57,989 nt of DNA. It comes from a virus. The position numbers and the translations under genes were made by a program. Location of the stretch: IMG/VR virus record IMGVR_UViG_3300044635_001982, positions 1-57,989 of that record; one strand, 5' to 3'. Positions 1-57,989 of this stretch are shown here, piece after piece (the first letter of the stretch is position 1; every line of letters starts with the position of its first letter). Below the pieces are notes generated by a model. That model did not search any database, was not told where the DNA came from, and saw nothing but the letters and a program-made list of their open reading frames with translations.

Positions 1-127
1 ACCTCGGGCGGAGGCGGATGCGCTGGCGGCGAAGCTGGAAAGGCCCGAACCGCAGCCTCCAGGGCTGGCGAAGCAGGATATGACGGCGATGCCGCGACAC
101 AGTGCGCTGCTGCCGACGGCGCGGGTG
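1..127. repeat. Left copy of 127-bp terminal direct repeat (circular closure)
   Basis: Bases 1-127 are identical to 57863-57989. A 127-base end overlap is what a de Bruijn assembly with k=127 leaves on a circular or circularly permuted molecule. The same reading frame enters from the right end and leaves at 217, which supports true closure. The overlap lies inside a 129-bp tandem repeat, so the copy number at the junction is not certain. Confidence 0.9.
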
Positions 128-217
128 CGGCCTCGGGCGGAGGCGGATGCGCTGGCGGCGAAGCTGAATCCGGCGAGCGGCTTTCCGAAGAAGAAGAAAC
201 GCATCGCGGCGCTGTAA
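2..217 (+). CDS. C-terminal part of junction-spanning repeat protein (continues from 57114)
   Basis: The frame enters the window at base 2 as the continuation of the gene beginning at 57114. It holds one 43-aa repeat unit, part of another, then a short basic tail (PKKKKRIAAL) before the TAA at 215-217. The giant gene starts only 9 nt downstream, so the two are almost certainly co-transcribed. The complete protein would be about 321 aa. No enzymatic domain is recognised. Its position directly before the polyvalent protein suggests a virion or ejection partner, which is inference. Confidence 0.7.
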   Translation, partial: PRAEADALAAKLERPEPQPPGLAKQDMTAMPRHSALLPTARVRPRAEADALAAKLNPASGFPKKKKRIAAL

Positions 218-226
218 TCACCCTTC

Positions 227-3200
227 ATGGGACAAGGCAACTTCGACAGCGGGGACGAGGACTATGAGGACATCGTGCAGCGGCGGGTGAGCCCGCAGGA
301 TGTGCTGGCCGCGCAGCGCGGGGCGAATGCTGCGGCGGCGCAAAAGGCGGCGGGGGCGAGCGACGTGCCCGAGGCCGTGCAGCCGAAGAGCGCGGTGGAG
401 GAACTGCGGGTGGAGGGTCCGAAGAGAGGGGACACGCCGGAGGATTTTTGGGCGCGGCAAAACGAGGCGGTGGCGCGGGGCGTCCTGCCGACGGCGCGGC
501 CGGCGGATGCGAACGAGGCGGGGCGGCAGCAGCGGGAGGCGGAGACTGGGCTGCGGCAGAAGCAGGCGGAACTCGATGCGGAAACGCGGGCGCGGCAGCA
601 ACAGGCGCGGGCACGCGAGGCGGAGGCGGCGGCAGCGGCGCGGGGCGGGGCGGCGCAGGCTCGGGCGGACGCGGCGGCGAAAGCGAAAGCGGCGCGCGGG
701 GCGCTGCAGAATTTTAAGCGGGCGGGCGGGCTGACGGAATACGACGAGGCGGGAAACGAGGTGCCGAAAATGCAGCCGCATCCGTATCCGCAGCAGGGCC
801 CAACGCCGACGGGCGAGCCGCTGCAGACGCCGGACGTGCCGGCATTCACGCCGGGGCCGACGGGAGAACCGCCGGTGCAGGACAAGGCGGGCAACTGGGT
901 GGTGCCGCACCGCAACGAGTATGGCGGGGTGGACGCGATGCCGGTCGAGAGGTCGCCGCATTTCCACGAGGACCAGACGACGGGAGAGCGCTACTACACG
1001 CACAAGGGCCAGAAAATCCCGCTGGGGGCGAATGCCAATCTGGTGGAGCGCAACAAGCTCAAGGCGACGCAGGTGGAGCTGGAGCGGGACAACATGCAGG
1101 AGCGGATCGACCTCGGGGACGCGCGGCTGCGGGCGGCGGAGGCGAAGGAGGGGATGAAGCCGTTTGCCGCCCAGGTGAAGACGGCGGAGACGCAGATCGC
1201 AAATCTGGAAAAGACGCTGGCGGTGGCGAAGGGGAAGGGGCGCGAGCTGGTGGAGAAACGGCTGGCGGAGGCGCGCGCGGTGCTGGCGGACCCGAACTAT
1301 CTGGCGGCAAAGGCGAAGCTCGATGCGGCGGAGGCGGAGATCGGCACGCGACAGAAGAGCATCCTCGACCGGCGCGAGCAGGCGCTGGAGGTGGTGCGAA
1401 ATCTGGACAAGCTGAAGGCGGCGCGGAATCTGCCGCCCGGAACTGTGCTTCGCCCGGCGAAAGCGGAGGAGCTTTTCCCGCCGGAAGCACTGACGACGGA
1501 TGCGGGCGGGCGCAGGAGCGTGAGCCGGGATGCGGTGGAGGCGCAGGTGGCGGCGCTGGTGGCGCAAGGGCGCGGACCGGAGATGCAGGGACCGCCCGCA
1601 CCGGGGGCACGGGTGCCGGAGAAAGTGCCGACCTCGCACATCGCGGGATATGGGGCGTATCTGGAGCAACTGCGGGCGAGCGGGATCGAGGCCGTGGGGG
1701 GCAAGCCCATCGCGCAGGAGATCGAGCAAGCCAACGAGCAGCAAAAGAAGCTCCGGGCGATGGGGATCATCGCGGAGAAAGTGAGCGAGAGTGGGGCCGT
1801 CAGCATGGCCAAGTTCAGCGCGCTGCCCGATGCGGAGAGGGCGGCTTTTTTGCAAGGCCTTCCAGCAGCGCAGCGGGCACCGTTTGCGAAAACGCTGGCG
1901 ACGTTTCGGGCGATGGCCGTGATGGAAGCCGTGGGGCTGCAAAACGCGGACCAAGCCTTTGCCATGTTGAGCCCGGAGCAAAAGGCGCTGGTGAAGGAAC
2001 AAATCGGCAGGGAGGGGATGCAACAGTTGGGGCAACTGGCTCAGATGCGGGCTCAAAGGGAGAGCGATCAAGCGCGGGTCGAGGGCAAGGCCGCGGCGTA
2101 TGAGGCGAGCGGAATCGGTGGCAAGGTGTGGGCGAACGCGGTGGCGCTTTACGGAGGAGCGACGAAAGGGCTGGGGGCATTGGTGACGGCTCCTCCGCGG
2201 ATTTACGGGATGCTTTTCCAGAACGGCGCGATCAAGGACCGGGCCGGCATCCAGTGGGCGGACAATGTGGATGCGATTTTGGACGAGACGTATTCCGGCG
2301 GGAAGAGCACGGAGATCGCGGACATGGCGGGCAACCTGATCGGCAGCACGCTGTCCTTTTTGATTCCGACGGGGCTGGTCGGGCAGGGGCTGCGCGCGGG
2401 CGGCGTGGGGGCGAAAGCCGCCCAGGGCGCGGCGCTGGCGACGACGGCGCTGGCGGGCTCGGTAATCAACGGCGCTGGATCGGTGGCGGAATCGACGGCG
2501 CTGGGTCTGACGGATGAGGAAACGTGGAAGCGGTTTTTGCTGGCGGCACCGCTGGGTGCCAGCGAGGCGCTGGGTCTGCCGCGCGGCATGCAGCGCATGG
2601 TGAACGGGATGATCCAACTGGACCGGGCGACGCAGGGGAGCTTTAAGCGGCTGCTGGTAAGCATGGGCCGCGAGGGATTGCAGCAAGTGCCGGAAGAGGT
2701 GCTGCAGGAAGCGGGCAACGCGCTGGTGATCGGGCTGGGGGACATGGCGATGGGCATCCGCAGCCGGGTGGATGAACGGACCGGCGAGCGGCGGGTGCCG
2801 ACGGTTGCCGACGTGCTGACGCAGACGGTGGAAAGCGGACTGCAGGGCGCGGCGGGAGCACTGATGTTTGGGGCGGTCTTTGCGGCGAACGCGCACGAGA
2901 AGGACCGGGCGCGGCTGCGGGATTACGCGAGGGCTTTGGAAACCGACGGCGGCTATGCGGTGATGCACGATCTGCTCGGGGAACTGCGGGGGCAGATGAA
3001 CACGGCACGGGCGGAGGGTCGGGAGGACGAGGTGCATGCGCTGAAGGACCGCATCGAGCAGGCGCAATTCGCGCTCGGCGAGGCGGCGAAAAAGGTGACG
3101 AAGATCGAGCCGACGGCGCGCGAGGCGATGGCTCGGACGATTGCGCCGGAGTTTGACCTGGCCGGGGCGGACCGGCAGCTCGACGGGAATGAGACGCTGC

Positions 3201-6200
3201 GGTTTGCGGCGGTGGAGATCGGGCGGGCGATGCGCGGGGCTTATCCGGGGGCCGCGGCTTCGGGGCAGGGAGGCGCGCAGGCGGCGCTCGACCAGATGCT
3301 CGGGGTGCATGTGGTGGCGACGGATCTGACGGGGGTGCTGAATGGGGGGATGATCGAGGCGGGCAAGGCGGCGGCGCTGGAGCGGCTGGGGCTGCTGGAG
3401 ACGGAGCAACAGGCGGATGGCTCGACGGTGATGCGGGTGACGGATGACGCGCTGGCGCTGTTTCCGCCGGCGCTGCGGGACGCGGTGGCGAATGACACGA
3501 CGGGCAAATACAATTTCAAGGTGACGGCCGGCACGCCGGGGCAACTGGTGAACAACCTCGTGAAGAGCGGGGAGGATCGGCTGGCGGCGGAGGCGCGGGC
3601 GAAGAGCGCGCAAGCTGGGCCAGCATCCAGTCCAGGAAGTGCAGCAGCGCCGGCGACGGGCGGGACGATTCCGGCAGCGGAAGGAGCGGGGCAGGGGCAG
3701 ACATCGGGTGGAAGTGCGCCGCAATTCCGCGTGAGGCTCAAGGTGGAACTGCCGGGCGGGGTGGCGCGGACGCAACCGGTGACGGTGTCCGCGGCAAACG
3801 CGGCGGAGGCGGTGCAGATCGCGGTGGCGCAGGCGCGGGGCTCGGCTCCGCAGGGGGCGAAGATCGCGGTGGCGGGGAAAGTCGAAGCTGTAACCGGAGA
3901 AGTTACAGGTGTAACCGCGAATGTTACAGGGTCACGCGGCGATGTGACGGACGATGCTGCGGAGGTCAATCGGGCGCGGCAGGTGTTTGCGCGAACCTAT
4001 GACGCTGCCCGGCCCCTGCTGCTCAAGCTGGGCGTAGGCAAGGTGGTGGAAGACCGGACGATGTCCGGAGGGATGGCTGTGGACAAGGGCGTGCTGCGTT
4101 TCAACCCGGACCAGCTCGCGATGATGATCCGCCTGAAGCGCGACGCCGGCATGAGTGAGGAGGATGCCGTGGCGCTGGTCATGGACGAGGAGAAGTGGCA
4201 CGCCGTGGGCCTCACCGTTATCAACCAGCGCGAAGCGGAGGAGATCGTGCGGACGGCTCCGAAGCGGATGATCAAGGCGGCGCGAAAGATTTACAACGGC
4301 TGGGATAATCTCAATGCCTGGCAACAGGGGCACGAGCTGGTGCGGATGGTTTTGCAGGGCCGCTACGCCGGCACGCTGACAGAGCAGATTCACAAGGCCA
4401 TCGAAAAGATCGCGGCGTGGTTCAAAAAGCGGGCTGAGGAATTGCCGGATGACGCGCCGCTGATCCGGGCCGCGGCGCGCATCGAGGCCAGGCTTGCGGA
4501 GATCAGCGCGGATGAGCGGATGGACATCGACTCGACGAACGATTCGCCGACGGATGAGGACTTCAGTCAGGATTCCGGGGCGGAATTTCAAATCTCCACG
4601 CCGCAGGGCGGGGTGAAGGTGCGCGGGCGGTGGCGGGTGGTGGAGGCGAGCGAGCTGACGACGAGCGACCGCCCGCAATACAACGCGGAACTGCAGCGGC
4701 GGGACCGTGGGCGGAGTGCGAGCCAGGCGCAGGTGGCGGAAATCGCCTTTGCGCTGGATCCCACGCGGCTGGGGGAAAGCGCGACGAGCGACACGGGCGC
4801 GCCGATCATCAATGCGCGGGGCGAGGTGCTGAGCGGGAACGGGCGGACGATGGCGCTGCGGCAGGTGTATGAGCGCGGGGCGACGAAGGCGGCGGAATAC
4901 CGGGCTTTCGTCGAACAAATGGCGGACAAGCTCGGCATCGCGGACCAGCTCGCCGGCATGCGCAATCCGGTGCTGGTGCGGGAGGTGACGGATTTCGGGA
5001 AGTCGAACGAGACGGAATTCGCGGACCTTTCCAACCGCTCGCAACTGCTCGGGCGGAGCGCGGTGGAGACGGCGATGGATGACGGGCGGATGCTGGTGGA
5101 CGAGGGACTGCTTGACCAATTTCAGCCGGGCGAGGACGGGGACGTTTTCACGGCGGGCAACCGGCAGTTCAACCGGCTCTTTGTGCAGCACACTGCCGAC
5201 CGGGCGCAACTGCTCAAGGGCGACGGTTCCTTTGCGCCGGAACTGGAAGGGCGCATCCGGCGGGCGGTGCTGGCGGCGATCATGGCGAACGCGCCGGAGA
5301 GTGCGGAGGCGGTGACGAGCGCGCTGGAACGGGCGGACAAGCTGGGGCTGACGCGGCAGGTGACGGGGATCATGGCCGCGGCGGGCCGGCTGCTGAAATT
5401 GCGGACGACGAACCCGGAGATGGACATCGCGGCACCGCTGGCGGAGGCGCTGGCGGGAGCGATCGAGGCGAAGGGGCTGATCGAAAGCGGCAAGGCCAAG
5501 GGCATAGAGGACGCGCTGGGGCAGGGCGTGCTCTTTGGCGAGCCGTCGGAAGCGGCGAAGATTCTGACGCGGGAGCTGCTGGAGCGGACGAGCGCGAAAG
5601 CGGTGCGCGAGATGCTGGGGGAATATGCGCGGGTGGCGGAAAGCGTGGCGAGCGGCCCGACGATGTTTGGCGACGAGACGCCGGGGATGACGCCGGCGGA
5701 GGTGCTGGAGAACATCGTGAATGCCGGAGCGCGGGAGAAGGCGCGGGCGAATGCGGCGCGGGGACTCAGGGAGGCTCTGGGGGCGGCGGCGGTGGTGGAC
5801 ACCTATGCGCCCCGGTATGAGCAGATCGACGCGAAAAAACCGTGGCTGAAACCGGTGACTGCGGCCATGCGGGCGCTGCCGGTGCCGGTGCAAACGGCGA
5901 TTCTGCAAGCCAACGATGCCGGGAAACTACCGGCGGTGCCGGCAGAACTGGCTCCGCTGATCTCCAATGCCAACGCGGCCTATGAGGCGAATTTGAAGCG
6001 GGAAATGGCGGGACTCAAACCGGCGTGGGAAGCCTACCGCAAGGAATTCACCAAGGAGGTGACGGATTGGTATGACCGGGAAGTTTCCGCGGTGGCGGAG
6101 GACACAGGGACGCTGCCGATGGTGGGCGTGGCGCTGAAGGGCGACCGCGGCATGGAAAAAGCGCTGGCCGATGCGCGGCTAAACGGGACGGAGCCGGACG

Positions 6201-9200
6201 TGACGACGATCAACGATGTTGTGCGGGGCAGCATTGTGGCGCTGAATGATGCGGGCGTGCAGGCCGCGGTGGCGGCGATTCAGGCGCGCTTTGAGATCGT
6301 GAAACACAAGGATCGGTTTGCGACACCACTGGACGGTTACAGCGACCATGCTTTCACCATCCGCCTGCCCAACGGGCGCAAAGCGGAAATCCAAGTGCAT
6401 CGGGTGGATTTGCTTTTTGCCAAGGAGGTCGGTGTGGGGCATGGCATCTACGAGGGGCTTCGCAGCGCATGGGCGGCGTATGGGGTGACGAAGAATGCCG
6501 CGCTCGAACCGTGGATTGCGGCGCAACAGCAAGCCAATGCCGACTTTTACGGAAGCGTAGTGGCGGCGTTTCTGAACTCCTCCTCGGTGCCGACCTCGGC
6601 ATCACCCATCAGCGCCCTCGCGACACCCGCCGCGGCCATGCCTTCGACCGCTGAACCGTCGGGCCTGAGGAATCCCGGAGATCCCGGAATCCGGGCCAGC
6701 ATCCGACCGGAATCGAGTTTCAGGAACTCGGTGCCGCGCGGGAATCTTTCAGGTAGTTTCAGTTCACTCATCTCCACTCAGATCATACAAGGCGAGGAGG
6801 GGAGCGTCAACGCGGGGCCGCTTTTTGCTGCGAAAGTGGAGCCAAAAAAGCTGCGGGAACTCTTCGACGCGGCGGCGGATGAGCCGGGGCCGATGGACAT
6901 TGCCGGCGGGCTGGATGTGGCGGGGTATCCGGGGCTGTTTGGCGGAGGGCTGGGCGTGAGCCGGGCGGACATGCCGCAACTGCCGAAGGAATTTCGGGCG
7001 CGCTTTCTCGCGTGGCTGGAGAAGCGGGGAATCGGGCACAGCGACAAGACGGTGAGTGCGCTGCGGCTCAAGGCGACGCAGCGGGAGCTGGATGCGGTGC
7101 GAATCGGGCGGGTGCTGCGGAGCGAGCGCGAGCTGAGCCGCGGGTTTGTCTCGGCGGATGGGTACGTGATCGACGGGCACCACCGCTGGGCGGCGCAGAT
7201 CGCGGAAGGGTTCACGACGGGGAGGATGGGGATGGACGTGACGGAGATCGGGCTGCCGATCCGCGGGGCGCTGGCGGCGATGCGGGCTTTCAACGCGGAA
7301 CATGGGATCGTTCCGAAACCCATCGAGGGCGAGATGTCGCCGGTGCTCGGCGCGAGCCGGGTGAAGGACACGGGGACGATGGACCTTTTCGCGACGCCGG
7401 CGGTGCAGACGGCGGCGACGGCGTATGTGAAAGCGGCGGCGAAGTCCAACGTGGTGTCCAAGAAGGACTTTGTATTTAAGGCGAAAGCGGACGGGCTGGG
7501 GGAAGTGGCGGAGGATTTGTTCAGCTTCGCGGTGAAGAACCCGCCGGCGTTGACGGTTTCCAGTGACGCCGGTAAGTCTCAGCAACCCTATGAAAACCCT
7601 CCCACCGCTCACGGACGACCTTCGTCCGAATCTGCGCCGTCAGGCGCTTTGGACGACCTGTTTGGAATCATGGCTGGGAAGCGTGAAGCCGAGCGAGGCG
7701 CGGGCGCTGCTGGCGGGGCCGAAGGAGGCGCTGCTGCGGGAAGTGGACAATCTGACGTGGGCAGTGATGGCGTTTCTGCTGACGGCCTACCCGAACCCGG
7801 AGGAGCAACTGCTGCCGGCGAACGTGGCGGAGGCGTTGAAGCAGGAAGCGCCGAACTGGGAGGACGCGGCGGACGCGGAGGAACTGGACCGGGAACAGGA
7901 CAATCCGCTGACGCCGGAAGAGACGGCACGGATCGAGGCACTGGCCCCGCAGTAGCGGACCGCCTGCCGCCGCTGGTCGAGCGGACCACGGACCCGGACG
8001 CGCGCAACCATGTCATCGAGCGCGGCGCGGAGATCGCCCCGCGGGGGCTGATCACGAAGCTCAAGGCGAACATCAAGGCCGTGAAGCTGCTCAAGGCCAT
8101 CCAGAGCGCGCGGCGCAACGCCACGGCGGAGGAAAAGGCGGCGCTGGTGCAATTCACGGGCTGGGGCGCGCTCTCGCAGGCTTTTGACCAGACGAAGGCG
8201 GATTACATTGCGGGCGGGCACCTCGACCGGGACCGGAAAGACCTGGCGCGCTATCAGCAGATGCAGAAAGCGGACATGGATGCGGGCCGGACGGGCGACT
8301 ATTACAAGGAACTGGTGGAGCGCAGCGAGGGGACGATCCGCGGGTATGAGGGCTGGGAGAAAAAGTGGAGCGGCTACTATGCGCAGATCAAGGAAGCGCT
8401 GACGGAGCCGGAATGGCGGCGGGCGCGGGCGAGCACGATCAACGCGCACTACACGAGCGGCGGCATGGTCTCGCTGATGTGGGACGCGGCGACGCGGCTG
8501 GGCTTCCGCGGCGGGAATGTGGGCGAGATGGCGACGGGCATCGGGCATTTCTTCGGGCTGATGCCGCAGTCTCTTCAGGACCGCTCGAAACTTTTCGGCG
8601 TGGAGATGGACCCGGTGAGCGCGGGGATCGCGCAACTGCTCTATCCGGAGGCGGACATCCAGAACGCGGCTTTCCAGCAGGCGGACGTGGCGGACAACTC
8701 GCTGGACCTGAACATCGGCAACGTGCCGTTTGCGAACATCGCGATCACGGATGCGGCGATCAAGGCGCTGGATGGGCCGCTCGACAATCTGCACGACTAC
8801 TACTTTGCCAAGATGCTGCAGAAGACGCGGCCGGGCGGGCTGATCGTGGCGATCACGAGTGCGTTCACGATGGACAAGATGACGGCGACGAACCGGAAAT
8901 GGCTGGCAACGCGCGCGGACCTGGTGGGGGCGTTTCGCCTGCCGAACACGGCGTTCAAGGAGAACGCGGGGACGGATGTGGTCACGGACATCATCATCCT
9001 GCGGAAAAAGGACGGGAACGCTTTCGAGCACGGGAAGGACTGGACGATGCTCGCGGAAAGCCGGACGGCCAAGGGCGTGCCCATCCGGGTGAATGAATAC
9101 TTTGCGGCGCATCCGCAGAACGTGCTCGGGTTGCTGGCCGATGACGGCGAGATGTTTGCCGGGCGCGATGGCGAGACGAAGGAAATGACGGTGCATCCCG

Positions 9201-12200
9201 ACCCCACGCGGCCCGCGGACGTGGCGCTGGCGCAGGCCATCGACGCGCTGCCGGCGGACATCGTGGGCGCGGCGGCTGGGACGAGCGTGCGAGGCGGTGC
9301 GGCCTCGGGCGTGAAGATGGGGAACATCGTGCGGGGCAAGGATGGGAACTTCTACTTCAACACCGGCGGCGAGCCTACGGCGATGATGACGGAGAGCGAC
9401 GCCGAGCTGAACAAGCCGGCGAATCGCCCGCGGGTGCTGGGCTTCATGGGGGTGCGCGATGCGCTGAACCGGCAGTATGAGCTGGAGCTTTCGCCGACGG
9501 CGAGCGCGGAGGCCATCGAGGAAAACCGCGAGGAACTGAACCGGCTGTATGACAACTACACGCGGCGCTTTGAGAATTTCCATCACCGCTCGAACAAAGC
9601 GCTGCTGATCGACGACCCGGATTATTTCCGGCTGGCCGGCGCGGAGGTGGAGCAGCGGGCGAAGGGCGGCATCAAGGCGCTGGTGGCGATGGTGCGGGGC
9701 AAGGCGGCGAAGGTGTATGTCAAAGCCGACGTGTTCTCGAAGCGCGTGCTCTCGCCGCGGGTGGAGCCGACGAGCGCGGACAGCATCGAGGACGCGATGG
9801 GCATGTCCCTGGGCTGGCGCGGGCGGGTGGATACGGGCTACATCGCGCAACTTACCGGACAGACGCGGGAGCAGGTGGAGGCGGCGCTGCTGGAGCGCGA
9901 GATCGTGCTGCGCGACCCGGACACGGGCCAGATTCAAAGCCGGGAGCAATACCTGAGCGGCAACGTGCGCAAAAAGCTGGAGATCGCGCGGGCGGCGGGC
10001 GGGGCGTTTGCGCGCAACGTGAAGCTGCTCGAAGCGGCGCAACCGGCGGACGTGGGCATCGCGGACATCAAGTTCAGCGTCGGGGCGACGTGGATTCCCG
10101 CGGCGATTTACCGGCAGTTCATGCAGAGCCTCGGGCTCGACGTGACGGTCAACTACACGACCGTGGGCGGGGGTGCGGATCATTGGACGGTGGAGAATCC
10201 GACGCGGGTCAGCGCGGACTCGGTGCGCTACAAGGATTTCGATGCCGGACGGTTCACGGCGGACGCGATGCTCGACGCGCTGCTGAACATGCGGCGCATT
10301 GAGATTCGCGACTCCGCGCGCGATGGCGGCAAGGTGAACCCCGAGGCGACGGCGCTGGCGGTGAACAAGGCGAATGAATTCAAGGCGGAGTTTGAACGCT
10401 GGGCGCGGGACACGCCGGGCGTGGCCGACGAGCTGGCGGCGACCTACAACCGCGAGGTGAACGGCTTCGCGCTGCGGACCTACGACGGCCAGCATCTGAC
10501 GTTTCCGTGGGCCTCGAATGACTTCAACATTTTCCCGGACAAGAAGAACACCGTCTGGCGGGCGATTCAGGAAGGCTTCGGGCTGATCGCGCACGGCGTG
10601 GGCGGCGGCAAGACCATCGTGGGCAGTGCCATCGCGCTGGAACTGCGGCGGCTGGGGCTGGCGCGCAAGCCGATGATCGTCGTCCACAACGCCACGCTCG
10701 AACAATTCGCGGACACCATCGCGCAGATCGCGCCGGCGTCGCGCGTGCTGGTGGGGCGGAAGGACGAACTGAAGGGCGCGAAGCGGAAGGAATTCCTGAT
10801 GCGGATCGCTGCGGGCGATTGGGATGCGGTGGTCGTGGCGCACTCGACCTTCAACCTGATCGCGGATGATCCGGCCTTCATGCAGAAGCAGATGGAAGGG
10901 CTGGTCGATGAACTGACCGAGGCGCTGATGGGTGCGGGTTACAACGACCTTGGCGCGGCGAAAGACGACCGGAAGAAAAACGCCAGCGTGAAGCAGATGG
11001 TGAGGATGCTGGAGCAACTGGAGGCGAAGATCGCGGAAGCCTCGAAACGCACGGCGGACACGGAGCTGCTCTCTTTCCAGCAACTCGGGGTGGATGCGCT
11101 GATCGTGGATGAGGTCCACAAGTTCAAGAAGCTGCCCTTTGCCACGAAGCTGGATGTGAAGGGGATCGACGGCGGGATGTCGAAGAGCGGTTACGGGCTG
11201 CTCATGCGGGCGCGCGGGATTCAGGAAAAGGCCGGGGGCAAGAACGTCTTCACGATGACAGGCACGCCGGTGACGAACACGCTCGGGGAGGTGTGGAATC
11301 AGGTGCGGCTGGTCGCCCCGCATCTGCTGAAGGAATACGGGATCGAGAAGTTCGATCAATTCGTCTCGAAGTTTGCGACCGTGGAAAGCAAGAGCGAGGC
11401 GGACCCCTCGGGCGCGCGCAAGATGGTGGAGCGGCTGGCGAAGATCATAAACCTGCCGGAGTGGGCGACGTTCTTCCGCATGGCGGCGGATGTGAAATTT
11501 GGCGATGACATGGTGACGGCTGGACGGCCCGACGTGAAGGGAGGCAAGGCGGAGCTGGTGGCGGTGGAGCGCACGCAGGGCGCGACGGCATGGGTGAACT
11601 ATATCCGCGCTGTGCTCGCTGCGGTTCCCGCGGCGCGCTCGGAGGCCATGCGCGACAAGGATTGGGAGCGGGTGAACCGGATCGGAGCCATTCCAGTCAC
11701 GGCCTACCAAGCCTCGCGGGCGGCGGCGATCGACATCCGGCTGGTGGAGCCGCGGGCGAAGGATGAGCCCGGCAGCAAGGTGAATCTGATGATCGAGCGG
11801 GCGATGGGCATCTACAAGGCGACGGACTCCTACCAGGGGACACAGGTGATTTTCGCGGATGCGATGAACCCCACGCGGATCAGCCTCTTTGACCAGGTCA
11901 TGCCGCTGAACAACCTGGCCATCGAACTCGACCCGCTGAAAGAGCCGGGGACGACATTCCACCTTTACGACGACATCCGCATGAAGCTGATCGCGCGCGG
12001 GGTGCCGGAGGCGCAAATCGCCGTGCTCACGGACAAGAAATTCCAAGGCGACTCCGGCGAGGTCGCGAAGAAAAAGCTGTGGGAAAAGGTGAATGCCGGC
12101 GAGGTGCGCTTTGTGATGGGCAGCACGGAGAAGCTGGGGACGGGCGTGAACATGCAACGGCTGATGGCGGCGGCGCATCATCTGGACGTGCCGTGGACGC

Positions 12201-15200
12201 CGGCGGGACTGGAGCAGCGCGACGGGCGGGTGCTGCGGCAGGGCAATCTGCACATGGACATGAAGATTCCCATCGAGCTGATCCGCTATGGGATGAAGGA
12301 CACGCTCGACGAGGCGCTGTGGGGCATCCTGGAGCGCAAGCAGCGGTTCATCGTCTCGGCGCTTTCGGGCAAGCTGAACGGGCGGGAGATCGAGGAGGAT
12401 GAGATGACGCTCAACCTCGGCCAGCAGATGGCGATTTTGAGCGGTCCCTACGGGCAGGAGATGTTTGAGACGGACAACCGCATCCGCGAACTCGAATACA
12501 GCCGGCAGGCGCACGCCAGCTCGGTGCGGCGGCGGGATGAGGAGATCGCCGACGCGAAGAAGCAAGTGCGCTCGCTGGAAATGGAGCGCACGGGGAATGA
12601 GCCCAAGTGGGCCAAGCTGGACCGGCTGGCCGCGGCGGTGCAAAAGGACGGCGCGCTGCTGACGGTGGACGGGGAGGCATTCGAGACGAAGAAAGCGATG
12701 CTCGAAGCGGTGAACGCGGAGATACAGACGGCGCGGCAGGAATTTGAGAAGCGGGCGGAACTCGACAAGAAAGCAGTGCCGCCGACGCTGACGAGCATCG
12801 TGGCAAACGGCGTGCCGCTGCGGCTGGAGGGACGGCCCTACACGCAAACGATCTACGGGGAGGAGCAGCAAGCCGTGGGCGAAAAGGTGACGATGGATTT
12901 CCTGCTGGAAGGCCAGCGGTGGAACGGGCGGTTCACGGATGAGAACCATTTCGGCGAGGTGAAGAGCGCGGCCACGCTGGTCTCCCGGCTCGAAGAGCTG
13001 GGCGAGCGGGTGCAGGGGCGGCGGGACAGCCTGCGGCGCAATCTCGACCGCTATACGGCGCTGGCGAATATGGAGCGGCTGGGGGCGTGGGCGCATCAGG
13101 AGGAGTTTGACCGGAAGACGGCGCGGGCGGCGGAGCTGCTGGGGCTGATGCGGGGGGCGGCGGCGGCGGCGGCCCCGACCGCGACGACGGATGAGGCGGA
13201 GCCGCAGGCACCGCGAGAAGGAGAGTCCGATGAGGATTGGGCTCAGCGAAATGCCGCATGGCAGGCCGCGCAGGCTTCGACGGCGGAGAGTGATGCGGAC
13301 ATGGTGCTGGGGGCGGCGCGGGTGGGGGAGGAGGAGCGGATTGCGTCGGTGGCCGTGAAGCGCGCGGATGGGAAAGTGTTCACGGGCAACGGAACCCATT
13401 GGGATGTGTACGATGACGCCTTTGCTGGTGATCCCGCGTATGAGTCGAACAACTGGGAATTGCCGCCGGGAACCGTCGATGGGTTCACGACGACTAACGG
13501 CCGGTTTCTTGACCGGGAGGACGCTTACTCCCTGGCGCAGAAGTATCTCGATCTTCCGAGCGATGGGGCTTACGCGAAGATTGGAGGATTGGAGAGCGAA
13601 GAGTTTTACCACTCGGAAACCGAGGCGGGGTTAATGCGCGGGCAGTCGCTCGGGGCTTCGCAGGTGACGGATTCCGGGCGGGCGGAAATGCGGGTGAAGG
13701 ACGAACGGCGAATGGCGAATGACGCGCTGCAGCCGGCGAAGTCGGTGGCGGAGCTGGTGAAGGAGAACATGGGGCTGGCGGTGACGATCGCGAATGCCTA
13801 CCGGAACATTCCGGGGCACGATTGGGACAACGTGCTGGGCGAGGCGCGGAAGGCGCTGGTGAAGGCGGCGCGGGGTTTCGATGCTGACCGGGGCGGGGCT
13901 CCGTTTGGGGCGTATGCGGGGACGGCGATTCGGAACACGCTGAACAATCTTTTCAACAAGAACGCGCGGACGGCGGCGCGGGAGGTGGCGAGCGCGGATG
14001 AGGAGGGAGAGAATGAGGGAGAGGGAGAGAGTCTGAAAAACAGGCTGGTGGATGAGGGCGCGCGGGCGCGCGTGAGCGGGGGCATCGAGGGCCGCGAGAC
14101 GAGCGCGGAACTGGCGGAGGCGATGGCGGGGCTGCCGGATCGGGTGCGGACGGTGCTGACGATGCACGGCGAGGGTGCGGGGCTGCGGGAGATCGGGACG
14201 GCCATCGGGCTGAGCCACGAGATGGCGCGGCGGATTTTGGCGAATGGGACGAAGGCGGTGGAGGCGCGGCTGCGGGAGCGGGGGTTCAAGGGGGTGGATG
14301 AGGATGGGGTGCTGTATGCGGCGAAGGTGGACAAGTTGGAAGGAGTGGAGTTTTACCGGAGCGGAGCGACCACGGACGCGCTCCTCGACGCCTATCAGAA
14401 CACGGGCTCAAACATCGGCGTGGATGTGCAAACCCTTGGGAAGTCGCACGAGGAAAAGCTCACGCGCTACGCGAAGCGTGGCGGCAAGGTCTTTGTCGAT
14501 TCGGGCGCGTTCGGGGTGCGCCAGCGGGGCGGCGCGGTGGATTTCGAATTTGTCTTCGCGCGTTACGAGAAAATGCTCGGTGCCGCGGGCGACGGGGCCG
14601 CAAACTTCAGCCTGGTCATGCCGGACGTGATCGGGGATCAAGCGGGGACGCTGTCTTTGGTGCGGCGGTATGCGGACCGGATTCGCATGATTGCGAGGCG
14701 CGGGGCGCGGCTGATCGTTCCGGCGCAAACCGCGGGCGGCAGTCTCGACCTGGCTGAACTGGCGCAGAAATACGCGGACATCCTCAAGATTCCTTTCGCG
14801 CTCGGCATCCCCTCGAAGATGGACGCGACACCGCGCGCGGATGTGGTGGCATTCTTCGCAGAGGCCAAGCCTAACGATGTGCATTTGCTGGGGATCGGGG
14901 TAAATGCCGCGACGCAGCCGTATCTCGAAGCGCTGCGCGCCAATTCGCCGGGGACGAACCTGACGATGGATGCAACGTGGCATCGCGCCAAAGTCGGGCA
15001 GGGGCGTCCTATCACGGAAGTGCGCAACCAGCTTTTTAAGGACGCCGCCGATGACACGGAAATGGCGGCAAGCATTTACGTGGACGGGTGGGTGCCGACC
15101 GATGAAGAGGCGGATGTCATTCTCTCGGTCTATGGCGGAACGGCGCTCGGCGTGCGGCAGGCTGCGCTCAAGGGCGAACTTGGCGAGTATCTCGCCGGTC

Positions 15201-18200
15201 TCGATTACGGCGATCCCTACGGCAGCAAGTTAAAGGAACTGACGAACCGGATCACTCAACGCGAGAGCGGGCCGGATCTGACGCGGAGGGCCATTGAGCA
15301 AGTCGTCACGATGCTCGGAGCGGCGGCGGTGCATGACGCTGAGATCGGGGAGGAGGCGGATCGGATTGAGAACCCGCCGGCGGAGGCGGAGACGAGGCCG
15401 CAGGAATTTTTGAAGGAACTGGTGGTGCGGACGACGGCGGGGCGGCTGGATGCTTTGGATTACGTGGTGCCGGGGACGAAGAATCTGCTGACGGATGCGC
15501 ACATCAAGAACGCGAGGATCTCGGCGGCGCTGCGGATTTTCCGGGAGCGCATCGAGGAGAATGTGCGGCAGAGCTTTGGGTATCCGAGCTGGTGGCGGAA
15601 CGCGGGGAACGCGGCGCGGCTGAAGCGGTTCACGGCGGAGCTGCTGCCGACGGCGGCGCGGCTGAATGCGGTGGGGCAAAAGGCGGACGGGGCTTTTGAG
15701 TTTGCGTCGTTCTGGATGCGGGCCGGGGAGATCGGGGTGAAGCTGGGCGGGAATGGAAAGCCGGAGACGGATGCGAAGCGCATGGGGATGAACGGCGTGC
15801 CGGTGACTTTGCGCGAGGGCGTATTTATTCCAGGGCGGCATGGGGAGAAGCTGCGGGTGGGGAAGATGGTGGACACGATGACGGCGGGGCGGAGGCGGGT
15901 GTTCTGGCAGCTCGAACGCTTTGTGCCGGCGGCGGAGCAGGCGACGCTGCATGAGGCGTTTCATCAGCGCTACCCGGAGGCGGCGCACTGGCTGGATTCG
16001 TGGATCAATCCGCACCTCAAGGAGGCGCGGGTGGAGATCGGGGGGATCGAGCTGCCGGACTTCAACCGGTTTTCGCTGCGGGAATTCTGGGGCGAGATTT
16101 CGCCATTCGGCGAAGTGGGCGAGGTGAAGGGTTACACGCCGGACATTTTCCAGACGAAGAGCCTGGTGGGGATGCTCGCTGGCCGCGTGCGCGATCTGCT
16201 GAACCGGACGTGGACGGGGCCGGGGCGGGAATACAAAAGCGGCGAGGCGCGGGAGCGCGGGCAGGTGCGGAATCTTTTCGAGGGGTTCAATGCGCGGGCG
16301 GCGGAGGCGCACATGGAAACGGAGCGGCGGAAGCTGGCGGAGGCGCTGCTGAAAAAGGCGCTGGTGCCGATCCCCGAGGGCGGGGTGCCGAGCAACTTTG
16401 TGCGGTGGGATGAGGAGACGGTGGATCAACTGCTGCGCTCGTATCACGCGGTGCAGGGTCTGGACCCGGCGCAGTATGTGGCGCTGAAACGCAAGGTGCT
16501 GGAGGAGGCGCGCGGCGGAGGGACGGTGCCGGCGGATGCGGAACTCGGGCTCGCTTTCGACGCGGCGGACAGGGCGCGGATCGAGAAGCTGGCGGGGCGG
16601 ATCGCGGTGGAGGCGGCGGAGCACCGGGACAAGATGATTCACCGCACGGCGCTGGCGGAACTGCGGCGGCCGCTGGCGAGCCAATACATCAACAACGGGC
16701 TGCTGCGGATGATCGACGCGGGACTGCGGGGGGCGACGGGCGGCTATCTGGCGAACCCTTTCACGCTGGCGATGAACCAGGTCTCGAATGAGGTCTTCGT
16801 GACGATGCACACGTTGCGGCGGGCGCTGTATGGGGTGATGTCGCTGCCCTTTGACCGGAAGCAGGGGAAGCTGGGGCTGTATGAGGCGGGGAATCTTTTG
16901 AAGGGGGTCATCACCGACCGCTGGTATAACAAGCGGGTGCGCGAGCTGGTGCCGGATGAACTCTTTGACGGAAACAACCGGTTCAACTCGATCTCGACGG
17001 AAGACTTTGAAAAGTCGCCGATGGAACTGCTGCGGGAATTGAACGTGGCGGGCGCGGTGCTGAAAGGGATGCGCTACGGCAACGTGGACGCGCGGGCGAA
17101 ACAGCGGATCGCTTTTGCGAGCTACATGGCGCACGCGCGGCTGGCGTGGGATGAGGCGAAAGCGGCGGGCAAGGTGGGCGAGGGCGTGAGCAAGGGGGAG
17201 TGGATGAAGGACTGGGTGCAGAACCTCGCGCCGGACGCGGTGCATCGGAGCGCGTATTACGCGGCGATGCTGGTGGCCCTGGACTACGTGAACGTGGCCC
17301 CGGCGCTGGATGAGACGAACCAGGTGATGATGGGCGGGCGCGATGTGACGGCGGAGGTGAACATGCTGCGGCGGGGGATCACGCCGTTTGCGAAGTTTCC
17401 CTACAACCTGGCGCGGCAGGGCAAGCGGTTCACTTTCGACTCGCTGCGGGATTTGCTGCCGGGGAATGCGCAGGTGAGCGGGATCGAGCTGACGCGCGGC
17501 GGGGAGACGACATGGGCGCAGAAACGGCAGGCGGTGGCAAACCTGACGATGATGGGAATGATGTATCTGCTGGCGCGGGCGATGATGGATGACGACGACG
17601 ACGGGACGCCGAAGCTGGGGCGCGAACTGGACGACCTCGGGCGGCGGCTGGAAGGCGCGTACCAGACGAGCGGGAGAATCAACATCACGGACACGCCGAT
17701 CGGGCGGACGATCTCCGCGGCGTTGGACATGATGGGGCTGCACGATCTGGCGGATGCCGATGCGTGGATGCGGATTCGCGCGCTGCCGTATGCGTCGAGC
17801 GCGGTGGCGCTGGCGACGATGGAGCAGGCGGTGAAGGGGAATCCGGCCGGGCAGGAAATGGAGGCGAACGCGACAGCGGTGCTGAGCGACATGGTGAGCG
17901 AGGGGCTTTTGCTGAAAATGGTGAACGCGCTGCGCGACGCGAAGGGGCCGTATGACAAGGGGAAGAATACGAGCTTCATGGCGGGGGAGACGGGCTTTGA
18001 TCTGGTGACGGGGCGCTTCATCCCGCCGCCGCTGCTGCGCACGGTTGGGGCGCTGGTGGACCCGATCTCGCGGCGGTCGAGGCCGGTGGCGAGCCTGGAC
18101 TACGATCCGGGGCTGCTGACGGCGATCAAGATGAAGCTGCCGGGCGCGGCGAAAGACCTGCCGCCGAGCGGGCGGGTGGTGATCGGCGCGGACGGGAGTG

Positions 18201-18421
18201 AGAAGAGCGAGGCGGCGGTGGCGGAGCTGCTGGCGCGCGAGCTGCCGGAGGGTTCCTTCCGGCACTACGTGGACGCGAAGGGGAAGGCCAAGGTGGCTTA
18301 CGTGATGCCGGACAAGGTGAACGTGCGCCCGCGGGTGCTGGAGCTTTTCCGGGCGTTCGGAATGAACGTGAAGTTTCTCGATCGGGACGAGTATGCGCGC
18401 GAGGTCGCGGCGCTCGAATGA
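227..18421 (+). CDS. Giant polyvalent protein: ParB-like, RelA/SpoT-like, DNA methylase, SNF2 helicase, sigma-70-like, DpdA/TGT-like and LPD regions
   Basis: This is a 6,064-codon ORF with no internal stop. Approximate domain order: an Ala/Glu-rich coiled-coil N-terminus (1-600); hydrophobic Gly-rich segments (about 630-890); a DdrB-like ParB domain (1460-1725, GNGRTMALRQ); a RelA/SpoT-like domain (1950-2090, GYSDHAF then EIQVH); a second ParB-like domain (2245-2360, DGHHRWAA); a low-complexity linker (2450-2570); an N6-adenine methylase-like domain (2740-2930, GEMATGIG and GNVPF); a superfamily 2/SNF2 helicase (3450-4020, GVGGGKT, DEVH, QRDGRVLRQGN); a sigma-70-like region 2 and region 4 pair (4510-4685); a DpdA/TGT-like barrel (4700-5005, FVDSGAF and VMPDVIGD); and a C-terminal LPD-like part (5480-5890, NPFTLAMNQ and FAKFPYNLARQ). 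Fusions of this kind are known as polyvalent proteins of phages and conjugative elements and are thought to enter the host with the DNA. The protein may be cleaved after synthesis. The functions are domain-level predictions. Confidence 0.85.
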   Translation: MGQGNFDSGDEDYEDIVQRRVSPQDVLAAQRGANAAAAQKAAGASDVPEAVQPKSAVEELRVEGPKRGDTPEDFWARQNEAVARGVLPTARPADANEAGRQQREAETGLRQKQAELDAETRARQQQARAREAEAAAAARGGAAQARADAAAKAKAARGALQNFKRAGGLTEYDEAGNEVPKMQPHPYPQQGPTPTGEPLQTPDVPAFTPGPTGEPPVQDKAGNWVVPHRNEYGGVDAMPVERSPHFHEDQTTGERYYTHKGQKIPLGANANLVERNKLKATQVELERDNMQERIDLGDARLRAAEAKEGMKPFAAQVKTAETQIANLEKTLAVAKGKGRELVEKRLAEARAVLADPNYLAAKAKLDAAEAEIGTRQKSILDRREQALEVVRNLDKLKAARNLPPGTVLRPAKAEELFPPEALTTDAGGRRSVSRDAVEAQVAALVAQGRGPEMQGPPAPGARVPEKVPTSHIAGYGAYLEQLRASGIEAVGGKPIAQEIEQANEQQKKLRAMGIIAEKVSESGAVSMAKFSALPDAERAAFLQGLPAAQRAPFAKTLATFRAMAVMEAVGLQNADQAFAMLSPEQKALVKEQIGREGMQQLGQLAQMRAQRESDQARVEGKAAAYEASGIGGKVWANAVALYGGATKGLGALVTAPPRIYGMLFQNGAIKDRAGIQWADNVDAILDETYSGGKSTEIADMAGNLIGSTLSFLIPTGLVGQGLRAGGVGAKAAQGAALATTALAGSVINGAGSVAESTALGLTDEETWKRFLLAAPLGASEALGLPRGMQRMVNGMIQLDRATQGSFKRLLVSMGREGLQQVPEEVLQEAGNALVIGLGDMAMGIRSRVDERTGERRVPTVADVLTQTVESGLQGAAGALMFGAVFAANAHEKDRARLRDYARALETDGGYAVMHDLLGELRGQMNTARAEGREDEVHALKDRIEQAQFALGEAAKKVTKIEPTAREAMARTIAPEFDLAGADRQLDGNETLRFAAVEIGRAMRGAYPGAAASGQGGAQAALDQMLGVHVVATDLTGVLNGGMIEAGKAAALERLGLLETEQQADGSTVMRVTDDALALFPPALRDAVANDTTGKYNFKVTAGTPGQLVNNLVKSGEDRLAAEARAKSAQAGPASSPGSAAAPATGGTIPAAEGAGQGQTSGGSAPQFRVRLKVELPGGVARTQPVTVSAANAAEAVQIAVAQARGSAPQGAKIAVAGKVEAVTGEVTGVTANVTGSRGDVTDDAAEVNRARQVFARTYDAARPLLLKLGVGKVVEDRTMSGGMAVDKGVLRFNPDQLAMMIRLKRDAGMSEEDAVALVMDEEKWHAVGLTVINQREAEEIVRTAPKRMIKAARKIYNGWDNLNAWQQGHELVRMVLQGRYAGTLTEQIHKAIEKIAAWFKKRAEELPDDAPLIRAAARIEARLAEISADERMDIDSTNDSPTDEDFSQDSGAEFQISTPQGGVKVRGRWRVVEASELTTSDRPQYNAELQRRDRGRSASQAQVAEIAFALDPTRLGESATSDTGAPIINARGEVLSGNGRTMALRQVYERGATKAAEYRAFVEQMADKLGIADQLAGMRNPVLVREVTDFGKSNETEFADLSNRSQLLGRSAVETAMDDGRMLVDEGLLDQFQPGEDGDVFTAGNRQFNRLFVQHTADRAQLLKGDGSFAPELEGRIRRAVLAAIMANAPESAEAVTSALERADKLGLTRQVTGIMAAAGRLLKLRTTNPEMDIAAPLAEALAGAIEAKGLIESGKAKGIEDALGQGVLFGEPSEAAKILTRELLERTSAKAVREMLGEYARVAESVASGPTMFGDETPGMTPAEVLENIVNAGAREKARANAARGLREALGAAAVVDTYAPRYEQIDAKKPWLKPVTAAMRALPVPVQTAILQANDAGKLPAVPAELAPLISNANAAYEANLKREMAGLKPAWEAYRKEFTKEVTDWYDREVSAVAEDTGTLPMVGVALKGDRGMEKALADARLNGTEPDVTTINDVVRGSIVALNDAGVQAAVAAIQARFEIVKHKDRFATPLDGYSDHAFTIRLPNGRKAEIQVHRVDLLFAKEVGVGHGIYEGLRSAWAAYGVTKNAALEPWIAAQQQANADFYGSVVAAFLNSSSVPTSASPISALATPAAAMPSTAEPSGLRNPGDPGIRASIRPESSFRNSVPRGNLSGSFSSLISTQIIQGEEGSVNAGPLFAAKVEPKKLRELFDAAADEPGPMDIAGGLDVAGYPGLFGGGLGVSRADMPQLPKEFRARFLAWLEKRGIGHSDKTVSALRLKATQRELDAVRIGRVLRSERELSRGFVSADGYVIDGHHRWAAQIAEGFTTGRMGMDVTEIGLPIRGALAAMRAFNAEHGIVPKPIEGEMSPVLGASRVKDTGTMDLFATPAVQTAATAYVKAAAKSNVVSKKDFVFKAKADGLGEVAEDLFSFAVKNPPALTVSSDAGKSQQPYENPPTAHGRPSSESAPSGALDDLFGIMAGKREAERGAGAAGGAEGGAAAGSGQSDVGSDGVSADGLPEPGGATAAGERGGGVEAGSAELGGRGGRGGTGPGTGQSADAGRDGTDRGTGPAVADRLPPLVERTTDPDARNHVIERGAEIAPRGLITKLKANIKAVKLLKAIQSARRNATAEEKAALVQFTGWGALSQAFDQTKADYIAGGHLDRDRKDLARYQQMQKADMDAGRTGDYYKELVERSEGTIRGYEGWEKKWSGYYAQIKEALTEPEWRRARASTINAHYTSGGMVSLMWDAATRLGFRGGNVGEMATGIGHFFGLMPQSLQDRSKLFGVEMDPVSAGIAQLLYPEADIQNAAFQQADVADNSLDLNIGNVPFANIAITDAAIKALDGPLDNLHDYYFAKMLQKTRPGGLIVAITSAFTMDKMTATNRKWLATRADLVGAFRLPNTAFKENAGTDVVTDIIILRKKDGNAFEHGKDWTMLAESRTAKGVPIRVNEYFAAHPQNVLGLLADDGEMFAGRDGETKEMTVHPDPTRPADVALAQAIDALPADIVGAAAGTSVRGGAASGVKMGNIVRGKDGNFYFNTGGEPTAMMTESDAELNKPANRPRVLGFMGVRDALNRQYELELSPTASAEAIEENREELNRLYDNYTRRFENFHHRSNKALLIDDPDYFRLAGAEVEQRAKGGIKALVAMVRGKAAKVYVKADVFSKRVLSPRVEPTSADSIEDAMGMSLGWRGRVDTGYIAQLTGQTREQVEAALLEREIVLRDPDTGQIQSREQYLSGNVRKKLEIARAAGGAFARNVKLLEAAQPADVGIADIKFSVGATWIPAAIYRQFMQSLGLDVTVNYTTVGGGADHWTVENPTRVSADSVRYKDFDAGRFTADAMLDALLNMRRIEIRDSARDGGKVNPEATALAVNKANEFKAEFERWARDTPGVADELAATYNREVNGFALRTYDGQHLTFPWASNDFNIFPDKKNTVWRAIQEGFGLIAHGVGGGKTIVGSAIALELRRLGLARKPMIVVHNATLEQFADTIAQIAPASRVLVGRKDELKGAKRKEFLMRIAAGDWDAVVVAHSTFNLIADDPAFMQKQMEGLVDELTEALMGAGYNDLGAAKDDRKKNASVKQMVRMLEQLEAKIAEASKRTADTELLSFQQLGVDALIVDEVHKFKKLPFATKLDVKGIDGGMSKSGYGLLMRARGIQEKAGGKNVFTMTGTPVTNTLGEVWNQVRLVAPHLLKEYGIEKFDQFVSKFATVESKSEADPSGARKMVERLAKIINLPEWATFFRMAADVKFGDDMVTAGRPDVKGGKAELVAVERTQGATAWVNYIRAVLAAVPAARSEAMRDKDWERVNRIGAIPVTAYQASRAAAIDIRLVEPRAKDEPGSKVNLMIERAMGIYKATDSYQGTQVIFADAMNPTRISLFDQVMPLNNLAIELDPLKEPGTTFHLYDDIRMKLIARGVPEAQIAVLTDKKFQGDSGEVAKKKLWEKVNAGEVRFVMGSTEKLGTGVNMQRLMAAAHHLDVPWTPAGLEQRDGRVLRQGNLHMDMKIPIELIRYGMKDTLDEALWGILERKQRFIVSALSGKLNGREIEEDEMTLNLGQQMAILSGPYGQEMFETDNRIRELEYSRQAHASSVRRRDEEIADAKKQVRSLEMERTGNEPKWAKLDRLAAAVQKDGALLTVDGEAFETKKAMLEAVNAEIQTARQEFEKRAELDKKAVPPTLTSIVANGVPLRLEGRPYTQTIYGEEQQAVGEKVTMDFLLEGQRWNGRFTDENHFGEVKSAATLVSRLEELGERVQGRRDSLRRNLDRYTALANMERLGAWAHQEEFDRKTARAAELLGLMRGAAAAAAPTATTDEAEPQAPREGESDEDWAQRNAAWQAAQASTAESDADMVLGAARVGEEERIASVAVKRADGKVFTGNGTHWDVYDDAFAGDPAYESNNWELPPGTVDGFTTTNGRFLDREDAYSLAQKYLDLPSDGAYAKIGGLESEEFYHSETEAGLMRGQSLGASQVTDSGRAEMRVKDERRMANDALQPAKSVAELVKENMGLAVTIANAYRNIPGHDWDNVLGEARKALVKAARGFDADRGGAPFGAYAGTAIRNTLNNLFNKNARTAAREVASADEEGENEGEGESLKNRLVDEGARARVSGGIEGRETSAELAEAMAGLPDRVRTVLTMHGEGAGLREIGTAIGLSHEMARRILANGTKAVEARLRERGFKGVDEDGVLYAAKVDKLEGVEFYRSGATTDALLDAYQNTGSNIGVDVQTLGKSHEEKLTRYAKRGGKVFVDSGAFGVRQRGGAVDFEFVFARYEKMLGAAGDGAANFSLVMPDVIGDQAGTLSLVRRYADRIRMIARRGARLIVPAQTAGGSLDLAELAQKYADILKIPFALGIPSKMDATPRADVVAFFAEAKPNDVHLLGIGVNAATQPYLEALRANSPGTNLTMDATWHRAKVGQGRPITEVRNQLFKDAADDTEMAASIYVDGWVPTDEEADVILSVYGGTALGVRQAALKGELGEYLAGLDYGDPYGSKLKELTNRITQRESGPDLTRRAIEQVVTMLGAAAVHDAEIGEEADRIENPPAEAETRPQEFLKELVVRTTAGRLDALDYVVPGTKNLLTDAHIKNARISAALRIFRERIEENVRQSFGYPSWWRNAGNAARLKRFTAELLPTAARLNAVGQKADGAFEFASFWMRAGEIGVKLGGNGKPETDAKRMGMNGVPVTLREGVFIPGRHGEKLRVGKMVDTMTAGRRRVFWQLERFVPAAEQATLHEAFHQRYPEAAHWLDSWINPHLKEARVEIGGIELPDFNRFSLREFWGEISPFGEVGEVKGYTPDIFQTKSLVGMLAGRVRDLLNRTWTGPGREYKSGEARERGQVRNLFEGFNARAAEAHMETERRKLAEALLKKALVPIPEGGVPSNFVRWDEETVDQLLRSYHAVQGLDPAQYVALKRKVLEEARGGGTVPADAELGLAFDAADRARIEKLAGRIAVEAAEHRDKMIHRTALAELRRPLASQYINNGLLRMIDAGLRGATGGYLANPFTLAMNQVSNEVFVTMHTLRRALYGVMSLPFDRKQGKLGLYEAGNLLKGVITDRWYNKRVRELVPDELFDGNNRFNSISTEDFEKSPMELLRELNVAGAVLKGMRYGNVDARAKQRIAFASYMAHARLAWDEAKAAGKVGEGVSKGEWMKDWVQNLAPDAVHRSAYYAAMLVALDYVNVAPALDETNQVMMGGRDVTAEVNMLRRGITPFAKFPYNLARQGKRFTFDSLRDLLPGNAQVSGIELTRGGETTWAQKRQAVANLTMMGMMYLLARAMMDDDDDGTPKLGRELDDLGRRLEGAYQTSGRINITDTPIGRTISAALDMMGLHDLADADAWMRIRALPYASSAVALATMEQAVKGNPAGQEMEANATAVLSDMVSEGLLLKMVNALRDAKGPYDKGKNTSFMAGETGFDLVTGRFIPPPLLRTVGALVDPISRRSRPVASLDYDPGLLTAIKMKLPGAAKDLPPSGRVVIGADGSEKSEAAVAELLARELPEGSFRHYVDAKGKAKVAYVMPDKVNVRPRVLELFRAFGMNVKFLDRDEYAREVAALE
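7590..7955 (+). CDS. Possible overprinted gene inside the giant ORF (121 aa)
   Basis: This frame differs from the giant frame. It encodes a sequence with normal protein character: MKTLPPLTDD at the start, a Trp/Leu-rich core (WTTCLESWL, NLTWAVMAFLLTAY) and an acidic C-terminus. The giant frame over the same bases is a Gly/Ala/Ser-rich low-complexity stretch. Usually the complex frame is the selected one. There is no obvious ribosome binding site before the ATG, so expression is uncertain. The ORF could be an older gene engulfed when neighbouring genes fused. Confidence 0.4.
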   Translation: MKTLPPLTDDLRPNLRRQALWTTCLESWLGSVKPSEARALLAGPKEALLREVDNLTWAVMAFLLTAYPNPEEQLLPANVAEALKQEAPNWEDAADAEELDREQDNPLTPEETARIEALAPQ

Positions 18422-18455
18422 GGGGGAGGGAATTTAGCATTTAGGAAGTGGGGGC

Positions 18456-18483
18456 TTGCGCAAACGGAAGCCGGAGGATTTAA
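18456..18483 (+). promoter_or_regulatory. Class B-like promoter candidate (divergent -10)
   Basis: TTGCGC (18456-18461) is followed, after a 16-base spacer, by ATTTAA (18478-18483), close to the ATG at 18494. The -35 and the spacing match the class B family, but the -10 does not show the TARC form. Confidence 0.35.
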
Positions 18484-18493
18484 GTGGGCGCTT

Positions 18494-18625
18494 ATGGCAA
18501 CCAAAACCAAATCCGCTCCGACCAAAGCCCCCAAGACGACTCCCGTGATGGAGAAGCCCGCAATGGGCAAGCCTGCTCCCAAGGGGAAGCCGGCGACGAA
18601 GGGCGGCAAGGGCAAGGGCTACTAA
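18494..18625 (+). CDS. Small Lys/Pro/Gly-rich basic protein (43 aa)
   Basis: The ATG is followed by MATKTKSAPTKAPKTT and the product ends GGKGKGY before TAA. The composition is almost entirely Lys, Pro, Thr, Ala and Gly, so it is probably disordered and could bind nucleic acid. A class B-like promoter lies just upstream. It is the last plus-strand gene before the convergent minus-strand virion cluster. No family is recognised. Similar short basic proteins can be internal capsid or DNA-condensing proteins, but that is inference. Confidence 0.5.
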   Translation: MATKTKSAPTKAPKTTPVMEKPAMGKPAPKGKPATKGGKGKGY

Positions 18626-18754
18626 AAGCCCGGCGGAAAGCCTTCGCGGAGGCGGAACAACTCGCGCTGAGTCTCAGCGTGGAGCCGGGCCGGCTTGTGC
18701 AATCGAGCTTCCCTTGGCGGCTGCTGGAGGAGCGTCGCGAAAGGCAACGCGGGT

Positions 18755-18769
18755 GTCGCAAAAAGCGAC
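18755..18769. terminator. Hairpin between convergent transcription units
   Basis: GTCGC-AAAAA-GCGAC forms a perfect 5-bp stem with a 5-base loop. An alternative 7-bp pairing joins GCGTCGC at 18732-18738 to GCGACGC at 18765-18771. It lies in the 238-base space between the plus-strand gene ending at 18625 and the minus-strand gene ending at 18864. No clear U-tract follows, so a terminator role is only likely from position. Confidence 0.35.
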
Positions 18770-18863
18770 GCGAGTGAACGGGCGGCTTACTTTTTGCGCG
18801 GCGGAATGAGGCGGGAGCAGGCGCGGCAGGGGCAGTGCCGGGCGGGGATGCCGAAGAGCGCGT

Positions 18864-19253
18864 TCAGGCAGTCTTCCGCGGGACGGGCAGGGAATCGGGC
18901 AGGCGGGCGGAGCGGAGGAGGAACCAGACGAGGGACCAGGCTTTGGCTCGCGCGGCTTTTTCCCCGGTGCGGCGGACGAGGATGGCGCGGCGGAGCGCCC
19001 AGAGGCGGGGCAGGCCGGCGAGCCGACGCCAGCGGGGCAGGGTGAGGAGGGCTTCGGTGGAGGCGCGGCATTGGCGGGTGGCGAGGAGTTCGGCTTTGAA
19101 AGCCCGGACGCAGGCGGGCAGGACGAGATAGCTGCGGGCGTGGCGGTAGAGCCCGCGCTGTCCGCGCCGCGGCGGGCCGTCGGTGATGCGGACGGGGTGC
19201 ATTTTGTGGCGCTGTCCGGAGTGGCCGCAGCCGCATTCGCAGGGGATCGTCAT
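18864..19253 (-). CDS. Cys-rich basic protein, unknown (129 aa)
   Basis: The start codon overlaps the upstream glycosyltransferase stop (ATGA). The N-terminus [17 protein letters not shown] has a Cys cluster that could bind zinc. The rest is basic and Leu/Arg/Trp-rich. Just past its stop, a different frame (to 18787) reads CPCRACSRLIPPRKK, a second Cys cluster, which may mean a frameshift has removed the native C-terminus. No family is recognised. Tight coupling to the glycosyltransferase and fibre genes suggests a shared late operon. Confidence 0.5.
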   Translation of the reverse strand: MTIPCECGCGHSGQRHKMHPVRITDGPPRRGQRGLYRHARSYLVLPACVRAFKAELLATRQCRASTEALLTLPRWRRLAGLPRLWALRRAILVRRTGEKAARAKAWSLVWFLLRSARLPDSLPVPRKTA

Positions 19254-19987
19254 AGCTGAACGGGTGGGAAAGGACGGGCACGGGCATCGAGTTTCAAGCG
19301 CCAGAACCGCAGGTGGCAATTCATATTGCCGCGCGGAGTGTCGTGACGAAAGGCGGCGTCCTCGTGGGCGGAAAGGTGGTCTGACCCGATGCGGTTCCAG
19401 TGGTAGGAAGGAGTGCCGGGGAAAAGGCGTTTGTCGAAGTAGGAATTGGAGGAAATCCACGAGTCGTCGCCGAGCACAAGATCGGGCGGGAAATTTTGGA
19501 AACAGAGATCGACCTCCGCGGGTTCCAGCCGCTCGAACAGAGAGACGGCCCAACCGGAGCATTTGATGAGCTTGGCAACGCCTGCGTCGTAGTGGGCGGT
19601 GTAGTTTTCTCCGCAGACCTGCAGGGGGGATTCGTTGCGTTCGGTCACCCGATTCCACGCCGCGACCATTTGGCTGATGTGGTGAGCGTCGATCCAATCG
19701 TCGTCGTCGAGAATGGTCCATGCATCGGAGCGAACCATTTTGAGGTTGGCCATGTGCTGAAGGACGGGGCGGGTGTAGATGTCCTCGTCGTTGACGACCT
19801 CGATGCGGAGGCGGTGCGAGTGAGGCACGCCGAGCAACCGGAGGGGCTGAGGGTGCCGGTTGATGATGAGCAGGCGAGCCCACGGGTAGCTCTGGGCAAT
19901 GAACGAGCGGATCGCGCGGGTCAGAGTGGAGCGCCCGATAGTCTCCATGATGACGGTGACTGTGGGATCAGTGATGTGTTCGCGCAT
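19250..19987 (-). CDS. Glycosyltransferase family 2-like (GT-A fold)
   Basis: The start used is the ATG at 19987, directly after the collagen-like gene. The N-terminus has the GT-A pattern ([18 protein letters not shown], then [14 protein letters not shown]). A run of four Asp followed by Trp at residues 94-98 fits the metal- and nucleotide-sugar-binding DXD motif. At 245 aa it is short for family 2 but complete in its catalytic half. It probably transfers a sugar from a nucleotide-sugar donor. Its gene sits immediately behind a protein rich in Gly-Pro-Thr repeats, so glycosylation of that fibre is an attractive but unproven role. Host-surface modification is the alternative. Confidence 0.75.
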
Positions 19988-19988
19988 G

Positions 19989-20876
19989 TTACAAACCAGA
20001 TGGTCCGGTGGGACCGGTGGGCCCGGTGGGTCCAGTGGGGCCAGTGGGGCCGGTGGGACCGGTGGGGCCAGTGGGTCCGGTGGGGCCAGTGGGGCCAGTG
20101 GGACCGGTAGGACCGGTGGGGCCGGTGGGGCCAGTGGGTCCGGTGGGGCCAGTGGGGCCAGTGGGACCGGTAGGACCGGTGGGGCCGGTGGGGCCAGTGG
20201 GTCCGGTGGGGCCGGTGCCGGCGGTCCATGCCCATGCGGGGACGAGTCCCCAGAAAAGGTTGCCTGCGGAGTCGGCCTTGCGGGCACGCTGCAGGTGGGT
20301 GGTGGTGAGCTGGTCCACGACGAGGCTGGGGTTCAGTTCGGGAAATTCCCCCGGATCGGGATAGAGATTGGCGTCGCCCGAGGGATTGCTGCCGGGGCTT
20401 TTGCCGGTCTGGCAAGAGCGGACGTAGGCGATGGGTTGCCGCCAGACGTTGCTGACGCCGGGAGTGTCGGTGAACATCGTGGTTCCCATGCCCGCGCCGG
20501 ACATGAGGGTGGGGCCTGCGGTGATGTTGCCGGCAAAGTCGAATGTCATCTCCAGCCACACCCAGTCTCCGCTGGTAAGAGTAAGGCGGCTGTGGATGCC
20601 GGTGATGGCGGCGGTGAGAGTGAGATCGGCTTCGTCGAGAAATATCCAGGAGCGTTTGACGTAGGCGTAAGCGCTGGTCTGTGAGGCATCCGTAAAGCCG
20701 GCGAGATAGACCTCGAAGGGGTGAAGGCTGAGCGCGGATGGCACGGAGCGGGAGCCGTGCGGAAGGGGTCCGGCGTCCTCGGTGGCGGTTCCGAAGGCGC
20801 GGGGTTCCGGGATAGCGTGAGGACGGACCTCCCGAATGAGGCTCAGCACTTCCTCCGGTGGCGAGATCTGCACCAT
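19989..20876 (-). CDS. Collagen-like fibre protein with (GPT)n C-terminal stalk
   Basis: The 295-aa product has a globular N-terminal part of about 215 aa. It then has roughly 24 consecutive Gly-Pro-Thr triplets and ends GPSGL. Gly-X-Y repeats of this kind form collagen-like triple helices in phage tail fibres and spore surface proteins, and imply a trimer. The repeat is at the extreme C-terminus, with no distal knob encoded. It lies downstream of tail/connector-type genes and directly upstream of a glycosyltransferase. The N-terminal region probably anchors it to the virion. No receptor-binding domain is recognised. Confidence 0.75.
19992..20217. repeat. 9-bp-based tandem repeat encoding GPT triplets
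   Basis: Near-perfect reiterations of GGxCCxGTx (plus strand) encode Gly-Pro-Thr on the minus strand. Synonymous variation (ggg, ggt or gga; agt or ggt) keeps the triplets while avoiding perfect DNA identity. Such arrays expand and contract easily, so stalk length may vary between isolates. Confidence 0.85.
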
Positions 20877-20877
20877 G

Positions 20878-21978
20878 TCAGAACGTGGTGAGCCCCACGG
20901 TGGTCATGCGGGAGAGGTCGTATTTCCAAAGCTCTATCGGGGCGTCGATATGCACTTGGCGACCCGGATAGGCTGTGGCGCTTAAGGCAGTGGCAGCCCA
21001 TCCGATGGTTTCGACCATGTAGGGCCATTTGGGGTTTTCGGTGCCGGTGGTAAAAGAGATGGAGTTTTGGGTATCGCACAGCACGCCGAGCTGCCGGACA
21101 GGCGGGAAGAACTGGTTGTCCAGGATGATGTCCGCCGTGGGCGGATTTTCGAGGGTCGGGCGCGAGCTGAGCAGGGCGGATGCGGAGTTGTAGGTCTTGG
21201 TGCGGGTGAAGGCCACGTCCTGCGTGAGCGCGGGGCGGCGGGAGTAAACCAGCGCGATGTTCACGGAGCCGTCCCATGCGGATTGGTCGTTGGCAGTGAC
21301 GCCGTAGAGCAGCGGGGGAGCGGTGTACTGGCCGGTGGGATAATCGACGACGGAGAGGCTGGCGAAATTGAGCAGGGTGGCGAAGGTGATGTTGCCGTAG
21401 AGGTCATTGATCGGCGCGTAACTGACGGAAGTGCCGATGGAAAAGGCGATGCTTTTCGCCCCGGAATAAGACTGGGCGGAACCGCCGGGCGTGGCGGCGG
21501 CGCCGAAGGTGCCGGCGGAAATGTTTGACGACACCACCCATGCACCGACGCCCGCGACGAGGACATACATGCCATCGACGAGGCGGTGTCCGGCCAACGT
21601 GAGGGTGGTGCCGCTGCCGGTGGCGGTGCCGAGGGCTTTGCTGAGAGGGAACGCCGGCTTGGCGACCTGCTGGGAGCTGATGATGACGGGGGACTGGGTT
21701 TCGGCGTCCTGCTCCTGGGTGGTGAGCATCGGCCCCGGCAAAGTCGCGTAAACCAGATAGACCTCCACGTCGTTGTGGTCGCGAGCCAGCTCGACGACTT
21801 CGACGAGCAGGGAGCCGGGGAAGTCTGTGAGGGTGGTGGGGATGTCGTCCACGCGGCCCTTGGGGACGGAATAGACGCGCTCGAGACGAGGGTAGGAGGT
21901 GCCGCCGTAGGGGTAAGTGACCTTGGGCGCGCCGCGGAGGGCGCGGAGGGAGTCGAGGTAGTGTTTGGCGGGGACCAA
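20878..21978 (-). CDS. Virion structural protein, unknown (366 aa)
   Basis: The frame starts with TTG at 21978 and no in-frame ATG lies upstream, so the start is uncertain. The sequence is rich in Thr, Ser, Val and aromatic residues ([21 protein letters not shown], then [12 protein letters not shown]), typical of beta-rich virion proteins. It sits one base before the collagen-like fibre gene and after the connector-like genes. A tail tube, nozzle or baseplate role fits this position. No specific family is recognised. Confidence 0.6.
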
Positions 21979-22017
21979 TTTAGGGGAAGGGCTGAGGGAT
22001 GAAGGCTGGAGGATGAA

Positions 22018-22248
22018 TCATGGCTCGGGCTTGGGCGGGACAGGGGGTCTCTGCCGGGCGGCGCGGCGACGTTCGGCGGGGGTCAGCTTGCGATCATTCC
22101 AGCGGCGAAAGATGCCGCGCTTCTCGTCCTGCTGGCGAGCGCGGCGGGCGATGGCGTCGGCCTCGCGGGAGGTCAGATAGTGGGGCGGCGGAGGAGCGGT
22201 CCGGCGGGGCCGGTTGCGCACGCCGCCGGCGCTGCGAGGCTCGCCCAT
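22018..22248 (-). CDS. Small basic protein, unknown (76 aa)
   Basis: Arg- and Pro-rich (MGEPRSAGGVRNRPRR, then DEKRGIFRRWNDRKLTPAERRRAARQ). It starts one base after the stop of the upstream structural gene, consistent with translational coupling. No domain is recognised. It lies between two virion genes and may be a minor virion or assembly protein. Confidence 0.45.
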   Translation of the reverse strand: MGEPRSAGGVRNRPRRTAPPPPHYLTSREADAIARRARQQDEKRGIFRRWNDRKLTPAERRRAARQRPPVPPKPEP

Positions 22249-22249
22249 T

Positions 22250-23209
22250 TCAGCGCCAGCCTCCGGTGACGATGACTCCTCCGGTCTGGGGCTGGGGTTT
22301 CCAAGCCTCGATCTCGGCGAGCAGCGCGGGGCGATCCTCGCGAAAACGGGCGCGGGCGTCGGCGTTTTTGAAAAACGTGGACCGGCTCCAGTGGTAGAGA
22401 AAGAGGGGCAGGAGAAAGCGTTCGTCCAGGCCGGCGGGCAAAGCGAAGTTGCGCGCGGGGTCGGTGCCTTCGCTGCCGAAATTGGCGACGGTCACGGCAA
22501 GCGGGCGCACGCCGGCATCGAAGCGCAGGGAATAGGCGATGTCCGGGAGGGGAGTCAGGAAAAGCCTGATGGAGGATGCGCCGGATTCGAGCAGGTGGAC
22601 ATCGGCGAAATAAGCCTCGGGCTGCGCGATGGTGCGCGGCTGAACGGAGCGGCGGTAGCCGGCGGGAACGCGGCCCCAGTCGGTGTGCTCAAGATTCTGG
22701 CCGGGATCGTAGCCGAGCAGGGCGGCTTTGCCGGCGAGCGGGGTGAGGATGCGGATGTCCGAAAGCCAGACCGGGCCGAGCGGGCGGGAGAACGCGGAGT
22801 CGAGCAGCACGGCATCGCCGTAGAGGGTGGCGGTCTGCGTGCCGGTGGGGCCGGTGTAGGGGAAGAGGAGCTTGGTGGATGCGCCCTCGGTGCGGATGGC
22901 GTTGTATTCGGACTGGCCGGCGATGAGCAGGGTATTGCCGTGGAGCGGGCTGGTGAAGCTGGTGGCACTGACGGCGGTGCTGCCATTGGTCACGGCGACG
23001 GTGCCGGTCTGCGGGGCGAGGACCGTGGCGCCGACCTCGCGCTTGAAGAGGGCGGGGTTGGTCTCGAAAAGCTCCTGCTGCGCGGAGTTGGCGGCGTTCA
23101 TCAGCGCGCGGAAGACGCCGGTGGAGGCGGTGCCGGTGTATTCCGTGAGGGTGATGGAATACTCCCCGATGTAGCTCAGACCTTCATAAGCGAGCTGCTG
23201 GGCGGTCAT
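22250..23209 (-). CDS. Connector/tail-type virion protein, unknown family (319 aa)
   Basis: Begins MTAQQLAYEGLSYIGEYS, has a beta-rich middle (TVAVTNGSTAVSATSFTSPL, a pattern seen in phage structural domains), and ends FLLPLFLYHWSRSTFFKN and KPQPQTGGVIVTGGWR. The helical first 60 residues (ALMNAANSAQQELFETNPALF) resemble head-completion or tail-tubular proteins of podoviruses. Its place between capsid and fibre genes supports a head-tail connector role. This is inference from position and general character. Confidence 0.55.
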   Translation of the reverse strand: MTAQQLAYEGLSYIGEYSITLTEYTGTASTGVFRALMNAANSAQQELFETNPALFKREVGATVLAPQTGTVAVTNGSTAVSATSFTSPLHGNTLLIAGQSEYNAIRTEGASTKLLFPYTGPTGTQTATLYGDAVLLDSAFSRPLGPVWLSDIRILTPLAGKAALLGYDPGQNLEHTDWGRVPAGYRRSVQPRTIAQPEAYFADVHLLESGASSIRLFLTPLPDIAYSLRFDAGVRPLAVTVANFGSEGTDPARNFALPAGLDERFLLPLFLYHWSRSTFFKNADARARFREDRPALLAEIEAWKPQPQTGGVIVTGGWR

Positions 23210-23215
23210 CGGAGG

Positions 23216-23244
23216 GTTGAGTGTTGAAAGTTGAGTGTTGAGTG
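23216..23244. repeat. Heptamer repeat (GTTGAGW)n
   Basis: Four tandem 7-base units of the GTTGAGT/GTTGAAA type between the connector-like and RyR-domain genes. It is one of twelve such arrays in the window. Confidence 0.85.
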
Positions 23245-23254
23245 ACGCGCGGGG

Positions 23255-23875
23255 TTACTTCGCGGGCTTTTTCGCGGGTTTCTTCGCGGGTTTCTTCGCG
23301 GGAACGGTCAGGGCTCGAACGATATTTCCAAACAGGGAGTCCTTGGCCTTCTGCTCCGCGGGCAGTTCCGCGTAGGCCACGAGGCAGGGGTGCTCCTTTT
23401 TCTCCGCATCCTTGACCGGACCATACACCCAACCGGCTGCGAGTTTGTCGGCGGTCCATGCGTCGTGTTGCGCGCTGGCGGGGGCGTCGGGATGGGCCAG
23501 GCTGAACTCCACTCCTTTGATCGCGCTTTCGCGTTGCCAGGCTTCAGCTTCGCTCCAGGACTTTTGGCTGTGATCGCCGATCGTTGCGCAATAGGCCCGG
23601 TTGGTTTCGTGGCAGACCACCGCAATTTTTTCGATGGCGGAAAGGGCGCTGAAATCCGCCGTGGGTATGGCTCGCGCGGCCTCGATGCCGGGGAAGATTT
23701 TCCACTGGGTCTCGGCGTTGATGATGTCGCGGGCGCGGGCCTGGAAGTCCTCGATGGAGGTGAAGCGGTGGACGTGGCGGGCGAGCTGCGGATCCCAGAC
23801 GAAAGGGGTACCGAGTCCGCCGGAGAGGAGGACTTCGGTGGGGCCGTGGTCTTCGATGTAGAGGTAGGGAAGCAT
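23255..23875 (-). CDS. RyR-domain protein with Lys/Pro/Ala tail (206 aa)
   Basis: The start used is the ATG at 23875 (MLPYLYIEDHGPTEVLLSGG). Residues about 90-190 match the RyR domain pattern: CHETNRAYC, then HDAWTADKLAAGWVYGPVKD and HPCLVAYAELPAEQK. The domain is named from ryanodine receptors and also occurs alone in bacterial and phage proteins, where its role is unclear. The C-terminus is a repeat, AKKPAKKPAKKPAK. It lies directly downstream of the major capsid gene, so a virion-associated or decoration role is possible. The N-terminal 85 residues are not recognised. Confidence 0.65.
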   Translation of the reverse strand: MLPYLYIEDHGPTEVLLSGGLGTPFVWDPQLARHVHRFTSIEDFQARARDIINAETQWKIFPGIEAARAIPTADFSALSAIEKIAVVCHETNRAYCATIGDHSQKSWSEAEAWQRESAIKGVEFSLAHPDAPASAQHDAWTADKLAAGWVYGPVKDAEKKEHPCLVAYAELPAEQKAKDSLFGNIVRALTVPAKKPAKKPAKKPAK

Positions 23876-23882
23876 GGCGGAA

Positions 23883-23911
23883 GTTGAGTGTTGAGAGTTG
23901 AGTGTTGAGTG
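23883..23911. repeat. Heptamer repeat (GTTGAGW)n
   Basis: Four tandem GTTGAGT/GTTGAGA units in the space between the major capsid gene and the RyR-domain gene. Confidence 0.85.
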
Positions 23912-23973
23912 ACCGGATGGAAAAGAGCGGGCCGGCGGCTGTCCGCCGGCCCGCGATTTTTCAACCCAGCGGT

Positions 23974-25596
23974 TTAGCTGGTGACGGTGGGCAGGTTGGC
24001 GAGACCCTGCGGGCGGTAAGCCGCCTCGATGAGCGCGTAGTTGCGCACGCCGAGCTGGGTGTCTTTGGCAAGGCCCTGGCCGTAGGTGGCGAGGAAGCCC
24101 ATGCCTTTCTTCATGCCCCAATCGCCCATTTCGGTGATTGGTTTGATGGCGGGTCCGCCGTAGGCGCGCAGGCCGGCCATCGCGCCCATGCCGATGCCCC
24201 AGCAGTAGGGGACGGCCTTGGCGTTGACCAGGACGATGCGGGAACCGGCGGGATGCCAGTTCGTGTGCTTCGTGGAGTCCCAGGTGATGCCAGCGAGTGA
24301 GGCGAAGCGCGTGCCGGAGGCGGCGCTGCCGTTGCCCGCAGAATCGACACCGCCGAGCAGGCCGGAAAGGATGATCCGGTTGCCGTTGTTGTCGCTGCCG
24401 GTGTAGCGGTAGATGCCGTATTTGCCGGCTTCGCCGCCCGCGCCTGCGCTCGTCACGTTGTAGATGATGAGGTAATACACGCCGCTGTCCGCGCTTGGGG
24501 CGTCGTGGCCGAGCAGGGAGTAGGGATTGCCCGGAAACCACTCAAACGGGAAGTGCGTGGTGGAGACATCGGAGCGGCCCCCGCCATAGACGGTGATGGT
24601 GGTGGCGTCGGTGACGGTGCGGTTGTTCAGCGTGGCCCCACCGAGCAGAGCCTCGGGCTGGATGGGTGCGCCGAGCGGGCCGCGGGTGTCCTCGTGGACG
24701 ACATCCATGTGGAAGATCGCCTGGTTGTCATACTTGGCGTAGCCGCCGCTCCAGATGACGTTCTCATTGCCGCGCACCGCCGCGTCGCGGAGCGACTGGA
24801 GGTAGGTGCTGTTGCTTTTGAGCGGAGTCAGGAAGCGGTCGCTGCCGAGGATGATGTAGCCGAGGACATCGGCGCTGAACTTGTCGATCTTGCGCTTGGT
24901 CAGGTTGGCCGGCGGGCAGGCCCGCGTTTTGAGCAGGCTGGCCGTGTCGCTGATGAGCGTGGTGTTCATGACGTCGGCGGTGAGCAGGGTATCCGTGGTG
25001 GCGCGGTCGTTGGGCCGGATGGTATTGGCCGCGGTGGCGTAGCGCCTCCAGAGCATGAACATGTCGTTCTGGCGCTGGAGCCCGAAGAATTCGGAGAGCA
25101 CTTCGGCATAGGATTCCTCCACGCTGGCACCCGCCGCGAGGAAGCGCTGCATTTTCTCCGTCCAGCCGAGACCGTGCCGGGCGATGTCGATCTTCAGGTT
25201 GAAGCTGTTGAAGTCGAGCGCTTCGGCCTCCAGGGCGGTTTCGCCGATGGTGATGCGGCCGCCGGGGCGGGACATCGTGGTGAAGTTCACGAGATCCTGC
25301 GCGCCTTTGGTCAGGTCAGTTTTGATGCAGATCGGTCGCCCCGAACCCTCCGGGCCTTCCATCTGGCCGAGGATGTCGTTGTTCGCGGTCTGCAGCAGCA
25401 TGAGCTTGCTGAAGGCTTCGCCGACGACCTTGCTATTCTGCGCGCGGGCGGCGGTGTAGGTATTGACGGTGGAAAGCCGTCCGTCCGCGAAGAGCGGAGG
25501 CGGCACCAGTAGCTCGCCGGAATGGGCGAGTGCGGAGACGAACGTGACGGCGAAGAGCACTAAGGCCCTGCAACCGCGGGTGATGAGATGTTTCAT
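23974..25596 (-). CDS. Major capsid protein, N4 gp56/DUF4043-like
   Basis: The 540-aa product carries features of the N4 gp56-like capsid family: LTKGAQDLVNFTTMSRPGG, GETALEAEALDFNSFNLKI, then ENVIWSGGYAKYDNQAIF and a C-terminal GVRNYALIEAAYR. It follows a scaffold-like gene, the standard order. The N-terminus MKHLITRGCRALVLFAVTFVSALAHS looks like a secretion signal, which is odd for a cytoplasmic capsid protein. Either translation starts further in, or the leader has an assembly or membrane role. The function rests on family resemblance and gene order. Capsid assembly is cytoplasmic in known relatives. Confidence 0.75.
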   Translation of the reverse strand: MKHLITRGCRALVLFAVTFVSALAHSGELLVPPPLFADGRLSTVNTYTAARAQNSKVVGEAFSKLMLLQTANNDILGQMEGPEGSGRPICIKTDLTKGAQDLVNFTTMSRPGGRITIGETALEAEALDFNSFNLKIDIARHGLGWTEKMQRFLAAGASVEESYAEVLSEFFGLQRQNDMFMLWRRYATAANTIRPNDRATTDTLLTADVMNTTLISDTASLLKTRACPPANLTKRKIDKFSADVLGYIILGSDRFLTPLKSNSTYLQSLRDAAVRGNENVIWSGGYAKYDNQAIFHMDVVHEDTRGPLGAPIQPEALLGGATLNNRTVTDATTITVYGGGRSDVSTTHFPFEWFPGNPYSLLGHDAPSADSGVYYLIIYNVTSAGAGGEAGKYGIYRYTGSDNNGNRIILSGLLGGVDSAGNGSAASGTRFASLAGITWDSTKHTNWHPAGSRIVLVNAKAVPYCWGIGMGAMAGLRAYGGPAIKPITEMGDWGMKKGMGFLATYGQGLAKDTQLGVRNYALIEAAYRPQGLANLPTVTS

Positions 25597-25623
25597 TGGA
25601 TGATGAGTAACTGCGGTGATGAT

Positions 25624-26757
25624 TTAGCTGCCGAAGGGTGTCCCGACTCTGCGGAGGACGGCCTTGATTTTGTCAGGGTCATCGCCCGCGGCCTCGAGCA
25701 TTTCGGCGGCGGTGGGTTGTTTGGTGCTCGTCGCGCCGGGCGTTGCGCCGCTGGCGGGACTGGGCGGGACCGGACGGGCCGGTTTCTTGGGCACGACCGC
25801 GGGGGTCGGCTTGGGAGCGGCTGCGGCGGACGCCGGCGGCCGGTAATTGATCTGCCGCGCGGCTTTGGCGGCGAAAGTGACGGGCCAGTCGGGATCCACG
25901 AACGCGGACGGCGGGGCGGCGGCGATGAGGTCGTCGGTGACTTGGGAAAGCTCGGAGTTTTCATCGTCCAAGTCGGGATACAACTCGGTGGCGTATTTTG
26001 CGGCGGCGTTGACTTCGGTTTGCAGCTTCGTCAGCTCCTGCGCCTGCGACTCGGCGGCGGCGCTTTCGGCTTTCGCCTCAAGCTTGCCGATCTCGTGCAG
26101 CGCCTTGTTGTGGGCGATCTGGAGCTTGGCGAGCTTGGGCGTGTCGAAAGCCGTGGCGGCGTCCTCGATCTGCTTTTCGATTTCGGCGATCTCGGTCTGC
26201 TTGGCGGCGAGGTCGTCGGATGGGACGGATGGGGCCGATGCGGCGGCGGGTTTGGAGGACAGAACGCCCTCGGCGATCAATTCGGCTCGGGCCTGGTCGA
26301 TGGTCAGACCGTCCTTTTCCGCCATGCGGGCGATGACCTTGCGGTCGTCTTCGGCAAAGCGGGTGATGCGGACGCGGGCGGGGTCTTTGCGCTTGGCGGC
26401 GTCGGCTTCGGCTTTGGCCTGGGCATCGGCGGCGGCGGCATCGGCTTCGGCCTTGGCCGTTTGATCGGCCTCGGCTTGGGCTGCGTCTGCAGCAGCGGCA
26501 TCGGCTTCGGCCTGCTCCTGCTCCTCGGGTGTGGGCTGGGCGTCGTCTAGGACATTCCAGTTGTCGGTGGCGACGCGCGGCGTGGCGAGAGCGCCGGAAT
26601 TGGCGCGGAGCTGGGCGCGGATTTCTTCGAGGGACTCCCCGGCCTCAACGGGCTGGGGAACGGCGTCCGGCGCAGGGGCCGTCTGGGTTTCCGCGGGAGG
26701 CGTGACGCCATCCGGGGCGGGGTTCTCGGCAGTCGCCGGAGAAGAGGTGGATTCCAT
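25624..26757 (-). CDS. Scaffold-like coiled-coil protein (377 aa)
   Basis: Extremely Ala, Glu, Asp and Lys-rich, with long predicted coiled coils (AEADAAAADAQAKAEADAAKR and QTEIAEIEKQIEDAATAFDT). It has a Pro-rich N-terminus and a short C-terminus ending RRVGTPFGS. Located directly upstream of the major capsid gene, this is the usual size and place of a podovirus scaffolding protein. A class B promoter is positioned 10 nt before its ATG. Function is inferred from composition and synteny. Confidence 0.7.
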   Translation of the reverse strand: MESTSSPATAENPAPDGVTPPAETQTAPAPDAVPQPVEAGESLEEIRAQLRANSGALATPRVATDNWNVLDDAQPTPEEQEQAEADAAAADAAQAEADQTAKAEADAAAADAQAKAEADAAKRKDPARVRITRFAEDDRKVIARMAEKDGLTIDQARAELIAEGVLSSKPAAASAPSVPSDDLAAKQTEIAEIEKQIEDAATAFDTPKLAKLQIAHNKALHEIGKLEAKAESAAAESQAQELTKLQTEVNAAAKYATELYPDLDDENSELSQVTDDLIAAAPPSAFVDPDWPVTFAAKAARQINYRPPASAAAAPKPTPAVVPKKPARPVPPSPASGATPGATSTKQPTAAEMLEAAGDDPDKIKAVLRRVGTPFGS

Positions 26758-26767
26758 GTCCGCCGTG

Positions 26768-26795
26768 CGGTTAGGCGCGGGCGGGGTTTAGGCAA
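26768..26795 (-). promoter_or_regulatory. Class B promoter candidate for the scaffold gene
   Basis: On the minus strand TTGCCT (26795-26790), a 16-base spacer and TAACCG (26773-26768) end 10 nt before the ATG at 26757. Confidence 0.6.
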
Positions 26796-26810
26796 GCCAA
26801 AAAGGAGCCG

Positions 26811-27296
26811 TCAGGCGGACTGGCCTTTGAGGACGGCGAAATTGATGACCATCAGCGCATTCAGCGCGTTGGAACCGTGGAGATTGGTGATGACGATCTT
26901 GCACGAGCCGTCGGCCACGGCGCGGACGGACACCGCGGGCGTGCCGGCTCCGTCGTACGTGGTGGACACCGCGATGATGTCCTTCGCGGTGATCTTGCTG
27001 TTGGTGAGCGTGAAAGTTTCCTCGGCGGCGGCGGCGGTGGTGAGCGCCACGGTGGTGATCTGTCCGCACGCGGTGTTGAGCACGACGGCTGTGGAGGCGC
27101 TGGTGATCTGCGTGACCGCTCCGCCATTGCCGGGCGTGTAGCCGAAGACGCCATCGAGGGCGGCGACGACCGCCGTGGCGAGACGGCTGAACAAAGCCAG
27201 CGAGACGCGCGCGAACGGATGAATGGGGGTGGACGGCGGGAGGTTGTTGTTGATGGAGAACTGGTCGGCTTCGTCGAGGAAATTGGGCGGGATCAT
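26811..27296 (-). CDS. Putative virion decoration protein, unknown (161 aa)
   Basis: Starts MIPPNFLDEADQFSINNNLPP. It has a hydrophobic stretch (LFSRLATAVVAALDGVF) and then a Thr/Val-rich beta-like region with IVITNLHGSNALNALMVINF near the end. Composition and the position upstream of scaffold and capsid genes suggest a head or decoration protein. A class B promoter lies 36 nt upstream. No family is recognised. Confidence 0.5.
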   Translation of the reverse strand: MIPPNFLDEADQFSINNNLPPSTPIHPFARVSLALFSRLATAVVAALDGVFGYTPGNGGAVTQITSASTAVVLNTACGQITTVALTTAAAAEETFTLTNSKITAKDIIAVSTTYDGAGTPAVSVRAVADGSCKIVITNLHGSNALNALMVINFAVLKGQSA

Positions 27297-27332
27297 AGGA
27301 TGGGTGTCGGTGGTTGCGGTGGTTGCGGGGTG

Positions 27333-27360
27333 CGGTTATGGGCGCGGGCGGATTGGGCAA
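27333..27360 (-). promoter_or_regulatory. Class B promoter candidate before 27296
   Basis: TTGCCC (27360-27355), a 16-base spacer and TAACCG (27338-27333) on the minus strand. The start codon is 36 nt further, so this copy would give a short leader rather than a leaderless mRNA. Confidence 0.5.
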
Positions 27361-27375
27361 GGATTTCTTTCGCGG

Positions 27376-27573
27376 TCACGGAAGCTGGGCTTCGGCGAAG
27401 TAGCGGAGAGATCGCCAGAAATTGGCGATGCGGATTTTCTCGCGGTCGCCGCCGGCGTGGGCCCGGGCGCGCTGGTGCTCCTCCATTTGCGCGGCGTGCT
27501 CGATGAAATGGGCGCGCACCTCCGCGAACCCGCCGGGGAGCGGAGGAGCGGGCGGCGGTGGGTCGTCGGGCAT
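27376..27573 (-). CDS. Small protein, unknown (65 aa)
   Basis: Starts MPDDPPPPAPPLPGGFAEV, then a helical part, HFIEHAAQMEEHQRARAHA, ending SLRYFAEAQLP. It follows the CHAP-like gene by 10 nt and is probably in the same transcript. No family is recognised. The Pro-rich start and amphipathic helix suggest a small structural or adaptor protein. Confidence 0.4.
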   Translation of the reverse strand: MPDDPPPPAPPLPGGFAEVRAHFIEHAAQMEEHQRARAHAGGDREKIRIANFWRSLRYFAEAQLP

Positions 27574-27583
27574 GGGGCGGGAA

Positions 27584-28126
27584 TCATCGCGGCGTGATCC
27601 AATCGCGGACGGAATGAACCTGGGCGCGGAGGCGGCGCTTGCGGTGGATGCCGCCGCCGTCGCGATCGGCGGCGCTGCCGGCCCTGGCCTCGGGCGAAGT
27701 ATTGGCCTCGATGGTGACAAACACCGACGGGCGCGACTCTTCGATGAACAGGGCGTGGGCAATGCGGCCTTTCGCGGGGAAGTAGATTCCGGCGGCGTCG
27801 CCGGCTTGCGGCTCGCGCCCGCCGTGGGCGCGCGTCCAGGTGGGGTTCCGGACCATGTCGGGGCTCCACGCCGAGCGGGGGTAAAGCCGGGGATGACCGG
27901 CCTTCATGCCGCAGTAGTAGATGAAGGAAGCGCAGTAGGGATCGCCGCGGCGGTTGCCGGTGGAGGCGAGGATGGCTTCGATGACGGGGCCGTCGTTGCG
28001 TCCGGTGCGCTCCGTGGTGCCGATGAGCGACCGCGCGACCGCCATGACGTCCGCGCGCGGATCGGCGTGGCCGGACAGCGGGAGGAAAATGAGCAGGAGC
28101 GCGAGAATCAAACCGGGACGAGCCAT
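27584..28126 (-). CDS. Secreted CHAP/NlpC-like peptidoglycan hydrolase (lysis)
   Basis: The chosen start at 28126 gives MARPGLILALLLIFLPLSGHA, a signal peptide. The mature part has a cysteine-peptidase layout: GDPYCASFIYYCG (Cys65), RIAHALFIEE (His124) and TIEANT (Glu140/Asn142), all typical of CHAP-type amidases or endopeptidases. The 180-aa length fits a single catalytic domain. The start overlaps the upstream membrane gene. A signal peptide on the endolysin implies Sec export, with the neighbouring membrane proteins acting as holin or spanin candidates. The target bond is not predictable. Confidence 0.7.
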   Translation of the reverse strand: MARPGLILALLLIFLPLSGHADPRADVMAVARSLIGTTERTGRNDGPVIEAILASTGNRRGDPYCASFIYYCGMKAGHPRLYPRSAWSPDMVRNPTWTRAHGGREPQAGDAAGIYFPAKGRIAHALFIEESRPSVFVTIEANTSPEARAGSAADRDGGGIHRKRRLRAQVHSVRDWITPR

Positions 28127-28527
28127 AGACAGACGAGGTAGCCGGCAAAAAGGAAGGAGAGGATGAACGCGAGGGCGATGAGTCGCTGCTGGTCGGACAG
28201 CTCTTCCCAGGCCTTGCGAAAGCCGGCGGTGTCGAGCCAGCGGTCCACGGTCGCGAAGTTGATGGCGAGCGCAACCCACGCCAAGGCGATGCCGAAGAGG
28301 TAATAGACCGCGGCGACGATGGGGCGCTGGAGGTAGCCGGCATCGAAAGTGGCGGCGGTAGGGTCGATCTGGTGAAGGAGCTTTGGCGAGACCCAGAAAA
28401 GCGCGACGGCGAGGGCGAGAGCGGGGAGCCACTGGAAGGAGGGAAGGATTTTACGAAGCCAGAAAAGCGCGACGGCGAAAAGGAGGGCGGGGAGCCTCTG
28501 GAGTTTGGCGATGATTTTGCGGAGCAT
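28108..28527 (-). CDS. Multi-pass membrane protein, possible holin (139 aa)
   Basis: At least four hydrophobic segments are visible: LPALLFAVALFWL, LPALALAVALFWV, IVAAVYYLFGIALAWVALA and LIALAFILSFLFAGYLVCLWL. The first two look like a duplicated motif (RLPALLFAVALFW and WLPALALAVALFW). It overlaps the start of the CHAP-like lysin by 19 nt. Position and topology fit a holin-like protein, but the sequence is not diagnostic. Confidence 0.5.
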   Translation of the reverse strand: MLRKIIAKLQRLPALLFAVALFWLRKILPSFQWLPALALAVALFWVSPKLLHQIDPTAATFDAGYLQRPIVAAVYYLFGIALAWVALAINFATVDRWLDTAGFRKAWEELSDQQRLIALAFILSFLFAGYLVCLWLVPV

Positions 28528-28545
28528 GGTGGATGGGGTTGCGAA

Positions 28546-29133
28546 TTAGAAGAGGCGGGCGAGGACGGGGCCGATGACGGGGAGGGTGAGCAGCCAGGCT
28601 TTGAAGGTGAAGAGGGCGACGATGCCGAGCGCGAGCGCGGTGAACGCACCGAACCAGCGCCACGCCCATTTCTGCCAAGAGTCGGCGTTGGCGACAGTCA
28701 CGGCCACCTTGTCCTGCGCGGTAGCGATGGATGTCTTCATGCCCTCGATGGTGAGGACGAGCCGTTCATTCTGGCGCGTCAGCGTGCCGACGGTTTCGTT
28801 AAGGACATCGCCTTCGCGCTCCGCCACGCGGAGCTTCATGAGGAGCAGGGCGGTGTCGGCGTCCGGGCGGGTGCGATCCATTCTCTCCGCAGTTTCCCGC
28901 GCCTCCACGATGCCCGTGCGCAGGCGGGCGACGCTTTCCTTTTGGCGGCGGATCGTGACGCTCTGTTCTCCGGCGATGCGACCCGCTTTTTCCGCGGTCT
29001 TGGCGACGGGGGCCATGATGCGGCGGGCGCGCGTAGGGGCGCGAGCACAGCCGGACAAAAGCATGGAGAGCAACAGCGCGGCGATGAGCAGCCACGGCCG
29101 CAGGTTGATCTCGGAGTGGGCGGAGGCGCGCAT
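28546..29133 (-). CDS. Lipoprotein-like coiled-coil membrane protein, possible spanin-like (195 aa)
   Basis: An N-terminal hydrophobic segment ends LLLSMLLSGCA, a lipobox with Cys30. A long coiled-coil region (AEKAGRIAGEQSVTIRRQKE, then MKLRVAEREGDVLNETVG) follows. A C-terminal hydrophobic part (WFGAFTALALGIVALFTFKAWL) comes last. A lipid anchor, a coiled coil and a second membrane segment could bridge both membranes like a unimolecular spanin. It lies in the lysis cluster beside the CHAP-like and membrane genes. Function is inferred. Confidence 0.5.
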   Translation of the reverse strand: MRASAHSEINLRPWLLIAALLLSMLLSGCARAPTRARRIMAPVAKTAEKAGRIAGEQSVTIRRQKESVARLRTGIVEARETAERMDRTRPDADTALLLMKLRVAEREGDVLNETVGTLTRQNERLVLTIEGMKTSIATAQDKVAVTVANADSWQKWAWRWFGAFTALALGIVALFTFKAWLLTLPVIGPVLARLF

Positions 29134-29432
29134 CAGGGCTGGCGGTAAACGCGGCGCTCCAGGCCGGTCAGGCGGTCTGCGTGCGCCGTGATGGAAGCCT
29201 CGTGGCGGGCAAGGGAGGGAGTCACGGTGGCTTTCCAGCCGGCATCCCGCTCCACGGCGAGGGTGAGGGCGGCGATGGAGGTGCTTTGGTTGGCCATCTC
29301 GTTTTTCATCCCGGCGAATTCCACGCCGGAATAAAAGCCGCCGAGGGCCACGGCCACGAGGACGAGGAGAGCCCAGCGCCCGACGGTGCGCTGCACCATC
29401 TCTTCGACGGCACTGGCGTCTTCGTGGCTCAT
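29133..29432 (-). CDS. Single-pass membrane protein with coiled coil (99 aa)
   Basis: MSHEDASAVEEMVQRTVGRWALLVLVAVALGGFYSG places one transmembrane segment at about residues 18-36. A periplasmic-type helix, TAHADRLTGLERRVYRQP, follows. The stop overlaps the start of the next gene by one base. The size and layout resemble i-spanin or Rz-like proteins. With the downstream lipoprotein it could form a two-component spanin. Confidence 0.45.
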   Translation of the reverse strand: MSHEDASAVEEMVQRTVGRWALLVLVAVALGGFYSGVEFAGMKNEMANQSTSIAALTLAVERDAGWKATVTPSLARHEASITAHADRLTGLERRVYRQP

Positions 29433-29438
29433 GCGGCT

Positions 29439-29900
29439 TTACACCGCTCCTACGGCGGCGTCAAAGATCGCCTGGTCGGCGGCATCGGCGATGCCGTCGC
29501 CGTTGAAATCGCCGTGAAACCAATCCGAGCCGGGCATAGTGTCGCGGACCCATTGGTCAGTGGGAGTGAGGTAGCCGTCGCCGTCGTTATCCCCGTTGAT
29601 CGAGGGCCACACCACCACGTCGCCGATTTCCAGAACCTCTCCCACGAGCGCTGGGACGGTGTCGAAGCTCGCTCCGACGGCATCCAGAACCGCCTGATCC
29701 ACGACGCAGAAGCCGGAGAAAGGCTTAGCTGCGTCGCCGCTCGTGATGGCGTTGGCGGGGTTGGCGCTCACGTCCGCCTGTCGGGCCGCGTTGGCGGCGG
29801 CGAGCTTGGTGATGAGGGTTTGTTTGTCCATCGGGGCAAAGCGGCAGATGAGAGGGGTTGTGAAGCCGCTAATGATGTTGGCGATGTTATTGGTGATCAT
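29439..29900 (-). CDS. Dockerin-like Ca-binding repeat protein (153 aa)
   Basis: Two EF-hand-like loops occur near the C-terminus: GDNDGDGYLTPTD and GDFNGDGIADAADQ, spaced like type I dockerin repeats (DxNxDGxxxxxD). The N-terminus is helical (LITKLAAANAARQADVSANP). Dockerin modules bind cohesins or stabilise secreted proteins with calcium and are frequent in host proteins of the PVC group. In a phage virion cluster the domain could sit in a fibre or adhesion protein. The partner is unknown. Confidence 0.55.
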   Translation of the reverse strand: MITNNIANIISGFTTPLICRFAPMDKQTLITKLAAANAARQADVSANPANAITSGDAAKPFSGFCVVDQAVLDAVGASFDTVPALVGEVLEIGDVVVWPSINGDNDGDGYLTPTDQWVRDTMPGSDWFHGDFNGDGIADAADQAIFDAAVGAV

Positions 29901-29920
29901 GTTGGTTGGTTGGTTGGTGG

Positions 29921-30589
29921 TTAAACTTTCTGCGCGCGGATATAGGTGTTGCCGGGCGTCCCGTCGTTATCCACGGATCCCGTTGCGAAAAAGGTCACAG
30001 GATCGGCAGAGGACGCGATCTGCGCGCCCTTAAGGGTGATGGTCCCGCCGCCTGAGGCCACGCACCATCCTCGCCACTGAAAGTTGATAATCGCCCCAGA
30101 GACATTGCCGAAAAAAATCGGCGCTCCCGTGGTCAAAAAGTCTTGGCTAACCCCATTCGTCCATCCCTCGACGGTGTTTATTACTGGCGTTGCAAGCTCG
30201 TCTTTTGAAAGGGCGAACCCTCCCGCCAGAGCTTCCGCGCATTGGACTTTGATGTTGCACAGACTGCTGTCGTCCTGCACCCGAGTTCCGATCTCCGTCC
30301 AGTAGGTTGCTCCGGGCACAAGGCCCGTTAGTTGCAGCACCGTGGCCAGAGTCGTAGGCGTGCCAACTCCTTGGACAAAAACCACATCGTCGGCGGTGAG
30401 GCGGACGGCGTGAAAGCCAAGCAGGGCTAGGAACTGCGTGGAGTCGCCCTGGCGGAGCAACTCGGCGTCGAGCAGCGGGATGCCGTCCTTGCCGGCCAAC
30501 GCGCGGGCGATGACGGCGACGGGCGGCTCGCCGGCGGGCAGGGTGTGCTGGAGGCGGAGGGCGTCGGCGCGTTCGTCGATGGAGAGCAT
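29921..30589 (-). CDS. Fibre/adsorption-type virion protein, unknown (222 aa)
   Basis: The start used is the ATG at 30589 (MLSIDERADALRLQHTLPAG), which fits the upstream gene's stop at 30591. The N-terminal 75 residues are helical and contain LLRQGDSTQFLALLGFHAV. The rest is beta-like, rich in Thr, Gly and Val (GLVPGATYWTEIGTRVQDD, then GGGTITLKGAQIA). This resembles phage fibre heads or appendage proteins, but no family is certain. Confidence 0.45.
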   Translation of the reverse strand: MLSIDERADALRLQHTLPAGEPPVAVIARALAGKDGIPLLDAELLRQGDSTQFLALLGFHAVRLTADDVVFVQGVGTPTTLATVLQLTGLVPGATYWTEIGTRVQDDSSLCNIKVQCAEALAGGFALSKDELATPVINTVEGWTNGVSQDFLTTGAPIFFGNVSGAIINFQWRGWCVASGGGTITLKGAQIASSADPVTFFATGSVDNDGTPGNTYIRAQKV

Positions 30590-30590
30590 G

Positions 30591-30863
30591 TCAGTAGGCG
30601 GGTTTGGGCTGGCGGTAGGCGAGGACGGCACCGCTGGCGAGGGTGATGCTGGTGATGCGCGGGATGCGCACGGGGACGCCTTTGGGGAGGGTTTCGCCGG
30701 CGAGCGCGTTGCCGGTCACGGCGTCGGAGACGAGGGCGGTGATCTGGCTGTCCTCCAGCGGGAGGATGAGGCCGAAGAGTCCGGTGTGGGCGGACGTATT
30801 GGTGATGACTTCAACGCCGTAGGAACCGGCGGCGATGTTGGCGAGTTCCTGTTCGGTTTGCAC
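30591..30863 (-). CDS. Small virion-cluster protein, unknown (90 aa)
   Basis: Starts with GTG at 30863 (MQTEQELANIAAGSYGVEV). A class B promoter sits just 9 nt upstream and predicts a leaderless GTG-initiated mRNA. The product is beta-like (GVPVRIPRITSITLASGAVL). It is followed after one base by the fibre-type gene, so they are likely an operon. No family is recognised. Confidence 0.5.
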   Translation of the reverse strand: MQTEQELANIAAGSYGVEVITNTSAHTGLFGLILPLEDSQITALVSDAVTGNALAGETLPKGVPVRIPRITSITLASGAVLAYRQPKPAY

Positions 30864-30872
30864 GAACAGCGC

Positions 30873-30900
30873 GGGCTACGGGCGCGCGGAAGTTGGGCAA
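30873..30900 (-). promoter_or_regulatory. Class B promoter candidate before 30863
   Basis: TTGCCC (30900-30895), a 16-base spacer and TAGCCC (30878-30873) on the minus strand. The -10 ends 9 nt before the GTG start. Confidence 0.6.
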
Positions 30901-30920
30901 GCGTTATTTTTCCGGGAAAA

Positions 30921-31027
30921 GTTGAGTGTTGAGAGTTGAGTGTTGAGAGATGCGGACCGCGGGGCCGGAAATTGGCGCGCTCCGCGCGGGGTTCATTCAC
31001 TCAACACTCAACTTTCAACACTCAACC
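30921..31027. repeat. Inverted pair of heptamer arrays forming a large hairpin
   Basis: A GTTGAGT/GTTGAGA array at 30921-30948 faces its reverse complement at 30999-31027, with about 50 bases between. The RNA or single-stranded DNA could form a stem of almost 28 bp. This resembles REPIN or MITE-like paired repeats. It could also end transcription between the genes on either side. Confidence 0.7.
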
Positions 31028-31326
31028 TTTTCTCCGCCCCACGGGCGCTCGATGATCGCGCTGCCGTCGTCGTGGGCTTTGAGCTGGGCGCGGAGGCGGG
31101 CGTCCAATTTTTCCAGAAACTCGCGGAGCAGCTCGGCCTGCTCGTGGGCGGTGACGTGCTCGCAGCGCTCGGGCGCGGGTTTGGTGCGGTCGCGCATGCC
31201 GGTGCGGGCCTCGGAGCGCATGCGCTCGATCTCGGGGAGGATGTGGTTTTTCCAGACGCGGTTTTCGCGGAGCGCCTTGAGGTCGCGGAGATCGGCGTCG
31301 AGTTCGGCGGCTTCCTGGTGGGTCAT
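31015..31326 (-). CDS. Charged helical protein, unknown (103 aa)
   Basis: The start used is the ATG at 31326 (MTHQEAAELDADLRDLKALR). Glu, Arg and Leu-rich, probably coiled coil (HEQAELLREFLEKLDARLRA). The C-terminus ends KVEC plus TGA, produced by the heptamer array that overlaps the 3' end. The original C-terminus may therefore have been altered by repeat insertion. It lies between virion genes. No family is recognised. Confidence 0.5.
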   Translation of the reverse strand: MTHQEAAELDADLRDLKALRENRVWKNHILPEIERMRSEARTGMRDRTKPAPERCEHVTAHEQAELLREFLEKLDARLRAQLKAHDDGSAIIERPWGGEKVEC

Positions 31327-31338
31327 GGGGCGGGGAAA

Positions 31339-31440
31339 GTTGAGTGTTGAGAGTTGAGTGTTGAGTGAAGGAACTGCGCGCGGAGCGTGGTGAAAATGGC
31401 CAGGCGGCGGACTCTCAACACTCAACTTTCAACACTCAAC
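31339..31440. repeat. Second inverted pair of heptamer arrays
   Basis: A forward array at 31339-31367 and its inverse at 31411-31440 flank about 43 bases. The left arm lies just upstream of the gene starting at 31326 and the right arm overlaps the 3' end of the HExxH gene. It has the same architecture as 30921-31027. Confidence 0.7.
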
Positions 31441-31791
31441 CTCCCTTCCTCCCAAGTGAGCGCGGAAGATGGCGCGGAGGACGAGGCGGCGGGCTCGGGC
31501 GTTTTCGGCATCCCAGAGGCCGCGGGCGTGGAGTCGGGTGAGGGCGCGTTCGTCGGCGTCGATTTCGAGCAGGAGGTGGGCGAGCCTTCCGGCCAGCGGG
31601 ACGCGGTGCAGGGCGAGCCAGAGACGCCAGAGCCGGGAGCGCGTGGCATGCTGGCGGGCGTGGGCGCGCTCGTGCTCGGCGACGTATTCCGGCGGATGGC
31701 CGATGAGGACGATGCACTCCGTCTCCGGGTCGTAGTGGGAGGCGCGCCAGGAGGCGAACCAGATGTCATCGGCGGTTTCCCGCGGGCTCAT
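31429..31791 (-). CDS. Putative small metalloprotease with HExxH motif (120 aa)
   Basis: The start overlaps the portal stop (ATGA at 31788-31791). Residues 40-44 read HERAH, matching HExxH, and are followed by a helix (RLWRLWLALHRVP) and EIDADERAL (Glu76, Asp80), a spacing like the third ligand region of M56/minigluzincin-type peptidases. The motif could also arise by chance in an His/Arg-rich helix. Translational coupling to the portal suggests a role in head maturation or ejection. The C-terminus REVEC comes from a heptamer repeat. Confidence 0.45.
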   Translation of the reverse strand: MSPRETADDIWFASWRASHYDPETECIVLIGHPPEYVAEHERAHARQHATRSRLWRLWLALHRVPLAGRLAHLLLEIDADERALTRLHARGLWDAENARARRLVLRAIFRAHLGGREVEC

Positions 31792-33839
31792 GCGGCGGGC
31801 GGATCCTCGGCGCGGGTGGTGGCGTCGGGGATGACGTTGGTGGGAAGGGCGGGCGGCTGCGCGGCGGCGGCTTCCCCGCCGGCGGGCGAGGGTTCCGCAG
31901 GCTCGGGCGCGACCGGGAGCGGCGGCGGCAGCTCGGGCAGGCGGAAGATTTCCTCGGCGCTCTGGATGTCCGCGCCTTTGGCGACCTGGATGAAGAGGGT
32001 TTGCGCCGCGGCGGCGACGCCAGCGGTCGGCAGGCCGGAGACCTGCAGCGTCTGGATCCACGTCGGCAGGATGCTGGTGATGATGAACTGCGCCTGCTCG
32101 CGCTGCTCCTTCATCTGGAAGCGCGTGAGCAGCAGGCGCACGTTCATGTCGAGCTGCGCGAGCACCTTTGCGGAGGCGAGGGAAAGGACTTCGCTGGCCG
32201 CGCCTTCGAGGTAGCGGAACGTCTCGTCCTTGTTCTGCTTCGCGTAGAGCGTCTTGAGCCCGAAGAGCACGGCGGGTTCGTAGCCGTCCTTCAAATCCTC
32301 GGTGAGCATCCGGTGCAGAGTGCTGGCGCTTTGCAGGATCGACGAAACGCCGGTCGCGGTGCTGGCGCTGGGCAGCGCGGAGTAGTCGCCCTGGGCGGCG
32401 CTGGTCACGCCGCTGTCCGTCTGGACGAGCTGCATGAGGAGCTGCATGAGTTCCCAAGTGCGCTGATCGAGGTCGGGGAAATCGACGATCTGCAGGGCGT
32501 CCTTGGCCGTCTTGCCGGGGCGCAGCGTGTAGATGAAGCCCGGCGTGCGGATGAGGCGGGTTTCGCCGGCCCGGCCCTGCTCGGTGGCGTCGCCCTGCCA
32601 GAACTTCACCGGATCGGAATTGTTCTCGTTTTTGTAGAGGATGCAGTTGAGGAGCGAGTCGATGAGCCCCTGCGCGCCCTCGTAGAGTTTGTAGAAGCCG
32701 CGGCCATACCAGCGGCCGGGTACGCGATTGACGGGGATGGCGTGGAACGGGAGATGGCCGCGGACGGTGATGTTGGCGCGGTAGTCGAGGTAGAGCGGTT
32801 CATCAATGCCGCCGGCCATGACGAGGTAGATGTTGCGCCCCACGCCGTCTTCAAACACGTCGTAGTTTTGCAGGTAGATTTCCTGCACGCGGACGTTGGG
32901 GTTGTTTTGCAGATGCTGGCGGCCGGCGCTGACTTCGCCGTGGGTGGCGCGGGGCTCGTCCTCCTTGCTCTTTGGTCCGTCGGGCTCGGTGGCGAGCAGC
33001 TCGAAGAGGGCCGCGGTGTCCTCGTCGTCGTGCCCGTAGTCGGCGCGGAGCTGGCTGACGGTGCGGGAGAATTCGTGGCAGACGGCGGGCGCGACATCGA
33101 GCGACGGCACGTTGAGCGGGGCGATGAAGGCGTCGAAGCGGACGTTGGCGACATCGAGACCGTGATAGGTCTCGGACTCCTCCTCGATGAGCACCTCGCG
33201 AAATTCCGTGGCGTCGGACTCGATGACCTCGGGAGCCTTTTCATAGACGAGCGCGCCGTCGTCGTCGGCCACGGTGCCATCCTCGGGGCGGATGTAGTCA
33301 CCCTCCGGTGTGACCACGGGCTTGCCGGTCGCCTTGTCCACGAGGACGAGATCGAGCGTTTCGTAGCGATCGACGGCGGTGCGGTGGGTGGTTTTCAGGA
33401 TGCACTCGCCGAGATCGATGGCGAGGCCGATGCCTTCCTTGCCGTGCTTGGTGTATTCGGCCTGGCCGAGTTTCCAGGGGGCGTGGCGGTTGATCTGGCC
33501 GGAGAGGGCGGCATCCTCCATGCCGCCGACGGGGGTGACGCCGAACCACGGCTTGCTGCCGAAGATGTCCTCGCCGCAGCGCGCTTTCATAAAGCGGGTG
33601 ACGTTGCGCACGAGATTGAGCGAGTGGTTTCCGCTGAGATCGAAAATGCGCTGGCGGGTCGGGTCGCCGCTGAGGCGGGAGGCGTAGTCGGCATTGGCCT
33701 GGCGCTCGAATTCGCGGCGCTCGGGGTAGTAGCTGGCATCCATCTCGGCGCGGTATTGCTCGATCATGCTCTGGGCATCGGCGACGAGGCGGAGCTTTTG
33801 CTCCTCGGTGAGGCGGCGGGAAAGGGCGGAGGGCTTCAT
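31788..33839 (-). CDS. Portal protein (head-tail connector), podovirus-type
   Basis: 683 aa, a normal size for portals of large podoviruses. The N-terminus is helical (LTEEQKLRLVADAQSMIEQY), and early residues RQRIFDLSGNHSLNLVRNVT resemble portal wing regions. A later stretch (YEGAQGLIDSLLNCILYKNEN, then TGVSSILQSASTLHRMLTED) fits the stem and crown helices. The C-terminus is Pro/Ala-rich and disordered. It lies upstream of the scaffold and capsid genes in transcription order, as expected. It is the DNA entry and exit channel in the virion. Confidence 0.7.
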   Translation of the reverse strand: MKPSALSRRLTEEQKLRLVADAQSMIEQYRAEMDASYYPERREFERQANADYASRLSGDPTRQRIFDLSGNHSLNLVRNVTRFMKARCGEDIFGSKPWFGVTPVGGMEDAALSGQINRHAPWKLGQAEYTKHGKEGIGLAIDLGECILKTTHRTAVDRYETLDLVLVDKATGKPVVTPEGDYIRPEDGTVADDDGALVYEKAPEVIESDATEFREVLIEEESETYHGLDVANVRFDAFIAPLNVPSLDVAPAVCHEFSRTVSQLRADYGHDDEDTAALFELLATEPDGPKSKEDEPRATHGEVSAGRQHLQNNPNVRVQEIYLQNYDVFEDGVGRNIYLVMAGGIDEPLYLDYRANITVRGHLPFHAIPVNRVPGRWYGRGFYKLYEGAQGLIDSLLNCILYKNENNSDPVKFWQGDATEQGRAGETRLIRTPGFIYTLRPGKTAKDALQIVDFPDLDQRTWELMQLLMQLVQTDSGVTSAAQGDYSALPSASTATGVSSILQSASTLHRMLTEDLKDGYEPAVLFGLKTLYAKQNKDETFRYLEGAASEVLSLASAKVLAQLDMNVRLLLTRFQMKEQREQAQFIITSILPTWIQTLQVSGLPTAGVAAAAQTLFIQVAKGADIQSAEEIFRLPELPPPLPVAPEPAEPSPAGGEAAAAQPPALPTNVIPDATTRAEDPPAA

Positions 33840-33846
33840 CGGGAAA

Positions 33847-33874
33847 GTTGAGAGTTGAAAGTTGAGAGTTGAGT
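33847..33874. repeat. Heptamer repeat (GTTGAGW)n
   Basis: Four 7-base units between the portal start and the upstream 91-aa gene. Confidence 0.85.
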
Positions 33875-33894
33875 GAAGGAGGGGGAGGGGGCGG

Positions 33895-34170
33895 TCATTC
33901 GGCTTCGTCGTCCTTGTTTTCGCCCTCGATCTCCGCGCGCATCCGGGCGGCGGTCTTGGCGCGCTCGCCGGTCATCCATTCGTCGATCGCGCCGAAGCTG
34001 GCGTACCACTGGCCGGCGGCGGCGGTGTGGACTTGGCAGGTGGTGTCCGGATTGCGGGCAGTGGCGAAGATGCGGACGCTATCGAACCCATGCTCATGAA
34101 GCTGGGCGGCGTAATGCTCCAGGAGGGCGGAGACCTGGGCCTCGTCGGACGGATCGAAGGTATCGGCCAT
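33895..34170 (-). CDS. Small acidic protein upstream of portal, unknown (91 aa)
   Basis: MADTFDPSDEAQVSALLEHY at the start, a middle part IFATARNPDTTCQVHTAAAG and an acidic end, EIEGENKDDEAE. It is the first gene of the minus-strand virion operon and has a class B promoter 10 nt before its ATG. No family is recognised. The small size and location next to the portal could suit a head assembly factor. Confidence 0.55.
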   Translation of the reverse strand: MADTFDPSDEAQVSALLEHYAAQLHEHGFDSVRIFATARNPDTTCQVHTAAAGQWYASFGAIDEWMTGERAKTAARMRAEIEGENKDDEAE

Positions 34171-34180
34171 TCGCCCGCGC

Positions 34181-34208
34181 CAGCTACGGGCGGGGCGGGG
34201 TTAGGCAA
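34181..34208 (-). promoter_or_regulatory. Class B promoter candidate for the portal operon
   Basis: TTGCCT (34208-34203), a 16-base spacer and TAGCTG (34186-34181) on the minus strand, 10 nt before the ATG at 34170. Its core (TTGCCTAAC, then TAGCTG) is nearly the same as the copy at 49819. Confidence 0.65.
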
Positions 34209-34370
34209 GCGGGAAAGTTTTCCGCTCCGCTGCCAGCCGACTTTAATCTCTTCTGAAAATCCTCTGGTGGCACTTGGCTCGAATTGCCAGGTAGCGAGCG
34301 CGCTGACCGGGATCGACGATGGTCACCAGTTTGAATGTTCTCCCTTTCCTACCGCAGCATTCGCACCGAT
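34209..34370. other. Non-coding stretch between helicase and portal operon
   Basis: About 160 bases lie between the class B promoter and the stop of the SNF2 helicase. GC content is lower than around it. No convincing gene, RNA or repeat is seen. Confidence 0.4.
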
Positions 34371-36071
34371 TTACCGCGTCGCGGCCTCCGTCGTCTGGCG
34401 TTTTTTCTGGAGCATTTTCCAAAGCGGGTAGTCGATGGTGCGGCGCCCGAGCATGAGCCAGGCGGTGACGGATGAACTCTGGCCGATGCGATGCACGCGG
34501 TCAATCGCCTGATCGAGCAGCGCGGGCGTCCACGGCAGTTCAAGGACGAGGACGTTGCTCGCCGCGGTGAGGGTGAGGCCCACGCCGCCGGCCTGCAGAT
34601 TGGCGAAGAGCAGCGGCATCGCGCGGTCGCTTTGGAAGCGCTCGACCGCCGCCTGACGGCTGGCCGCGGGCGTGTCGCCGTCGATGATCGGCGTGCCGGG
34701 GAAGGCGGCGGCGAGCGCGGCGAGGGTTTCCCGGTGCCAGGCGAAGACCACGAGCTTTTCGCCGCTGGCGAGAAAGTTGCCGATCCATTCCTGCGCGGCG
34801 TCGAGCTTGCCGCGGGCGGCGATCTGCCGGAGCGCGTTGAGGCGGACCAGTTCCTCGGCCTGCGCGGCGCGGTCGGCGGCGTGCTGGGCGCGGTGCAGGA
34901 CGGCCATGATCTTTGCCTCCTCGTCGAGCCCGTGTAACAGGGCGCGGAATTCCGGGTCGCGTCCGGCGCGGGCGGCGATCCAATCGAGCACGTCGCGCTG
35001 GGCGAGGTCGTATTCCGCGCGCACGGCAGCCGGGAGATCGACGGGCAGCCGGGCGAGGCGTTTGGGCGGCAGCTCGGGGAGCACGTCGCGTTTGCGCCGG
35101 CGGACCATGCACGTCGCCCGCAGCCGGGCGGCGAGTTCCGCGAGATTCGAGGAGCCGGTGTAGTCGCGCACCATGATCTTTGCCACCGCTCCCCGCTGGC
35201 GGCGCTCCACGTCCTGCGGGCCGCAATAGCGTTCGCGGAAGTGCTCGAAGCCGCCGAGGTCGTCGAGCCGCCCGAGGATGCAGAGCGGGGCCAGCAACTC
35301 GGCGGCGCGGTTGAGCACGGGCGTGCCGGTGAGCAGCAGCCGCACGTCCACGCCGCGGCGCAGTTCCTTGGCGGCGAGGGTGCGCTGGCTGTCGTGGGTT
35401 TTGAGCAGATGGCCCTCGTCGAAGACCACGCCGCGGAGATCGAGCGTGCGCAAACCGGTCACATGGTCCGGCAGGAGATCGTAGCTGATGAGGATGATGT
35501 CGGGCGTCCGGTCGAGGGTGTCTGGCAGTCCGGCGATCATCACCGCACGATGCGGGAGCCACGCGGCCAGCTCCTGCTCCCAGTTCAGCAGCAGGCCGGC
35601 GGGAGCGACGATCACGGCGGGAAACGCGCCGAGGCTTTCGAGCGTGGCGATGGCCTCGACGGTTTTGCCGAGCCCCATTTCATCGGCGATCAAACAGCGG
35701 CGCGCGGCCACCGCGTAAGCCACGCCGGCGCGCTGGAAGGGCAGGAGCGTGCCGCGCAGCGTGGCCGGCGGCGTGAAAGCGGCATCCTCCGCGCGGGAGG
35801 CGCTGATGGTCTCGCGCACGGCGGAGAAAAGCCGCTCCTGCGCGGTGGCCGCGGCGGACGCGCCCGCGAAGCCGTGGGCGCTGGCGAAGGCTGTGATCGC
35901 GCGGATGTTCGCCGCGCGCACCCGCACCGTGAAGGCGCGCAGCGTGCCATTCCACGTCACGCCGGGGATCGTCTGTTTCAGATCGTCGATCAGCTCCTGC
36001 TCGAACGGAAAGCGGAATTGCGCCTGGCCTCCCGGCGTGAGGGTGAGCGTGCGCGCCGGGGCGATGTTCAT
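34371..36071 (-). CDS. SNF2-family DEAD-like helicase (SMARCAL1-like, 566 aa)
   Basis: The ATG at 36071 follows GGAG by 4 bases (GGCGGAGAAAATG), which decides the start. Motifs: Walker A DEMGLGKT (residues 130-137), DEGH box (218-221) in place of DEAH, LTGTPVLN, and motif VI QAIDRVHRIGQ (about 521-531). The compact form with a short N-terminal domain is common in phages and resembles annealing-type SNF2 ATPases such as SMARCAL1. It would move on duplex DNA, with roles in replication, recombination or displacing host proteins. It is distinct from the helicase inside the giant protein. Confidence 0.85.
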   Translation of the reverse strand: MNIAPARTLTLTPGGQAQFRFPFEQELIDDLKQTIPGVTWNGTLRAFTVRVRAANIRAITAFASAHGFAGASAAATAQERLFSAVRETISASRAEDAAFTPPATLRGTLLPFQRAGVAYAVAARRCLIADEMGLGKTVEAIATLESLGAFPAVIVAPAGLLLNWEQELAAWLPHRAVMIAGLPDTLDRTPDIILISYDLLPDHVTGLRTLDLRGVVFDEGHLLKTHDSQRTLAAKELRRGVDVRLLLTGTPVLNRAAELLAPLCILGRLDDLGGFEHFRERYCGPQDVERRQRGAVAKIMVRDYTGSSNLAELAARLRATCMVRRRKRDVLPELPPKRLARLPVDLPAAVRAEYDLAQRDVLDWIAARAGRDPEFRALLHGLDEEAKIMAVLHRAQHAADRAAQAEELVRLNALRQIAARGKLDAAQEWIGNFLASGEKLVVFAWHRETLAALAAAFPGTPIIDGDTPAASRQAAVERFQSDRAMPLLFANLQAGGVGLTLTAASNVLVLELPWTPALLDQAIDRVHRIGQSSSVTAWLMLGRRTIDYPLWKMLQKKRQTTEAATR

Positions 36072-36115
36072 TTTCTCCGCCTCGAATGAGGCGGGAAAAA
36101 GTGACAGGGGAGGAG

Positions 36116-36400
36116 TCACGGCAATTCCCTCCACGCCTTTTCCATTTCCTCGCGGACAGCGCACTCGGCGGCAAAGCATTCCATGCCGTTGCGCGCCCGG
36201 CGGATGCGTTCGACGTGCCCGAGTAATCTTTCAAACGTCTCCTGATCTATCGCTCCGGTTTCCACCGTGGCGCGGAGATGGTCGTCGAGCGCGTCGATCT
36301 TGGCGCGCAGTTGCTCAGACGCCTCCGACAGTTCCGCCGCGGTCTTGCGCGCGTGGAAAATCGCCGCGGCGCGCTTTTCGATGTGTTCCAGGGTGTTCAT
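36116..36400 (-). CDS. Small coiled-coil protein, unknown (94 aa)
   Basis: MNTLEHIEKRAAAIFHARKT, then heptad-like helices (ASEQLRAKIDALDDHLRATV) and a Cys pair (MECFAAECAVREEMEKAW). It is probably fully helical. It begins one base after the upstream gene's stop and precedes the SNF2 helicase by 44 nt, so it may be in the same early operon. No family is recognised. Confidence 0.55.
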   Translation of the reverse strand: MNTLEHIEKRAAAIFHARKTAAELSEASEQLRAKIDALDDHLRATVETGAIDQETFERLLGHVERIRRARNGMECFAAECAVREEMEKAWRELP

Positions 36401-36679
36401 TCAGCGGCCCTCCTTCGCGCGGAGTTTTCCGGTGTAGGCGCGGGCGGCGGCGAGGAACCGCGTCCGGCCCGCATCGCCGGCGCGCAGGGCGTAGGCGGCG
36501 GCGGCGCGAATGATCCTCCAGTTCGTGTTTGGACCGCCCTTGGCGAGCGGAGCTTTCGGGTGCCAGGGGCTGACTCCGGCGCAGTAGTCGAGGAGTCCGG
36601 TGGTGCCGAGTTCGGTCAGGTCGATCTCGTGCGAGTGAAGGGCCGGCGCGGGGCTCGGCGTGTCATTTGGTTCTTTCAT
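36401..36679 (-). CDS. Small protein under class A promoter, unknown (92 aa)
   Basis: The ATG at 36679 (MKEPNDTPSPAPALHSHEID) lies 7 nt after a class A promoter -10. The C-terminal half is helical and basic (RAAAAYALRAGDAGRTRFLA). The start MKEP resembles the MKKEP and MKDQ starts of the other class A-controlled genes. It heads the operon that includes the SNF2 helicase. No family is recognised. Confidence 0.55.
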   Translation of the reverse strand: MKEPNDTPSPAPALHSHEIDLTELGTTGLLDYCAGVSPWHPKAPLAKGGPNTNWRIIRAAAAYALRAGDAGRTRFLAAARAYTGKLRAKEGR

Positions 36680-36686
36680 CAACCAG

Positions 36687-36715
36687 ACCACACAAACGAG
36701 CCCGGAAAGCGTCAA
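36687..36715 (-). promoter_or_regulatory. Class A promoter
   Basis: TTGACG (36715-36710), a 17-base spacer ending GTTTG, and TGTGGT (36692-36687) on the minus strand, 7 nt before the ATG at 36679. One of four near-identical copies. Confidence 0.7.
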
Positions 36716-36734
36716 CTGGGGGCTGTCATGAAAG

Positions 36735-36950
36735 TGTCACGGATTTACCTGCTCGGCCCGCGAACCCTGATGAATAGTGGCGGAGGGGGTGGGATTCGAA
36801 CCGACCCACGGGGATGCGCGGTTTTGTGAGCCGGTGCGCGTTGCGTAGGTGAATGGTGCGGAGTCGCGGAGGGATAGGGAATCACGCGGCGGCGATCATC
36901 CGCATATTCTGCCGCGTGAACCTGTCACGGATTGTCACGGGTTCCGTGAC
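36735..36950. other. attP region: tRNA-Ser 3' end core with integrase arm-type repeats
   Basis: The core at 36778-36802 (minus strand) reads as the T-loop, acceptor strand and CCA end of a tRNA-Ser-like gene (TTCGAATCCCAC, then CCTCCGCCA). The 5' strand of the T-stem does not pair properly, so it is not an intact tRNA but a crossover core. TGTCACGGATT occurs at 36735-36745 and 36923-36933. A further TGTCACGG lies at 36933-36940 with an inverted CCGTGAC at 36944-36950. These are candidate arm-type integrase sites. The integrase gene ends immediately to the right. Confidence 0.75.
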
Positions 36951-36951
36951 C

Positions 36952-38283
36952 TCAGAAGCCCATCGCGAGGTCGAGCTGTTGGACTTTTTCCGGGGTGGTC
37001 GGGATGATGGACCAATACTCGGGCACGCGGTCGGGGTGGACGACTTCGCGGTAGTCGCGCATGATCTCGGCGGCGCTGTTGCCCATTTCGAGGGCGAGCA
37101 AATCGACGCTGCCGAGGGCGGGGAGCCGGTAGGAGCCGTAGCTGTGGCGGAGTCCGTTGTCGGGCCGGTTGAGCTGCGGGAGGCGGTGCTTTTTTTGGGC
37201 GGTGTTGATCCGGGTGATGAGGGCGCTGAGGGCGCGGCTGAAACCCTTGTCGTGCGTGTAGGGGCTGGCGCGGCCGTGGAGGAAGCGGGCGCTTTCGAGC
37301 CAGGCGGCGAGCGCGGGCGAAATGGGGACGATGCGCCGGGCGGCGGTGCGGTGCTGCTTGGCGACATCGCCGCGGACCTCGATGTGGCCGTGCGGATAAA
37401 GCGGGTTGGGCAGCGGGGTGTGGCCGTCGGCATCGGGCAGGGCGGGCAGATGGAGCGAGGACCAGTCGAAGCGGTGCAGCTCGATGGTGCGGAGGCCGGC
37501 GAACGCGCCGAGGGCGATGAGGTGGCGCAGGGGCGTGGGGGCGTGGGCGAGGATCTTGGCGAGTTCCCACGGCTGGAAAATCTCGACGGGCTTGGAGCGG
37601 CGGTCGTCGGTGACGGGCTCCAATTTATCGGCCACGGTGCGGGCGTCGTCGGGGAGGTAGCGACCCTTGGCGAAATTGAAGAGGCGCACGACGGCGTTGA
37701 TCCAGTTGTTCTGCGTGCGCGGCGCGAGGCGGGGGAACATTTGCAACCAGCGCTCCAGGTCGGAGGTCTGCACGTCGCCGATGGGCATGCGCAAATGTTC
37801 GGCGAGATGCTTCAACGGGATGCGCAGGCTCTTGATCGTGCTGGCGGCGCGGCGCTTGCCTTCGAGGCTGGCGAGCAGTTCGGTGACGACTTGGAAAACC
37901 TCGGTGCGCGGAAGGCCGAGGCGGTGGCGTCGCCGCCATTCGCGCGCGGCTTCGACGATGCTCGTGCCGGGGCCGAGGATCTGCGCGGCTTCGAGGTATT
38001 CGCGGCAGATGGCATCGACGGCGCGGCCGGTTTTCGCGGCGGTTTCCTTGGCGGTGGTGTAGATGCGGCGGTCGAGCGCGGTGAGGTGGAGGGCGTCGAG
38101 GGCTTCGCCGCTGGTCACGGTTTTCGCGAGGCTTTTGCAATGCGCGCGGGCGGCGTCGAGGTCGCCTTTGATGGTGATGCGGGCGCGCTGACTGCCGACG
38201 TGGTAGCAGACGAGCGTGCGCGCGGTGCGTTTGCGCGTGAGCGGATAGAGCTGGAAACGGACGCCTCCGGCGATGTGGTCCAT
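36952..38283 (-). CDS. int: Tyrosine integrase (site-specific recombinase)
   Basis: 443 aa. Arm-binding N-terminus, SAM-like core domain (TIKSLRIPLKHLAEHLRM) and catalytic domain with AGLRTIEL (first Arg), NGLRHSYGSYR (Arg379) and MRDYREVV (Tyr411 nucleophile). It is directly beside a tRNA-derived attP core, so it most likely integrates the phage into a host tRNA-Ser gene. The usual HxxR is replaced by GLRH and the later box reads MGNS, both seen in divergent phage integrases. It is probably controlled with the neighbouring RHH repressor. Confidence 0.85.
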   Translation of the reverse strand: MDHIAGGVRFQLYPLTRKRTARTLVCYHVGSQRARITIKGDLDAARAHCKSLAKTVTSGEALDALHLTALDRRIYTTAKETAAKTGRAVDAICREYLEAAQILGPGTSIVEAAREWRRRHRLGLPRTEVFQVVTELLASLEGKRRAASTIKSLRIPLKHLAEHLRMPIGDVQTSDLERWLQMFPRLAPRTQNNWINAVVRLFNFAKGRYLPDDARTVADKLEPVTDDRRSKPVEIFQPWELAKILAHAPTPLRHLIALGAFAGLRTIELHRFDWSSLHLPALPDADGHTPLPNPLYPHGHIEVRGDVAKQHRTAARRIVPISPALAAWLESARFLHGRASPYTHDKGFSRALSALITRINTAQKKHRLPQLNRPDNGLRHSYGSYRLPALGSVDLLALEMGNSAAEIMRDYREVVHPDRVPEYWSIIPTTPEKVQQLDLAMGF

Positions 38284-38289
38284 GCGATG

Positions 38290-38712
38290 TCAGTTCCAGC
38301 CGAAGGGGCGTGGGGCGGGGCGGGGCGTTTTTTCGGCGGCGAGGTTTTGCGCGGCGAGGGCGAGGGAGGATTCGACGGGGGGCTGCTGGAAAATGTGGGG
38401 AGGTGCCGCGGCGGGTTTGGCTTGGGTGACTGGACGCGATGGACGCGATGGACGCGAGGCGGCGCGGATGGTCACGAACGCGGCGGCGGCGGTGAGCACG
38501 GTGGCGAGGCTGGCGATGAGGGCCGTGGAAAAATCGGCGCGCCAGCGCACGCCGGTGTCGCTGGCAGGAACCTTCCAAAGCCATTCGTGATACGCCGCGC
38601 TGCCTACCCAGCGGGTGCCGTCGTGGACTTCCATGACGATGGGCGGGTGGAGGAGGAAGAGCAGGACGAGCGCGGTGGCGGTCCAGACGATGAGGAGGCG
38701 GAGACGGTTCAT
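38290..38712 (-). CDS. Membrane protein, unknown (140 aa)
   Basis: Two hydrophobic segments are seen: LLIVWTATALVLLFLLHPP near the N-terminus and ALIASLATVLTAAAAFVTI in the middle. The C-terminus is Pro/Ala-rich. The start overlaps the RHH repressor stop by 4 bases and the end is 7 nt before the integrase, so the three genes look like one lysogeny operon. A superinfection-exclusion role is possible but not shown. Confidence 0.5.
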   Translation of the reverse strand: MNRLRLLIVWTATALVLLFLLHPPIVMEVHDGTRWVGSAAYHEWLWKVPASDTGVRWRADFSTALIASLATVLTAAAAFVTIRAASRPSRPSRPVTQAKPAAAPPHIFQQPPVESSLALAAQNLAAEKTPRPAPRPFGWN

Positions 38713-39089
38713 GGTTTTGGCGGGGACGATGCGACGGTTTTTTTGATGCCTCGGGTCGAGCGCGGGCGCGGTCCGGAGCGCGGGGCCGGTTCCGTTTCGT
38801 TGACGCGGGCGGCGGTTTCCCGATCCCGAGCAGCTCCTGCGGACAAACGAGTGGAGGGAGTGAAGGAGCCGTCCGCAGGCGCAATGGATGTCTCGCCGGC
38901 TGCCTTGAAAGGGTTTTTGACCGTGCGCATCTTTCGGCGCATGGCGATCACGGCGGTTAATTCCGTGACGATGAAATTGGAGCGGCTGCGGTTGGATTCC
39001 GTGGCCTCCAGATCAATGTCCTCCACCAGCTTTTTGGGAATGGAAATGCTGATCTGCGTAAAATCCGCGCTGCGTTTTCCTCTGGGCAT
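38709..39089 (-). CDS. Ribbon-helix-helix (CopG/Arc-like) regulator with disordered tail (126 aa)
   Basis: Residues 8-50 show an RHH fold: a beta strand FTQISISIPK followed by KLVEDIDLEATESNRSRSNF and IVTELTAVIAMR. The rest is Pro, Arg and Thr-rich. RHH proteins bind DNA as dimers through the strand. The gene diverges from another RHH gene at 39170, with two palindromes in the 80-base gap. It leads an operon with a membrane protein and the integrase, a layout expected of a lysogeny repressor. The start at 39089 was chosen because the RHH begins right after it. Confidence 0.7.
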   Translation of the reverse strand: MPRGKRSADFTQISISIPKKLVEDIDLEATESNRSRSNFIVTELTAVIAMRRKMRTVKNPFKAAGETSIAPADGSFTPSTRLSAGAARDRETAARVNETEPAPRSGPRPRSTRGIKKTVASSPPKP

Positions 39090-39111
39090 GGCAGCACGCA
39101 ACAACATTTTC

Positions 39112-39126
39112 CATTGCCGCGCAATG
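39112..39126. promoter_or_regulatory. Palindrome, candidate operator 1
   Basis: CATTGC-CGC-GCAATG is a perfect 6-bp inverted repeat, extended by imperfect pairing (AACATT on the left, AATGTT on the right). It lies closer to the leftward gene. Confidence 0.55.
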
Positions 39127-39133
39127 TTTTTTG

Positions 39134-39163
39134 TTGACCGGGAGTGATACTCCCTGATAGTTT
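39134..39163 (+). promoter_or_regulatory. Rightward promoter with embedded operator palindrome
   Basis: TTGACC (39134-39139) and TAGTTT (39158-39163) are 18 bases apart, and the -10 ends 6 nt before the ATG at 39170. The spacer contains the perfect palindrome GGGAGT-GAT-ACTCCC (39140-39154). A repressor bound there would block RNA polymerase. Confidence 0.6.
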
Positions 39164-39169
39164 GGCGGC

Positions 39170-39364
39170 ATGAGCGAACCATCAGACACCCAACCCGAAG
39201 GCACCGACGAGGAACTCGTGCAGGTGGTAGTGAGCAGCTTTCCGAAGGCGCTGCTCGACGAGATCGACGCGGAGGCGAAACTGAACAACCGCACTCGCGC
39301 GGCGGAAATTCGGCACACCCTCGCGGAGCGCATGGCGGAACGCCGGAGCGCCCAAGCCGCCTAA
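39170..39364 (+). CDS. Ribbon-helix-helix regulator (64 aa)
   Basis: Short RHH protein: strand ELVQVVVSSFPKALLDEID, then AEAKLNNRTRAAEIRHTLAE. The 64 aa are close to a minimal Arc/CopG size. Its mRNA would be nearly leaderless. It lies opposite the 126-aa RHH gene, and the palindrome in its own promoter suggests autoregulation or cross-regulation. It starts the rightward early operon and is followed after 3 nt by an excisionase-like HTH gene, so it may be the lytic-side (Cro-like) partner. Confidence 0.7.
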   Translation: MSEPSDTQPEGTDEELVQVVVSSFPKALLDEIDAEAKLNNRTRAAEIRHTLAERMAERRSAQAA

Positions 39365-39367
39365 GCC

Positions 39368-39703
39368 ATGCGGATCGAACTTCCACCGGAGGATTTTCGC
39401 GCCCTGGCGGAGCCGCTGCTGGCCCGCGTGGCCGGGGTGCTCGCGGCGCAGCTCGCCGCCTCGGCCACGGCGCTGGCGGAGGAATACGCGGCGGGCTACA
39501 TGGACAAGGAGGAGGCGGCGAAGTATCTCGGGATCGAAGTGCGGGCGCTGGAAAACTGGATGAAGCCGCTCCGCGAAGGCGGGCGGGCGCTGCCGCATTT
39601 GAAGGTGGGGGCGACGGTGCGTTTCCGGCGGTGCCGGATCGACGCCTGGGCTTTGGACTTGGAAGTGAACGCGCCGACGGTGGTGCTGGAAAGGGCGGCA
39701 TGA
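39368..39703 (+). CDS. Excisionase/MerR-like HTH protein (111 aa)
   Basis: Residues about 44-95 form a helix-turn-helix of the HTH_17 type: MDKEEAAKYLGIEVRALENW, then a wing (LPHLKVGATVRFRRCRIDAW). This is the usual form of phage excisionases and small DNA-bending regulators. The N-terminal 40 residues are helical and Ala-rich. Its place right after the RHH gene, with the integrase across the divergent promoter, favours a role in excision or early control. Confidence 0.65.
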   Translation: MRIELPPEDFRALAEPLLARVAGVLAAQLAASATALAEEYAAGYMDKEEAAKYLGIEVRALENWMKPLREGGRALPHLKVGATVRFRRCRIDAWALDLEVNAPTVVLERAA

Positions 39704-39712
39704 GGAGGCCGG

Positions 39713-39741
39713 TTGACGCTTTCGCGGGTGGTTTGTGGGGT
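39713..39741 (+). promoter_or_regulatory. Class A promoter (variant)
   Basis: TTGACG (39713-39718), a 17-base spacer ending GTTTG and TGGGGT (39736-39741), 6 nt before the ATG at 39748. Confidence 0.6.
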
Positions 39742-39747
39742 CTGGTG

Positions 39748-39816
39748 ATGAAAGACCAAACTACGACCGATGACGGCGGGCGCGACGCGACCGGACGGAA
39801 AGGGGGAGAGGAATGA
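39748..39816 (+). CDS. Leader-size ORF under class A promoter (22 aa)
   Basis: MKDQTTTDDGGRDATGRKGG and two Glu, then TGA. It begins at the class A promoter and its stop overlaps the next start (ATGA). Its main role may be to start ribosomes on a leaderless mRNA and pass them to the membrane-protein gene. The sequence itself has no recognised function. Confidence 0.4.
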   Translation: MKDQTTTDDGGRDATGRKGGEE

Positions 39817-40049
39817 TCTCGCTGAACCTCCTGTTTGGATCGGCAGCCGCGATGGTTCTGCTGATGGCGCTGGTGGTGGGTTGGTGGGCGGGGTATTCGG
39901 CGGGCCGGGCGCGCCGGGAGCAGGACCGCGAGATCGACAAGCACGCCGGGTATCTGGCCGGGGTGCGCGCGGAGCGCGCGGCGCAGGCGCGAGAGCCCCT
40001 TTGGCTGGAGGATGACGGGGAGCAGTGGAAGAGGGGGGGACGGTCATGA
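39813..40049 (+). CDS. Small membrane protein, unknown (78 aa)
   Basis: One N-terminal transmembrane segment (LLFGSAAAMVLLMALVVGWWAG), then a basic and charged cytoplasmic part (RARREQDREIDKHAGYLAGV). It is translated by overlap from the 22-aa leader. Small membrane proteins in this position are common in phages and often act in exclusion, but nothing here proves it. Confidence 0.55.
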   Translation: MISLNLLFGSAAAMVLLMALVVGWWAGYSAGRARREQDREIDKHAGYLAGVRAERAAQAREPLWLEDDGEQWKRGGRS

Positions 40050-40204
40050 CGCGGCGATTCCTCCCGACAACCGCCCCGCGCGAGCATCGCCGAGCAGGAG
40101 CGCAACCGCATCACCGCCGCCGCCTGAAAACCCTTTACGTGACGCAGTAAAAGAAATGCCCGCGCCGTGCAGCAAACACGACGCGGGCCACAGAACCAAG
40201 ACAC
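40050..40204. other. Spacer with remnant frames
   Basis: A 34-aa ORF starts at 40046 (ATGA overlap) and ends at 40150. In another frame the DNA reads SIAEQERNRITAAA before a stop, as if it were the tail of a decayed gene. Neither is convincing as a functional gene. Confidence 0.4.
40158..40188. terminator. Strong hairpin upstream of 40205
   Basis: GCCCGCGCCGTG (40158-40169) pairs with CACGACGCGGGC (40177-40188), with one mismatch and a 7-base loop. It could end transcription or protect mRNA. No U-tract follows. Confidence 0.5.
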
Positions 40205-40894
40205 ATGACCAATAGCACAGAACCAACCGAAACCCAAACGCCCGCGAACCCCGTCTATCGGATTCCCGGAGAACTCTACCACCGCGGCCAATGGTGCCGC
40301 GTCATCACCGGCGCCGCCGAGACCGTGATCGTCGCCTACTGCAGCGGCCCCGACTACGCGAAGCATCGAGAGGTGCCACGCGCCGAACTGGAGGGCGGCG
40401 CGGACATCGACGATCTGATCCGCAAGCAGCACGACAATCTCGGATTTTCCTACCTCGTCGCCCAGCGCTCATCCCATAGCCAGTGCCTGCTGGTGGCGGG
40501 GTTTCTCACCCCGTCCGATGCGCAGCATTTTGCCGAATGGATCAAGGGCACGGTGATGACGCCGGGCGAGTATCTCGCGGCGAGAAGCGCCATCTGGCAG
40601 AGATGCCAGGACGAGGTCATGGCTTCGCGGGCTCTCCTCGATGCCGAGATTCGCGCCGCGCTCCAGCCGGTGCGTGCGGCGCTGCCTTCCGACGTGGCGG
40701 TGTATATCGACACGGCCTCCAGCGGCGAAGGATTCACGGCCACGGCCAGCGAACTCGACCTCTCCGACATCAACGGCTCGCGCCGGCTGTTTGAGGAGAC
40801 CTATACGACCATCGCCGCAGCGGCATCCGCGCTGGCGGGCTTTGCCGTGCGGATGAACACGCAACGCGCAGCGGAAAGCGGGGTGGCGGCATGA
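40205..40894 (+). CDS. Unknown early protein (229 aa)
   Basis: Begins MTNSTEPTETQTPANPVYRI, with a beta-rich first part (RGQWCRVITGAAETVIVAYC) and a helical second part (MTPGEYLAARSAIWQRCQDE, then LFEETYTTIAAAASALAGFA). No motif is recognised. It is the first larger gene of the early operon, and its stop overlaps the next start (ATGA). It may be a host-takeover or accessory protein. Confidence 0.6.
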   Translation: MTNSTEPTETQTPANPVYRIPGELYHRGQWCRVITGAAETVIVAYCSGPDYAKHREVPRAELEGGADIDDLIRKQHDNLGFSYLVAQRSSHSQCLLVAGFLTPSDAQHFAEWIKGTVMTPGEYLAARSAIWQRCQDEVMASRALLDAEIRAALQPVRAALPSDVAVYIDTASSGEGFTATASELDLSDINGSRRLFEETYTTIAAAASALAGFAVRMNTQRAAESGVAA

Positions 40895-41100
40895 GCGCGG
40901 CCATCACTAGCGCCGAGCAGGCGGCCAACGTCCTCGACAACCTGCGGCACGATCTGAGGTTGCGCCACTGGCATCCCTGGATCGACGGCGCGGGCCGGCG
41001 TCGGGCGGTGCGGAGCTACATCCGCGACGCCGTCGCACGGCTGCGCGACTGGCGGGTCAGGAAGGCGCGGTCGGAAGCGGGAAAGGCGGTGTCCGCATGA
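40891..41100 (+). CDS. Small basic protein, unknown (69 aa)
   Basis: MSAAITSAEQAANVLDNLRH, then a basic helical part, RSYIRDAVARLRDWRVRKAR. It overlaps both neighbours by 4 bases. It may bind nucleic acid. No family is recognised. Confidence 0.5.
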   Translation: MSAAITSAEQAANVLDNLRHDLRLRHWHPWIDGAGRRRAVRSYIRDAVARLRDWRVRKARSEAGKAVSA

Positions 41101-41396
41101 GCAAGCCCGGACCCAGTCGCGACCGCCGCGAGGCGAAGCGCAAACTCGCCCGCAGTGCGGCGTCCGCGCTTTCCATTACCCGACTCGGCCAGCCCGTGAC
41201 CGTTCGCATGGGCGACGGCAGCTTTCACCAGACCACCGTGACCCGCCTGCCCTGGCTGCAAGGCACCGTCTGGTTTGTGGGCCTGGCCTGCATGCCCGCC
41301 GGCGCTCCCTGCAACGCTGTCACCTCGACTCTACCCTCCACCGCCGGCGCGGTGCTGGCCAAGGCCGGGCTGCGGATGGAAAGGGGGGGCGCGTGA
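41097..41396 (+). CDS. Small protein, unknown (99 aa)
   Basis: A basic N-terminus (MSKPGPSRDRREAKRKLARS) precedes a short beta-like domain, TVRMGDGSFHQTTVTRLPWL, with a Cys pair later (LACMPAGAPC). It is tightly coupled to both neighbours. No family is recognised. Confidence 0.5.
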   Translation: MSKPGPSRDRREAKRKLARSAASALSITRLGQPVTVRMGDGSFHQTTVTRLPWLQGTVWFVGLACMPAGAPCNAVTSTLPSTAGAVLAKAGLRMERGGA

Positions 41397-41827
41397 ACCT
41401 CCTGAGCGTCCTCGATAACTTTGCGGCCTCGCCGGAGTGCGTGGCGCAGAACGCATTCCACGAAACGAAGACGCGGAATCGGATCGCGTCGCTGCGCGAG
41501 GAGGCGGCCGTGTTGCGGGAAGAGGCCGCCGAGATGGAGGAGAAAGCTAGACAGATCGAGTCCGCGACCAGGAAGGTTGATCCCGCTTTGCCCGCACTGG
41601 CCGCGCGCTGGATGCTCGCGCATCTGCCGGTCAGCCCTTTCGTCGCGGAGCGGCTCGAAGTCTCCGCGCAGACCGGCGACGTGCGGGTGCCGCGCGCCGT
41701 CGCGCTGCTCTACGGAATCGCGCTACCGTCGGATTTCTTCCCACCCATCCCCTCGCGGGAAAGGATCGCCCGCGGGAACATGGATGGGCTGGAGATGTTC
41801 GCTGGGCCTTTGGAGATCAGACCATGA
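41393..41827 (+). CDS. Coiled-coil early protein, unknown (144 aa)
   Basis: The N-terminal 60 residues form a coiled coil (SLREEAAVLREEAAEMEEKA). The second half is compact with LPVSPFVAERLEVSAQTGDV and VALLYGIALPSDFFPPIP. Overlaps the next gene by 4 bases. No family is recognised. The coiled coil suggests an oligomer. Confidence 0.5.
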   Translation: MNLLSVLDNFAASPECVAQNAFHETKTRNRIASLREEAAVLREEAAEMEEKARQIESATRKVDPALPALAARWMLAHLPVSPFVAERLEVSAQTGDVRVPRAVALLYGIALPSDFFPPIPSRERIARGNMDGLEMFAGPLEIRP

Positions 41828-42051
41828 GCAAACGCCCATCCGATGTCCACGTCGTCATCGACCCGCACACGCGCGGGTCGAGCTTTGGCATGTGGTGCCA
41901 GCACTGCGGGGCCCGGAAGCAGATCGCCCTGCCCATCGGCATTACGGACTTCGCCCGCATCACCAAACGCTTCGTCCGCGACCATCGCCCATGCCCGCAA
42001 TCTGTCGGTGAGGCAGTCGGGGCGCCCATCGCGAGGGAGGTAGAGCCATGA
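41824..42051 (+). CDS. Small Cys-motif protein, unknown (75 aa)
   Basis: MSKRPSDVHVVIDPHTRGSS, then WCQHCG and a later RDHRPCPQ, which together could form a small zinc site. Overlaps both neighbours. Its HRPCP element is shared with the next gene (GHRPCPECW). Confidence 0.45.
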   Translation: MSKRPSDVHVVIDPHTRGSSFGMWCQHCGARKQIALPIGITDFARITKRFVRDHRPCPQSVGEAVGAPIAREVEP

Positions 42052-42347
42052 TGCGAGCCTGGGATTTCGTGTTGGACGTGCTGCTGCGCACGACGGCGGG
42101 CGAGCTTTTCCTGTGGGTGCTCGGCTTTTGTCTGCTCATCGGGATCCTGCTGCTCGTCGTCTCGATCCTTTGCGACATCCGCCGCCACCGGCGAGACGAG
42201 CGCGAAGCGGGCGTGCGGCGGCTGATGGAGGGATTGAGCGCGGATTCGCACCTGACGATCTGCCGCCACGGCGTGGCCGGCCATCGCCCGTGCCCGGAGT
42301 GCTGGGAGTGGCTGAGCCAGATCGGGGGAAAGGACAGGAAGCCATGA
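42048..42347 (+). CDS. Membrane protein with Cys motif (99 aa)
   Basis: A transmembrane segment (FLWVLGFCLLIGILLLVVSI) is followed by a basic stretch (RRHRRDEREAGVRRLMEGL) and a Cys/His motif (CRHGVAGHRPCPECWEW). The motif could bind a metal on the cytoplasmic side. Its role is unknown, and overlap with both neighbours makes it a real operon member. Confidence 0.5.
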   Translation: MMRAWDFVLDVLLRTTAGELFLWVLGFCLLIGILLLVVSILCDIRRHRRDEREAGVRRLMEGLSADSHLTICRHGVAGHRPCPECWEWLSQIGGKDRKP

Positions 42348-42808
42348 GAGTTCCGATGGACCCATACCTATTGCTGATCTTCGCGGCGGCGGCCGGGGCG
42401 ATTGCCTGGACTGCGCTGCAGGCTCTGATAGGGAAAGTCCGCACGCGGATCAATGCCCGGCGGGTGACGATCGGCAGAAATCTCACGGACACCTGGGCGG
42501 GAAAGGTGCTGCGGGAACCGGCCACCGGGCAGGTGAGCCTGTGCGTGGCCACGGCACTGCGCACGGAAAGCCCGTGGCAACGCTGGGTGCGGGCGCAGCC
42601 GGTGCTGCTGCTGACCCACAACCGCGAGGTCGCCGCGCGCTTCCGCTGCCCGTGCATGATGTGTGTGATGTCGCGAGGCTTCGTGACGAAAGTAGGGATG
42701 GACAGCGGACGCATCCGCACCGTGCCCGCAAAGCAATGCGCGATCGCGCCGGCCACGGAAGCCGCCGCCTTTCTAGCCAGCATCCCAACAGCCGAGGAGG
42801 AAGCATGA
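42344..42808 (+). CDS. Membrane-anchored protein, unknown (154 aa)
   Basis: The ATG at 42344 overlaps the previous stop. A hydrophobic N-terminus (YLLLIFAAAAGAIAWTALQA) is followed by a soluble domain with CPCMMC and a Cys near AKQC. The soluble part is rich in Arg and Thr. No family is recognised. Confidence 0.5.
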   Translation: MRVPMDPYLLLIFAAAAGAIAWTALQALIGKVRTRINARRVTIGRNLTDTWAGKVLREPATGQVSLCVATALRTESPWQRWVRAQPVLLLTHNREVAARFRCPCMMCVMSRGFVTKVGMDSGRIRTVPAKQCAIAPATEAAAFLASIPTAEEEA

Positions 42809-43056
42809 AGCGGGTTGAGCCGCTTTGGGTGAAGCTCATGGTCTTTCATGGGCGCTGGCGCTCGCGAGCGATCTACACCGAAAACGCGGTGGGGCGGTGG
42901 TTCTATCGGATTACCTACGCCGTCACATTTAGACTTATCGAATGGATTACGCTGCGCCTCCAAGCCAGAGCGTGGCGGGCCGAGAAGGAGACTAGCCGCG
43001 CGCGTCCGATGCCTTCCAACCCTTCACCTAGAAACGAACCCGCACCCATCGACTGA
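42805..43056 (+). CDS. Small basic protein, unknown (83 aa)
   Basis: MKRVEPLWVKLMVFHGRWRS, an amphipathic or membrane-associated middle (WFYRITYAVTFRLIEWITLR) and a disordered end. It overlaps the previous gene. The last gene before a 115-base gap that holds a class B-like promoter. Confidence 0.45.
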   Translation: MKRVEPLWVKLMVFHGRWRSRAIYTENAVGRWFYRITYAVTFRLIEWITLRLQARAWRAEKETSRARPMPSNPSPRNEPAPID

Positions 43057-43058
43057 CT

Positions 43059-43070
43059 TGCCCGCGGGCA
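43059..43070. promoter_or_regulatory. 12-bp perfect palindrome TGCCCGCGGGCA
   Basis: It lies at the end of the first early gene block, with GTTC-N10-GAAC about 13 bases downstream. A regulator site is possible. No protein can be assigned. Confidence 0.3.
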
Positions 43071-43126
43071 GTGCCCGACTTGTTCTTTCCATAGTGAACA
43101 TAGACCGGAGCCGGGCGGGCGCGAAC

Positions 43127-43154
43127 TTGCCCGGCTCCCCCAATGACTTAACCC
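43127..43154 (+). promoter_or_regulatory. Class B promoter candidate (internal)
   Basis: TTGCCC (43127-43132), a 16-base spacer and TAACCC (43149-43154). The ATG at 43172 is 17 nt beyond, so a short leader would remain. Confidence 0.4.
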
Positions 43155-43171
43155 GCCGTCAATCCCGCCCC

Positions 43172-43513
43172 ATGCCCGACCAACCCATCCGACCCATCCC
43201 TCTTCCGCAGTCCGACCCGGAATCTCTCTCCCATCCTTTTCCCGCGAACCTGCCGGCGGATAAGTGCCTGGCGCTGCTGCGCGCGGGCCGGGCGGTGCGT
43301 TATGAGACGCGCGAACTGGCGGGGGCATTCATGGAGATCACCCTCCACGGCAAAACGAGCCGACTGCCCGTCCCGGGCCGCTATGCGGTGATTGCGCACG
43401 CCGACGGCGCGGAAACGCTCGCGGCGCTCAATCTCACCGGGGAGCAGGCGCGCGACCGCGTGAAGCGGCTGAACGCGCCGGGCCGCCCCTCGGGAACTTA
43501 CTCGCTCTCGTGA
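43172..43513 (+). CDS. Unknown protein upstream of pol X-like gene (113 aa)
   Basis: The Pro-rich N-terminus is followed by a domain with ADKCLALLRAGRAVRYETRE and GRYAVIAHADGAETLAALNL, ending GRPSGTYSLS. The start at 43172 follows the internal class B promoter. It overlaps the next gene by 4 bases. No family is recognised. Confidence 0.5.
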   Translation: MPDQPIRPIPLPQSDPESLSHPFPANLPADKCLALLRAGRAVRYETRELAGAFMEITLHGKTSRLPVPGRYAVIAHADGAETLAALNLTGEQARDRVKRLNAPGRPSGTYSLS

Positions 43514-44151
43514 TGGCCGAGTGTGCCCCAACGCATGAGACGGCGGAGCATCACGCGCTGCTGGCGGAGTCGGCGGCGCCGGTGAAGTTTGCGCGGGCGG
43601 CGGCGATCGAGGTCGCACGGGAGCTGCTGGCACATGTGTCGCCGTGCGCCGAGCGGGTGCTGATCGCGGGCTCGCTGCGGAGGAGGAAGGCGATGGTCGG
43701 CGATGTGGAGCTGCTCTTTATCCCGCGGATGAAGGAAGGCTTTCGCGGCGATCTGCTGGCTCCGCCGCCGATGGTCTCGATGGTGGACGAGGCTTTGGAG
43801 CAGTTGATCGCTGAGGGCATCATCGCGCGCCGGCTGAGTGTGAAAGGGACGGCGTCCTGGGGAGCGAAGAACAAGCTCGCGGTGCATGTGGAGAGCGGGA
43901 TCCCGGTGGACCTTTTTGCCGCGACGGCCGCGAACTGGTGGAACTACGTGGTCTGCCGGACGGGTGGATCGCGGAGTAACATCGCGATCTGCAACGCGGC
44001 GCGGGAGCGCGGGTGGAAGTGGCGTCCGTATGGCGAGGGCTTTACCCGCGTGGGCGGACCGGACCACGGCCGCGTGCATGCGGTGGCGAGCGAGCGGGAG
44101 GTCTTTGAGTTTGTGGGTCTGCCATGCCTTTCGCCGGAGGAAAGATGCTGA
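43510..44151 (+). CDS. Pol X/pol beta-like nucleotidyltransferase (213 aa)
   Basis: Residues 54-67 read GSLRRRKAMVGDVE, the family X palm pattern (GS, then D-x-E, with Asp65 and Glu67). GIPVDLF (Asp135) supplies the third acidic residue. A thumb-like end (NIAICNAARERGWKWRPYGE, then REVFEFVGLPCLSPEERC) resembles the pol beta thumb. The 8-kDa HhH domain is missing, so it is much shorter than a full polymerase. It could be a gap-filling polymerase, terminal transferase or tRNA/protein nucleotidyltransferase. It is the only polymerase-fold gene in this genome. Confidence 0.75.
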   Translation: MMAECAPTHETAEHHALLAESAAPVKFARAAAIEVARELLAHVSPCAERVLIAGSLRRRKAMVGDVELLFIPRMKEGFRGDLLAPPPMVSMVDEALEQLIAEGIIARRLSVKGTASWGAKNKLAVHVESGIPVDLFAATAANWWNYVVCRTGGSRSNIAICNAARERGWKWRPYGEGFTRVGGPDHGRVHAVASEREVFEFVGLPCLSPEERC

Positions 44152-44408
44152 TGAAACTCGCGCGCAAAAAGGCCAGGGCGAACGCCGTGGAGCCGGGATG
44201 CGGTGCGCCGCCGGCGGGGCCGGGTCTTTGCTGGGTGCGCTGCGCGCACGCCGGGCGGCTGATCGCGCACTGCGATGGCCAGGCTCCTTTCCTCCGGATC
44301 TCGCTGCTGGACCCGTGGCAGGGCAAGTGCATCCCAAACATCACCGCGAAATCCATCGAGGCGCTGACGTGGCTCGGGAAGATTCCTGAGCCGGAGGAGG
44401 CACGATGA
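44145..44408 (+). CDS. Small protein, unknown (about 87 aa)
   Basis: GGAGG four bases before the ATG at 44145 supports this start, although an ATG at 44151 is also possible. Basic N-terminus (MLMKLARKKARANAVEPGCG), then PGLCWVRCAHAGRLIAHCDG with Cys residues, and IPNITAKSIEALTWLGKIPE. It overlaps both neighbours. No family is recognised. Confidence 0.5.
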   Translation: MLMKLARKKARANAVEPGCGAPPAGPGLCWVRCAHAGRLIAHCDGQAPFLRISLLDPWQGKCIPNITAKSIEALTWLGKIPEPEEAR

Positions 44409-44848
44409 AGGCGATCACGATCATGCAGCCTTGGGCGTCGCTCGTGGCGATCGGGATCAAGCGCTTCGAGACGCGGAGCGGGCGGACGCATTATCGCGGC
44501 CCGCTGGCGATCCATGCCTCGGCGGCTTATCCGCGCGCGAACCGCGCGCTGGCGGAAACGCCGGCGTTTCGCTACGCGCTGCGCAATGTGCGCGGGCCGC
44601 TGCCGCGCGGAATGGTGCTGGCGACGTGCGAGCTGGTTTGCTGCACGGCGACCGAGTCGCTGACGGATCAGCTCGATCTGCTGCAGCTCGGCGCAACGGA
44701 CATGCTCCTTGCCCAATTCCAGTTCGGGGATTTCACGCCCGGCCGTTTCGCGTTGGGGCTGAGCGAGGCCCGGCAGTTGCCGACGCCGATCCCGGCGAAA
44801 GGCTCACTCGGGCTGTGGGAATGGAATGGAGGCCCGAGCCAGCTATGA
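44405..44848 (+). CDS. ASCH-domain protein (147 aa)
   Basis: Starts MKAITIMQPWASLVAIGIKR, followed by FETRSGRTHYRGPLAIHASA, a clear ASCH/ASC-1-like signature. The end KGSLGLWEWNG is also typical. ASCH domains are PUA-related folds that bind RNA or modified nucleotides. Some bacterial members are amidohydrolases acting on N4-acetylcytidine. In phages they may help RNA handling or evasion. The substrate is not known. Confidence 0.85.
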   Translation: MKAITIMQPWASLVAIGIKRFETRSGRTHYRGPLAIHASAAYPRANRALAETPAFRYALRNVRGPLPRGMVLATCELVCCTATESLTDQLDLLQLGATDMLLAQFQFGDFTPGRFALGLSEARQLPTPIPAKGSLGLWEWNGGPSQL

Positions 44849-45621
44849 GTGAGCGGCCTTTTTACACATGCCCCGGAGCCGTGTGGCTGCGTGACCCCGT
44901 GCTGAACGGCTGCAGCGAGGACGCCATCGCCATTTTCAAAATCATCTGTGAAGCCTCGAACCGCGACTGGCGGATCGAGGTGAGTCCCGTGAACCACGCT
45001 TTCAGCGTGCGGCAGTGCATCAAAGATCCGAACCGCTTTCGACGCTGGTCCGAGGAGAGAATAAACCGAAGCCTCGGCGAGTTGCGAGCCCGCGGGTGCC
45101 TTTTCCTTGCTACCTCATCCGACCGGGAATGGATCGAGGTGCCCGACCGGCTCGCTTATTGCAAAGGTCACAAGGCCGAGGCTGCGCTTGGTCCGCCCGT
45201 GCAGATGCCCCTGGCGATTCCGAAAGCGGAGCCGGACTTGTTTGTCGTGCCCGACATTCCAGTGAGAGCAGAGAAGAAGGAGAGCAAAGCTCCCGAATCC
45301 GCGCGCGAGCCGGGTGCGCCGCCGAATGGGAATCGGGCTCTGGCGAGCGGTAGGGAAACGAGCTTCGCTCGTTCCCCGGAAGAGTTCGCGCAGACCGCTT
45401 TGGGGCGCAGGCTGGCAAAGTTCATCGGCCCGGCACAGATGGTCGAGGAGGCCAAGCAAAGCGGAGCGGAGTGGATGCGCATCCTGCGCGAGGAAGGAAC
45501 GGCTCTTGGTGAGCTGCTCGACCAGGGTGAACGCACGAGGGCCGAAATGCCGAACGGCGCAACGCGGGCGAAGTTCCTTACGCTTCGACTAGGTCAAAGA
45601 AGGGGGAGGAAGTCCGCATGA
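44845..45621 (+). CDS. Replication-initiator-like winged-helix protein, tentative (258 aa)
   Basis: The start overlaps the ASCH stop (ATGA). The N-terminal 110 residues look like a winged helix (SEDAIAIFKIICEASNRDW, then SFSVRQCIKD-type and RINRSLGELRARGCLFLATS), as in phage replisome organisers. A disordered linker leads to a helical C-terminus (EEFAQTALGRRLAKFIGPAQ). A hairpin in the DNA at 45353-45376 (GGGAAACGAG with CTCGTTCCC) is inside the linker. Assignment is uncertain. Confidence 0.45.
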   Translation: MSERPFYTCPGAVWLRDPVLNGCSEDAIAIFKIICEASNRDWRIEVSPVNHAFSVRQCIKDPNRFRRWSEERINRSLGELRARGCLFLATSSDREWIEVPDRLAYCKGHKAEAALGPPVQMPLAIPKAEPDLFVVPDIPVRAEKKESKAPESAREPGAPPNGNRALASGRETSFARSPEEFAQTALGRRLAKFIGPAQMVEEAKQSGAEWMRILREEGTALGELLDQGERTRAEMPNGATRAKFLTLRLGQRRGRKSA

Positions 45622-45736
45622 GTGAGCGCACTAGCAGCGCGCGGGTCTGCGAACCCCGAGTAAGAGCCGCGCGTGAGTCGCAGAGAAAGCCCGGTGGGGA
45701 GCGGGCGGAGTTTTCACGCCCAACCAACTAACATTC
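45622..45736. other. Intergenic region with copy of a 28-bp repeat
   Basis: 115 bases with no gene. An inverted pair TCTGCGA/TCGCAGA is present, and 45685-45712 (GAAAGCCCGGTGGGGAGCGG onwards) resembles 48149-48177, differing by a few bases and one indel. Confidence 0.5.
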
Positions 45737-46396
45737 ATGAACGCCATCGAACTCTACCACTCCAACGGAAAGCCGTGCGGCATCTACCACTGCGAGAAGT
45801 GCAGCGTCGTGCATCGAACGAAACAACTGGCGGATGAGTGCTGCCTGCCGCGCGTCTGCGATTGCGGCGCTGAATGCCCGCAACCCTACACGGTCTGCGA
45901 TGAGTGCCGCCGCAAGAAAGACATCGCCCGCGAGCGATCCCGATTCGATGCTGCGGAAAAGGTGAAGGAATGGAGCGGGCCAGTCTGCGCGCCACACAGC
46001 GACCGCTACGGAAGAAACCTCGACGAGCTGCTGGAACTGCTCGACTACGACGAATCCGACCCGCCGGAATACGTCTGGACCTGCTCGGAGCGCCCTGTCT
46101 GCCATCTCGATTACGGCTCCATCATCGAGGGTGCGACGAGTGACGCTTACGAGGACTTCGATCCCGACTCACTTCACGGAGAAAAGGAACTGACTGAAGC
46201 TCTCGAAAAGTTCAACGCGCTGAACAAGGAAAACGTCGTTTGGGAGCCGAATTACAAGGTGGCGCTCGTGCTCGAAGCGGCAGGGCGGGCGGCTGCGGAT
46301 GGGAGTGCTGACGAGACGGGTGAAGCGAAGAGCGGCGCGGGTTCAGCTAGCGATGGAACTGAGGAGCGCCGGGAGCCGCGCCCCACCGAAACCTGA
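45737..46396 (+). CDS. Zinc-ribbon-like protein, unknown (219 aa)
   Basis: Cys-rich N-terminus: YHCEKCSVVHRTKQLADECC, then VCDCGAECPQPYTVCDECRR, enough for two zinc sites. An acidic middle (ELLELLDYDESDPPEYVWTC) and a domain ELTEALEKFNALNKENVVWE follow, then a disordered tail. Similar zinc-ribbon proteins are frequent in phage early regions with unknown function. It may bind DNA or protein. Confidence 0.6.
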   Translation: MNAIELYHSNGKPCGIYHCEKCSVVHRTKQLADECCLPRVCDCGAECPQPYTVCDECRRKKDIARERSRFDAAEKVKEWSGPVCAPHSDRYGRNLDELLELLDYDESDPPEYVWTCSERPVCHLDYGSIIEGATSDAYEDFDPDSLHGEKELTEALEKFNALNKENVVWEPNYKVALVLEAAGRAAADGSADETGEAKSGAGSASDGTEERREPRPTET

Positions 46397-46410
46397 GACA
46401 AGTAACCAAT

Positions 46411-46740
46411 ATGAGAACTGAACCAATGAATCCAAAACCAACCGCCGACAGCAACGCCGAGACTACCAACCCCAGCGGAGAAGCGTCTCCTCCAGTGACT
46501 GGTTCGGCGTTTGGTGAACTCACGATATGGGAGGAGGAAGGGGGCTACTGCTCCCCTGCAATCAGCGTGAAAACAGAAGGTGGGGAAATCTCCATCGAAG
46601 ACCTGATCGAGCAAGTAATCCCCGGCTGCCCGATGAGTGGCGGCGGCACGGGACACCGCGTCGAAATCACTGTGCGTCTCATTGCGCCGAACCGCCTAGC
46701 TCTGGCACAGCCGGAGCGTAACCAGACACCGACACCATGA
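46411..46740 (+). CDS. Small acidic protein, unknown (109 aa)
   Basis: MRTEPMNPKPTADSNAETTN, then SGEASPPVTGSAFGELTIWE and a beta-like domain (GEISIEDLIEQVIPGCPMSG, then RVEITVRLI). The SGEAS stretch is encoded by a 37-bp element shared with 47108-47144. It overlaps the next gene by 4 bases. No family is recognised. Confidence 0.5.
   Translation: MRTEPMNPKPTADSNAETTNPSGEASPPVTGSAFGELTIWEEEGGYCSPAISVKTEGGEISIEDLIEQVIPGCPMSGGGTGHRVEITVRLIAPNRLALAQPERNQTPTP
46468..46504 (+). repeat. 37-bp hairpin-forming repeat, copy 1 (attC-like)
   Basis: It begins AACCCCAGCGGAG and ends CTGGTT, with an inner perfect hairpin GGAGA-AGCG-TCTCC. 29 of 37 bases match 47108-47144. The outer AACC and GGTT and the bulged stem look like an integron attC site, although it is shorter than usual. 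Confidence 0.5.
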
Positions 46741-47054
46741 AAAACTCCACCACTCCGGCTGTTGTCCAGCAGCGCCTTGTTCGGCCTCATTGGATCATCG
46801 CTCCAAGAGGATATGCTGAACCCGATCCACCATACCGATCCCGCTTCAACTTTGTGTGGTGGTTCTGGCTGCCACGCCTCCACACGCAAACGCCCGACGC
46901 CATGAATCCGCGAGTGATCCGTCTCATCTGGCTCTGCTTCGCGGTGGGGCTAGACATCTGGGGCAAGGAGTCGCGGATGTATTGGCCGAACGACGGAGCT
47001 AAACGGCGCAGTGAGCCGAGCGTTGACGAAGCTGGAGACAAATCGCCGTTATGA
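46737..47054 (+). CDS. Small protein, unknown (105 aa)
   Basis: MKNSTTPAVVQQRLVRPHWI, a Trp-rich middle (FNFVWWFWLPRLHTQTPDAM, then LIWLCFAVGLDIWGKESRMY) and a charged end. It may associate with membranes. It lies between the two 37-bp elements and overlaps both neighbours. No family is recognised. Confidence 0.45.
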   Translation: MKNSTTPAVVQQRLVRPHWIIAPRGYAEPDPPYRSRFNFVWWFWLPRLHTQTPDAMNPRVIRLIWLCFAVGLDIWGKESRMYWPNDGAKRRSEPSVDEAGDKSPL

Positions 47055-47989
47055 GCATGGAGCGCGTTCACTTACCGGAAGCGGAGGCCAGCGGCGGGAG
47101 CGCAAACAACCGCAGCGGAGAGGCGTCCGTTTCAGCGATTGGTTATCCCCTGGCGGTTGAACTTAGCGGGCGCGCAAAATGCAATGGAAGCAGCGGTCTG
47201 GTGGGAGTGGGGGGACTTCGTAAATTCGAGGCCGAAGGCGTGACTTTGATTCTCGCGGACTGCCGCGAGATCAAACTGCCGAGCTTCGATTGCGTCGTGA
47301 GTGACCCGCCCTACGGCTGCAAATACGTCGGCTCGCCGGGCACAACGCACCGAACCGGAATCCACTCCAAAGGCAGCGGCCGGGGCGAGCGCACGCGGGA
47401 AACCGTGATGCACGACGATGAGCCGTTCGACGTGGCGCGGTGGGTTCAGTGGCCGTGTGCGTTCAGCGGGGCGCAACACTACTACGACCGGCTTCCGGCT
47501 GGCGGATCGCTGCACTCGTGGGACAAGCGCGGGGACTACAAACGCACGAGCTTCGCCGACGCGGACATCATCTGGTGCTCTCGGAAGATGAACGCGCAAA
47601 CTTTCCGGCTGGTGTGGCGCGGCCTCTGCCGCCACGCGGAAAACAGCGACCCGATCCTGCACCCGACGCAAAAGCCGGTGTCGCTGATGCAATGGATGCT
47701 CTCGCTCGTCGAAGGAGCAACGGTGCTCGACCCCTACATGGGCAGCGGCACGACGGGCATCGCGTGCATCCGAGACGGGCGGCGATTCGTGGGCGTCGAA
47801 AAAGACCCAGCCCACTTTGCAATCGCCGTGCAGCGCATCCGCACGGAGCTTGCCCAGGGCGTTCTGTTCCGAGCGGGCGGCGGGGGTGCGGAGCCGGTGA
47901 GAGAAACCGCCGCTTCGGAACCGCCAAGGGATAACGATGAAGCTGACCGATCCGGGGCAGCCAAGCGGCGCAACAACGAAGGAGCATAG
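47051..47989 (+). CDS. DNA methyltransferase, N6-adenine/N4-cytosine beta-class
   Basis: 312 aa. Catalytic motif DPPY at residues 85-88, HPTQKP at 204-209 and the S-adenosylmethionine-binding DPYMGSGTTG at 227-236. The order (catalytic motif before the SAM motif) is that of beta-class amino-methyltransferases. No restriction enzyme gene is adjacent, so it is probably an orphan protecting phage DNA or acting in regulation. The first 60 residues include the SGEAS segment encoded by the 37-bp repeat and are not part of the catalytic fold. Confidence 0.85.
   Translation: MSMERVHLPEAEASGGSANNRSGEASVSAIGYPLAVELSGRAKCNGSSGLVGVGGLRKFEAEGVTLILADCREIKLPSFDCVVSDPPYGCKYVGSPGTTHRTGIHSKGSGRGERTRETVMHDDEPFDVARWVQWPCAFSGAQHYYDRLPAGGSLHSWDKRGDYKRTSFADADIIWCSRKMNAQTFRLVWRGLCRHAENSDPILHPTQKPVSLMQWMLSLVEGATVLDPYMGSGTTGIACIRDGRRFVGVEKDPAHFAIAVQRIRTELAQGVLFRAGGGGAEPVRETAASEPPRDNDEADRSGAAKRRNNEGA
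47108..47144 (+). repeat. 37-bp hairpin-forming repeat, copy 2 (attC-like)
   Basis: AACCGCAGCGGAGAGGCG onwards, ending ATTGGTT. It has the same length as 46468-46504 and 29 of 37 bases match. The two copies lie 640 bp apart with the 46737 gene between them, like a gene cassette. Confidence 0.5.
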
Positions 47990-47990
47990 A

Positions 47991-48251
47991 ATGCCATCGC
48001 CGCACGAATACTACTGCTGTTGTCGTGAGTGCCGGGCCGCACGCAGCGTGCTAACTGCGATCACGGAGCCGCGCGTCGGGGCTGCCACGGATTCGCGTCC
48101 AGCGCTTGGTTCAGTGCCGTTCGGATTACAGCCCCGCGCCGCTCGCACGAAAGACCCGGCGGGGAGTGGGCGGAGTTCCAAAAAGAATCTTCAAACTTTC
48201 TTCACTTTCCGCTTGCCAGCTATACCGGAGTCACGTATAGAAGAGACATGA
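47991..48251 (+). CDS. Small Cys-rich protein, unknown (86 aa)
   Basis: MPSPHEYYCCCRECRAARSV begins with a CCCxxC cluster, then a Pro/Arg-rich region. It starts one base after the methyltransferase stop and overlaps the next start by 4 bases. Its 3' end contains the promoter-like sequence for the next gene, which may mean the C-terminus is not important. Confidence 0.4.
   Translation: MPSPHEYYCCCRECRAARSVLTAITEPRVGAATDSRPALGSVPFGLQPRAARTKDPAGSGRSSKKNLQTFFTFRLPAIPESRIEET
48149..48177 (+). repeat. Copy of a 28-bp GC-rich repeat
   Basis: GAAAGACCCGGCGGGGAGTG and following bases resemble 45685-45712. Both lie near a gene start. Function is unknown. Confidence 0.45.
48213..48241 (+). promoter_or_regulatory. 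Promoter candidate for regulator genes
   Basis: TTGCCA (48213-48218), a 17-base spacer and TATAGA (48236-48241), 6 nt before the ATG at 48248. It is the closest to a sigma-70 consensus in the window, and it is again nearly leaderless. Confidence 0.65.
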
Positions 48252-48541
48252 CAACGAACCAAATCCAAATCGGAACCAAAATCGAACGCATCGCCAGCGA
48301 CTACACCGGAGGCCGCAAGGGCACGGTGATCGAAATCAAAGACGGTCGAGCCCGCATCGTGTGGGATGCCGGCCACCCTCGGACGTGGATCAAGTTTGCC
48401 GCTTTGCTCGTGCTCGCGCAGCCGTCGCAGACGGTGCGCGGCGAGTGGGTCGCAACTCCCGGCAGCAAGCGACACAGCGCAATCCGGGTTTGCACAAACG
48501 AAGCGCGCGGCGAAACCTGGCACGAATACCAAAAGCTATGA
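48248..48541 (+). CDS. KOW/Tudor-like small protein (97 aa)
   Basis: The N-terminal half has a KOW-type beta barrel pattern (IGTKIERIASDYTGGRKGTV, then IEIKDGRARIVWD). This fold binds nucleic acid or other proteins. The C-terminus is polar with RGEWVATPGSKRHSAIRVCT. The start at 48248 is right after a good promoter, so it probably leads a unit with the XRE and recombinase genes. Confidence 0.55.
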   Translation: MTTNQIQIGTKIERIASDYTGGRKGTVIEIKDGRARIVWDAGHPRTWIKFAALLVLAQPSQTVRGEWVATPGSKRHSAIRVCTNEARGETWHEYQKL

Positions 48542-48843
48542 CGAACTTTGGTCGCGAACTGAAAGCGCAACGCGCCGCCTGCGGACTCAGCCAGTCGCAG
48601 GCGGCAGCGTGCTTCCGGGATCTGAGCGTGCGGACGCTGCAAGCGTGGGAGACTAGCGAACAGTCTCCGCCGCTGTGGATTCAGCATGTGATTCTTGACA
48701 GGCTCTCGAAGCGGAAATCCCCGGCAGGGCGGGCGGCGGGGGCTGGGGTGGGTAAGAAAGCGCGACGGACGAAGAAGGGAAAGGCACTGAACTGTGATTC
48801 TCCAACAGATCGTTCGATAACCAACAGAGAAAAGACCCCATGA
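48538..48843 (+). CDS. XRE-family HTH regulator (101 aa)
   Basis: Residues about 5-55 form a lambda-repressor-like helix-turn-helix: RELKAQRAACGLSQSQAAAC, then LSVRTLQAWETSEQSPPLW. The C-terminal half is basic and disordered. It overlaps both neighbours by 4 bases. It may control the recombinase downstream or its own promoter at 48213-48241. Confidence 0.75.
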   Translation: MTNFGRELKAQRAACGLSQSQAAACFRDLSVRTLQAWETSEQSPPLWIQHVILDRLSKRKSPAGRAAGAGVGKKARRTKKGKALNCDSPTDRSITNREKTP

Positions 48844-49826
48844 ATACGAAACTCAATCAGGCACTGCAAAAGATGGAGGATTGGATGGTGTTGAAACATC
48901 GCGACCGGAAGACGCGGGCGACCTATCGGCGGCAGGCCGAGCGTTACTCCGCATGGCTCCAGGCGCGGCGCGATCTGCATGCCGTTTCCAGCGAGCGCAA
49001 GATCGAGGCTTATCTCACCATGCGGGCGCGCGAGGACTGCGCGCCCAGTACGCAGAATGTCGCCTTTCATGCGCTGCGGTGCTTTTACGAGCACGGGCTC
49101 GGGATCGGTCTCGGGGATATTTCGGCGCTGCGGGCGCGCCGGGAGCCGACCATCCGGCGGGCACCCTCGGTGGAGGAAACGCGGGCTATCCTCGCGGCGG
49201 CGCGACCGCTCTATGGCTACCCGTGCGACATGATCATCGAGTGGATTTACGCGAGTGGGTTGCGGGTAAGCGAGCCTCTGAACGCGCGACTGAAGGACAT
49301 CGACACTGCGCATTCCCGGTTCACGGTGCGCGATGGAAAGCACGGGGTTTCGCGGGTGGTGCCGATCCCGTGCGCGCTACTGCCGCGGCTGCTGGAGCAA
49401 ATGAAGTGGGCGGCGATGATCTGGAGCCGGGATGCGGCGGTGCCGGTCCCGGTGCCGCTGCCGGGAAAGCTGGCGCGGAAATATCCTCGGGCGCAGTTTG
49501 CCAAAGCGTGGGCGTGGCTGTTTCCGGCGAAGGAGCCGATCCGGTTTGATGGCTTTCCGGGGCTGGTGCGCTGGCGCATCCACGAATCGGCGGTGCAGCG
49601 GGCATTCAAGGCGGCGGTGCGGGCGTGCGGAGCGAGCGAGGATCTGACGCCGCATCATTTGCGGCACGCTTACGCCACGCATCTGCTGACGGAGACGCGG
49701 GCGAATGTGCGCGATGTGCAGGTGGCGATGGGACACCGGCAGATGCAGACGACGGCGGGATACATCACGCCGGAGATCGGGCGGCTGCCGGTGCCTCCGG
49801 CGCTGGCGGAGAATCGGCTTGCCTAA
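48840..49826 (+). CDS. Tyrosine recombinase, integron-integrase (IntI)-like
   Basis: 328 aa with all catalytic residues visible: Arg142 (GLRVSE), Lys167 (GKHG), His272 or His273 and Arg275 (HHLRHAYATH), His299 (GH) and Tyr308 (GYITPE). Between the Lys and the second Arg it has the extra segment of IntI proteins (LARKYPRAQFAKAWAWLFPA, then HESAVQRAFKAAV). This insert is used by IntI to bind folded attC sites. A phage-borne copy, next to attC-like repeats at 46468 and 47108, suggests cassette capture or a resolution function. It could instead be a divergent XerC-like dimer resolvase. Confidence 0.8.
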   Translation: MNTKLNQALQKMEDWMVLKHRDRKTRATYRRQAERYSAWLQARRDLHAVSSERKIEAYLTMRAREDCAPSTQNVAFHALRCFYEHGLGIGLGDISALRARREPTIRRAPSVEETRAILAAARPLYGYPCDMIIEWIYASGLRVSEPLNARLKDIDTAHSRFTVRDGKHGVSRVVPIPCALLPRLLEQMKWAAMIWSRDAAVPVPVPLPGKLARKYPRAQFAKAWAWLFPAKEPIRFDGFPGLVRWRIHESAVQRAFKAAVRACGASEDLTPHHLRHAYATHLLTETRANVRDVQVAMGHRQMQTTAGYITPEIGRLPVPPALAENRLA

Positions 49827-49846
49827 CGGCGGGGCGCGGGTAGCTG
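49819..49846 (+). promoter_or_regulatory. Class B promoter
   Basis: TTGCCT (49819-49824), a 16-base spacer and TAGCTG (49841-49846), 8 nt before the ATG at 49855. It overlaps the end of the recombinase gene. Confidence 0.65.
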
Positions 49847-49854
49847 CGCGGGCC

Positions 49855-50193
49855 ATGCCGAAGAAAAAAGCCGCGGTCGCGGCCAAGCGAGCGAAGGCGA
49901 AAGCCTCGAACCTCCCAAAAACCGAGCCTCCGAAGAATCCGGCCAAACCGGCGAAGGCCGCGGAGAAAAAGCCGTGCCAGGCGCTGGATATGCGCAAGGC
50001 TTACCAGGCGGAGATCAAGGCGCTGCGGGCGCAGGTGAAGAAGCGGACGGCGGGGCAGGTGAAGGAGCTGGCGGTTTTGCAAAAGGAGATCGCGGCGCGT
50101 GAACTCCAGAAAAAGCGGATCGAGAGCGCGACGGGCAAGGAAGTGGCGGCGCTGGAAAAACGGATCGCGGTGCTGGAGGGACGCAACTCGTGA
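49855..50193 (+). CDS. Lys/Ala-rich coiled-coil protein, unknown (112 aa)
   Basis: Basic disordered N-terminus (MPKKKAAVAAKRAKAKASNL), then a coiled coil (YQAEIKALRAQVKKRTAGQV, then ELAVLQKEIAARELQKKRIE). It is under a class B promoter. It overlaps the next GTG start by 4 bases. No family is recognised. Confidence 0.55.
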   Translation: MPKKKAAVAAKRAKAKASNLPKTEPPKNPAKPAKAAEKKPCQALDMRKAYQAEIKALRAQVKKRTAGQVKELAVLQKEIAARELQKKRIESATGKEVAALEKRIAVLEGRNS

Positions 50194-50666
50194 CGGTGGC
50201 GGAGATCCGGGCGGACGTGGACCGGGGAATCGAGATCGCGGAAAAGATGGCGGCGCTGAAAAAGGAGAAGGAGGAGATCGAGGAGCGGCTGGTCAAGGCG
50301 GGGCTGGCCGGAGAGCAGGTCGCGCTGGAAGACGAGGAGCGGGAGGGCCGGCAGTATCTGGCGCGCGGCTCGAAGCTGGTGGTGCCGGTGGTCTTCACGG
50401 CGGACATGGTGGTGAAAACTTTTGCGGCGGAGAGTTCGGTGCATCGGCAGATCGCGAAGGCGGCCGGCGACAAGCTGGCGTCTTTTTACGCGGAGAAGAA
50501 GACGCTGACGGCGATTTTCGACACGGGAAAACTGCTGCGGCGGCAGGCGGCGGAGGTGTTTGGTGCGGATGCGCCGGCGTTTGTTTCGGCGTGCCTGGCG
50601 CGAGATAAATTCGGGGTGGTAAAGAGCCAGGAGCGGGTGGAGTGGGGCCGGGCGAGCGAGGGGTAG
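50190..50666 (+). CDS. Unknown protein, helical (158 aa)
   Basis: Starts with GTG at 50190 (GTGA overlap). An N-terminal coiled coil (AEIRADVDRGIEIAEKMAAL, then KKEKEEIEERLVKAG) is followed by a mixed domain (KLVVPVVFTADMVVKTFAAE, then KLASFYAEKKTLTAIFDTG). It is co-transcribed with the 112-aa coiled-coil gene. No family is recognised. Confidence 0.55.
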   Translation: MTVAEIRADVDRGIEIAEKMAALKKEKEEIEERLVKAGLAGEQVALEDEEREGRQYLARGSKLVVPVVFTADMVVKTFAAESSVHRQIAKAAGDKLASFYAEKKTLTAIFDTGKLLRRQAAEVFGADAPAFVSACLARDKFGVVKSQERVEWGRASEG

Positions 50667-50936
50667 GAATTTAGGATTTGGGATTCAGGAGTTTGGAAGG
50701 GGGAAAACCGGAGGCGCGGAAATGCGGGTTTTTCTCTTTTGGCGGGTGTTCATAAAGTCCCCCGGATTTGGGGAGGAAAGGGGCTGTTCACAAGAGGGTC
50801 GATACTTGAACGCCTTCCGCGACGGTTTGTAAATGGCTGGCGTGGAACACGTTGCGGAACGGCGAAAAACGGGGGCTTACAGAGGGGCGCGGGGAGGGCT
50901 TGCGCAACGCGCAAATGGGGGTAGCGCGCCGGGGGG
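50667..50936. other. 270-base intergenic region upstream of the serine recombinase
   Basis: Contains a TCCCC/GGGGA hairpin near 50760 and, at its right end, a class B promoter. As with other resolvases, the recombination site could lie here, but no clear paired subsites were seen. Confidence 0.35.
50900..50927 (+). promoter_or_regulatory. Class B promoter
   Basis: TTGCGC (50900-50905), a 16-base spacer and TAGCGC (50922-50927), 9 nt before the ATG at 50937. Confidence 0.6.
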
Positions 50937-51566
50937 ATGAATGAACAGACGCCGGAAGAAAACCCGAGGGTGGCGCTGTATCTGCGGGTCTCGACGGCGG
51001 AGCAGGATCACGAGCCGCAGCGCATGGAGCTGCTGGATTTCTGCCGGCGGCGGAAGTGGACGGCGTGGACGGAATACGCGGACCAAATCTCCGGGGCGAA
51101 GTGGACGCGGGCGGGACTCGACGGACTGATGCGCGCGGTGCGGAAGCGGAAGGTGGATGTGGTGCTGTGTGTGAAGCTCGACCGGCTGGGGCGCTCGCTC
51201 TCGCACCTCGCGCAACTGATCGCGGAGTTTGACAAGCATGAGGTGGCGGTGATCTGCACGACCCAGGGGATCGACACCTCGCACAGCAATCCGGCGGGGC
51301 GGCTGCAGATGCATGTGCTGATGGCGGTCGCGGAATTCGAGCGGTCGCTGATCCGGGAGCGGACGAAGGCGGGACTGGTGGCGGCGGTGGCTCGGGGATC
51401 GAAGCTGGGGAGGCCGCGGGCGGATGCGGACAGCGGGGCGCGGGTGGCGGCGTGTCTGGCGCGAGTGCCGAGGCCGGGACTGCGCGCGGTCGCGAAGGAA
51501 TTGAAGCTGAGCTTGGGGCTGGTGGCGCGGCTGGCGAAGGCGGGGCGGGGGAAAGTTGAGAGTTGA
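50937..51566 (+). CDS. Serine recombinase (resolvase/invertase family)
   Basis: 209 aa. ALYLRVSTAEQ holds the catalytic Ser at about residue 19; CVKLDRLGRSL and FERSLIRERTKAGL are the conserved resolvase motifs. A short C-terminal HTH follows (GLRAVAKELKLSLGLVARLA). This size matches Tn3/Gin-type resolvases and invertases rather than large integrases. It could invert a fibre segment, resolve multimers or move DNA. The last residues GKVES come from the heptamer repeat. Confidence 0.85.
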   Translation: MNEQTPEENPRVALYLRVSTAEQDHEPQRMELLDFCRRRKWTAWTEYADQISGAKWTRAGLDGLMRAVRKRKVDVVLCVKLDRLGRSLSHLAQLIAEFDKHEVAVICTTQGIDTSHSNPAGRLQMHVLMAVAEFERSLIRERTKAGLVAAVARGSKLGRPRADADSGARVAACLARVPRPGLRAVAKELKLSLGLVARLAKAGRGKVES

Positions 51567-51583
51567 GAGTTGAGTGTTGAGTG
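51555..51583. repeat. Heptamer repeat (GTTGAGW)n
   Basis: It overlaps the 3' end of the serine recombinase and supplies its VES residues and TGA stop. Confidence 0.85.
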
Positions 51584-51594
51584 ACGCGGGTGTG

Positions 51595-51623
51595 TTGACG
51601 ATTGCGTGGCTCGTTTGTGTGGT
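51595..51623 (+). promoter_or_regulatory. Class A promoter
   Basis: TTGACG (51595-51600), a 17-base spacer ending GTTTG and TGTGGT (51618-51623), 8 nt before the ATG at 51632. Very similar to 55732-55760. Confidence 0.75.
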
Positions 51624-51631
51624 CTTAGTGC

Positions 51632-51967
51632 ATGAAAAAAGAACCAACAAAAACCGAAGCGCCGGCGGTCACGAGTCCGGCGCACACTCCGGGGCCGTGG
51701 AAAATGAGCGGCAGCACCACGGCGGTCTATCGCGCTGTGCAAGACGGGAATTGGGCGGGGCACAGCGACCTGAACGAACCAATCGCTTGGCTCACCGACA
51801 CGGGCCGGAACGCCGAGGAAACGGAGGCGAACGCGCGGCTGATTGCGGCCGCGCCGGAACTGCTCGCCGCGCTGAAAAAGATCGACGCCAACGCGGCTGA
51901 ATCCCCGGAGTGGATTCGGCGGGTTGCACGGAAAGCGCGGCGGAAAGCGGAAGGGAGGGCGGAATGA
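51632..51967 (+). CDS. Phage accessory protein with NARLIAAAPELL motif (111 aa)
   Basis: MKKEPTKTEAPAVTSPAHTP, then a domain ending NARLIAAAPELLAALKKID. The HTPGPW start and NARLIAAAPELL end are seen in many phage early proteins of unknown role. The last residues RRKAEGRAE and the first 13 residues are the same as in the gene at 55769, whose middle is different. It sits on a class A promoter and overlaps the next gene. Confidence 0.65.
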   Translation: MKKEPTKTEAPAVTSPAHTPGPWKMSGSTTAVYRAVQDGNWAGHSDLNEPIAWLTDTGRNAEETEANARLIAAAPELLAALKKIDANAAESPEWIRRVARKARRKAEGRAE

Positions 51968-52170
51968 GCGCGGCGGAGATGATGGGAAGGGTGGGGAAGG
52001 ATGGGGTCTGGAATGTGGAAGGGGTGCGGGTGCTGGTGCGAATCATGGATGCCCGGATGGTGTTCAACCGCCTCGACTTCAAAATCGTGCCTCTCATGGG
52101 CGCGGGTGAAGTGTGGGTGTCCGCGGCGCGCGTGGGCGAACCGGCGAAAGCGGAAGGGGGTGCGAAGTGA
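51964..52170 (+). CDS. Small protein, unknown (68 aa)
   Basis: MSAAEMMGRVGKDGVWNVEG, then a beta-like part VRVLVRIMDARMVFNRLDFK. It overlaps both neighbours by 4 bases. The gene at 55945 occupies the matching place in the second copy but has a different sequence. Confidence 0.5.
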   Translation: MSAAEMMGRVGKDGVWNVEGVRVLVRIMDARMVFNRLDFKIVPLMGAGEVWVSAARVGEPAKAEGGAK

Positions 52171-52415
52171 ACGCGCTTTATCTCGGCTGCACTGCGGCGC
52201 GGCACGCGCGCTTGGGAATCCACGCGGTGGTCAACGCGCGCGGCGGACACGCGGCGCTGAACGCGCCGACAATCGAGGACACGGAAATGATGAGGGACGC
52301 GCGGAAGGTGCGCGACCGGATCGAGCGGCGCGTGAGGTTCTATCAGTTCAACAGCCGGTTCTTTCGGCGGAACCACAAGCGCCTCGCGCATCTGGTGAGC
52401 AGTCCCGAGGACTGA
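52167..52415 (+). CDS. Small basic protein, unknown (82 aa)
   Basis: Starts with GTG (GTGA overlap): MNALYLGCTAARHARLGIHA, then DARKVRDRIERRVRFYQFNS and SRFFRRNHKRLAHLVSSPE. Basic and probably helical, maybe nucleic-acid binding. It ends just before the class B promoter of the terminase genes. Confidence 0.5.
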   Translation: MNALYLGCTAARHARLGIHAVVNARGGHAALNAPTIEDTEMMRDARKVRDRIERRVRFYQFNSRFFRRNHKRLAHLVSSPED

Positions 52416-52421
52416 GAGGGC

Positions 52422-52449
52422 TTGCGTTTTGCGGCGGTGCGCGTAGCGG
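52422..52449 (+). promoter_or_regulatory. Class B promoter for the terminase operon
   Basis: TTGCGT (52422-52427), a 16-base spacer and TAGCGG (52444-52449), 9 nt before the ATG at 52459. Confidence 0.65.
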
Positions 52450-52458
52450 GCGCGGGGC

Positions 52459-53112
52459 ATGAAGAAGAAAAAGGGGCCGGCGAAAGCCGCTCCGAAGAAA
52501 AGCGGAAAACGCCGAGACGCAGAGACGCGGAGGAAAACGCCCGCGGGCCAAAAGACACGACTGCCGGGAAGTCGTGCATCGGCGAAGGCCAAAGGTGGGC
52601 GGGGGAAGAAAAGTCCGCCGGTGCAGGATGCGCCGGCCAGCGCTCAGGATGAGCGCGCTACCCTGTCCGCTCGGCAGGAAAATTTCTGTCAGGAATATGT
52701 GAAGGGGGGGACGGCGACGGAGGCTTATGAAAAGGCTTATGGGAAGGTGAAGGGTGCGGAGGTGAGCGCGAGTCGGCTGCTAAGTAATGCTAAGGTGGCG
52801 GCGAGGGTGAAGGCGCTGCAGGAGGAGGCGGCGAAAGGGGCGGTGCTGAGCCTGCAGGAGACGCTGGAGTATTTTCGCAAGGTGGTGCTGACGCCGATCG
52901 GGGAGGTGGATGAGCGGAGCGTGCTCTGCCAGTCGGCGGAGCACAGCGACACGGGGACGAAATTCAAGATGCCGTGCAAGCTGAAGGCGCTGGAACTGAA
53001 TGCGAAGCTGCAGGGCTGGCTGCGCGAGAAGGTGGAGCACACGATCGAGCAGGATGGGCTGGCGGCGCTGATGACGAAGATTCGCGATGGACTGCGCCCA
53101 ACTGCTGAGTGA
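52459..53112 (+). CDS. terS: Terminase small subunit
   Basis: 217 aa. A basic disordered N-terminus of about 65 residues is followed by the Terminase_2 pattern LSARQENFCQEYVKGGTATE then AYEKAYGKVKGAEVSASRLL, an HTH that recognises the packaging site. The C-terminus contains EKVEHTIEQDGLAALMTKIR. It overlaps the large subunit by 26 nt. The long basic tail is unusual. Confidence 0.8.
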   Translation: MKKKKGPAKAAPKKSGKRRDAETRRKTPAGQKTRLPGSRASAKAKGGRGKKSPPVQDAPASAQDERATLSARQENFCQEYVKGGTATEAYEKAYGKVKGAEVSASRLLSNAKVAARVKALQEEAAKGAVLSLQETLEYFRKVVLTPIGEVDERSVLCQSAEHSDTGTKFKMPCKLKALELNAKLQGWLREKVEHTIEQDGLAALMTKIRDGLRPTAE

Positions 53113-54610
53113 CCCGCTGTGGAGGATCGGGAACCTCTACGGGATCAAGACCGAGGACGAGGGCCGGCGGCTGCGCTTCGCTCCAAGGCCGGAGCAGTGG
53201 GAGGTGATTCGCGCGCTGACGGAACACCCCGACCAGCCGCTCTACATCATCAAAAGCCGGCGGCTGGGGATGAGCACGGCGCTGGGGATCACGCTGGCGG
53301 ATTGCGCGGCGTGGAGCAGCGGGTTTCAGGGCTCGCTGGTGGACCAGACGCAGGCGGACGCGGAGCGGAAGATGAGCGAGATCATCCGCTACGCGGTGAA
53401 GAGCATGCCCGGGGAGCTGGCGGAGCGGCTGGAGTTTCCAAAGGCGAATGACGGGGAGCTGCAGATCGTGGTGCGGGGGCAGGATGCGCGGGCGAGTTCG
53501 CGCATTTTCGCGGGGAAGAACGCGCGCGGCGGGACGAACAATTTTTTGTGGATTTCGGAGTGGGGGCCGATCGCGGCGAACGACCCGCGGCGCTCGACGG
53601 AAATCCGCACCGGGGCGCTGCCCTCGGCCCGGCGCGGGCGGCGGGTGGTGGAGACGACGTGGTATGGCGGGAAGAGCGGAGATCTGTGGGAGCTGGTGAA
53701 ACCGATCCTGGAGCGCGATCCGAACGCGGAGGGGCGGGTGCTCTTTTTCCCGTGGCACGGGGATCCGGCGTGCGTGCGGACGACGGGCGTGGTGACGAAG
53801 GAACTGGAGGAGTATTTCCGGGAGGCGGCGGAGAAGGTGGGGCGGAAATTCAGCCGGGAGCAAAAGCTGTGGTATGGGGCGAAGCAACTGGAGCAGGGGA
53901 TGTTTGTGAAACGGGAATACCCGACGACGATGGAGGAGGCGATGACGGCTCCGGTGGAGGGCTCGATCTACGGGGAGGCGCTGGCGCGGCGGCGGGCGGC
54001 GGGGGCGATCGGGCCGGTGGAGCCGGACGCGGAGGCGCTGGTGAACACGAGCTGGGACCTGGGGAGTCCGATCAATACGGTGTGCTGGTATTTCCAGATG
54101 ATCGGGCGGGAGCTGCGGTTCATCGACGTGGACCTGGACGTGGACCTGACGGCGGCGGAACGGGTGGCGGGAATGCTGCGCAAAGGCTACCGCTTTGGCT
54201 GGCACTACGTGCCGCATGACGCGGCGGCGAAGCAATACAACGGGCGGACGTTTGCGGCGGACCTGGAGGATGCGGGGCTGAAGAATCTGCGGATCGTGCC
54301 GCGGACGGCGGATGAGTGGGTGGGGATCAATCATGTGCGGCAGAACGTGCTGCCGCGGGCGGCGTTCCGGCTGCCGCAGTGCGAGGTGGCGGTGGGGCGG
54401 CTGGAGGCGTTTCGCACAGCGCGGGAGACGAGCGGCGGGCTGGCGAAGGATGCGCCGGTGCATGACATCAACAGCCACGCGGCGGCGGCGCTGCGGACGG
54501 CGGGCGAGGCGGACCTGGCGGGGATGCTGGAGGCGGGGTGGGTGAGGAGCGCGTTTGACGGGGAGGGGTTGAAGGCGCTGCGGATGGGGGCGGGGAAAGT
54601 TGAGAGTTGA
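53087..54610 (+). CDS. terL: Terminase large subunit (ATPase/nuclease)
   Basis: 507 aa. The ATPase P-loop is deviant, KSRRLGMST (residues 56-64), with Lys placed early as in some lambda-like terminases. Walker B is FLWISEWG (Glu158). The nuclease domain has WDLG (about residue 327) and HDINSHAAAAL near the end. It drives DNA packaging into the capsid through the portal and cuts the concatemer. The C-terminus AGKVES is created by the heptamer repeat. Confidence 0.8.
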   Translation: MDCAQLLSDPLWRIGNLYGIKTEDEGRRLRFAPRPEQWEVIRALTEHPDQPLYIIKSRRLGMSTALGITLADCAAWSSGFQGSLVDQTQADAERKMSEIIRYAVKSMPGELAERLEFPKANDGELQIVVRGQDARASSRIFAGKNARGGTNNFLWISEWGPIAANDPRRSTEIRTGALPSARRGRRVVETTWYGGKSGDLWELVKPILERDPNAEGRVLFFPWHGDPACVRTTGVVTKELEEYFREAAEKVGRKFSREQKLWYGAKQLEQGMFVKREYPTTMEEAMTAPVEGSIYGEALARRRAAGAIGPVEPDAEALVNTSWDLGSPINTVCWYFQMIGRELRFIDVDLDVDLTAAERVAGMLRKGYRFGWHYVPHDAAAKQYNGRTFAADLEDAGLKNLRIVPRTADEWVGINHVRQNVLPRAAFRLPQCEVAVGRLEAFRTARETSGGLAKDAPVHDINSHAAAALRTAGEADLAGMLEAGWVRSAFDGEGLKALRMGAGKVES

Positions 54611-54628
54611 GAGTTGAGAGTTGAGTGA
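54599..54628. repeat. Heptamer repeat (GTTGAGW)n
   Basis: Four units overlapping the 3' end of the terminase large gene. The array supplies its stop codon. Confidence 0.85.
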
Positions 54629-54642
54629 CAGAATCTGCCGAC

Positions 54643-54909
54643 ATGAGAACGAAGATCGGCCAAAGAATCATCGAGGCGGCGATACGGGCGCGGGTGGCGG
54701 GTGTCATTGAGAAACAACACACGATCGACGTTTATTTGGGACGCCTGGAGCATGGGGAGTTTCGGGAACAGGAGATGAGGGGGGCGGAAATGATAAGGCG
54801 GGAGACAGCGTTGTATGAGCTGAAGGATTATATTGAGTGGAGCGGCTTTCGTGTTTTCAGGGTGGAGGCAAAGACGCATTTTGGCGTCGGGCTGGTCGGC
54901 ATTCCGTGA
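54643..54909 (+). CDS. Small protein, unknown (88 aa)
   Basis: MRTKIGQRIIEAAIRARVAG, a helical middle (ETALYELKDYIEWSGFRVFR) and FGVGLVGIP at the end. The stop overlaps the next start (TGATG). A GTG at 54625 is an alternative start. No family is recognised. Confidence 0.5.
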   Translation: MRTKIGQRIIEAAIRARVAGVIEKQHTIDVYLGRLEHGEFREQEMRGAEMIRRETALYELKDYIEWSGFRVFRVEAKTHFGVGLVGIP

Positions 54910-55703
54910 TGGACCGCATCCACCTTTCACGACAGACCACGGGGGAGCTGACGGTGCTGCCGGCGGCGGGGGGGGTGTGGCAGGTGTGGGAGCGGCCACG
55001 GGTGCATTGCCGGTATGTGCTGAGCGTGCGGGGCGGGGGAAAGCCGAAGCTGATCGGGGGGCGGAAGGAACGGGAGCGGAGTGTGGTGCTGGTGTTGCGG
55101 AAATGGTTCGCGACGGAGGGGACGGAGGAGGTCACGCCGACGCGGCTGGTCTGCCGGCTGACGCCGCCGACGGTGCTGGATCTCACGCCGCTGGCGGAGT
55201 TGGTGGCACTGGTGGCGGACTGGTACGGCGGGGCGCTGACTTTCGTGGAGGTGAAGGACGGGGCGCTGCTGGCGAAGGAATGCCAGCGGGTGGGCGTGGC
55301 GGTGCAGGTGCAGGAGCGGCTGGATTTGGCGACGAGCCGCTTTACGCCGGACCTCGGGTGGCTGACGGACGGGGAGACGGGACCGGCGGCGCTGAATGCG
55401 CTGGTTAATGCCATCCGGGCGACGGGCCAGTGGACGGCGAAGGGCAAGGATGAAGGCGGAAGGATGAAGGATGAGGTCAACGAGCACGCGAAGATGGCGC
55501 TCGTTTTGGAATGCCCGCACGCGCTGGCGGAGATCGAGACGTTTGCCGGGGACAGCGAAGCGCCGGCGGTGAGCCATGACGACGATGTGCGGGCGCTGGC
55601 GACGGGGCTTTACAACATCGACGCGGCGACGCGGCTGAACGCGGAGGCGAGGCGCAAGGTGGGGCCGCGGGATGGGTGGAAGGCGGGAGTGCTGCGGAGT
55701 TGA
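54909..55703 (+). CDS. Possible second terminase-nuclease-like (RNase H fold) protein (264 aa)
   Basis: Pattern resembling the C-terminal nuclease domain of large terminases: RYVLSVRGGG, VEVKDGALLAKECQRVGVAV, ALVLECPHALAEIETFAGDS and SHDDDVRALATGLYNID (an HDD-like metal site). There is no ATPase domain. The first acidic residue is not obvious, so it may be inactive. It follows the terminase genes closely. It could be an accessory packaging nuclease, or a remnant of another terminase. Confidence 0.45.
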   Translation: MDRIHLSRQTTGELTVLPAAGGVWQVWERPRVHCRYVLSVRGGGKPKLIGGRKERERSVVLVLRKWFATEGTEEVTPTRLVCRLTPPTVLDLTPLAELVALVADWYGGALTFVEVKDGALLAKECQRVGVAVQVQERLDLATSRFTPDLGWLTDGETGPAALNALVNAIRATGQWTAKGKDEGGRMKDEVNEHAKMALVLECPHALAEIETFAGDSEAPAVSHDDDVRALATGLYNIDAATRLNAEARRKVGPRDGWKAGVLRS

Positions 55704-55713
55704 GTGTTGAGTG
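55699..55713. repeat. Short heptamer repeat
   Basis: Two units, whose first TGA is the stop codon of the preceding gene. Confidence 0.75.
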
Positions 55714-55731
55714 AAAAAGCGGGTGGGGCGG

Positions 55732-55760
55732 TTGACGCTTTTGCGCGGCGTTTGTGTGGT
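55732..55760 (+). promoter_or_regulatory. Class A promoter
   Basis: TTGACG (55732-55737), a 17-base spacer ending GTTTG and TGTGGT (55755-55760), 8 nt before the ATG at 55769. Confidence 0.75.
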
Positions 55761-55768
55761 CTTAGTGC

Positions 55769-55948
55769 ATGAAAAAAGAACCAACAAAAACCGAAGCGCC
55801 GGCGGTCATAAGTCCGGCGCGAATTCTCTCTCCGCGGGCGCGGGCGGAATACTACGAGGTGATGCTGCCGGCCTGGGCGCGCCCTCGCCCGATGGCGGAA
55901 TGGGCGGCACGCTTGCCGCGGCGGAAAGCGGAAGGGAGGGCGGAATGA
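55769..55948 (+). CDS. Short relative of the 51632 gene with replaced middle (59 aa)
   Basis: The N-terminus (MKKEPTKTEAPAV) and C-terminus (RRKAEGRAE) match the protein at 51632, but the centre (ARILSPRARAEYYEVMLPAW) is unrelated and shorter. Promoter and first codons are nearly identical at DNA level. It overlaps the next gene by 4 bases. This points to duplication plus recombination between conserved ends. Confidence 0.55.
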   Translation: MKKEPTKTEAPAVISPARILSPRARAEYYEVMLPAWARPRPMAEWAARLPRRKAEGRAE

Positions 55949-56175
55949 GCGGACTAATCCTGAACTGCTTGAAGGCGCACGAGGTGGTAAAGCTCGGAGC
56001 CTTTAGGATCTGCCGATACGACCAAAACAACGAAGTCGGGATTCATGTGAGGGAAGACGGGTCGGGGCTGACCTTTTTCGACAAGCTCACTACGGCGGGA
56101 ATGAAACGCACTGAAAAATGGATCATCCGAACGAAGGCTGAACGTGCTGAGCGGGAAATGAAGGAGGCGGCATGA
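55945..56175 (+). CDS. Small protein, unknown (76 aa)
   Basis: MSGLILNCLKAHEVVKLGAF, a beta-like domain (RICRYDQNNEVGIHVREDGS) and a basic helix (KWIIRTKAERAEREMKEAA). It overlaps both neighbours by 4 bases. No family is recognised. Confidence 0.5.
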   Translation: MSGLILNCLKAHEVVKLGAFRICRYDQNNEVGIHVREDGSGLTFFDKLTTAGMKRTEKWIIRTKAERAEREMKEAA

Positions 56176-56468
56176 GTGCGATTGAAAACTTCCCGATGCT
56201 TGGTCCCTCGCGCTTTGCGGAGTTTGCCGCTGATGTGGAAGCCCATCGCCCCGGCGGGCGCGTGCTCTACGTGTCCGCCGCTGATCTGGCCAGCGTGCTG
56301 GCTCGCGGGAAAACCCAAGTGCCGCGGCGCGACAAGGGTGGGAGGCGGTTGTCAGCGCGGTGGGATGAAATCAAGACCACGCGGGCGCGCGAAGCCTTTG
56401 CCGAGCGCCACGGGTGGCCTTTCACGGTGCATGTGGCGAACCTGGCGGAAGCAAAGGAGGCCGCGTGA
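56172..56468 (+). CDS. Small protein, unknown (98 aa)
   Basis: MSAIENFPMLGPSRFAEFAA, then VLYVSAADLASVLARGKTQV and a basic helix (RWDEIKTTRAREAFAERHGW). It overlaps both neighbours. No family is recognised. Confidence 0.5.
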   Translation: MSAIENFPMLGPSRFAEFAADVEAHRPGGRVLYVSAADLASVLARGKTQVPRRDKGGRRLSARWDEIKTTRAREAFAERHGWPFTVHVANLAEAKEAA

Positions 56469-56671
56469 AAGCAACATCGAGAAACTCCCGCGCTCTGACG
56501 GCCGCACAGAAAGGGGCGCTCAAAGCCTACAACTTCGCGCTTGCCCAAGAAGACCGCTACCTCGGGAGCGTGTTTGTCACTCCCGCCGGGCAGCGCGAAA
56601 AGGAAGCGCAAACGCAGGCGGCTTACGCCGCGTGCAAAGCGCTGGGAATGACGCATGAGCACGGGCTGTAA
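56465..56671 (+). CDS. Small protein, unknown (68 aa)
   Basis: Starts with GTG (GTGA overlap): MKATSRNSRALTAAQKGALK, then LAQEDRYLGSVFVTPAGQRE and AAYAACKALGMTHEHGL. Probably helical. The last gene of its operon, followed by heptamer repeats. Confidence 0.5.
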   Translation: MKATSRNSRALTAAQKGALKAYNFALAQEDRYLGSVFVTPAGQREKEAQTQAAYAACKALGMTHEHGL

Positions 56672-56674
56672 AAG

Positions 56675-56690
56675 AGTTGAGAGTTGAGGG
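56675..56690. repeat. Short heptamer repeat
   Basis: Two degenerate units (GTTGAGA, GTTGAGG) after the 68-aa gene. Confidence 0.7.
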
Positions 56691-56713
56691 GTGAGAGTAA
56701 AGAATCCGCGGCG

Positions 56714-57022
56714 ATGAATAACCCGACCGATGAGAGTGAGGTGGAGAGCATCGCGCCGGAGGAGATGACGACGGCGGCGGGGCTGGTGGCGAAGGTGGTG
56801 GCGGAACGGGAGCGGTGGCTGCGGGCGTGGCACGAAACGGTGATGCAACCGGATCTGCTGCGGTGGCATGACGCGGAGGTGAATTCGCGGTTTGTGGCGC
56901 CGGGAAGCGGCTGGCTGCAAAGCGGGGAGCGGGTGCTGGGGTGGTTCAAGGTGAGGTATCACGAGGGGCTGGGGGATGTGAGGATCGAGGCGGACTGGCC
57001 GGAAGTGGATGTTGCAAGTTGA
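56714..57022 (+). CDS. Small acidic protein, unknown (102 aa)
   Basis: MNNPTDESEVESIAPEEMTT, a helical part (AAGLVAKVVAERERWLRAWH) and a compact end with WFKVRYHEGLGDVRIEADWP. It ends DVAS, and its TGA is inside a heptamer array. It sits between the small-gene operon and the virion gene at 57114. No family is recognised. Confidence 0.5.
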   Translation: MNNPTDESEVESIAPEEMTTAAGLVAKVVAERERWLRAWHETVMQPDLLRWHDAEVNSRFVAPGSGWLQSGERVLGWFKVRYHEGLGDVRIEADWPEVDVAS

Positions 57023-57037
57023 GGGTTGAGTGTTGAG
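57018..57037. repeat. Heptamer repeat (GTTGAGW)n
   Basis: Three units (GTTGAGG, GTTGAGT, GTTGAG) overlapping the 3' end of the 102-aa gene. Confidence 0.8.
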
Positions 57038-57076
57038 GCGGCGGCGAAGAAGCGGAAGGGCCGGGCCAAAAGATTC

Positions 57077-57104
57077 TTGCCGAACTGAGGCGTGACCGTA
57101 GCGG
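57077..57104 (+). promoter_or_regulatory. Class B promoter for the polyvalent-protein operon
   Basis: TTGCCG (57077-57082), a 16-base spacer and TAGCGG (57099-57104), 9 nt before the ATG at 57114. No other promoter is seen before the giant gene, so it probably drives that too. Confidence 0.65.
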
Positions 57105-57113
57105 GACAAGGGC

Positions 57114-57989
57114 ATGGCTTATCCACGCTCCGCCCGCCGCCGTGAAGAAATGCCGCAACGCCCGCGCATCGATGCGCGAGCGGCGCGGCGCGACCTGAAC
57201 GGGAATGTCATCTCGGAACCGGGGGAGATGGCGTTCACGAAAATGCACCGCGGCATGGATGGGAAGCCGGACAGCGGCGAGAGCATCGGGCGCGGAACGA
57301 CGATGCAGTTCCCCGCGCGGAAATCGGGCCTCGACGGACTGCGACCGCTGGCGGATGCGCCGGCTCAGCGGCAGGGACCGCTGCCGGACGGCGGAACGAT
57401 GGACACGACCACGACGCCTTCGGGGTTTCCGCGCAGCCGGATGACGACGGGCAACGCCGGGGTGGAGATGCGCGGGGCGGAGGAGCGCGGGGCGCAGATG
57501 GCTCCGGCGGCATCGCGGACGGCATTTCCCCGACCGGGAACGGGGGCGAACATCATGCGCCAGCCGGACGGGAGTCCGGGGGGGCTGATCACGGCGGCAC
57601 CGGGGGGAGGGCGCGATCTTTCGAGCGTGTATGGCACGGGGAGTCTGCGGTTTCCGCAGCCTCCAGGGTTGGCGAAGCAGGATATGACGGCGATGCCGCG
57701 ACACAGTGCGCTGCTGCCGACGGCGCGGGTGAGACCTCGGGCGGAGGCGGATGCGCTGGCGGCGAAGCTGGAAAGGCCCGAACCGCAGCCTCCAGGGCTG
57801 GCGAAGCAGGATATGACGGCGATGCCGCGACACAGTGCGCTGCTGCCGACGGCGCGGGTGAGACCTCGGGCGGAGGCGGATGCGCTGGCGGCGAAGCTGG
57901 AAAGGCCCGAACCGCAGCCTCCAGGGCTGGCGAAGCAGGATATGACGGCGATGCCGCGACACAGTGCGCTGCTGCCGACGGCGCGGGTG
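57114..57989 (+). CDS. Repeat-bearing protein, N-terminal part (continues at base 2)
   Basis: Starts MAYPRSARRREEMPQRPRID under a class B promoter. The first 180 residues are rich in Gly, Pro, Arg and Met (GEMAFTKMHRGMDGKPDSGE) and look disordered. From residue 182 on, 43-aa units repeat. The frame runs out of the window and re-enters at base 2 to end at 217, giving about 321 aa as assembled. It leads the operon of the giant protein and may be a virion-internal partner. The array may vary in length. Confidence 0.7.
   Translation, partial: MAYPRSARRREEMPQRPRIDARAARRDLNGNVISEPGEMAFTKMHRGMDGKPDSGESIGRGTTMQFPARKSGLDGLRPLADAPAQRQGPLPDGGTMDTTTTPSGFPRSRMTTGNAGVEMRGAEERGAQMAPAASRTAFPRPGTGANIMRQPDGSPGGLITAAPGGGRDLSSVYGTGSLRFPQPPGLAKQDMTAMPRHSALLPTARVRPRAEADALAAKLERPEPQPPGLAKQDMTAMPRHSALLPTARVRPRAEADALAAKLERPEPQPPGLAKQDMTAMPRHSALLPTARV
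57657..57989 (+). repeat. 129-bp tandem repeat array (43-aa protein repeat)
   Basis: Full units lie at 57732-57860 and 57861-57989. A 75-bp partial unit precedes them at 57657-57731, and another partial unit continues after the junction at 128-166. The unit encodes 43 residues starting RPRAEADALAAKL and ending SALLPTARV. The two full units are identical, so an assembler could collapse or expand the array. The true copy number is unknown. Confidence 0.85.
57863..57989. repeat. Right copy of 127-bp terminal direct repeat
   Basis: Identical to 1-127. Removing one copy gives a circle of about 57,862 bp and restores an uninterrupted gene that starts at 57114 and ends at 217. Confidence 0.9.

Follow-up and report, generated by a model that had tools for sequence, protein, structure and literature searches.

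The phage genome analysed here carries a bipartite, promoter-like DNA element with an invariant spacing at nine sites before its genes, many of them virion-gene operons, and it encodes a sigma-70 family domain within a giant polyvalent protein. The element, termed class B, its position and its gene set, the sigma domain, and the conservation of this domain together with a sibling regulon in related phages were all established by computation. Class B very probably represents a promoter class with its own gene set. That the sites are promoters of virion-gene operons used by the host RNA polymerase, probably steered by the phage sigma domain, is a proposal to which we give about an even chance.

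Phage genome and relatives

The window, i.e., the whole stretch of 57,989 bases that was analysed, corresponds to an IMG/VR virus record. Its ends repeat each other exactly over 127 bases, and it is therefore probably a circular genome of ~57,862 bases (66% GC). The terminal repeat sits within a ~129-base tandem repeat of the gene starting at 57114, where the copy number is uncertain. Genes were called with a codon-usage caller written for this analysis and annotated using PHROGs and Pfam. The window proteins searched included none recognisable as an RNA polymerase, and a search for tRNAs or structured RNAs as an account of the class B sites yielded none.

The relatives compared are metagenome contigs, several of them incomplete. 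Two near-identical fragments (L002, L014) share 100% identity with the window phage over 10.1 and 11.8 kb and thus are uninformative on conservation. The terminase relatives L003-L013 (47-60% identity in the large subunit, TerL) have neither an enriched motif nor a sigma domain above cut-off, and hence the window terminase is mosaic. The nearest bacterial contigs are two Verrucomicrobiales MAG contigs; since they carry 45-47% relatives (without the sigma domain in the fetched loci), they hint weakly that the host is perhaps a verrucomicrobium.

Structure and statistics of the class B motif

Class B sites follow the consensus CTTGCNNAA(C)-N13-TARC. The first-pass annotation had proposed ten candidates of the form TTGCNN-N16-TARCNN, and a pattern search recovered the nine strong ones at every coordinate claimed (for minus-strand sites, the lower coordinate serves as the name). 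All nine combine TTGC with TARC, which stands in place of the usual TATAAT; the base before TTGC is a C in 9/9, and the two bases after TTGCNN are AA in 7/9. The second half, given earlier as TARCNN, is without the sixth-position T of a TANNNT element in 9/9. None of the nine sites shows the canonical sigma-70 arrangement of TTGACA, 16-18 nt and a TATAAT-like hexamer with sixth-position T. The weaker tenth candidate did not survive: at 18456-18483 (plus strand) the first half CTTGCGCAAAC is complete and an ATG follows 38 nt downstream, but TARC is absent, leaving a half site.

The constant 16-base spacer is borne out by the counts, as TTGC-N18-TARC occurs ten times at spacer 16 and 0-1 times at each of the other spacers between 10 and 25. 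Dinucleotide-preserving shuffles contained the pattern 1.02 times on average (maximum 6 in 300), against the ten copies observed, and the extended form TTGCNNAA-N14-TARC has 7 matches versus 0.03 expected from shuffles. A motif-naive search for 4-mer/gap/4-mer combinations in front of 60 called genes (~8e5 tests) returned CTTG-d23-TAGC (p ~1e-13) and TTGC-d22-TAGC (~9e-13) as its top two hits. With a position weight matrix (PWM) the nine sites scored 18-30 bits, and no other position in the genome exceeded 10.6. Nine of the ten exact matches lie at gene starts, compared with 1.7% of positions that fall 33-65 nt before a called start. The tenth, absent from the earlier list (34913-34938, plus strand), is antisense within a helicase gene with a PWM score of 6.6; it was judged a chance match and rejected as a class B site.

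Eight copies of CTTGCNNAA are intergenic or sit at the end of a gene, all of them at gene starts, and seven have TARC at spacer 16, the sole exception being 18456; the remaining nine copies are inside genes and lack TARC. The motif is enriched in the window. The exact motif was found among other phages only in fragments of the same phage, and the other 44 pattern matches there are single sites without enrichment.

Genes preceded by class B sites

The placement ahead of scaffold, portal, terminase, recombinase and polyvalent-operon genes, as originally described, was borne out. On the minus strand, the site at 26768-26795 lies 38 nt (from the T of TTGC to the A of ATG) before a scaffold-like gene (25624-26757), which is followed by the major capsid gene (23974-25560); an orthologous site precedes scaffold in relatives. 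The site with the top PWM score (34181-34208) is found 38 nt before the gene 33895-34170, upstream of the portal protein gene (31788-33839, minus strand). Two further minus-strand sites head runs of small genes: 30873-30900 lies 37 nt before the GTG of 30591-30863, at the head of the 27.6-30.9 kb gene run, and 27333-27360 lies 64 nt before the gene 26811-27296, with no ATG at 36-38 nt.

On the plus strand, the site at 52422-52449 precedes the terminase genes (52459-54610) by 37 nt, the small subunit TerS occupying 52459-53112 and TerL 53087-54610. The site at 57077-57104 opens the polyvalent operon, 37 nt before its first gene (57114-57989, plus strand, running over the circular join to 217), which is followed by the giant open reading frame (227-18421). 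The gene set also includes a serine recombinase gene (50937-51566), 37 nt behind the site at 50900-50927, and a small nucleotidyltransferase operon, headed by the weakest of the nine sites (43127-43154), which lacks the AA and lies 45 nt before the gene 43172-43513 and a subsequent DNA polymerase beta-like nucleotidyltransferase gene. Finally, the site at 49819-49846 overlaps the 3' end of the integrase gene and lies 36 nt before the gene 49855-50193.

The distance from the first T of TTGC to the start codon thus is 36-38 nt at seven of the nine sites, and since a transcript would start ~34 nt from this T, the predicted mRNAs have little or no leader. A promoter-to-ATG distance of 37 nt also occurs in the other promoter-like class of the window, and therefore is not specific to class B.

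A sigma-70 family domain in the giant polyvalent protein

The giant open reading frame (227-18421, plus strand) encodes a protein of 6064 amino acids with ddrB-ParB, SNF2/Res helicase and sigma domains. Its great size and its several domains, among them helicase and ParB-type ones, place it with the phage proteins of the polyvalent (DarB) type. The sigma-70 family domain, comprising regions 2 and 4 in an ECF-like layout, maps to 13745-14260 on the plus strand (residues ~4505-4680). It exceeds the curated cut-off of TIGR02937 (E 3e-17), and the Pfam families Sigma70_r2 and Sigma70_r4 match side by side in the expected order, each just below its own cut-off. An AF2 model computed from the family alignment consists of two helical domains (mean pLDDT 71; ~80-90 within the domains). 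At E <= 1e-3 the model retrieves from the PDB essentially nothing but sigma factors and complexes containing one, in keeping with a sigma fold; the TM-scores are low (~0.3), as the two domains have no fixed placement with respect to each other. A tblastn search with the sigma region against annotated phages gave no match.

IMG/VR contains phages with 45-62% identity in the helicase part. A hidden Markov model of the domain located it in the giant open reading frame, C-terminal to the helicase, on 17 contigs, some of which had been retrieved via the sigma domain itself and which correspond to ~13 distinct uncultured phages. No sigma domain above cut-off was detected in the five DarB-type phages Atu_ph08, PBC5, POI1126, Mwe-JY07 and Itty13, nor in the ~30-35% relatives.

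A sibling element in related phages

Many sigma-bearing relatives harbour a sibling element (TTGACAGCG...), which precedes the same gene classes at a similar distance and is spelled in different letters. The form TTGACAGC[GT] is present in G012/G023, G013, G016/G017, G019, G030, G039 and G040 at 4-10 copies per contig, compared with an expectation of 1-2 in those contigs for which counts were made. Where copies precede a gene, the distance to the start codon is mostly 35-41 nt and in some cases 46-52 nt; the genes downstream include those for the terminase large subunit, portal and scaffold-like proteins and the gene before the giant open reading frame. Scaffold orthologues in sigma-bearing phages carry TTGAC 34-39 nt before the start codon, where the window has TTGC. 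One motif stands before several virion-gene operons, and its position is conserved in relatives. The five domain-less DarB-type phages used as controls yielded mostly Shine-Dalgarno-ATG motifs and 0-2 copies of TTGACAGC.

The presumed contact positions of sigma region 4.2 differ in parallel with the -35 element across members. The pair H-E (in SHEMARR) is found only in the window, the only member with TTGC in place of TTGAC, and this TTGC/SHEMARR covariation amounts to one event. Most others have K/R-Q, mainly within SKQAVSK or SRQ types, and G038 has R-E, combining RERVRQ, as in sigma-70, with a TTGACA site.

Proposed mechanism and alternative explanations

We propose that class B is a bipartite promoter of bacterial type, in which CTTGCNNAA(C) would serve as the -35 element and TARC as the -10 element across a spacer of exactly 16 bases; the predicted transcription start coincides with the start codon or precedes it slightly, by a few bases. 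Since the sites head the packaging, portal, scaffold/capsid and polyvalent operons, they would form a coordinated, probably late, regulon. The earlier designation as a phage-specific late regulon stands with respect to its phage-specific nature, given the non-chance occurrence, the virion operons and the sibling element in relatives; the word "late" reflects gene content. As none of the proteins searched was recognised as an RNA polymerase, the host RNA polymerase presumably transcribes these operons, and the best candidate for a specificity factor is the sigma domain of the polyvalent protein. The start of the polyvalent operon at a class B site implies that the phage sigma would drive its own synthesis. 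A missing -7 T and a rigid spacer are consistent with a sigma factor that lacks region 1.2, as ECF sigma factors do. From sequence features such as these we infer that the sites act as transcription starts, late in infection, and are read by the phage sigma.

A host sigma factor, either housekeeping or ECF, might instead recognise class B, with the phage sigma domain serving some other purpose, e.g., to sequester or redirect the polymerase. We consider this possible, though doubtful. The relatives combine a TTGAC -35 with a TA-containing -10 at a spacer of ~17, an arrangement near to that of ordinary sigma-70 promoters; TTGAC is part of the ordinary sigma-70 hexamer, and a host sigma could serve there. 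Moreover, the genomes of the two Verrucomicrobiales MAG contigs have 34 and 9 matches to sigma-70-ECF profiles, and the scaffold gene of G018 is preceded by TTGACA-N16-TAAAAC even though only a region-4 fragment of the domain scores in this phage. The nine class B sites, however, lack TTGACA as well as the -7 T and adhere to a single spacer length with an extra C before and AA after, and none of the relatives has class B. The same genome contains a site closer to sigma-70 (39134, TTGACC-N16-GATAGT), which looks different, and a promoter scan of 36-49.9 kb found one sigma-70-like site versus 1.3 expected. Host sigma-70 promoters as a full account were rejected, as the consensus is unmatched at every class B site.

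Alternatively, a DNA-binding repressor or activator of the phage could use the -35 region as its operator, superimposed on host-polymerase promoters, reminiscent of P1 C1. Operators of C1 are scattered, overlap a TTGC-type -35, are oriented with transcription and are defined without a fixed -10. Class B sites resemble them in their dispersal, their TTGC-type -35 and their orientation along the direction of transcription. In some relatives the conserved block is palindromic: GACAGCG-N3-CGCTGTC in G023 and G040, the latter without a clear -10, which suggests a binding site for a dimeric regulator in these two phages, and GTTGA-N7-TCAAC at the scaffold sites of G020 and G038. Among the proteins of the window are an XRE-type helix-turn-helix protein (48538-48843) and two ribbon-helix-helix-like proteins near 39.1 kb, and the window's own TTGCNNAA is weakly palindromic. 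Yet in the window both halves are conserved and joined at one fixed spacing, no first half occurs in intergenic DNA without the second except at 18456, and an operator over the -35 leaves the conservation of TARC 22 bp away unexplained. We therefore regard this explanation as quite unlikely.

Promoters of a phage single-subunit RNA polymerase were rejected, since the site has two parts and the proteins searched included no recognisable polymerase, and sigma-54 promoters since GG-N10-GC is absent as read from the sequence. A chance assembly of short GC-rich words, which would account for about one match such as that at 34913, is refuted for the nine sites by the tenfold excess, the exclusive spacer, the top ranks in the blind search and the location at gene starts.

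Relation to known phage systems

T4 gp55 as well as SPO1 gp28 and gp33/34 are phage sigma factors with phage-specific promoters, and phage sigma factors normally are small, separate proteins. Descriptions of polyvalent proteins name nucleases, methylases, proteases and, in some cases, an N4-like polymerase among the functions they carry. Group 2 jumbo phages likewise encode sigma factors with phage-specific promoters (PMC7824862). The window resembles the T4, SPO1 and jumbo phage systems in having a sigma-family protein and a promoter class that deviates from the host consensus and covers late genes. In contrast to their small, stand-alone factors, the predicted sigma of the window is part of a 6064-amino-acid protein whose operon itself carries the promoter. 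What is new here is this sigma-70 family domain (regions 2 and 4) within a polyvalent protein of such size and its conservation in a clade of ~13 phages.

DarB-type phages such as Agrobacterium phage Atu_ph08 and Sinorhizobium phage PBC5 share with the window the giant open reading frame with a ParB-like domain and an SNF2-type helicase (33-34% identity); they differ in that the five searched have no sigma domain above cut-off. Iyer et al. (2017; PMC5512222) proposed that polyvalent proteins are injected and may jump-start transcription; the main text of that paper does not mention sigma. If the polyvalent protein were injected, the phage sigma would be present from time zero, a poor fit to a late-only regulon unless it is regulated. 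The wider proposal that the virion delivers the polyvalent protein, that its sigma domain commandeers the host RNA polymerase for a private promoter class, and that cis element and region 4.2 co-diverge across the clade appears rather unlikely to us at present. If true, a sigma domain in a polyvalent protein paired with private promoters before virion-gene operons would be a further route to seize host transcription, and a virion-delivered sigma would be the sigma-based counterpart of the N4 virion RNA polymerase. Both N4 and the window place transcription machinery within a very large phage protein; N4 employs a single-subunit polymerase and hairpin promoters, whereas the predicted sigma domain of the window would need the host polymerase.

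Additional Promoter-like and Repeat Elements of the Phage Genome

Besides the nine class B sites (TTGC-N18-TARC promoter-like sites preceding virion-gene operons), the window harbours a second promoter-like class, TTGACGCTTT...TTTGTGTGGTC, comprising four copies at 36715 on the minus strand and at 39713, 51595 and 55732 on the plus strand. The distance from TTGACG to the start codon is approximately 33-38 nt, and a TANNNT box is absent from all four copies.

A sigma-70-like site, TTGACC-[GGGAGTGATACTCCC]-GATAGT (39134-39170), the spacer of which holds a palindrome, is located between two divergently oriented ribbon-helix-helix-like genes (38709-39089, minus strand, and 39170-39364, plus strand), an arrangement that resembles a lysis/lysogeny switch.

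The 7-base unit (A/T)CTCAAC forms intergenic arrays of 3-4 repeats at 23243, 23910, 30948, 31366, 33874, 51582, 54626 and 57038 (minus strand) and at 30999 and 31413 (plus strand). Several of these arrays lie 5-15 nt upstream of a start codon, where a Shine-Dalgarno sequence is absent.

The gene heading the operon of the polyvalent (DarB-type) protein (57114-57989 and 1-217) contains a 43-residue (129-base) tandem repeat, within which the window's 127-base terminal repeat falls; it is uncertain how many copies of the tandem repeat the actual genome carries. A tail-fibre-like protein (19989-20876, minus strand) contains a collagen-type (GPT)n stretch.

Sigma-like Domains and Promoter-like Elements in Related Phages

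In eight contigs of related uncultured phages (G013, G016, G017, G023, G030, G038, G039 and G040), the giant polyvalent-protein ORF harbours a second, weak sigma region-4-like HTH, positioned 300-700 residues C-terminal of the sigma domain. G023 and G040 also carry a perfect palindrome, GACAGCG-N3-CGCTGTC, which overlaps the -35 element of several promoter-like sites. Finally, a third element set, TTGTTGTCA-N17-CTATNGAA, found upstream of small genes in contigs G022 and G024 with 34 nt from TTGTCA to GTG, probably represents early promoters.

Follow-up and report, generated by a model that had tools for sequence, protein, structure and literature searches.

Promoter-like boxes abutting start codons predict near-leaderless first genes in a tailed phage with a probable Verrucomicrobiota host

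Thirteen genes in an IMG/VR viral record (the window, i.e. the whole stretch of 57,989 bp that was analysed; 66% GC) are preceded by paired -35/-10 boxes, whose distance to the start codon predicts leaders of 0-4 nt (leader length being computed with a 6-nt discriminator). Given this geometry and the lack of Shine-Dalgarno (SD) sites at the same genes, the sequence by itself is best read as giving near-leaderless messages, and we favour (with a probability of about 0.7) host-type leaderless initiation at the starts of transcription units. The simplest reading is that the phage follows the ordinary leaderless layout of its host, which makes it a family habit more than a new trick; as the probable host phylum uses this layout itself, the observation becomes less surprising.

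The first 127 bases of the window are repeated exactly at its end, as part of a tandem repeat of 129 nt; this suggests a circular molecule whose sequence was opened inside a repeat. The gene set comprises a terminase small subunit (Terminase_2, E 2e-16) with the adjoining large-subunit gene (53087-54610, plus strand), a portal (33839-31788, minus strand; phrog_1216, E 7e-22), a major head protein (25596-23974, minus strand; phrog_334, E 4e-15), an SNF2 helicase, a tyrosine recombinase, a serine recombinase and a DNA methylase; with this gene set it is a tailed phage, and probably a temperate one. Contigs of the same phage were found in two other samples, and the region 36,000-57,900 had no near DNA match among 50,697 phage records. 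About one third of the genome is occupied by a single ORF (227-18421) for a 6064-aa protein of unknown function, and 9-nt tandem repeats at 19950-20264 encode, on the minus strand, a collagen-like Gly-Pro-Thr array. The tyrosine recombinase (48840-49826), whose best plasmid matches were integron integrases (34% identity), coexists with a second tyrosine recombinase-like gene and with the serine recombinase. The segment 36770-36850 resembles the 3' end of a tRNA gene (GGTTCGAATCCCACCCCCTCCGCCA, minus strand), lies beside an integrase-like gene (36952-38283, minus strand) and is probably attP; no whole tRNA gene was found in the window. Tandem heptamers (GTTGAGA/T; CTCAAC on the minus strand) fill at least seven intergenic places (23210-23268, 23877-23935, 30915-30973, 31333-31391, 33841-33899, 51549-51607 and 54593-54651), several of them stopping a few nucleotides before a start codon.

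The host phylum is probably Verrucomicrobiota, as the closest terminase found outside viral contigs (51% identical) belongs to the Verrucomicrobiota genome G254, compared with ~31% identity to the terminases of phages of known host. A portal relative (32%) was present in another genome of the phylum (G190), and a terminase profile search of genome contigs returned no confirmed relative. Two further markers were tried and set aside: the heptamer repeat (arrays of which are also present in certain MAGs of Verrucomicrobiota and Bacteroidota) matched Verrucomicrobiota, Bacteroidota and a few others and is thus weak evidence of host, while an 81-nt att-like query was too unspecific to single out a genus (~26-38 nt matched in 239 of 387 Verrucomicrobiota genomes).

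The lists of putative promoters were rebuilt in this analysis, with the gap taken as the number of nucleotides between the -10 hexamer and the start codon. Class A (a TTGCnnAAC-like -35, a 16-nt spacer and a TAGC/TAAC -10) has seven members with gaps of 8-10 nt. Four are on the plus strand: 49819..49857 (TTGCCT-N16-TAGCTG, gap 8, ATG 49855; a 112-aa protein of unknown function, no SD), 50900..50939 (the starting observation: TTGCGC at 50900-50905, 16 nt, TAGCGC at 50922-50927, gap 9, ATG 50937-50939; the 209-aa serine recombinase, Resolvase, E 2e-41), 52422..52461 (TTGCGT-N16-TAGCGG, gap 9, ATG 52459; terminase small subunit) and 57077..57116 (TTGCCG-N16-TAGCGG, gap 9, ATG 57114; a gene that continues over the contig join and precedes the 6064-aa ORF at 227). 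On the minus strand they stand at 34168..34208 (TTGCCT-N16-TAGCTG, gap 10, ATG 34170; upstream of the portal gene), 30861..30900 (TTGCCC-N16-TAGCCC, gap 9, GTG 30863; a 90-aa protein, phrog_34166) and 26755..26795 (TTGCCT-N16-TAACCG, gap 10, ATG 26757; followed by the major head protein gene).

Class B (TTGACG-N17-TGTGGT/TGGGGT) has four members with gaps of 6-8 nt, located at 36677..36715 (minus strand, TGTGGT, gap 7, ATG 36679, MKEPNDTPS...), 39713..39750 (plus, TGGGGT, gap 6, ATG 39748; a 22-aa ORF, MKDQTTTDD...), 51595..51634 (plus, TGTGGT, gap 8, ATG 51632; 111 aa, phrog_1273) and 55732..55771 (plus, TGTGGT, gap 8, ATG 55769; 59 aa), the last being a recent duplicate of the third. The duplicated unit (51594-51683 versus 55731-55820; promoter plus first 17 codons) is 90% identical over 90 nt with differing downstream coding and reads as a recombining promoter-start cassette; the class B copies are therefore not four independent events. 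Two sigma70-like sites on the plus strand, both with a gap of 6 nt, complete the set: 39134..39172 (TTGACC-N18-TAGTTT, ATG 39170) and 48213..48250 (TTGCCA-N17-TATAGA, ATG 48248; 97 aa). The spacer of the former holds a palindrome (GGGAGTGATACTCCC, 39140-39157) between divergent small genes, of which the minus-strand one encodes a ribbon-helix-helix protein, and the palindrome is a possible operator.

The initial annotation had placed the end of the -10 box 6-10 nt before ATG or GTG in most copies of classes A and B, and all 11 gaps fall in that range; the pattern as such exceeds chance by far. TTGC-N18-TAGC occurs six times in the window (shuffles: mean 0.7, maximum 4), all six with a start codon 9-13 nt past TAGC (shuffles: mean 0.065, maximum 1); the AAC-extended form, TTGCNNAAC-N13-TAGC, occurs five times (none in 200 shuffles) and the class B pattern four times (none in 100 shuffles). 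Chance matches in GC-rich sequence, picked by eye, would find some footing in the shortness of TTG and TAGC and in the choice of the classes after they had been seen, but the shuffles refute chance as a full account, and against it also stands a generic test that was not tuned to class A (TTG-type -35 plus TA-type -10, spacing 16-18 nt, gap 5-10 versus gap 16-45), in which 8 phage genes had the short gap against 1.0 expected (p 1e-5); we thus regard this account as scarcely credible. A PWM built from the seven class A boxes scored them 16.8-23.7 (the window maximum being the site at 49819), which, given that origin, measures their coherence only; the next match (27360, minus strand) reached 15.7 and the rest stayed below 12. 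Leaderless genes of bacteria are conventionally recognised by TAnnnT ~10-12 bp before the start codon (PMC3160421). The first T of the -10 stands at -12 to -16 in 13 of 13 sites, in agreement by position with TA-led genes, in which it is expected ~10-15 bp upstream; by form, TAGTTT fits, while TATAGA, class A (TAGCnn, TAACCG) and class B (TGTGGT, TGGGGT) deviate, and the missing final T in the TAGCnn of class A counts against the favoured reading.

Across 56 genes, SD sites were scored as GGAG, GAGG or AGGA at a gap of 3-12, the 13 boxed genes being taken as the first genes of transcription units and the 43 promoter-distal ones being listed by hand. An SD tetramer precedes none of the 13 promoter-proximal genes versus 13 of the 43 distal ones (Fisher p 0.026; background 12%), and some other distal genes abut or overlap the preceding gene. 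The distal genes with SD sites are mostly on the plus strand (39700-57000) and rare on the minus strand (18400-39000). The initial annotation's observation that few boxed genes have an SD site is thus upheld, and the predicted leaderless expression "throughout the phage" has to be narrowed to 13 of the 56 genes (the first ones of their units), since these are mixed with SD-led or coupled later genes.

The pipeline used for the phage was applied to 840, 723 and 340 kb of sequence from the Verrucomicrobiota genomes G254, G002 and G190, respectively. The leaderless peak was pronounced in G254 (43 vs 11.6 expected, ratio 3.7, p 1e-12; SD ratio 1.07) and G002 (45 vs 13.2, ratio 3.4, p 6e-12; SD ratio 1.31), was reproduced in fresh halves of both (p 8e-6 and p 8e-10, respectively), and appeared in G190 (21 vs 9.8, ratio 2.1, p 1e-3; SD ratio 0.92); it was weak in G001 (ratio 1.96, p 0.045) and absent from G193, another member of the phylum. 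Escherichia coli gave the reverse of the Verrucomicrobiota pattern (9 vs 7.8 expected, ratio 1.15; SD ratio 4.31). A Deinococcus plasmid, included as positive control, had a TAnnnT peak (p 3e-3) and no TTG-TA pair peak, so the pair test detects only those leaderless genes that have a -35; with a home-made gene caller and strict boxes, the excess found (4-7% of genes) is a rough estimate and probably an underestimate. The host leaderless promoters favour a TTGC -35, a TAAnnT/TAGnnT -10 and 17-nt spacing. By Cappable-seq, ~10% of start sites are leaderless in Akkermansia muciniphila versus 0.4% in E. coli (PMC4782308), and Akkermansia is among the SD-scarce organisms (PMC10783764). Together, the genomic peaks, the Akkermansia figure and the scarcity of SD sites indicate that a leaderless layout is ordinary in the phylum. 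The initial annotation had considered such expression unusual for a tailed phage, a view that is not supported, as genomes of the likely host phylum (G254, G002, G190) have the same leaderless peak and little SD signal; its suggestion that such expression could exploit host ribosome states is likewise unsupported. The authors of the AR9 study remark that the transcripts of phages "are often leaderless" (PMC5312081).

Class A is the least explained part of the system, and its box looks phage-specific. The strict pattern occurs in 1 of 387 Verrucomicrobiota genomes (hence a phage factor may be needed), and the phage boxes are not identical to common host promoters; the exact TTGM-N18-TAGC-N11-ATG was no more frequent in three genomes than its reversed control, and searches of viral contigs with the class A and class B patterns recovered same-phage contigs only. 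Distant phage relatives, too diverged for a test of box conservation, had a non-significant peak excess (9 vs 5.4). Class A may consequently be a late promoter of the phage with a requirement of its own, which would leave the leader-length prediction unaffected. We consider it less likely than not that class A is a phage-specific late promoter dependent on an activator or sigma factor of the phage, with the short leaders as a by-product of copying one promoter-plus-start module to several places in the genome. Such an account is consistent with the near absence of the pattern from the genomes, with a -35 extension (TTGCnnAAC) that exceeds anything enriched in host leaderless promoters (AAC follows the -35 in 0.8%), with the position of class A at the head of the terminase, portal, head-protein and giant-ORF units, and with the 5' coding sequence that class B copies have in common. 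Against it, the class A copies have little in common beyond the boxes and the genes behind them are unrelated, a similar gap recurs at the two unrelated sites and in the host genomes (which argues that spacing is kept apart from descent), and no sigma-factor domain was found among the proteins scanned, which were part of the proteome. A bolder version, in which class A would form a leaderless regulon under a phage factor, with messages favoured in translation when the balance of ribosomes or of initiation factors shifts in infection (a translational early-to-late switch), strikes us as very improbable.

Alternatively, the boxes could be operators or some other element, with transcription beginning further upstream and giving ordinary leaders, which we judge unlikely. 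The intergene 50667-50936 (270 nt) offers room and other weak matches by eye (TTGAAC-N18-TAAATG at ~50808), and 36 nt separate the class A-like match at 27360, which may fall within a small ORF, from a start codon. Against this, not one sigma70-like site came out of a consensus scan of 50660-50960 at strict threshold, the boxes keep a constant -35/-10 spacing that is tied to the start codon, and a leadered message would find no SD at the 13 genes.

Under host-type leaderless initiation, we infer that the boxes act as promoters of the sigma70 type in a temperate tailed phage of Verrucomicrobiota, and that host RNA polymerase would begin the message of each unit 0-4 nt ahead of its first start codon. 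The first gene would then head a leaderless or near-leaderless message, read by recognition of the 5'-terminal AUG or GUG (fMet-tRNA with 30S-IF2 or 70S), and later genes of the message would rely on weak SD sites or on coupling to the preceding gene. The layout would be copied from the host, since Verrucomicrobiota make little use of SD sites and start many genes without a leader, with classes A and B as phage families of it; class A, which heads most packaging and structural units, may require a phage factor.

The phage resembles the TA-led genes of Actinobacteria and Deinococcus-Thermus (Zheng 2011, PMC3160421) in having a -10 a few nucleotides before the start codon and no SD, and differs from them by a clear -35, by -10 boxes of the form TAGCnn or TGTGGT in its classes and by the fact that the genes are those of a phage. 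With Akkermansia muciniphila (PMC4782308) it shares Verrucomicrobiota, here as the probable host phylum, and transcription from the annotated start codon, which is predicted for the phage and applies to ~10% of the sites mapped in Akkermansia, although in that case RNA was measured in a host, while the phage layout is known from sequence alone. Like lambda cI and further phage messages without a leader (PMC3160421, PMC9031893), those predicted here would come from tailed-phage genes; lambda, however, offers one well-known example from an SD-led host, whereas here ~13 units (packaging and structural ones included) would be involved in a probably SD-poor host. In such phages, gene finders that rely on SD sites will set starts wrongly, and work on this phylum calls for leaderless reporters. 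Verrucomicrobiota also look like a good place for studying leaderless initiation outside Actinobacteria and Deinococcus, and our results suggest that a phage of this poorly studied phylum keeps the SD-poor, leaderless layout of its host even for its packaging and structural units.
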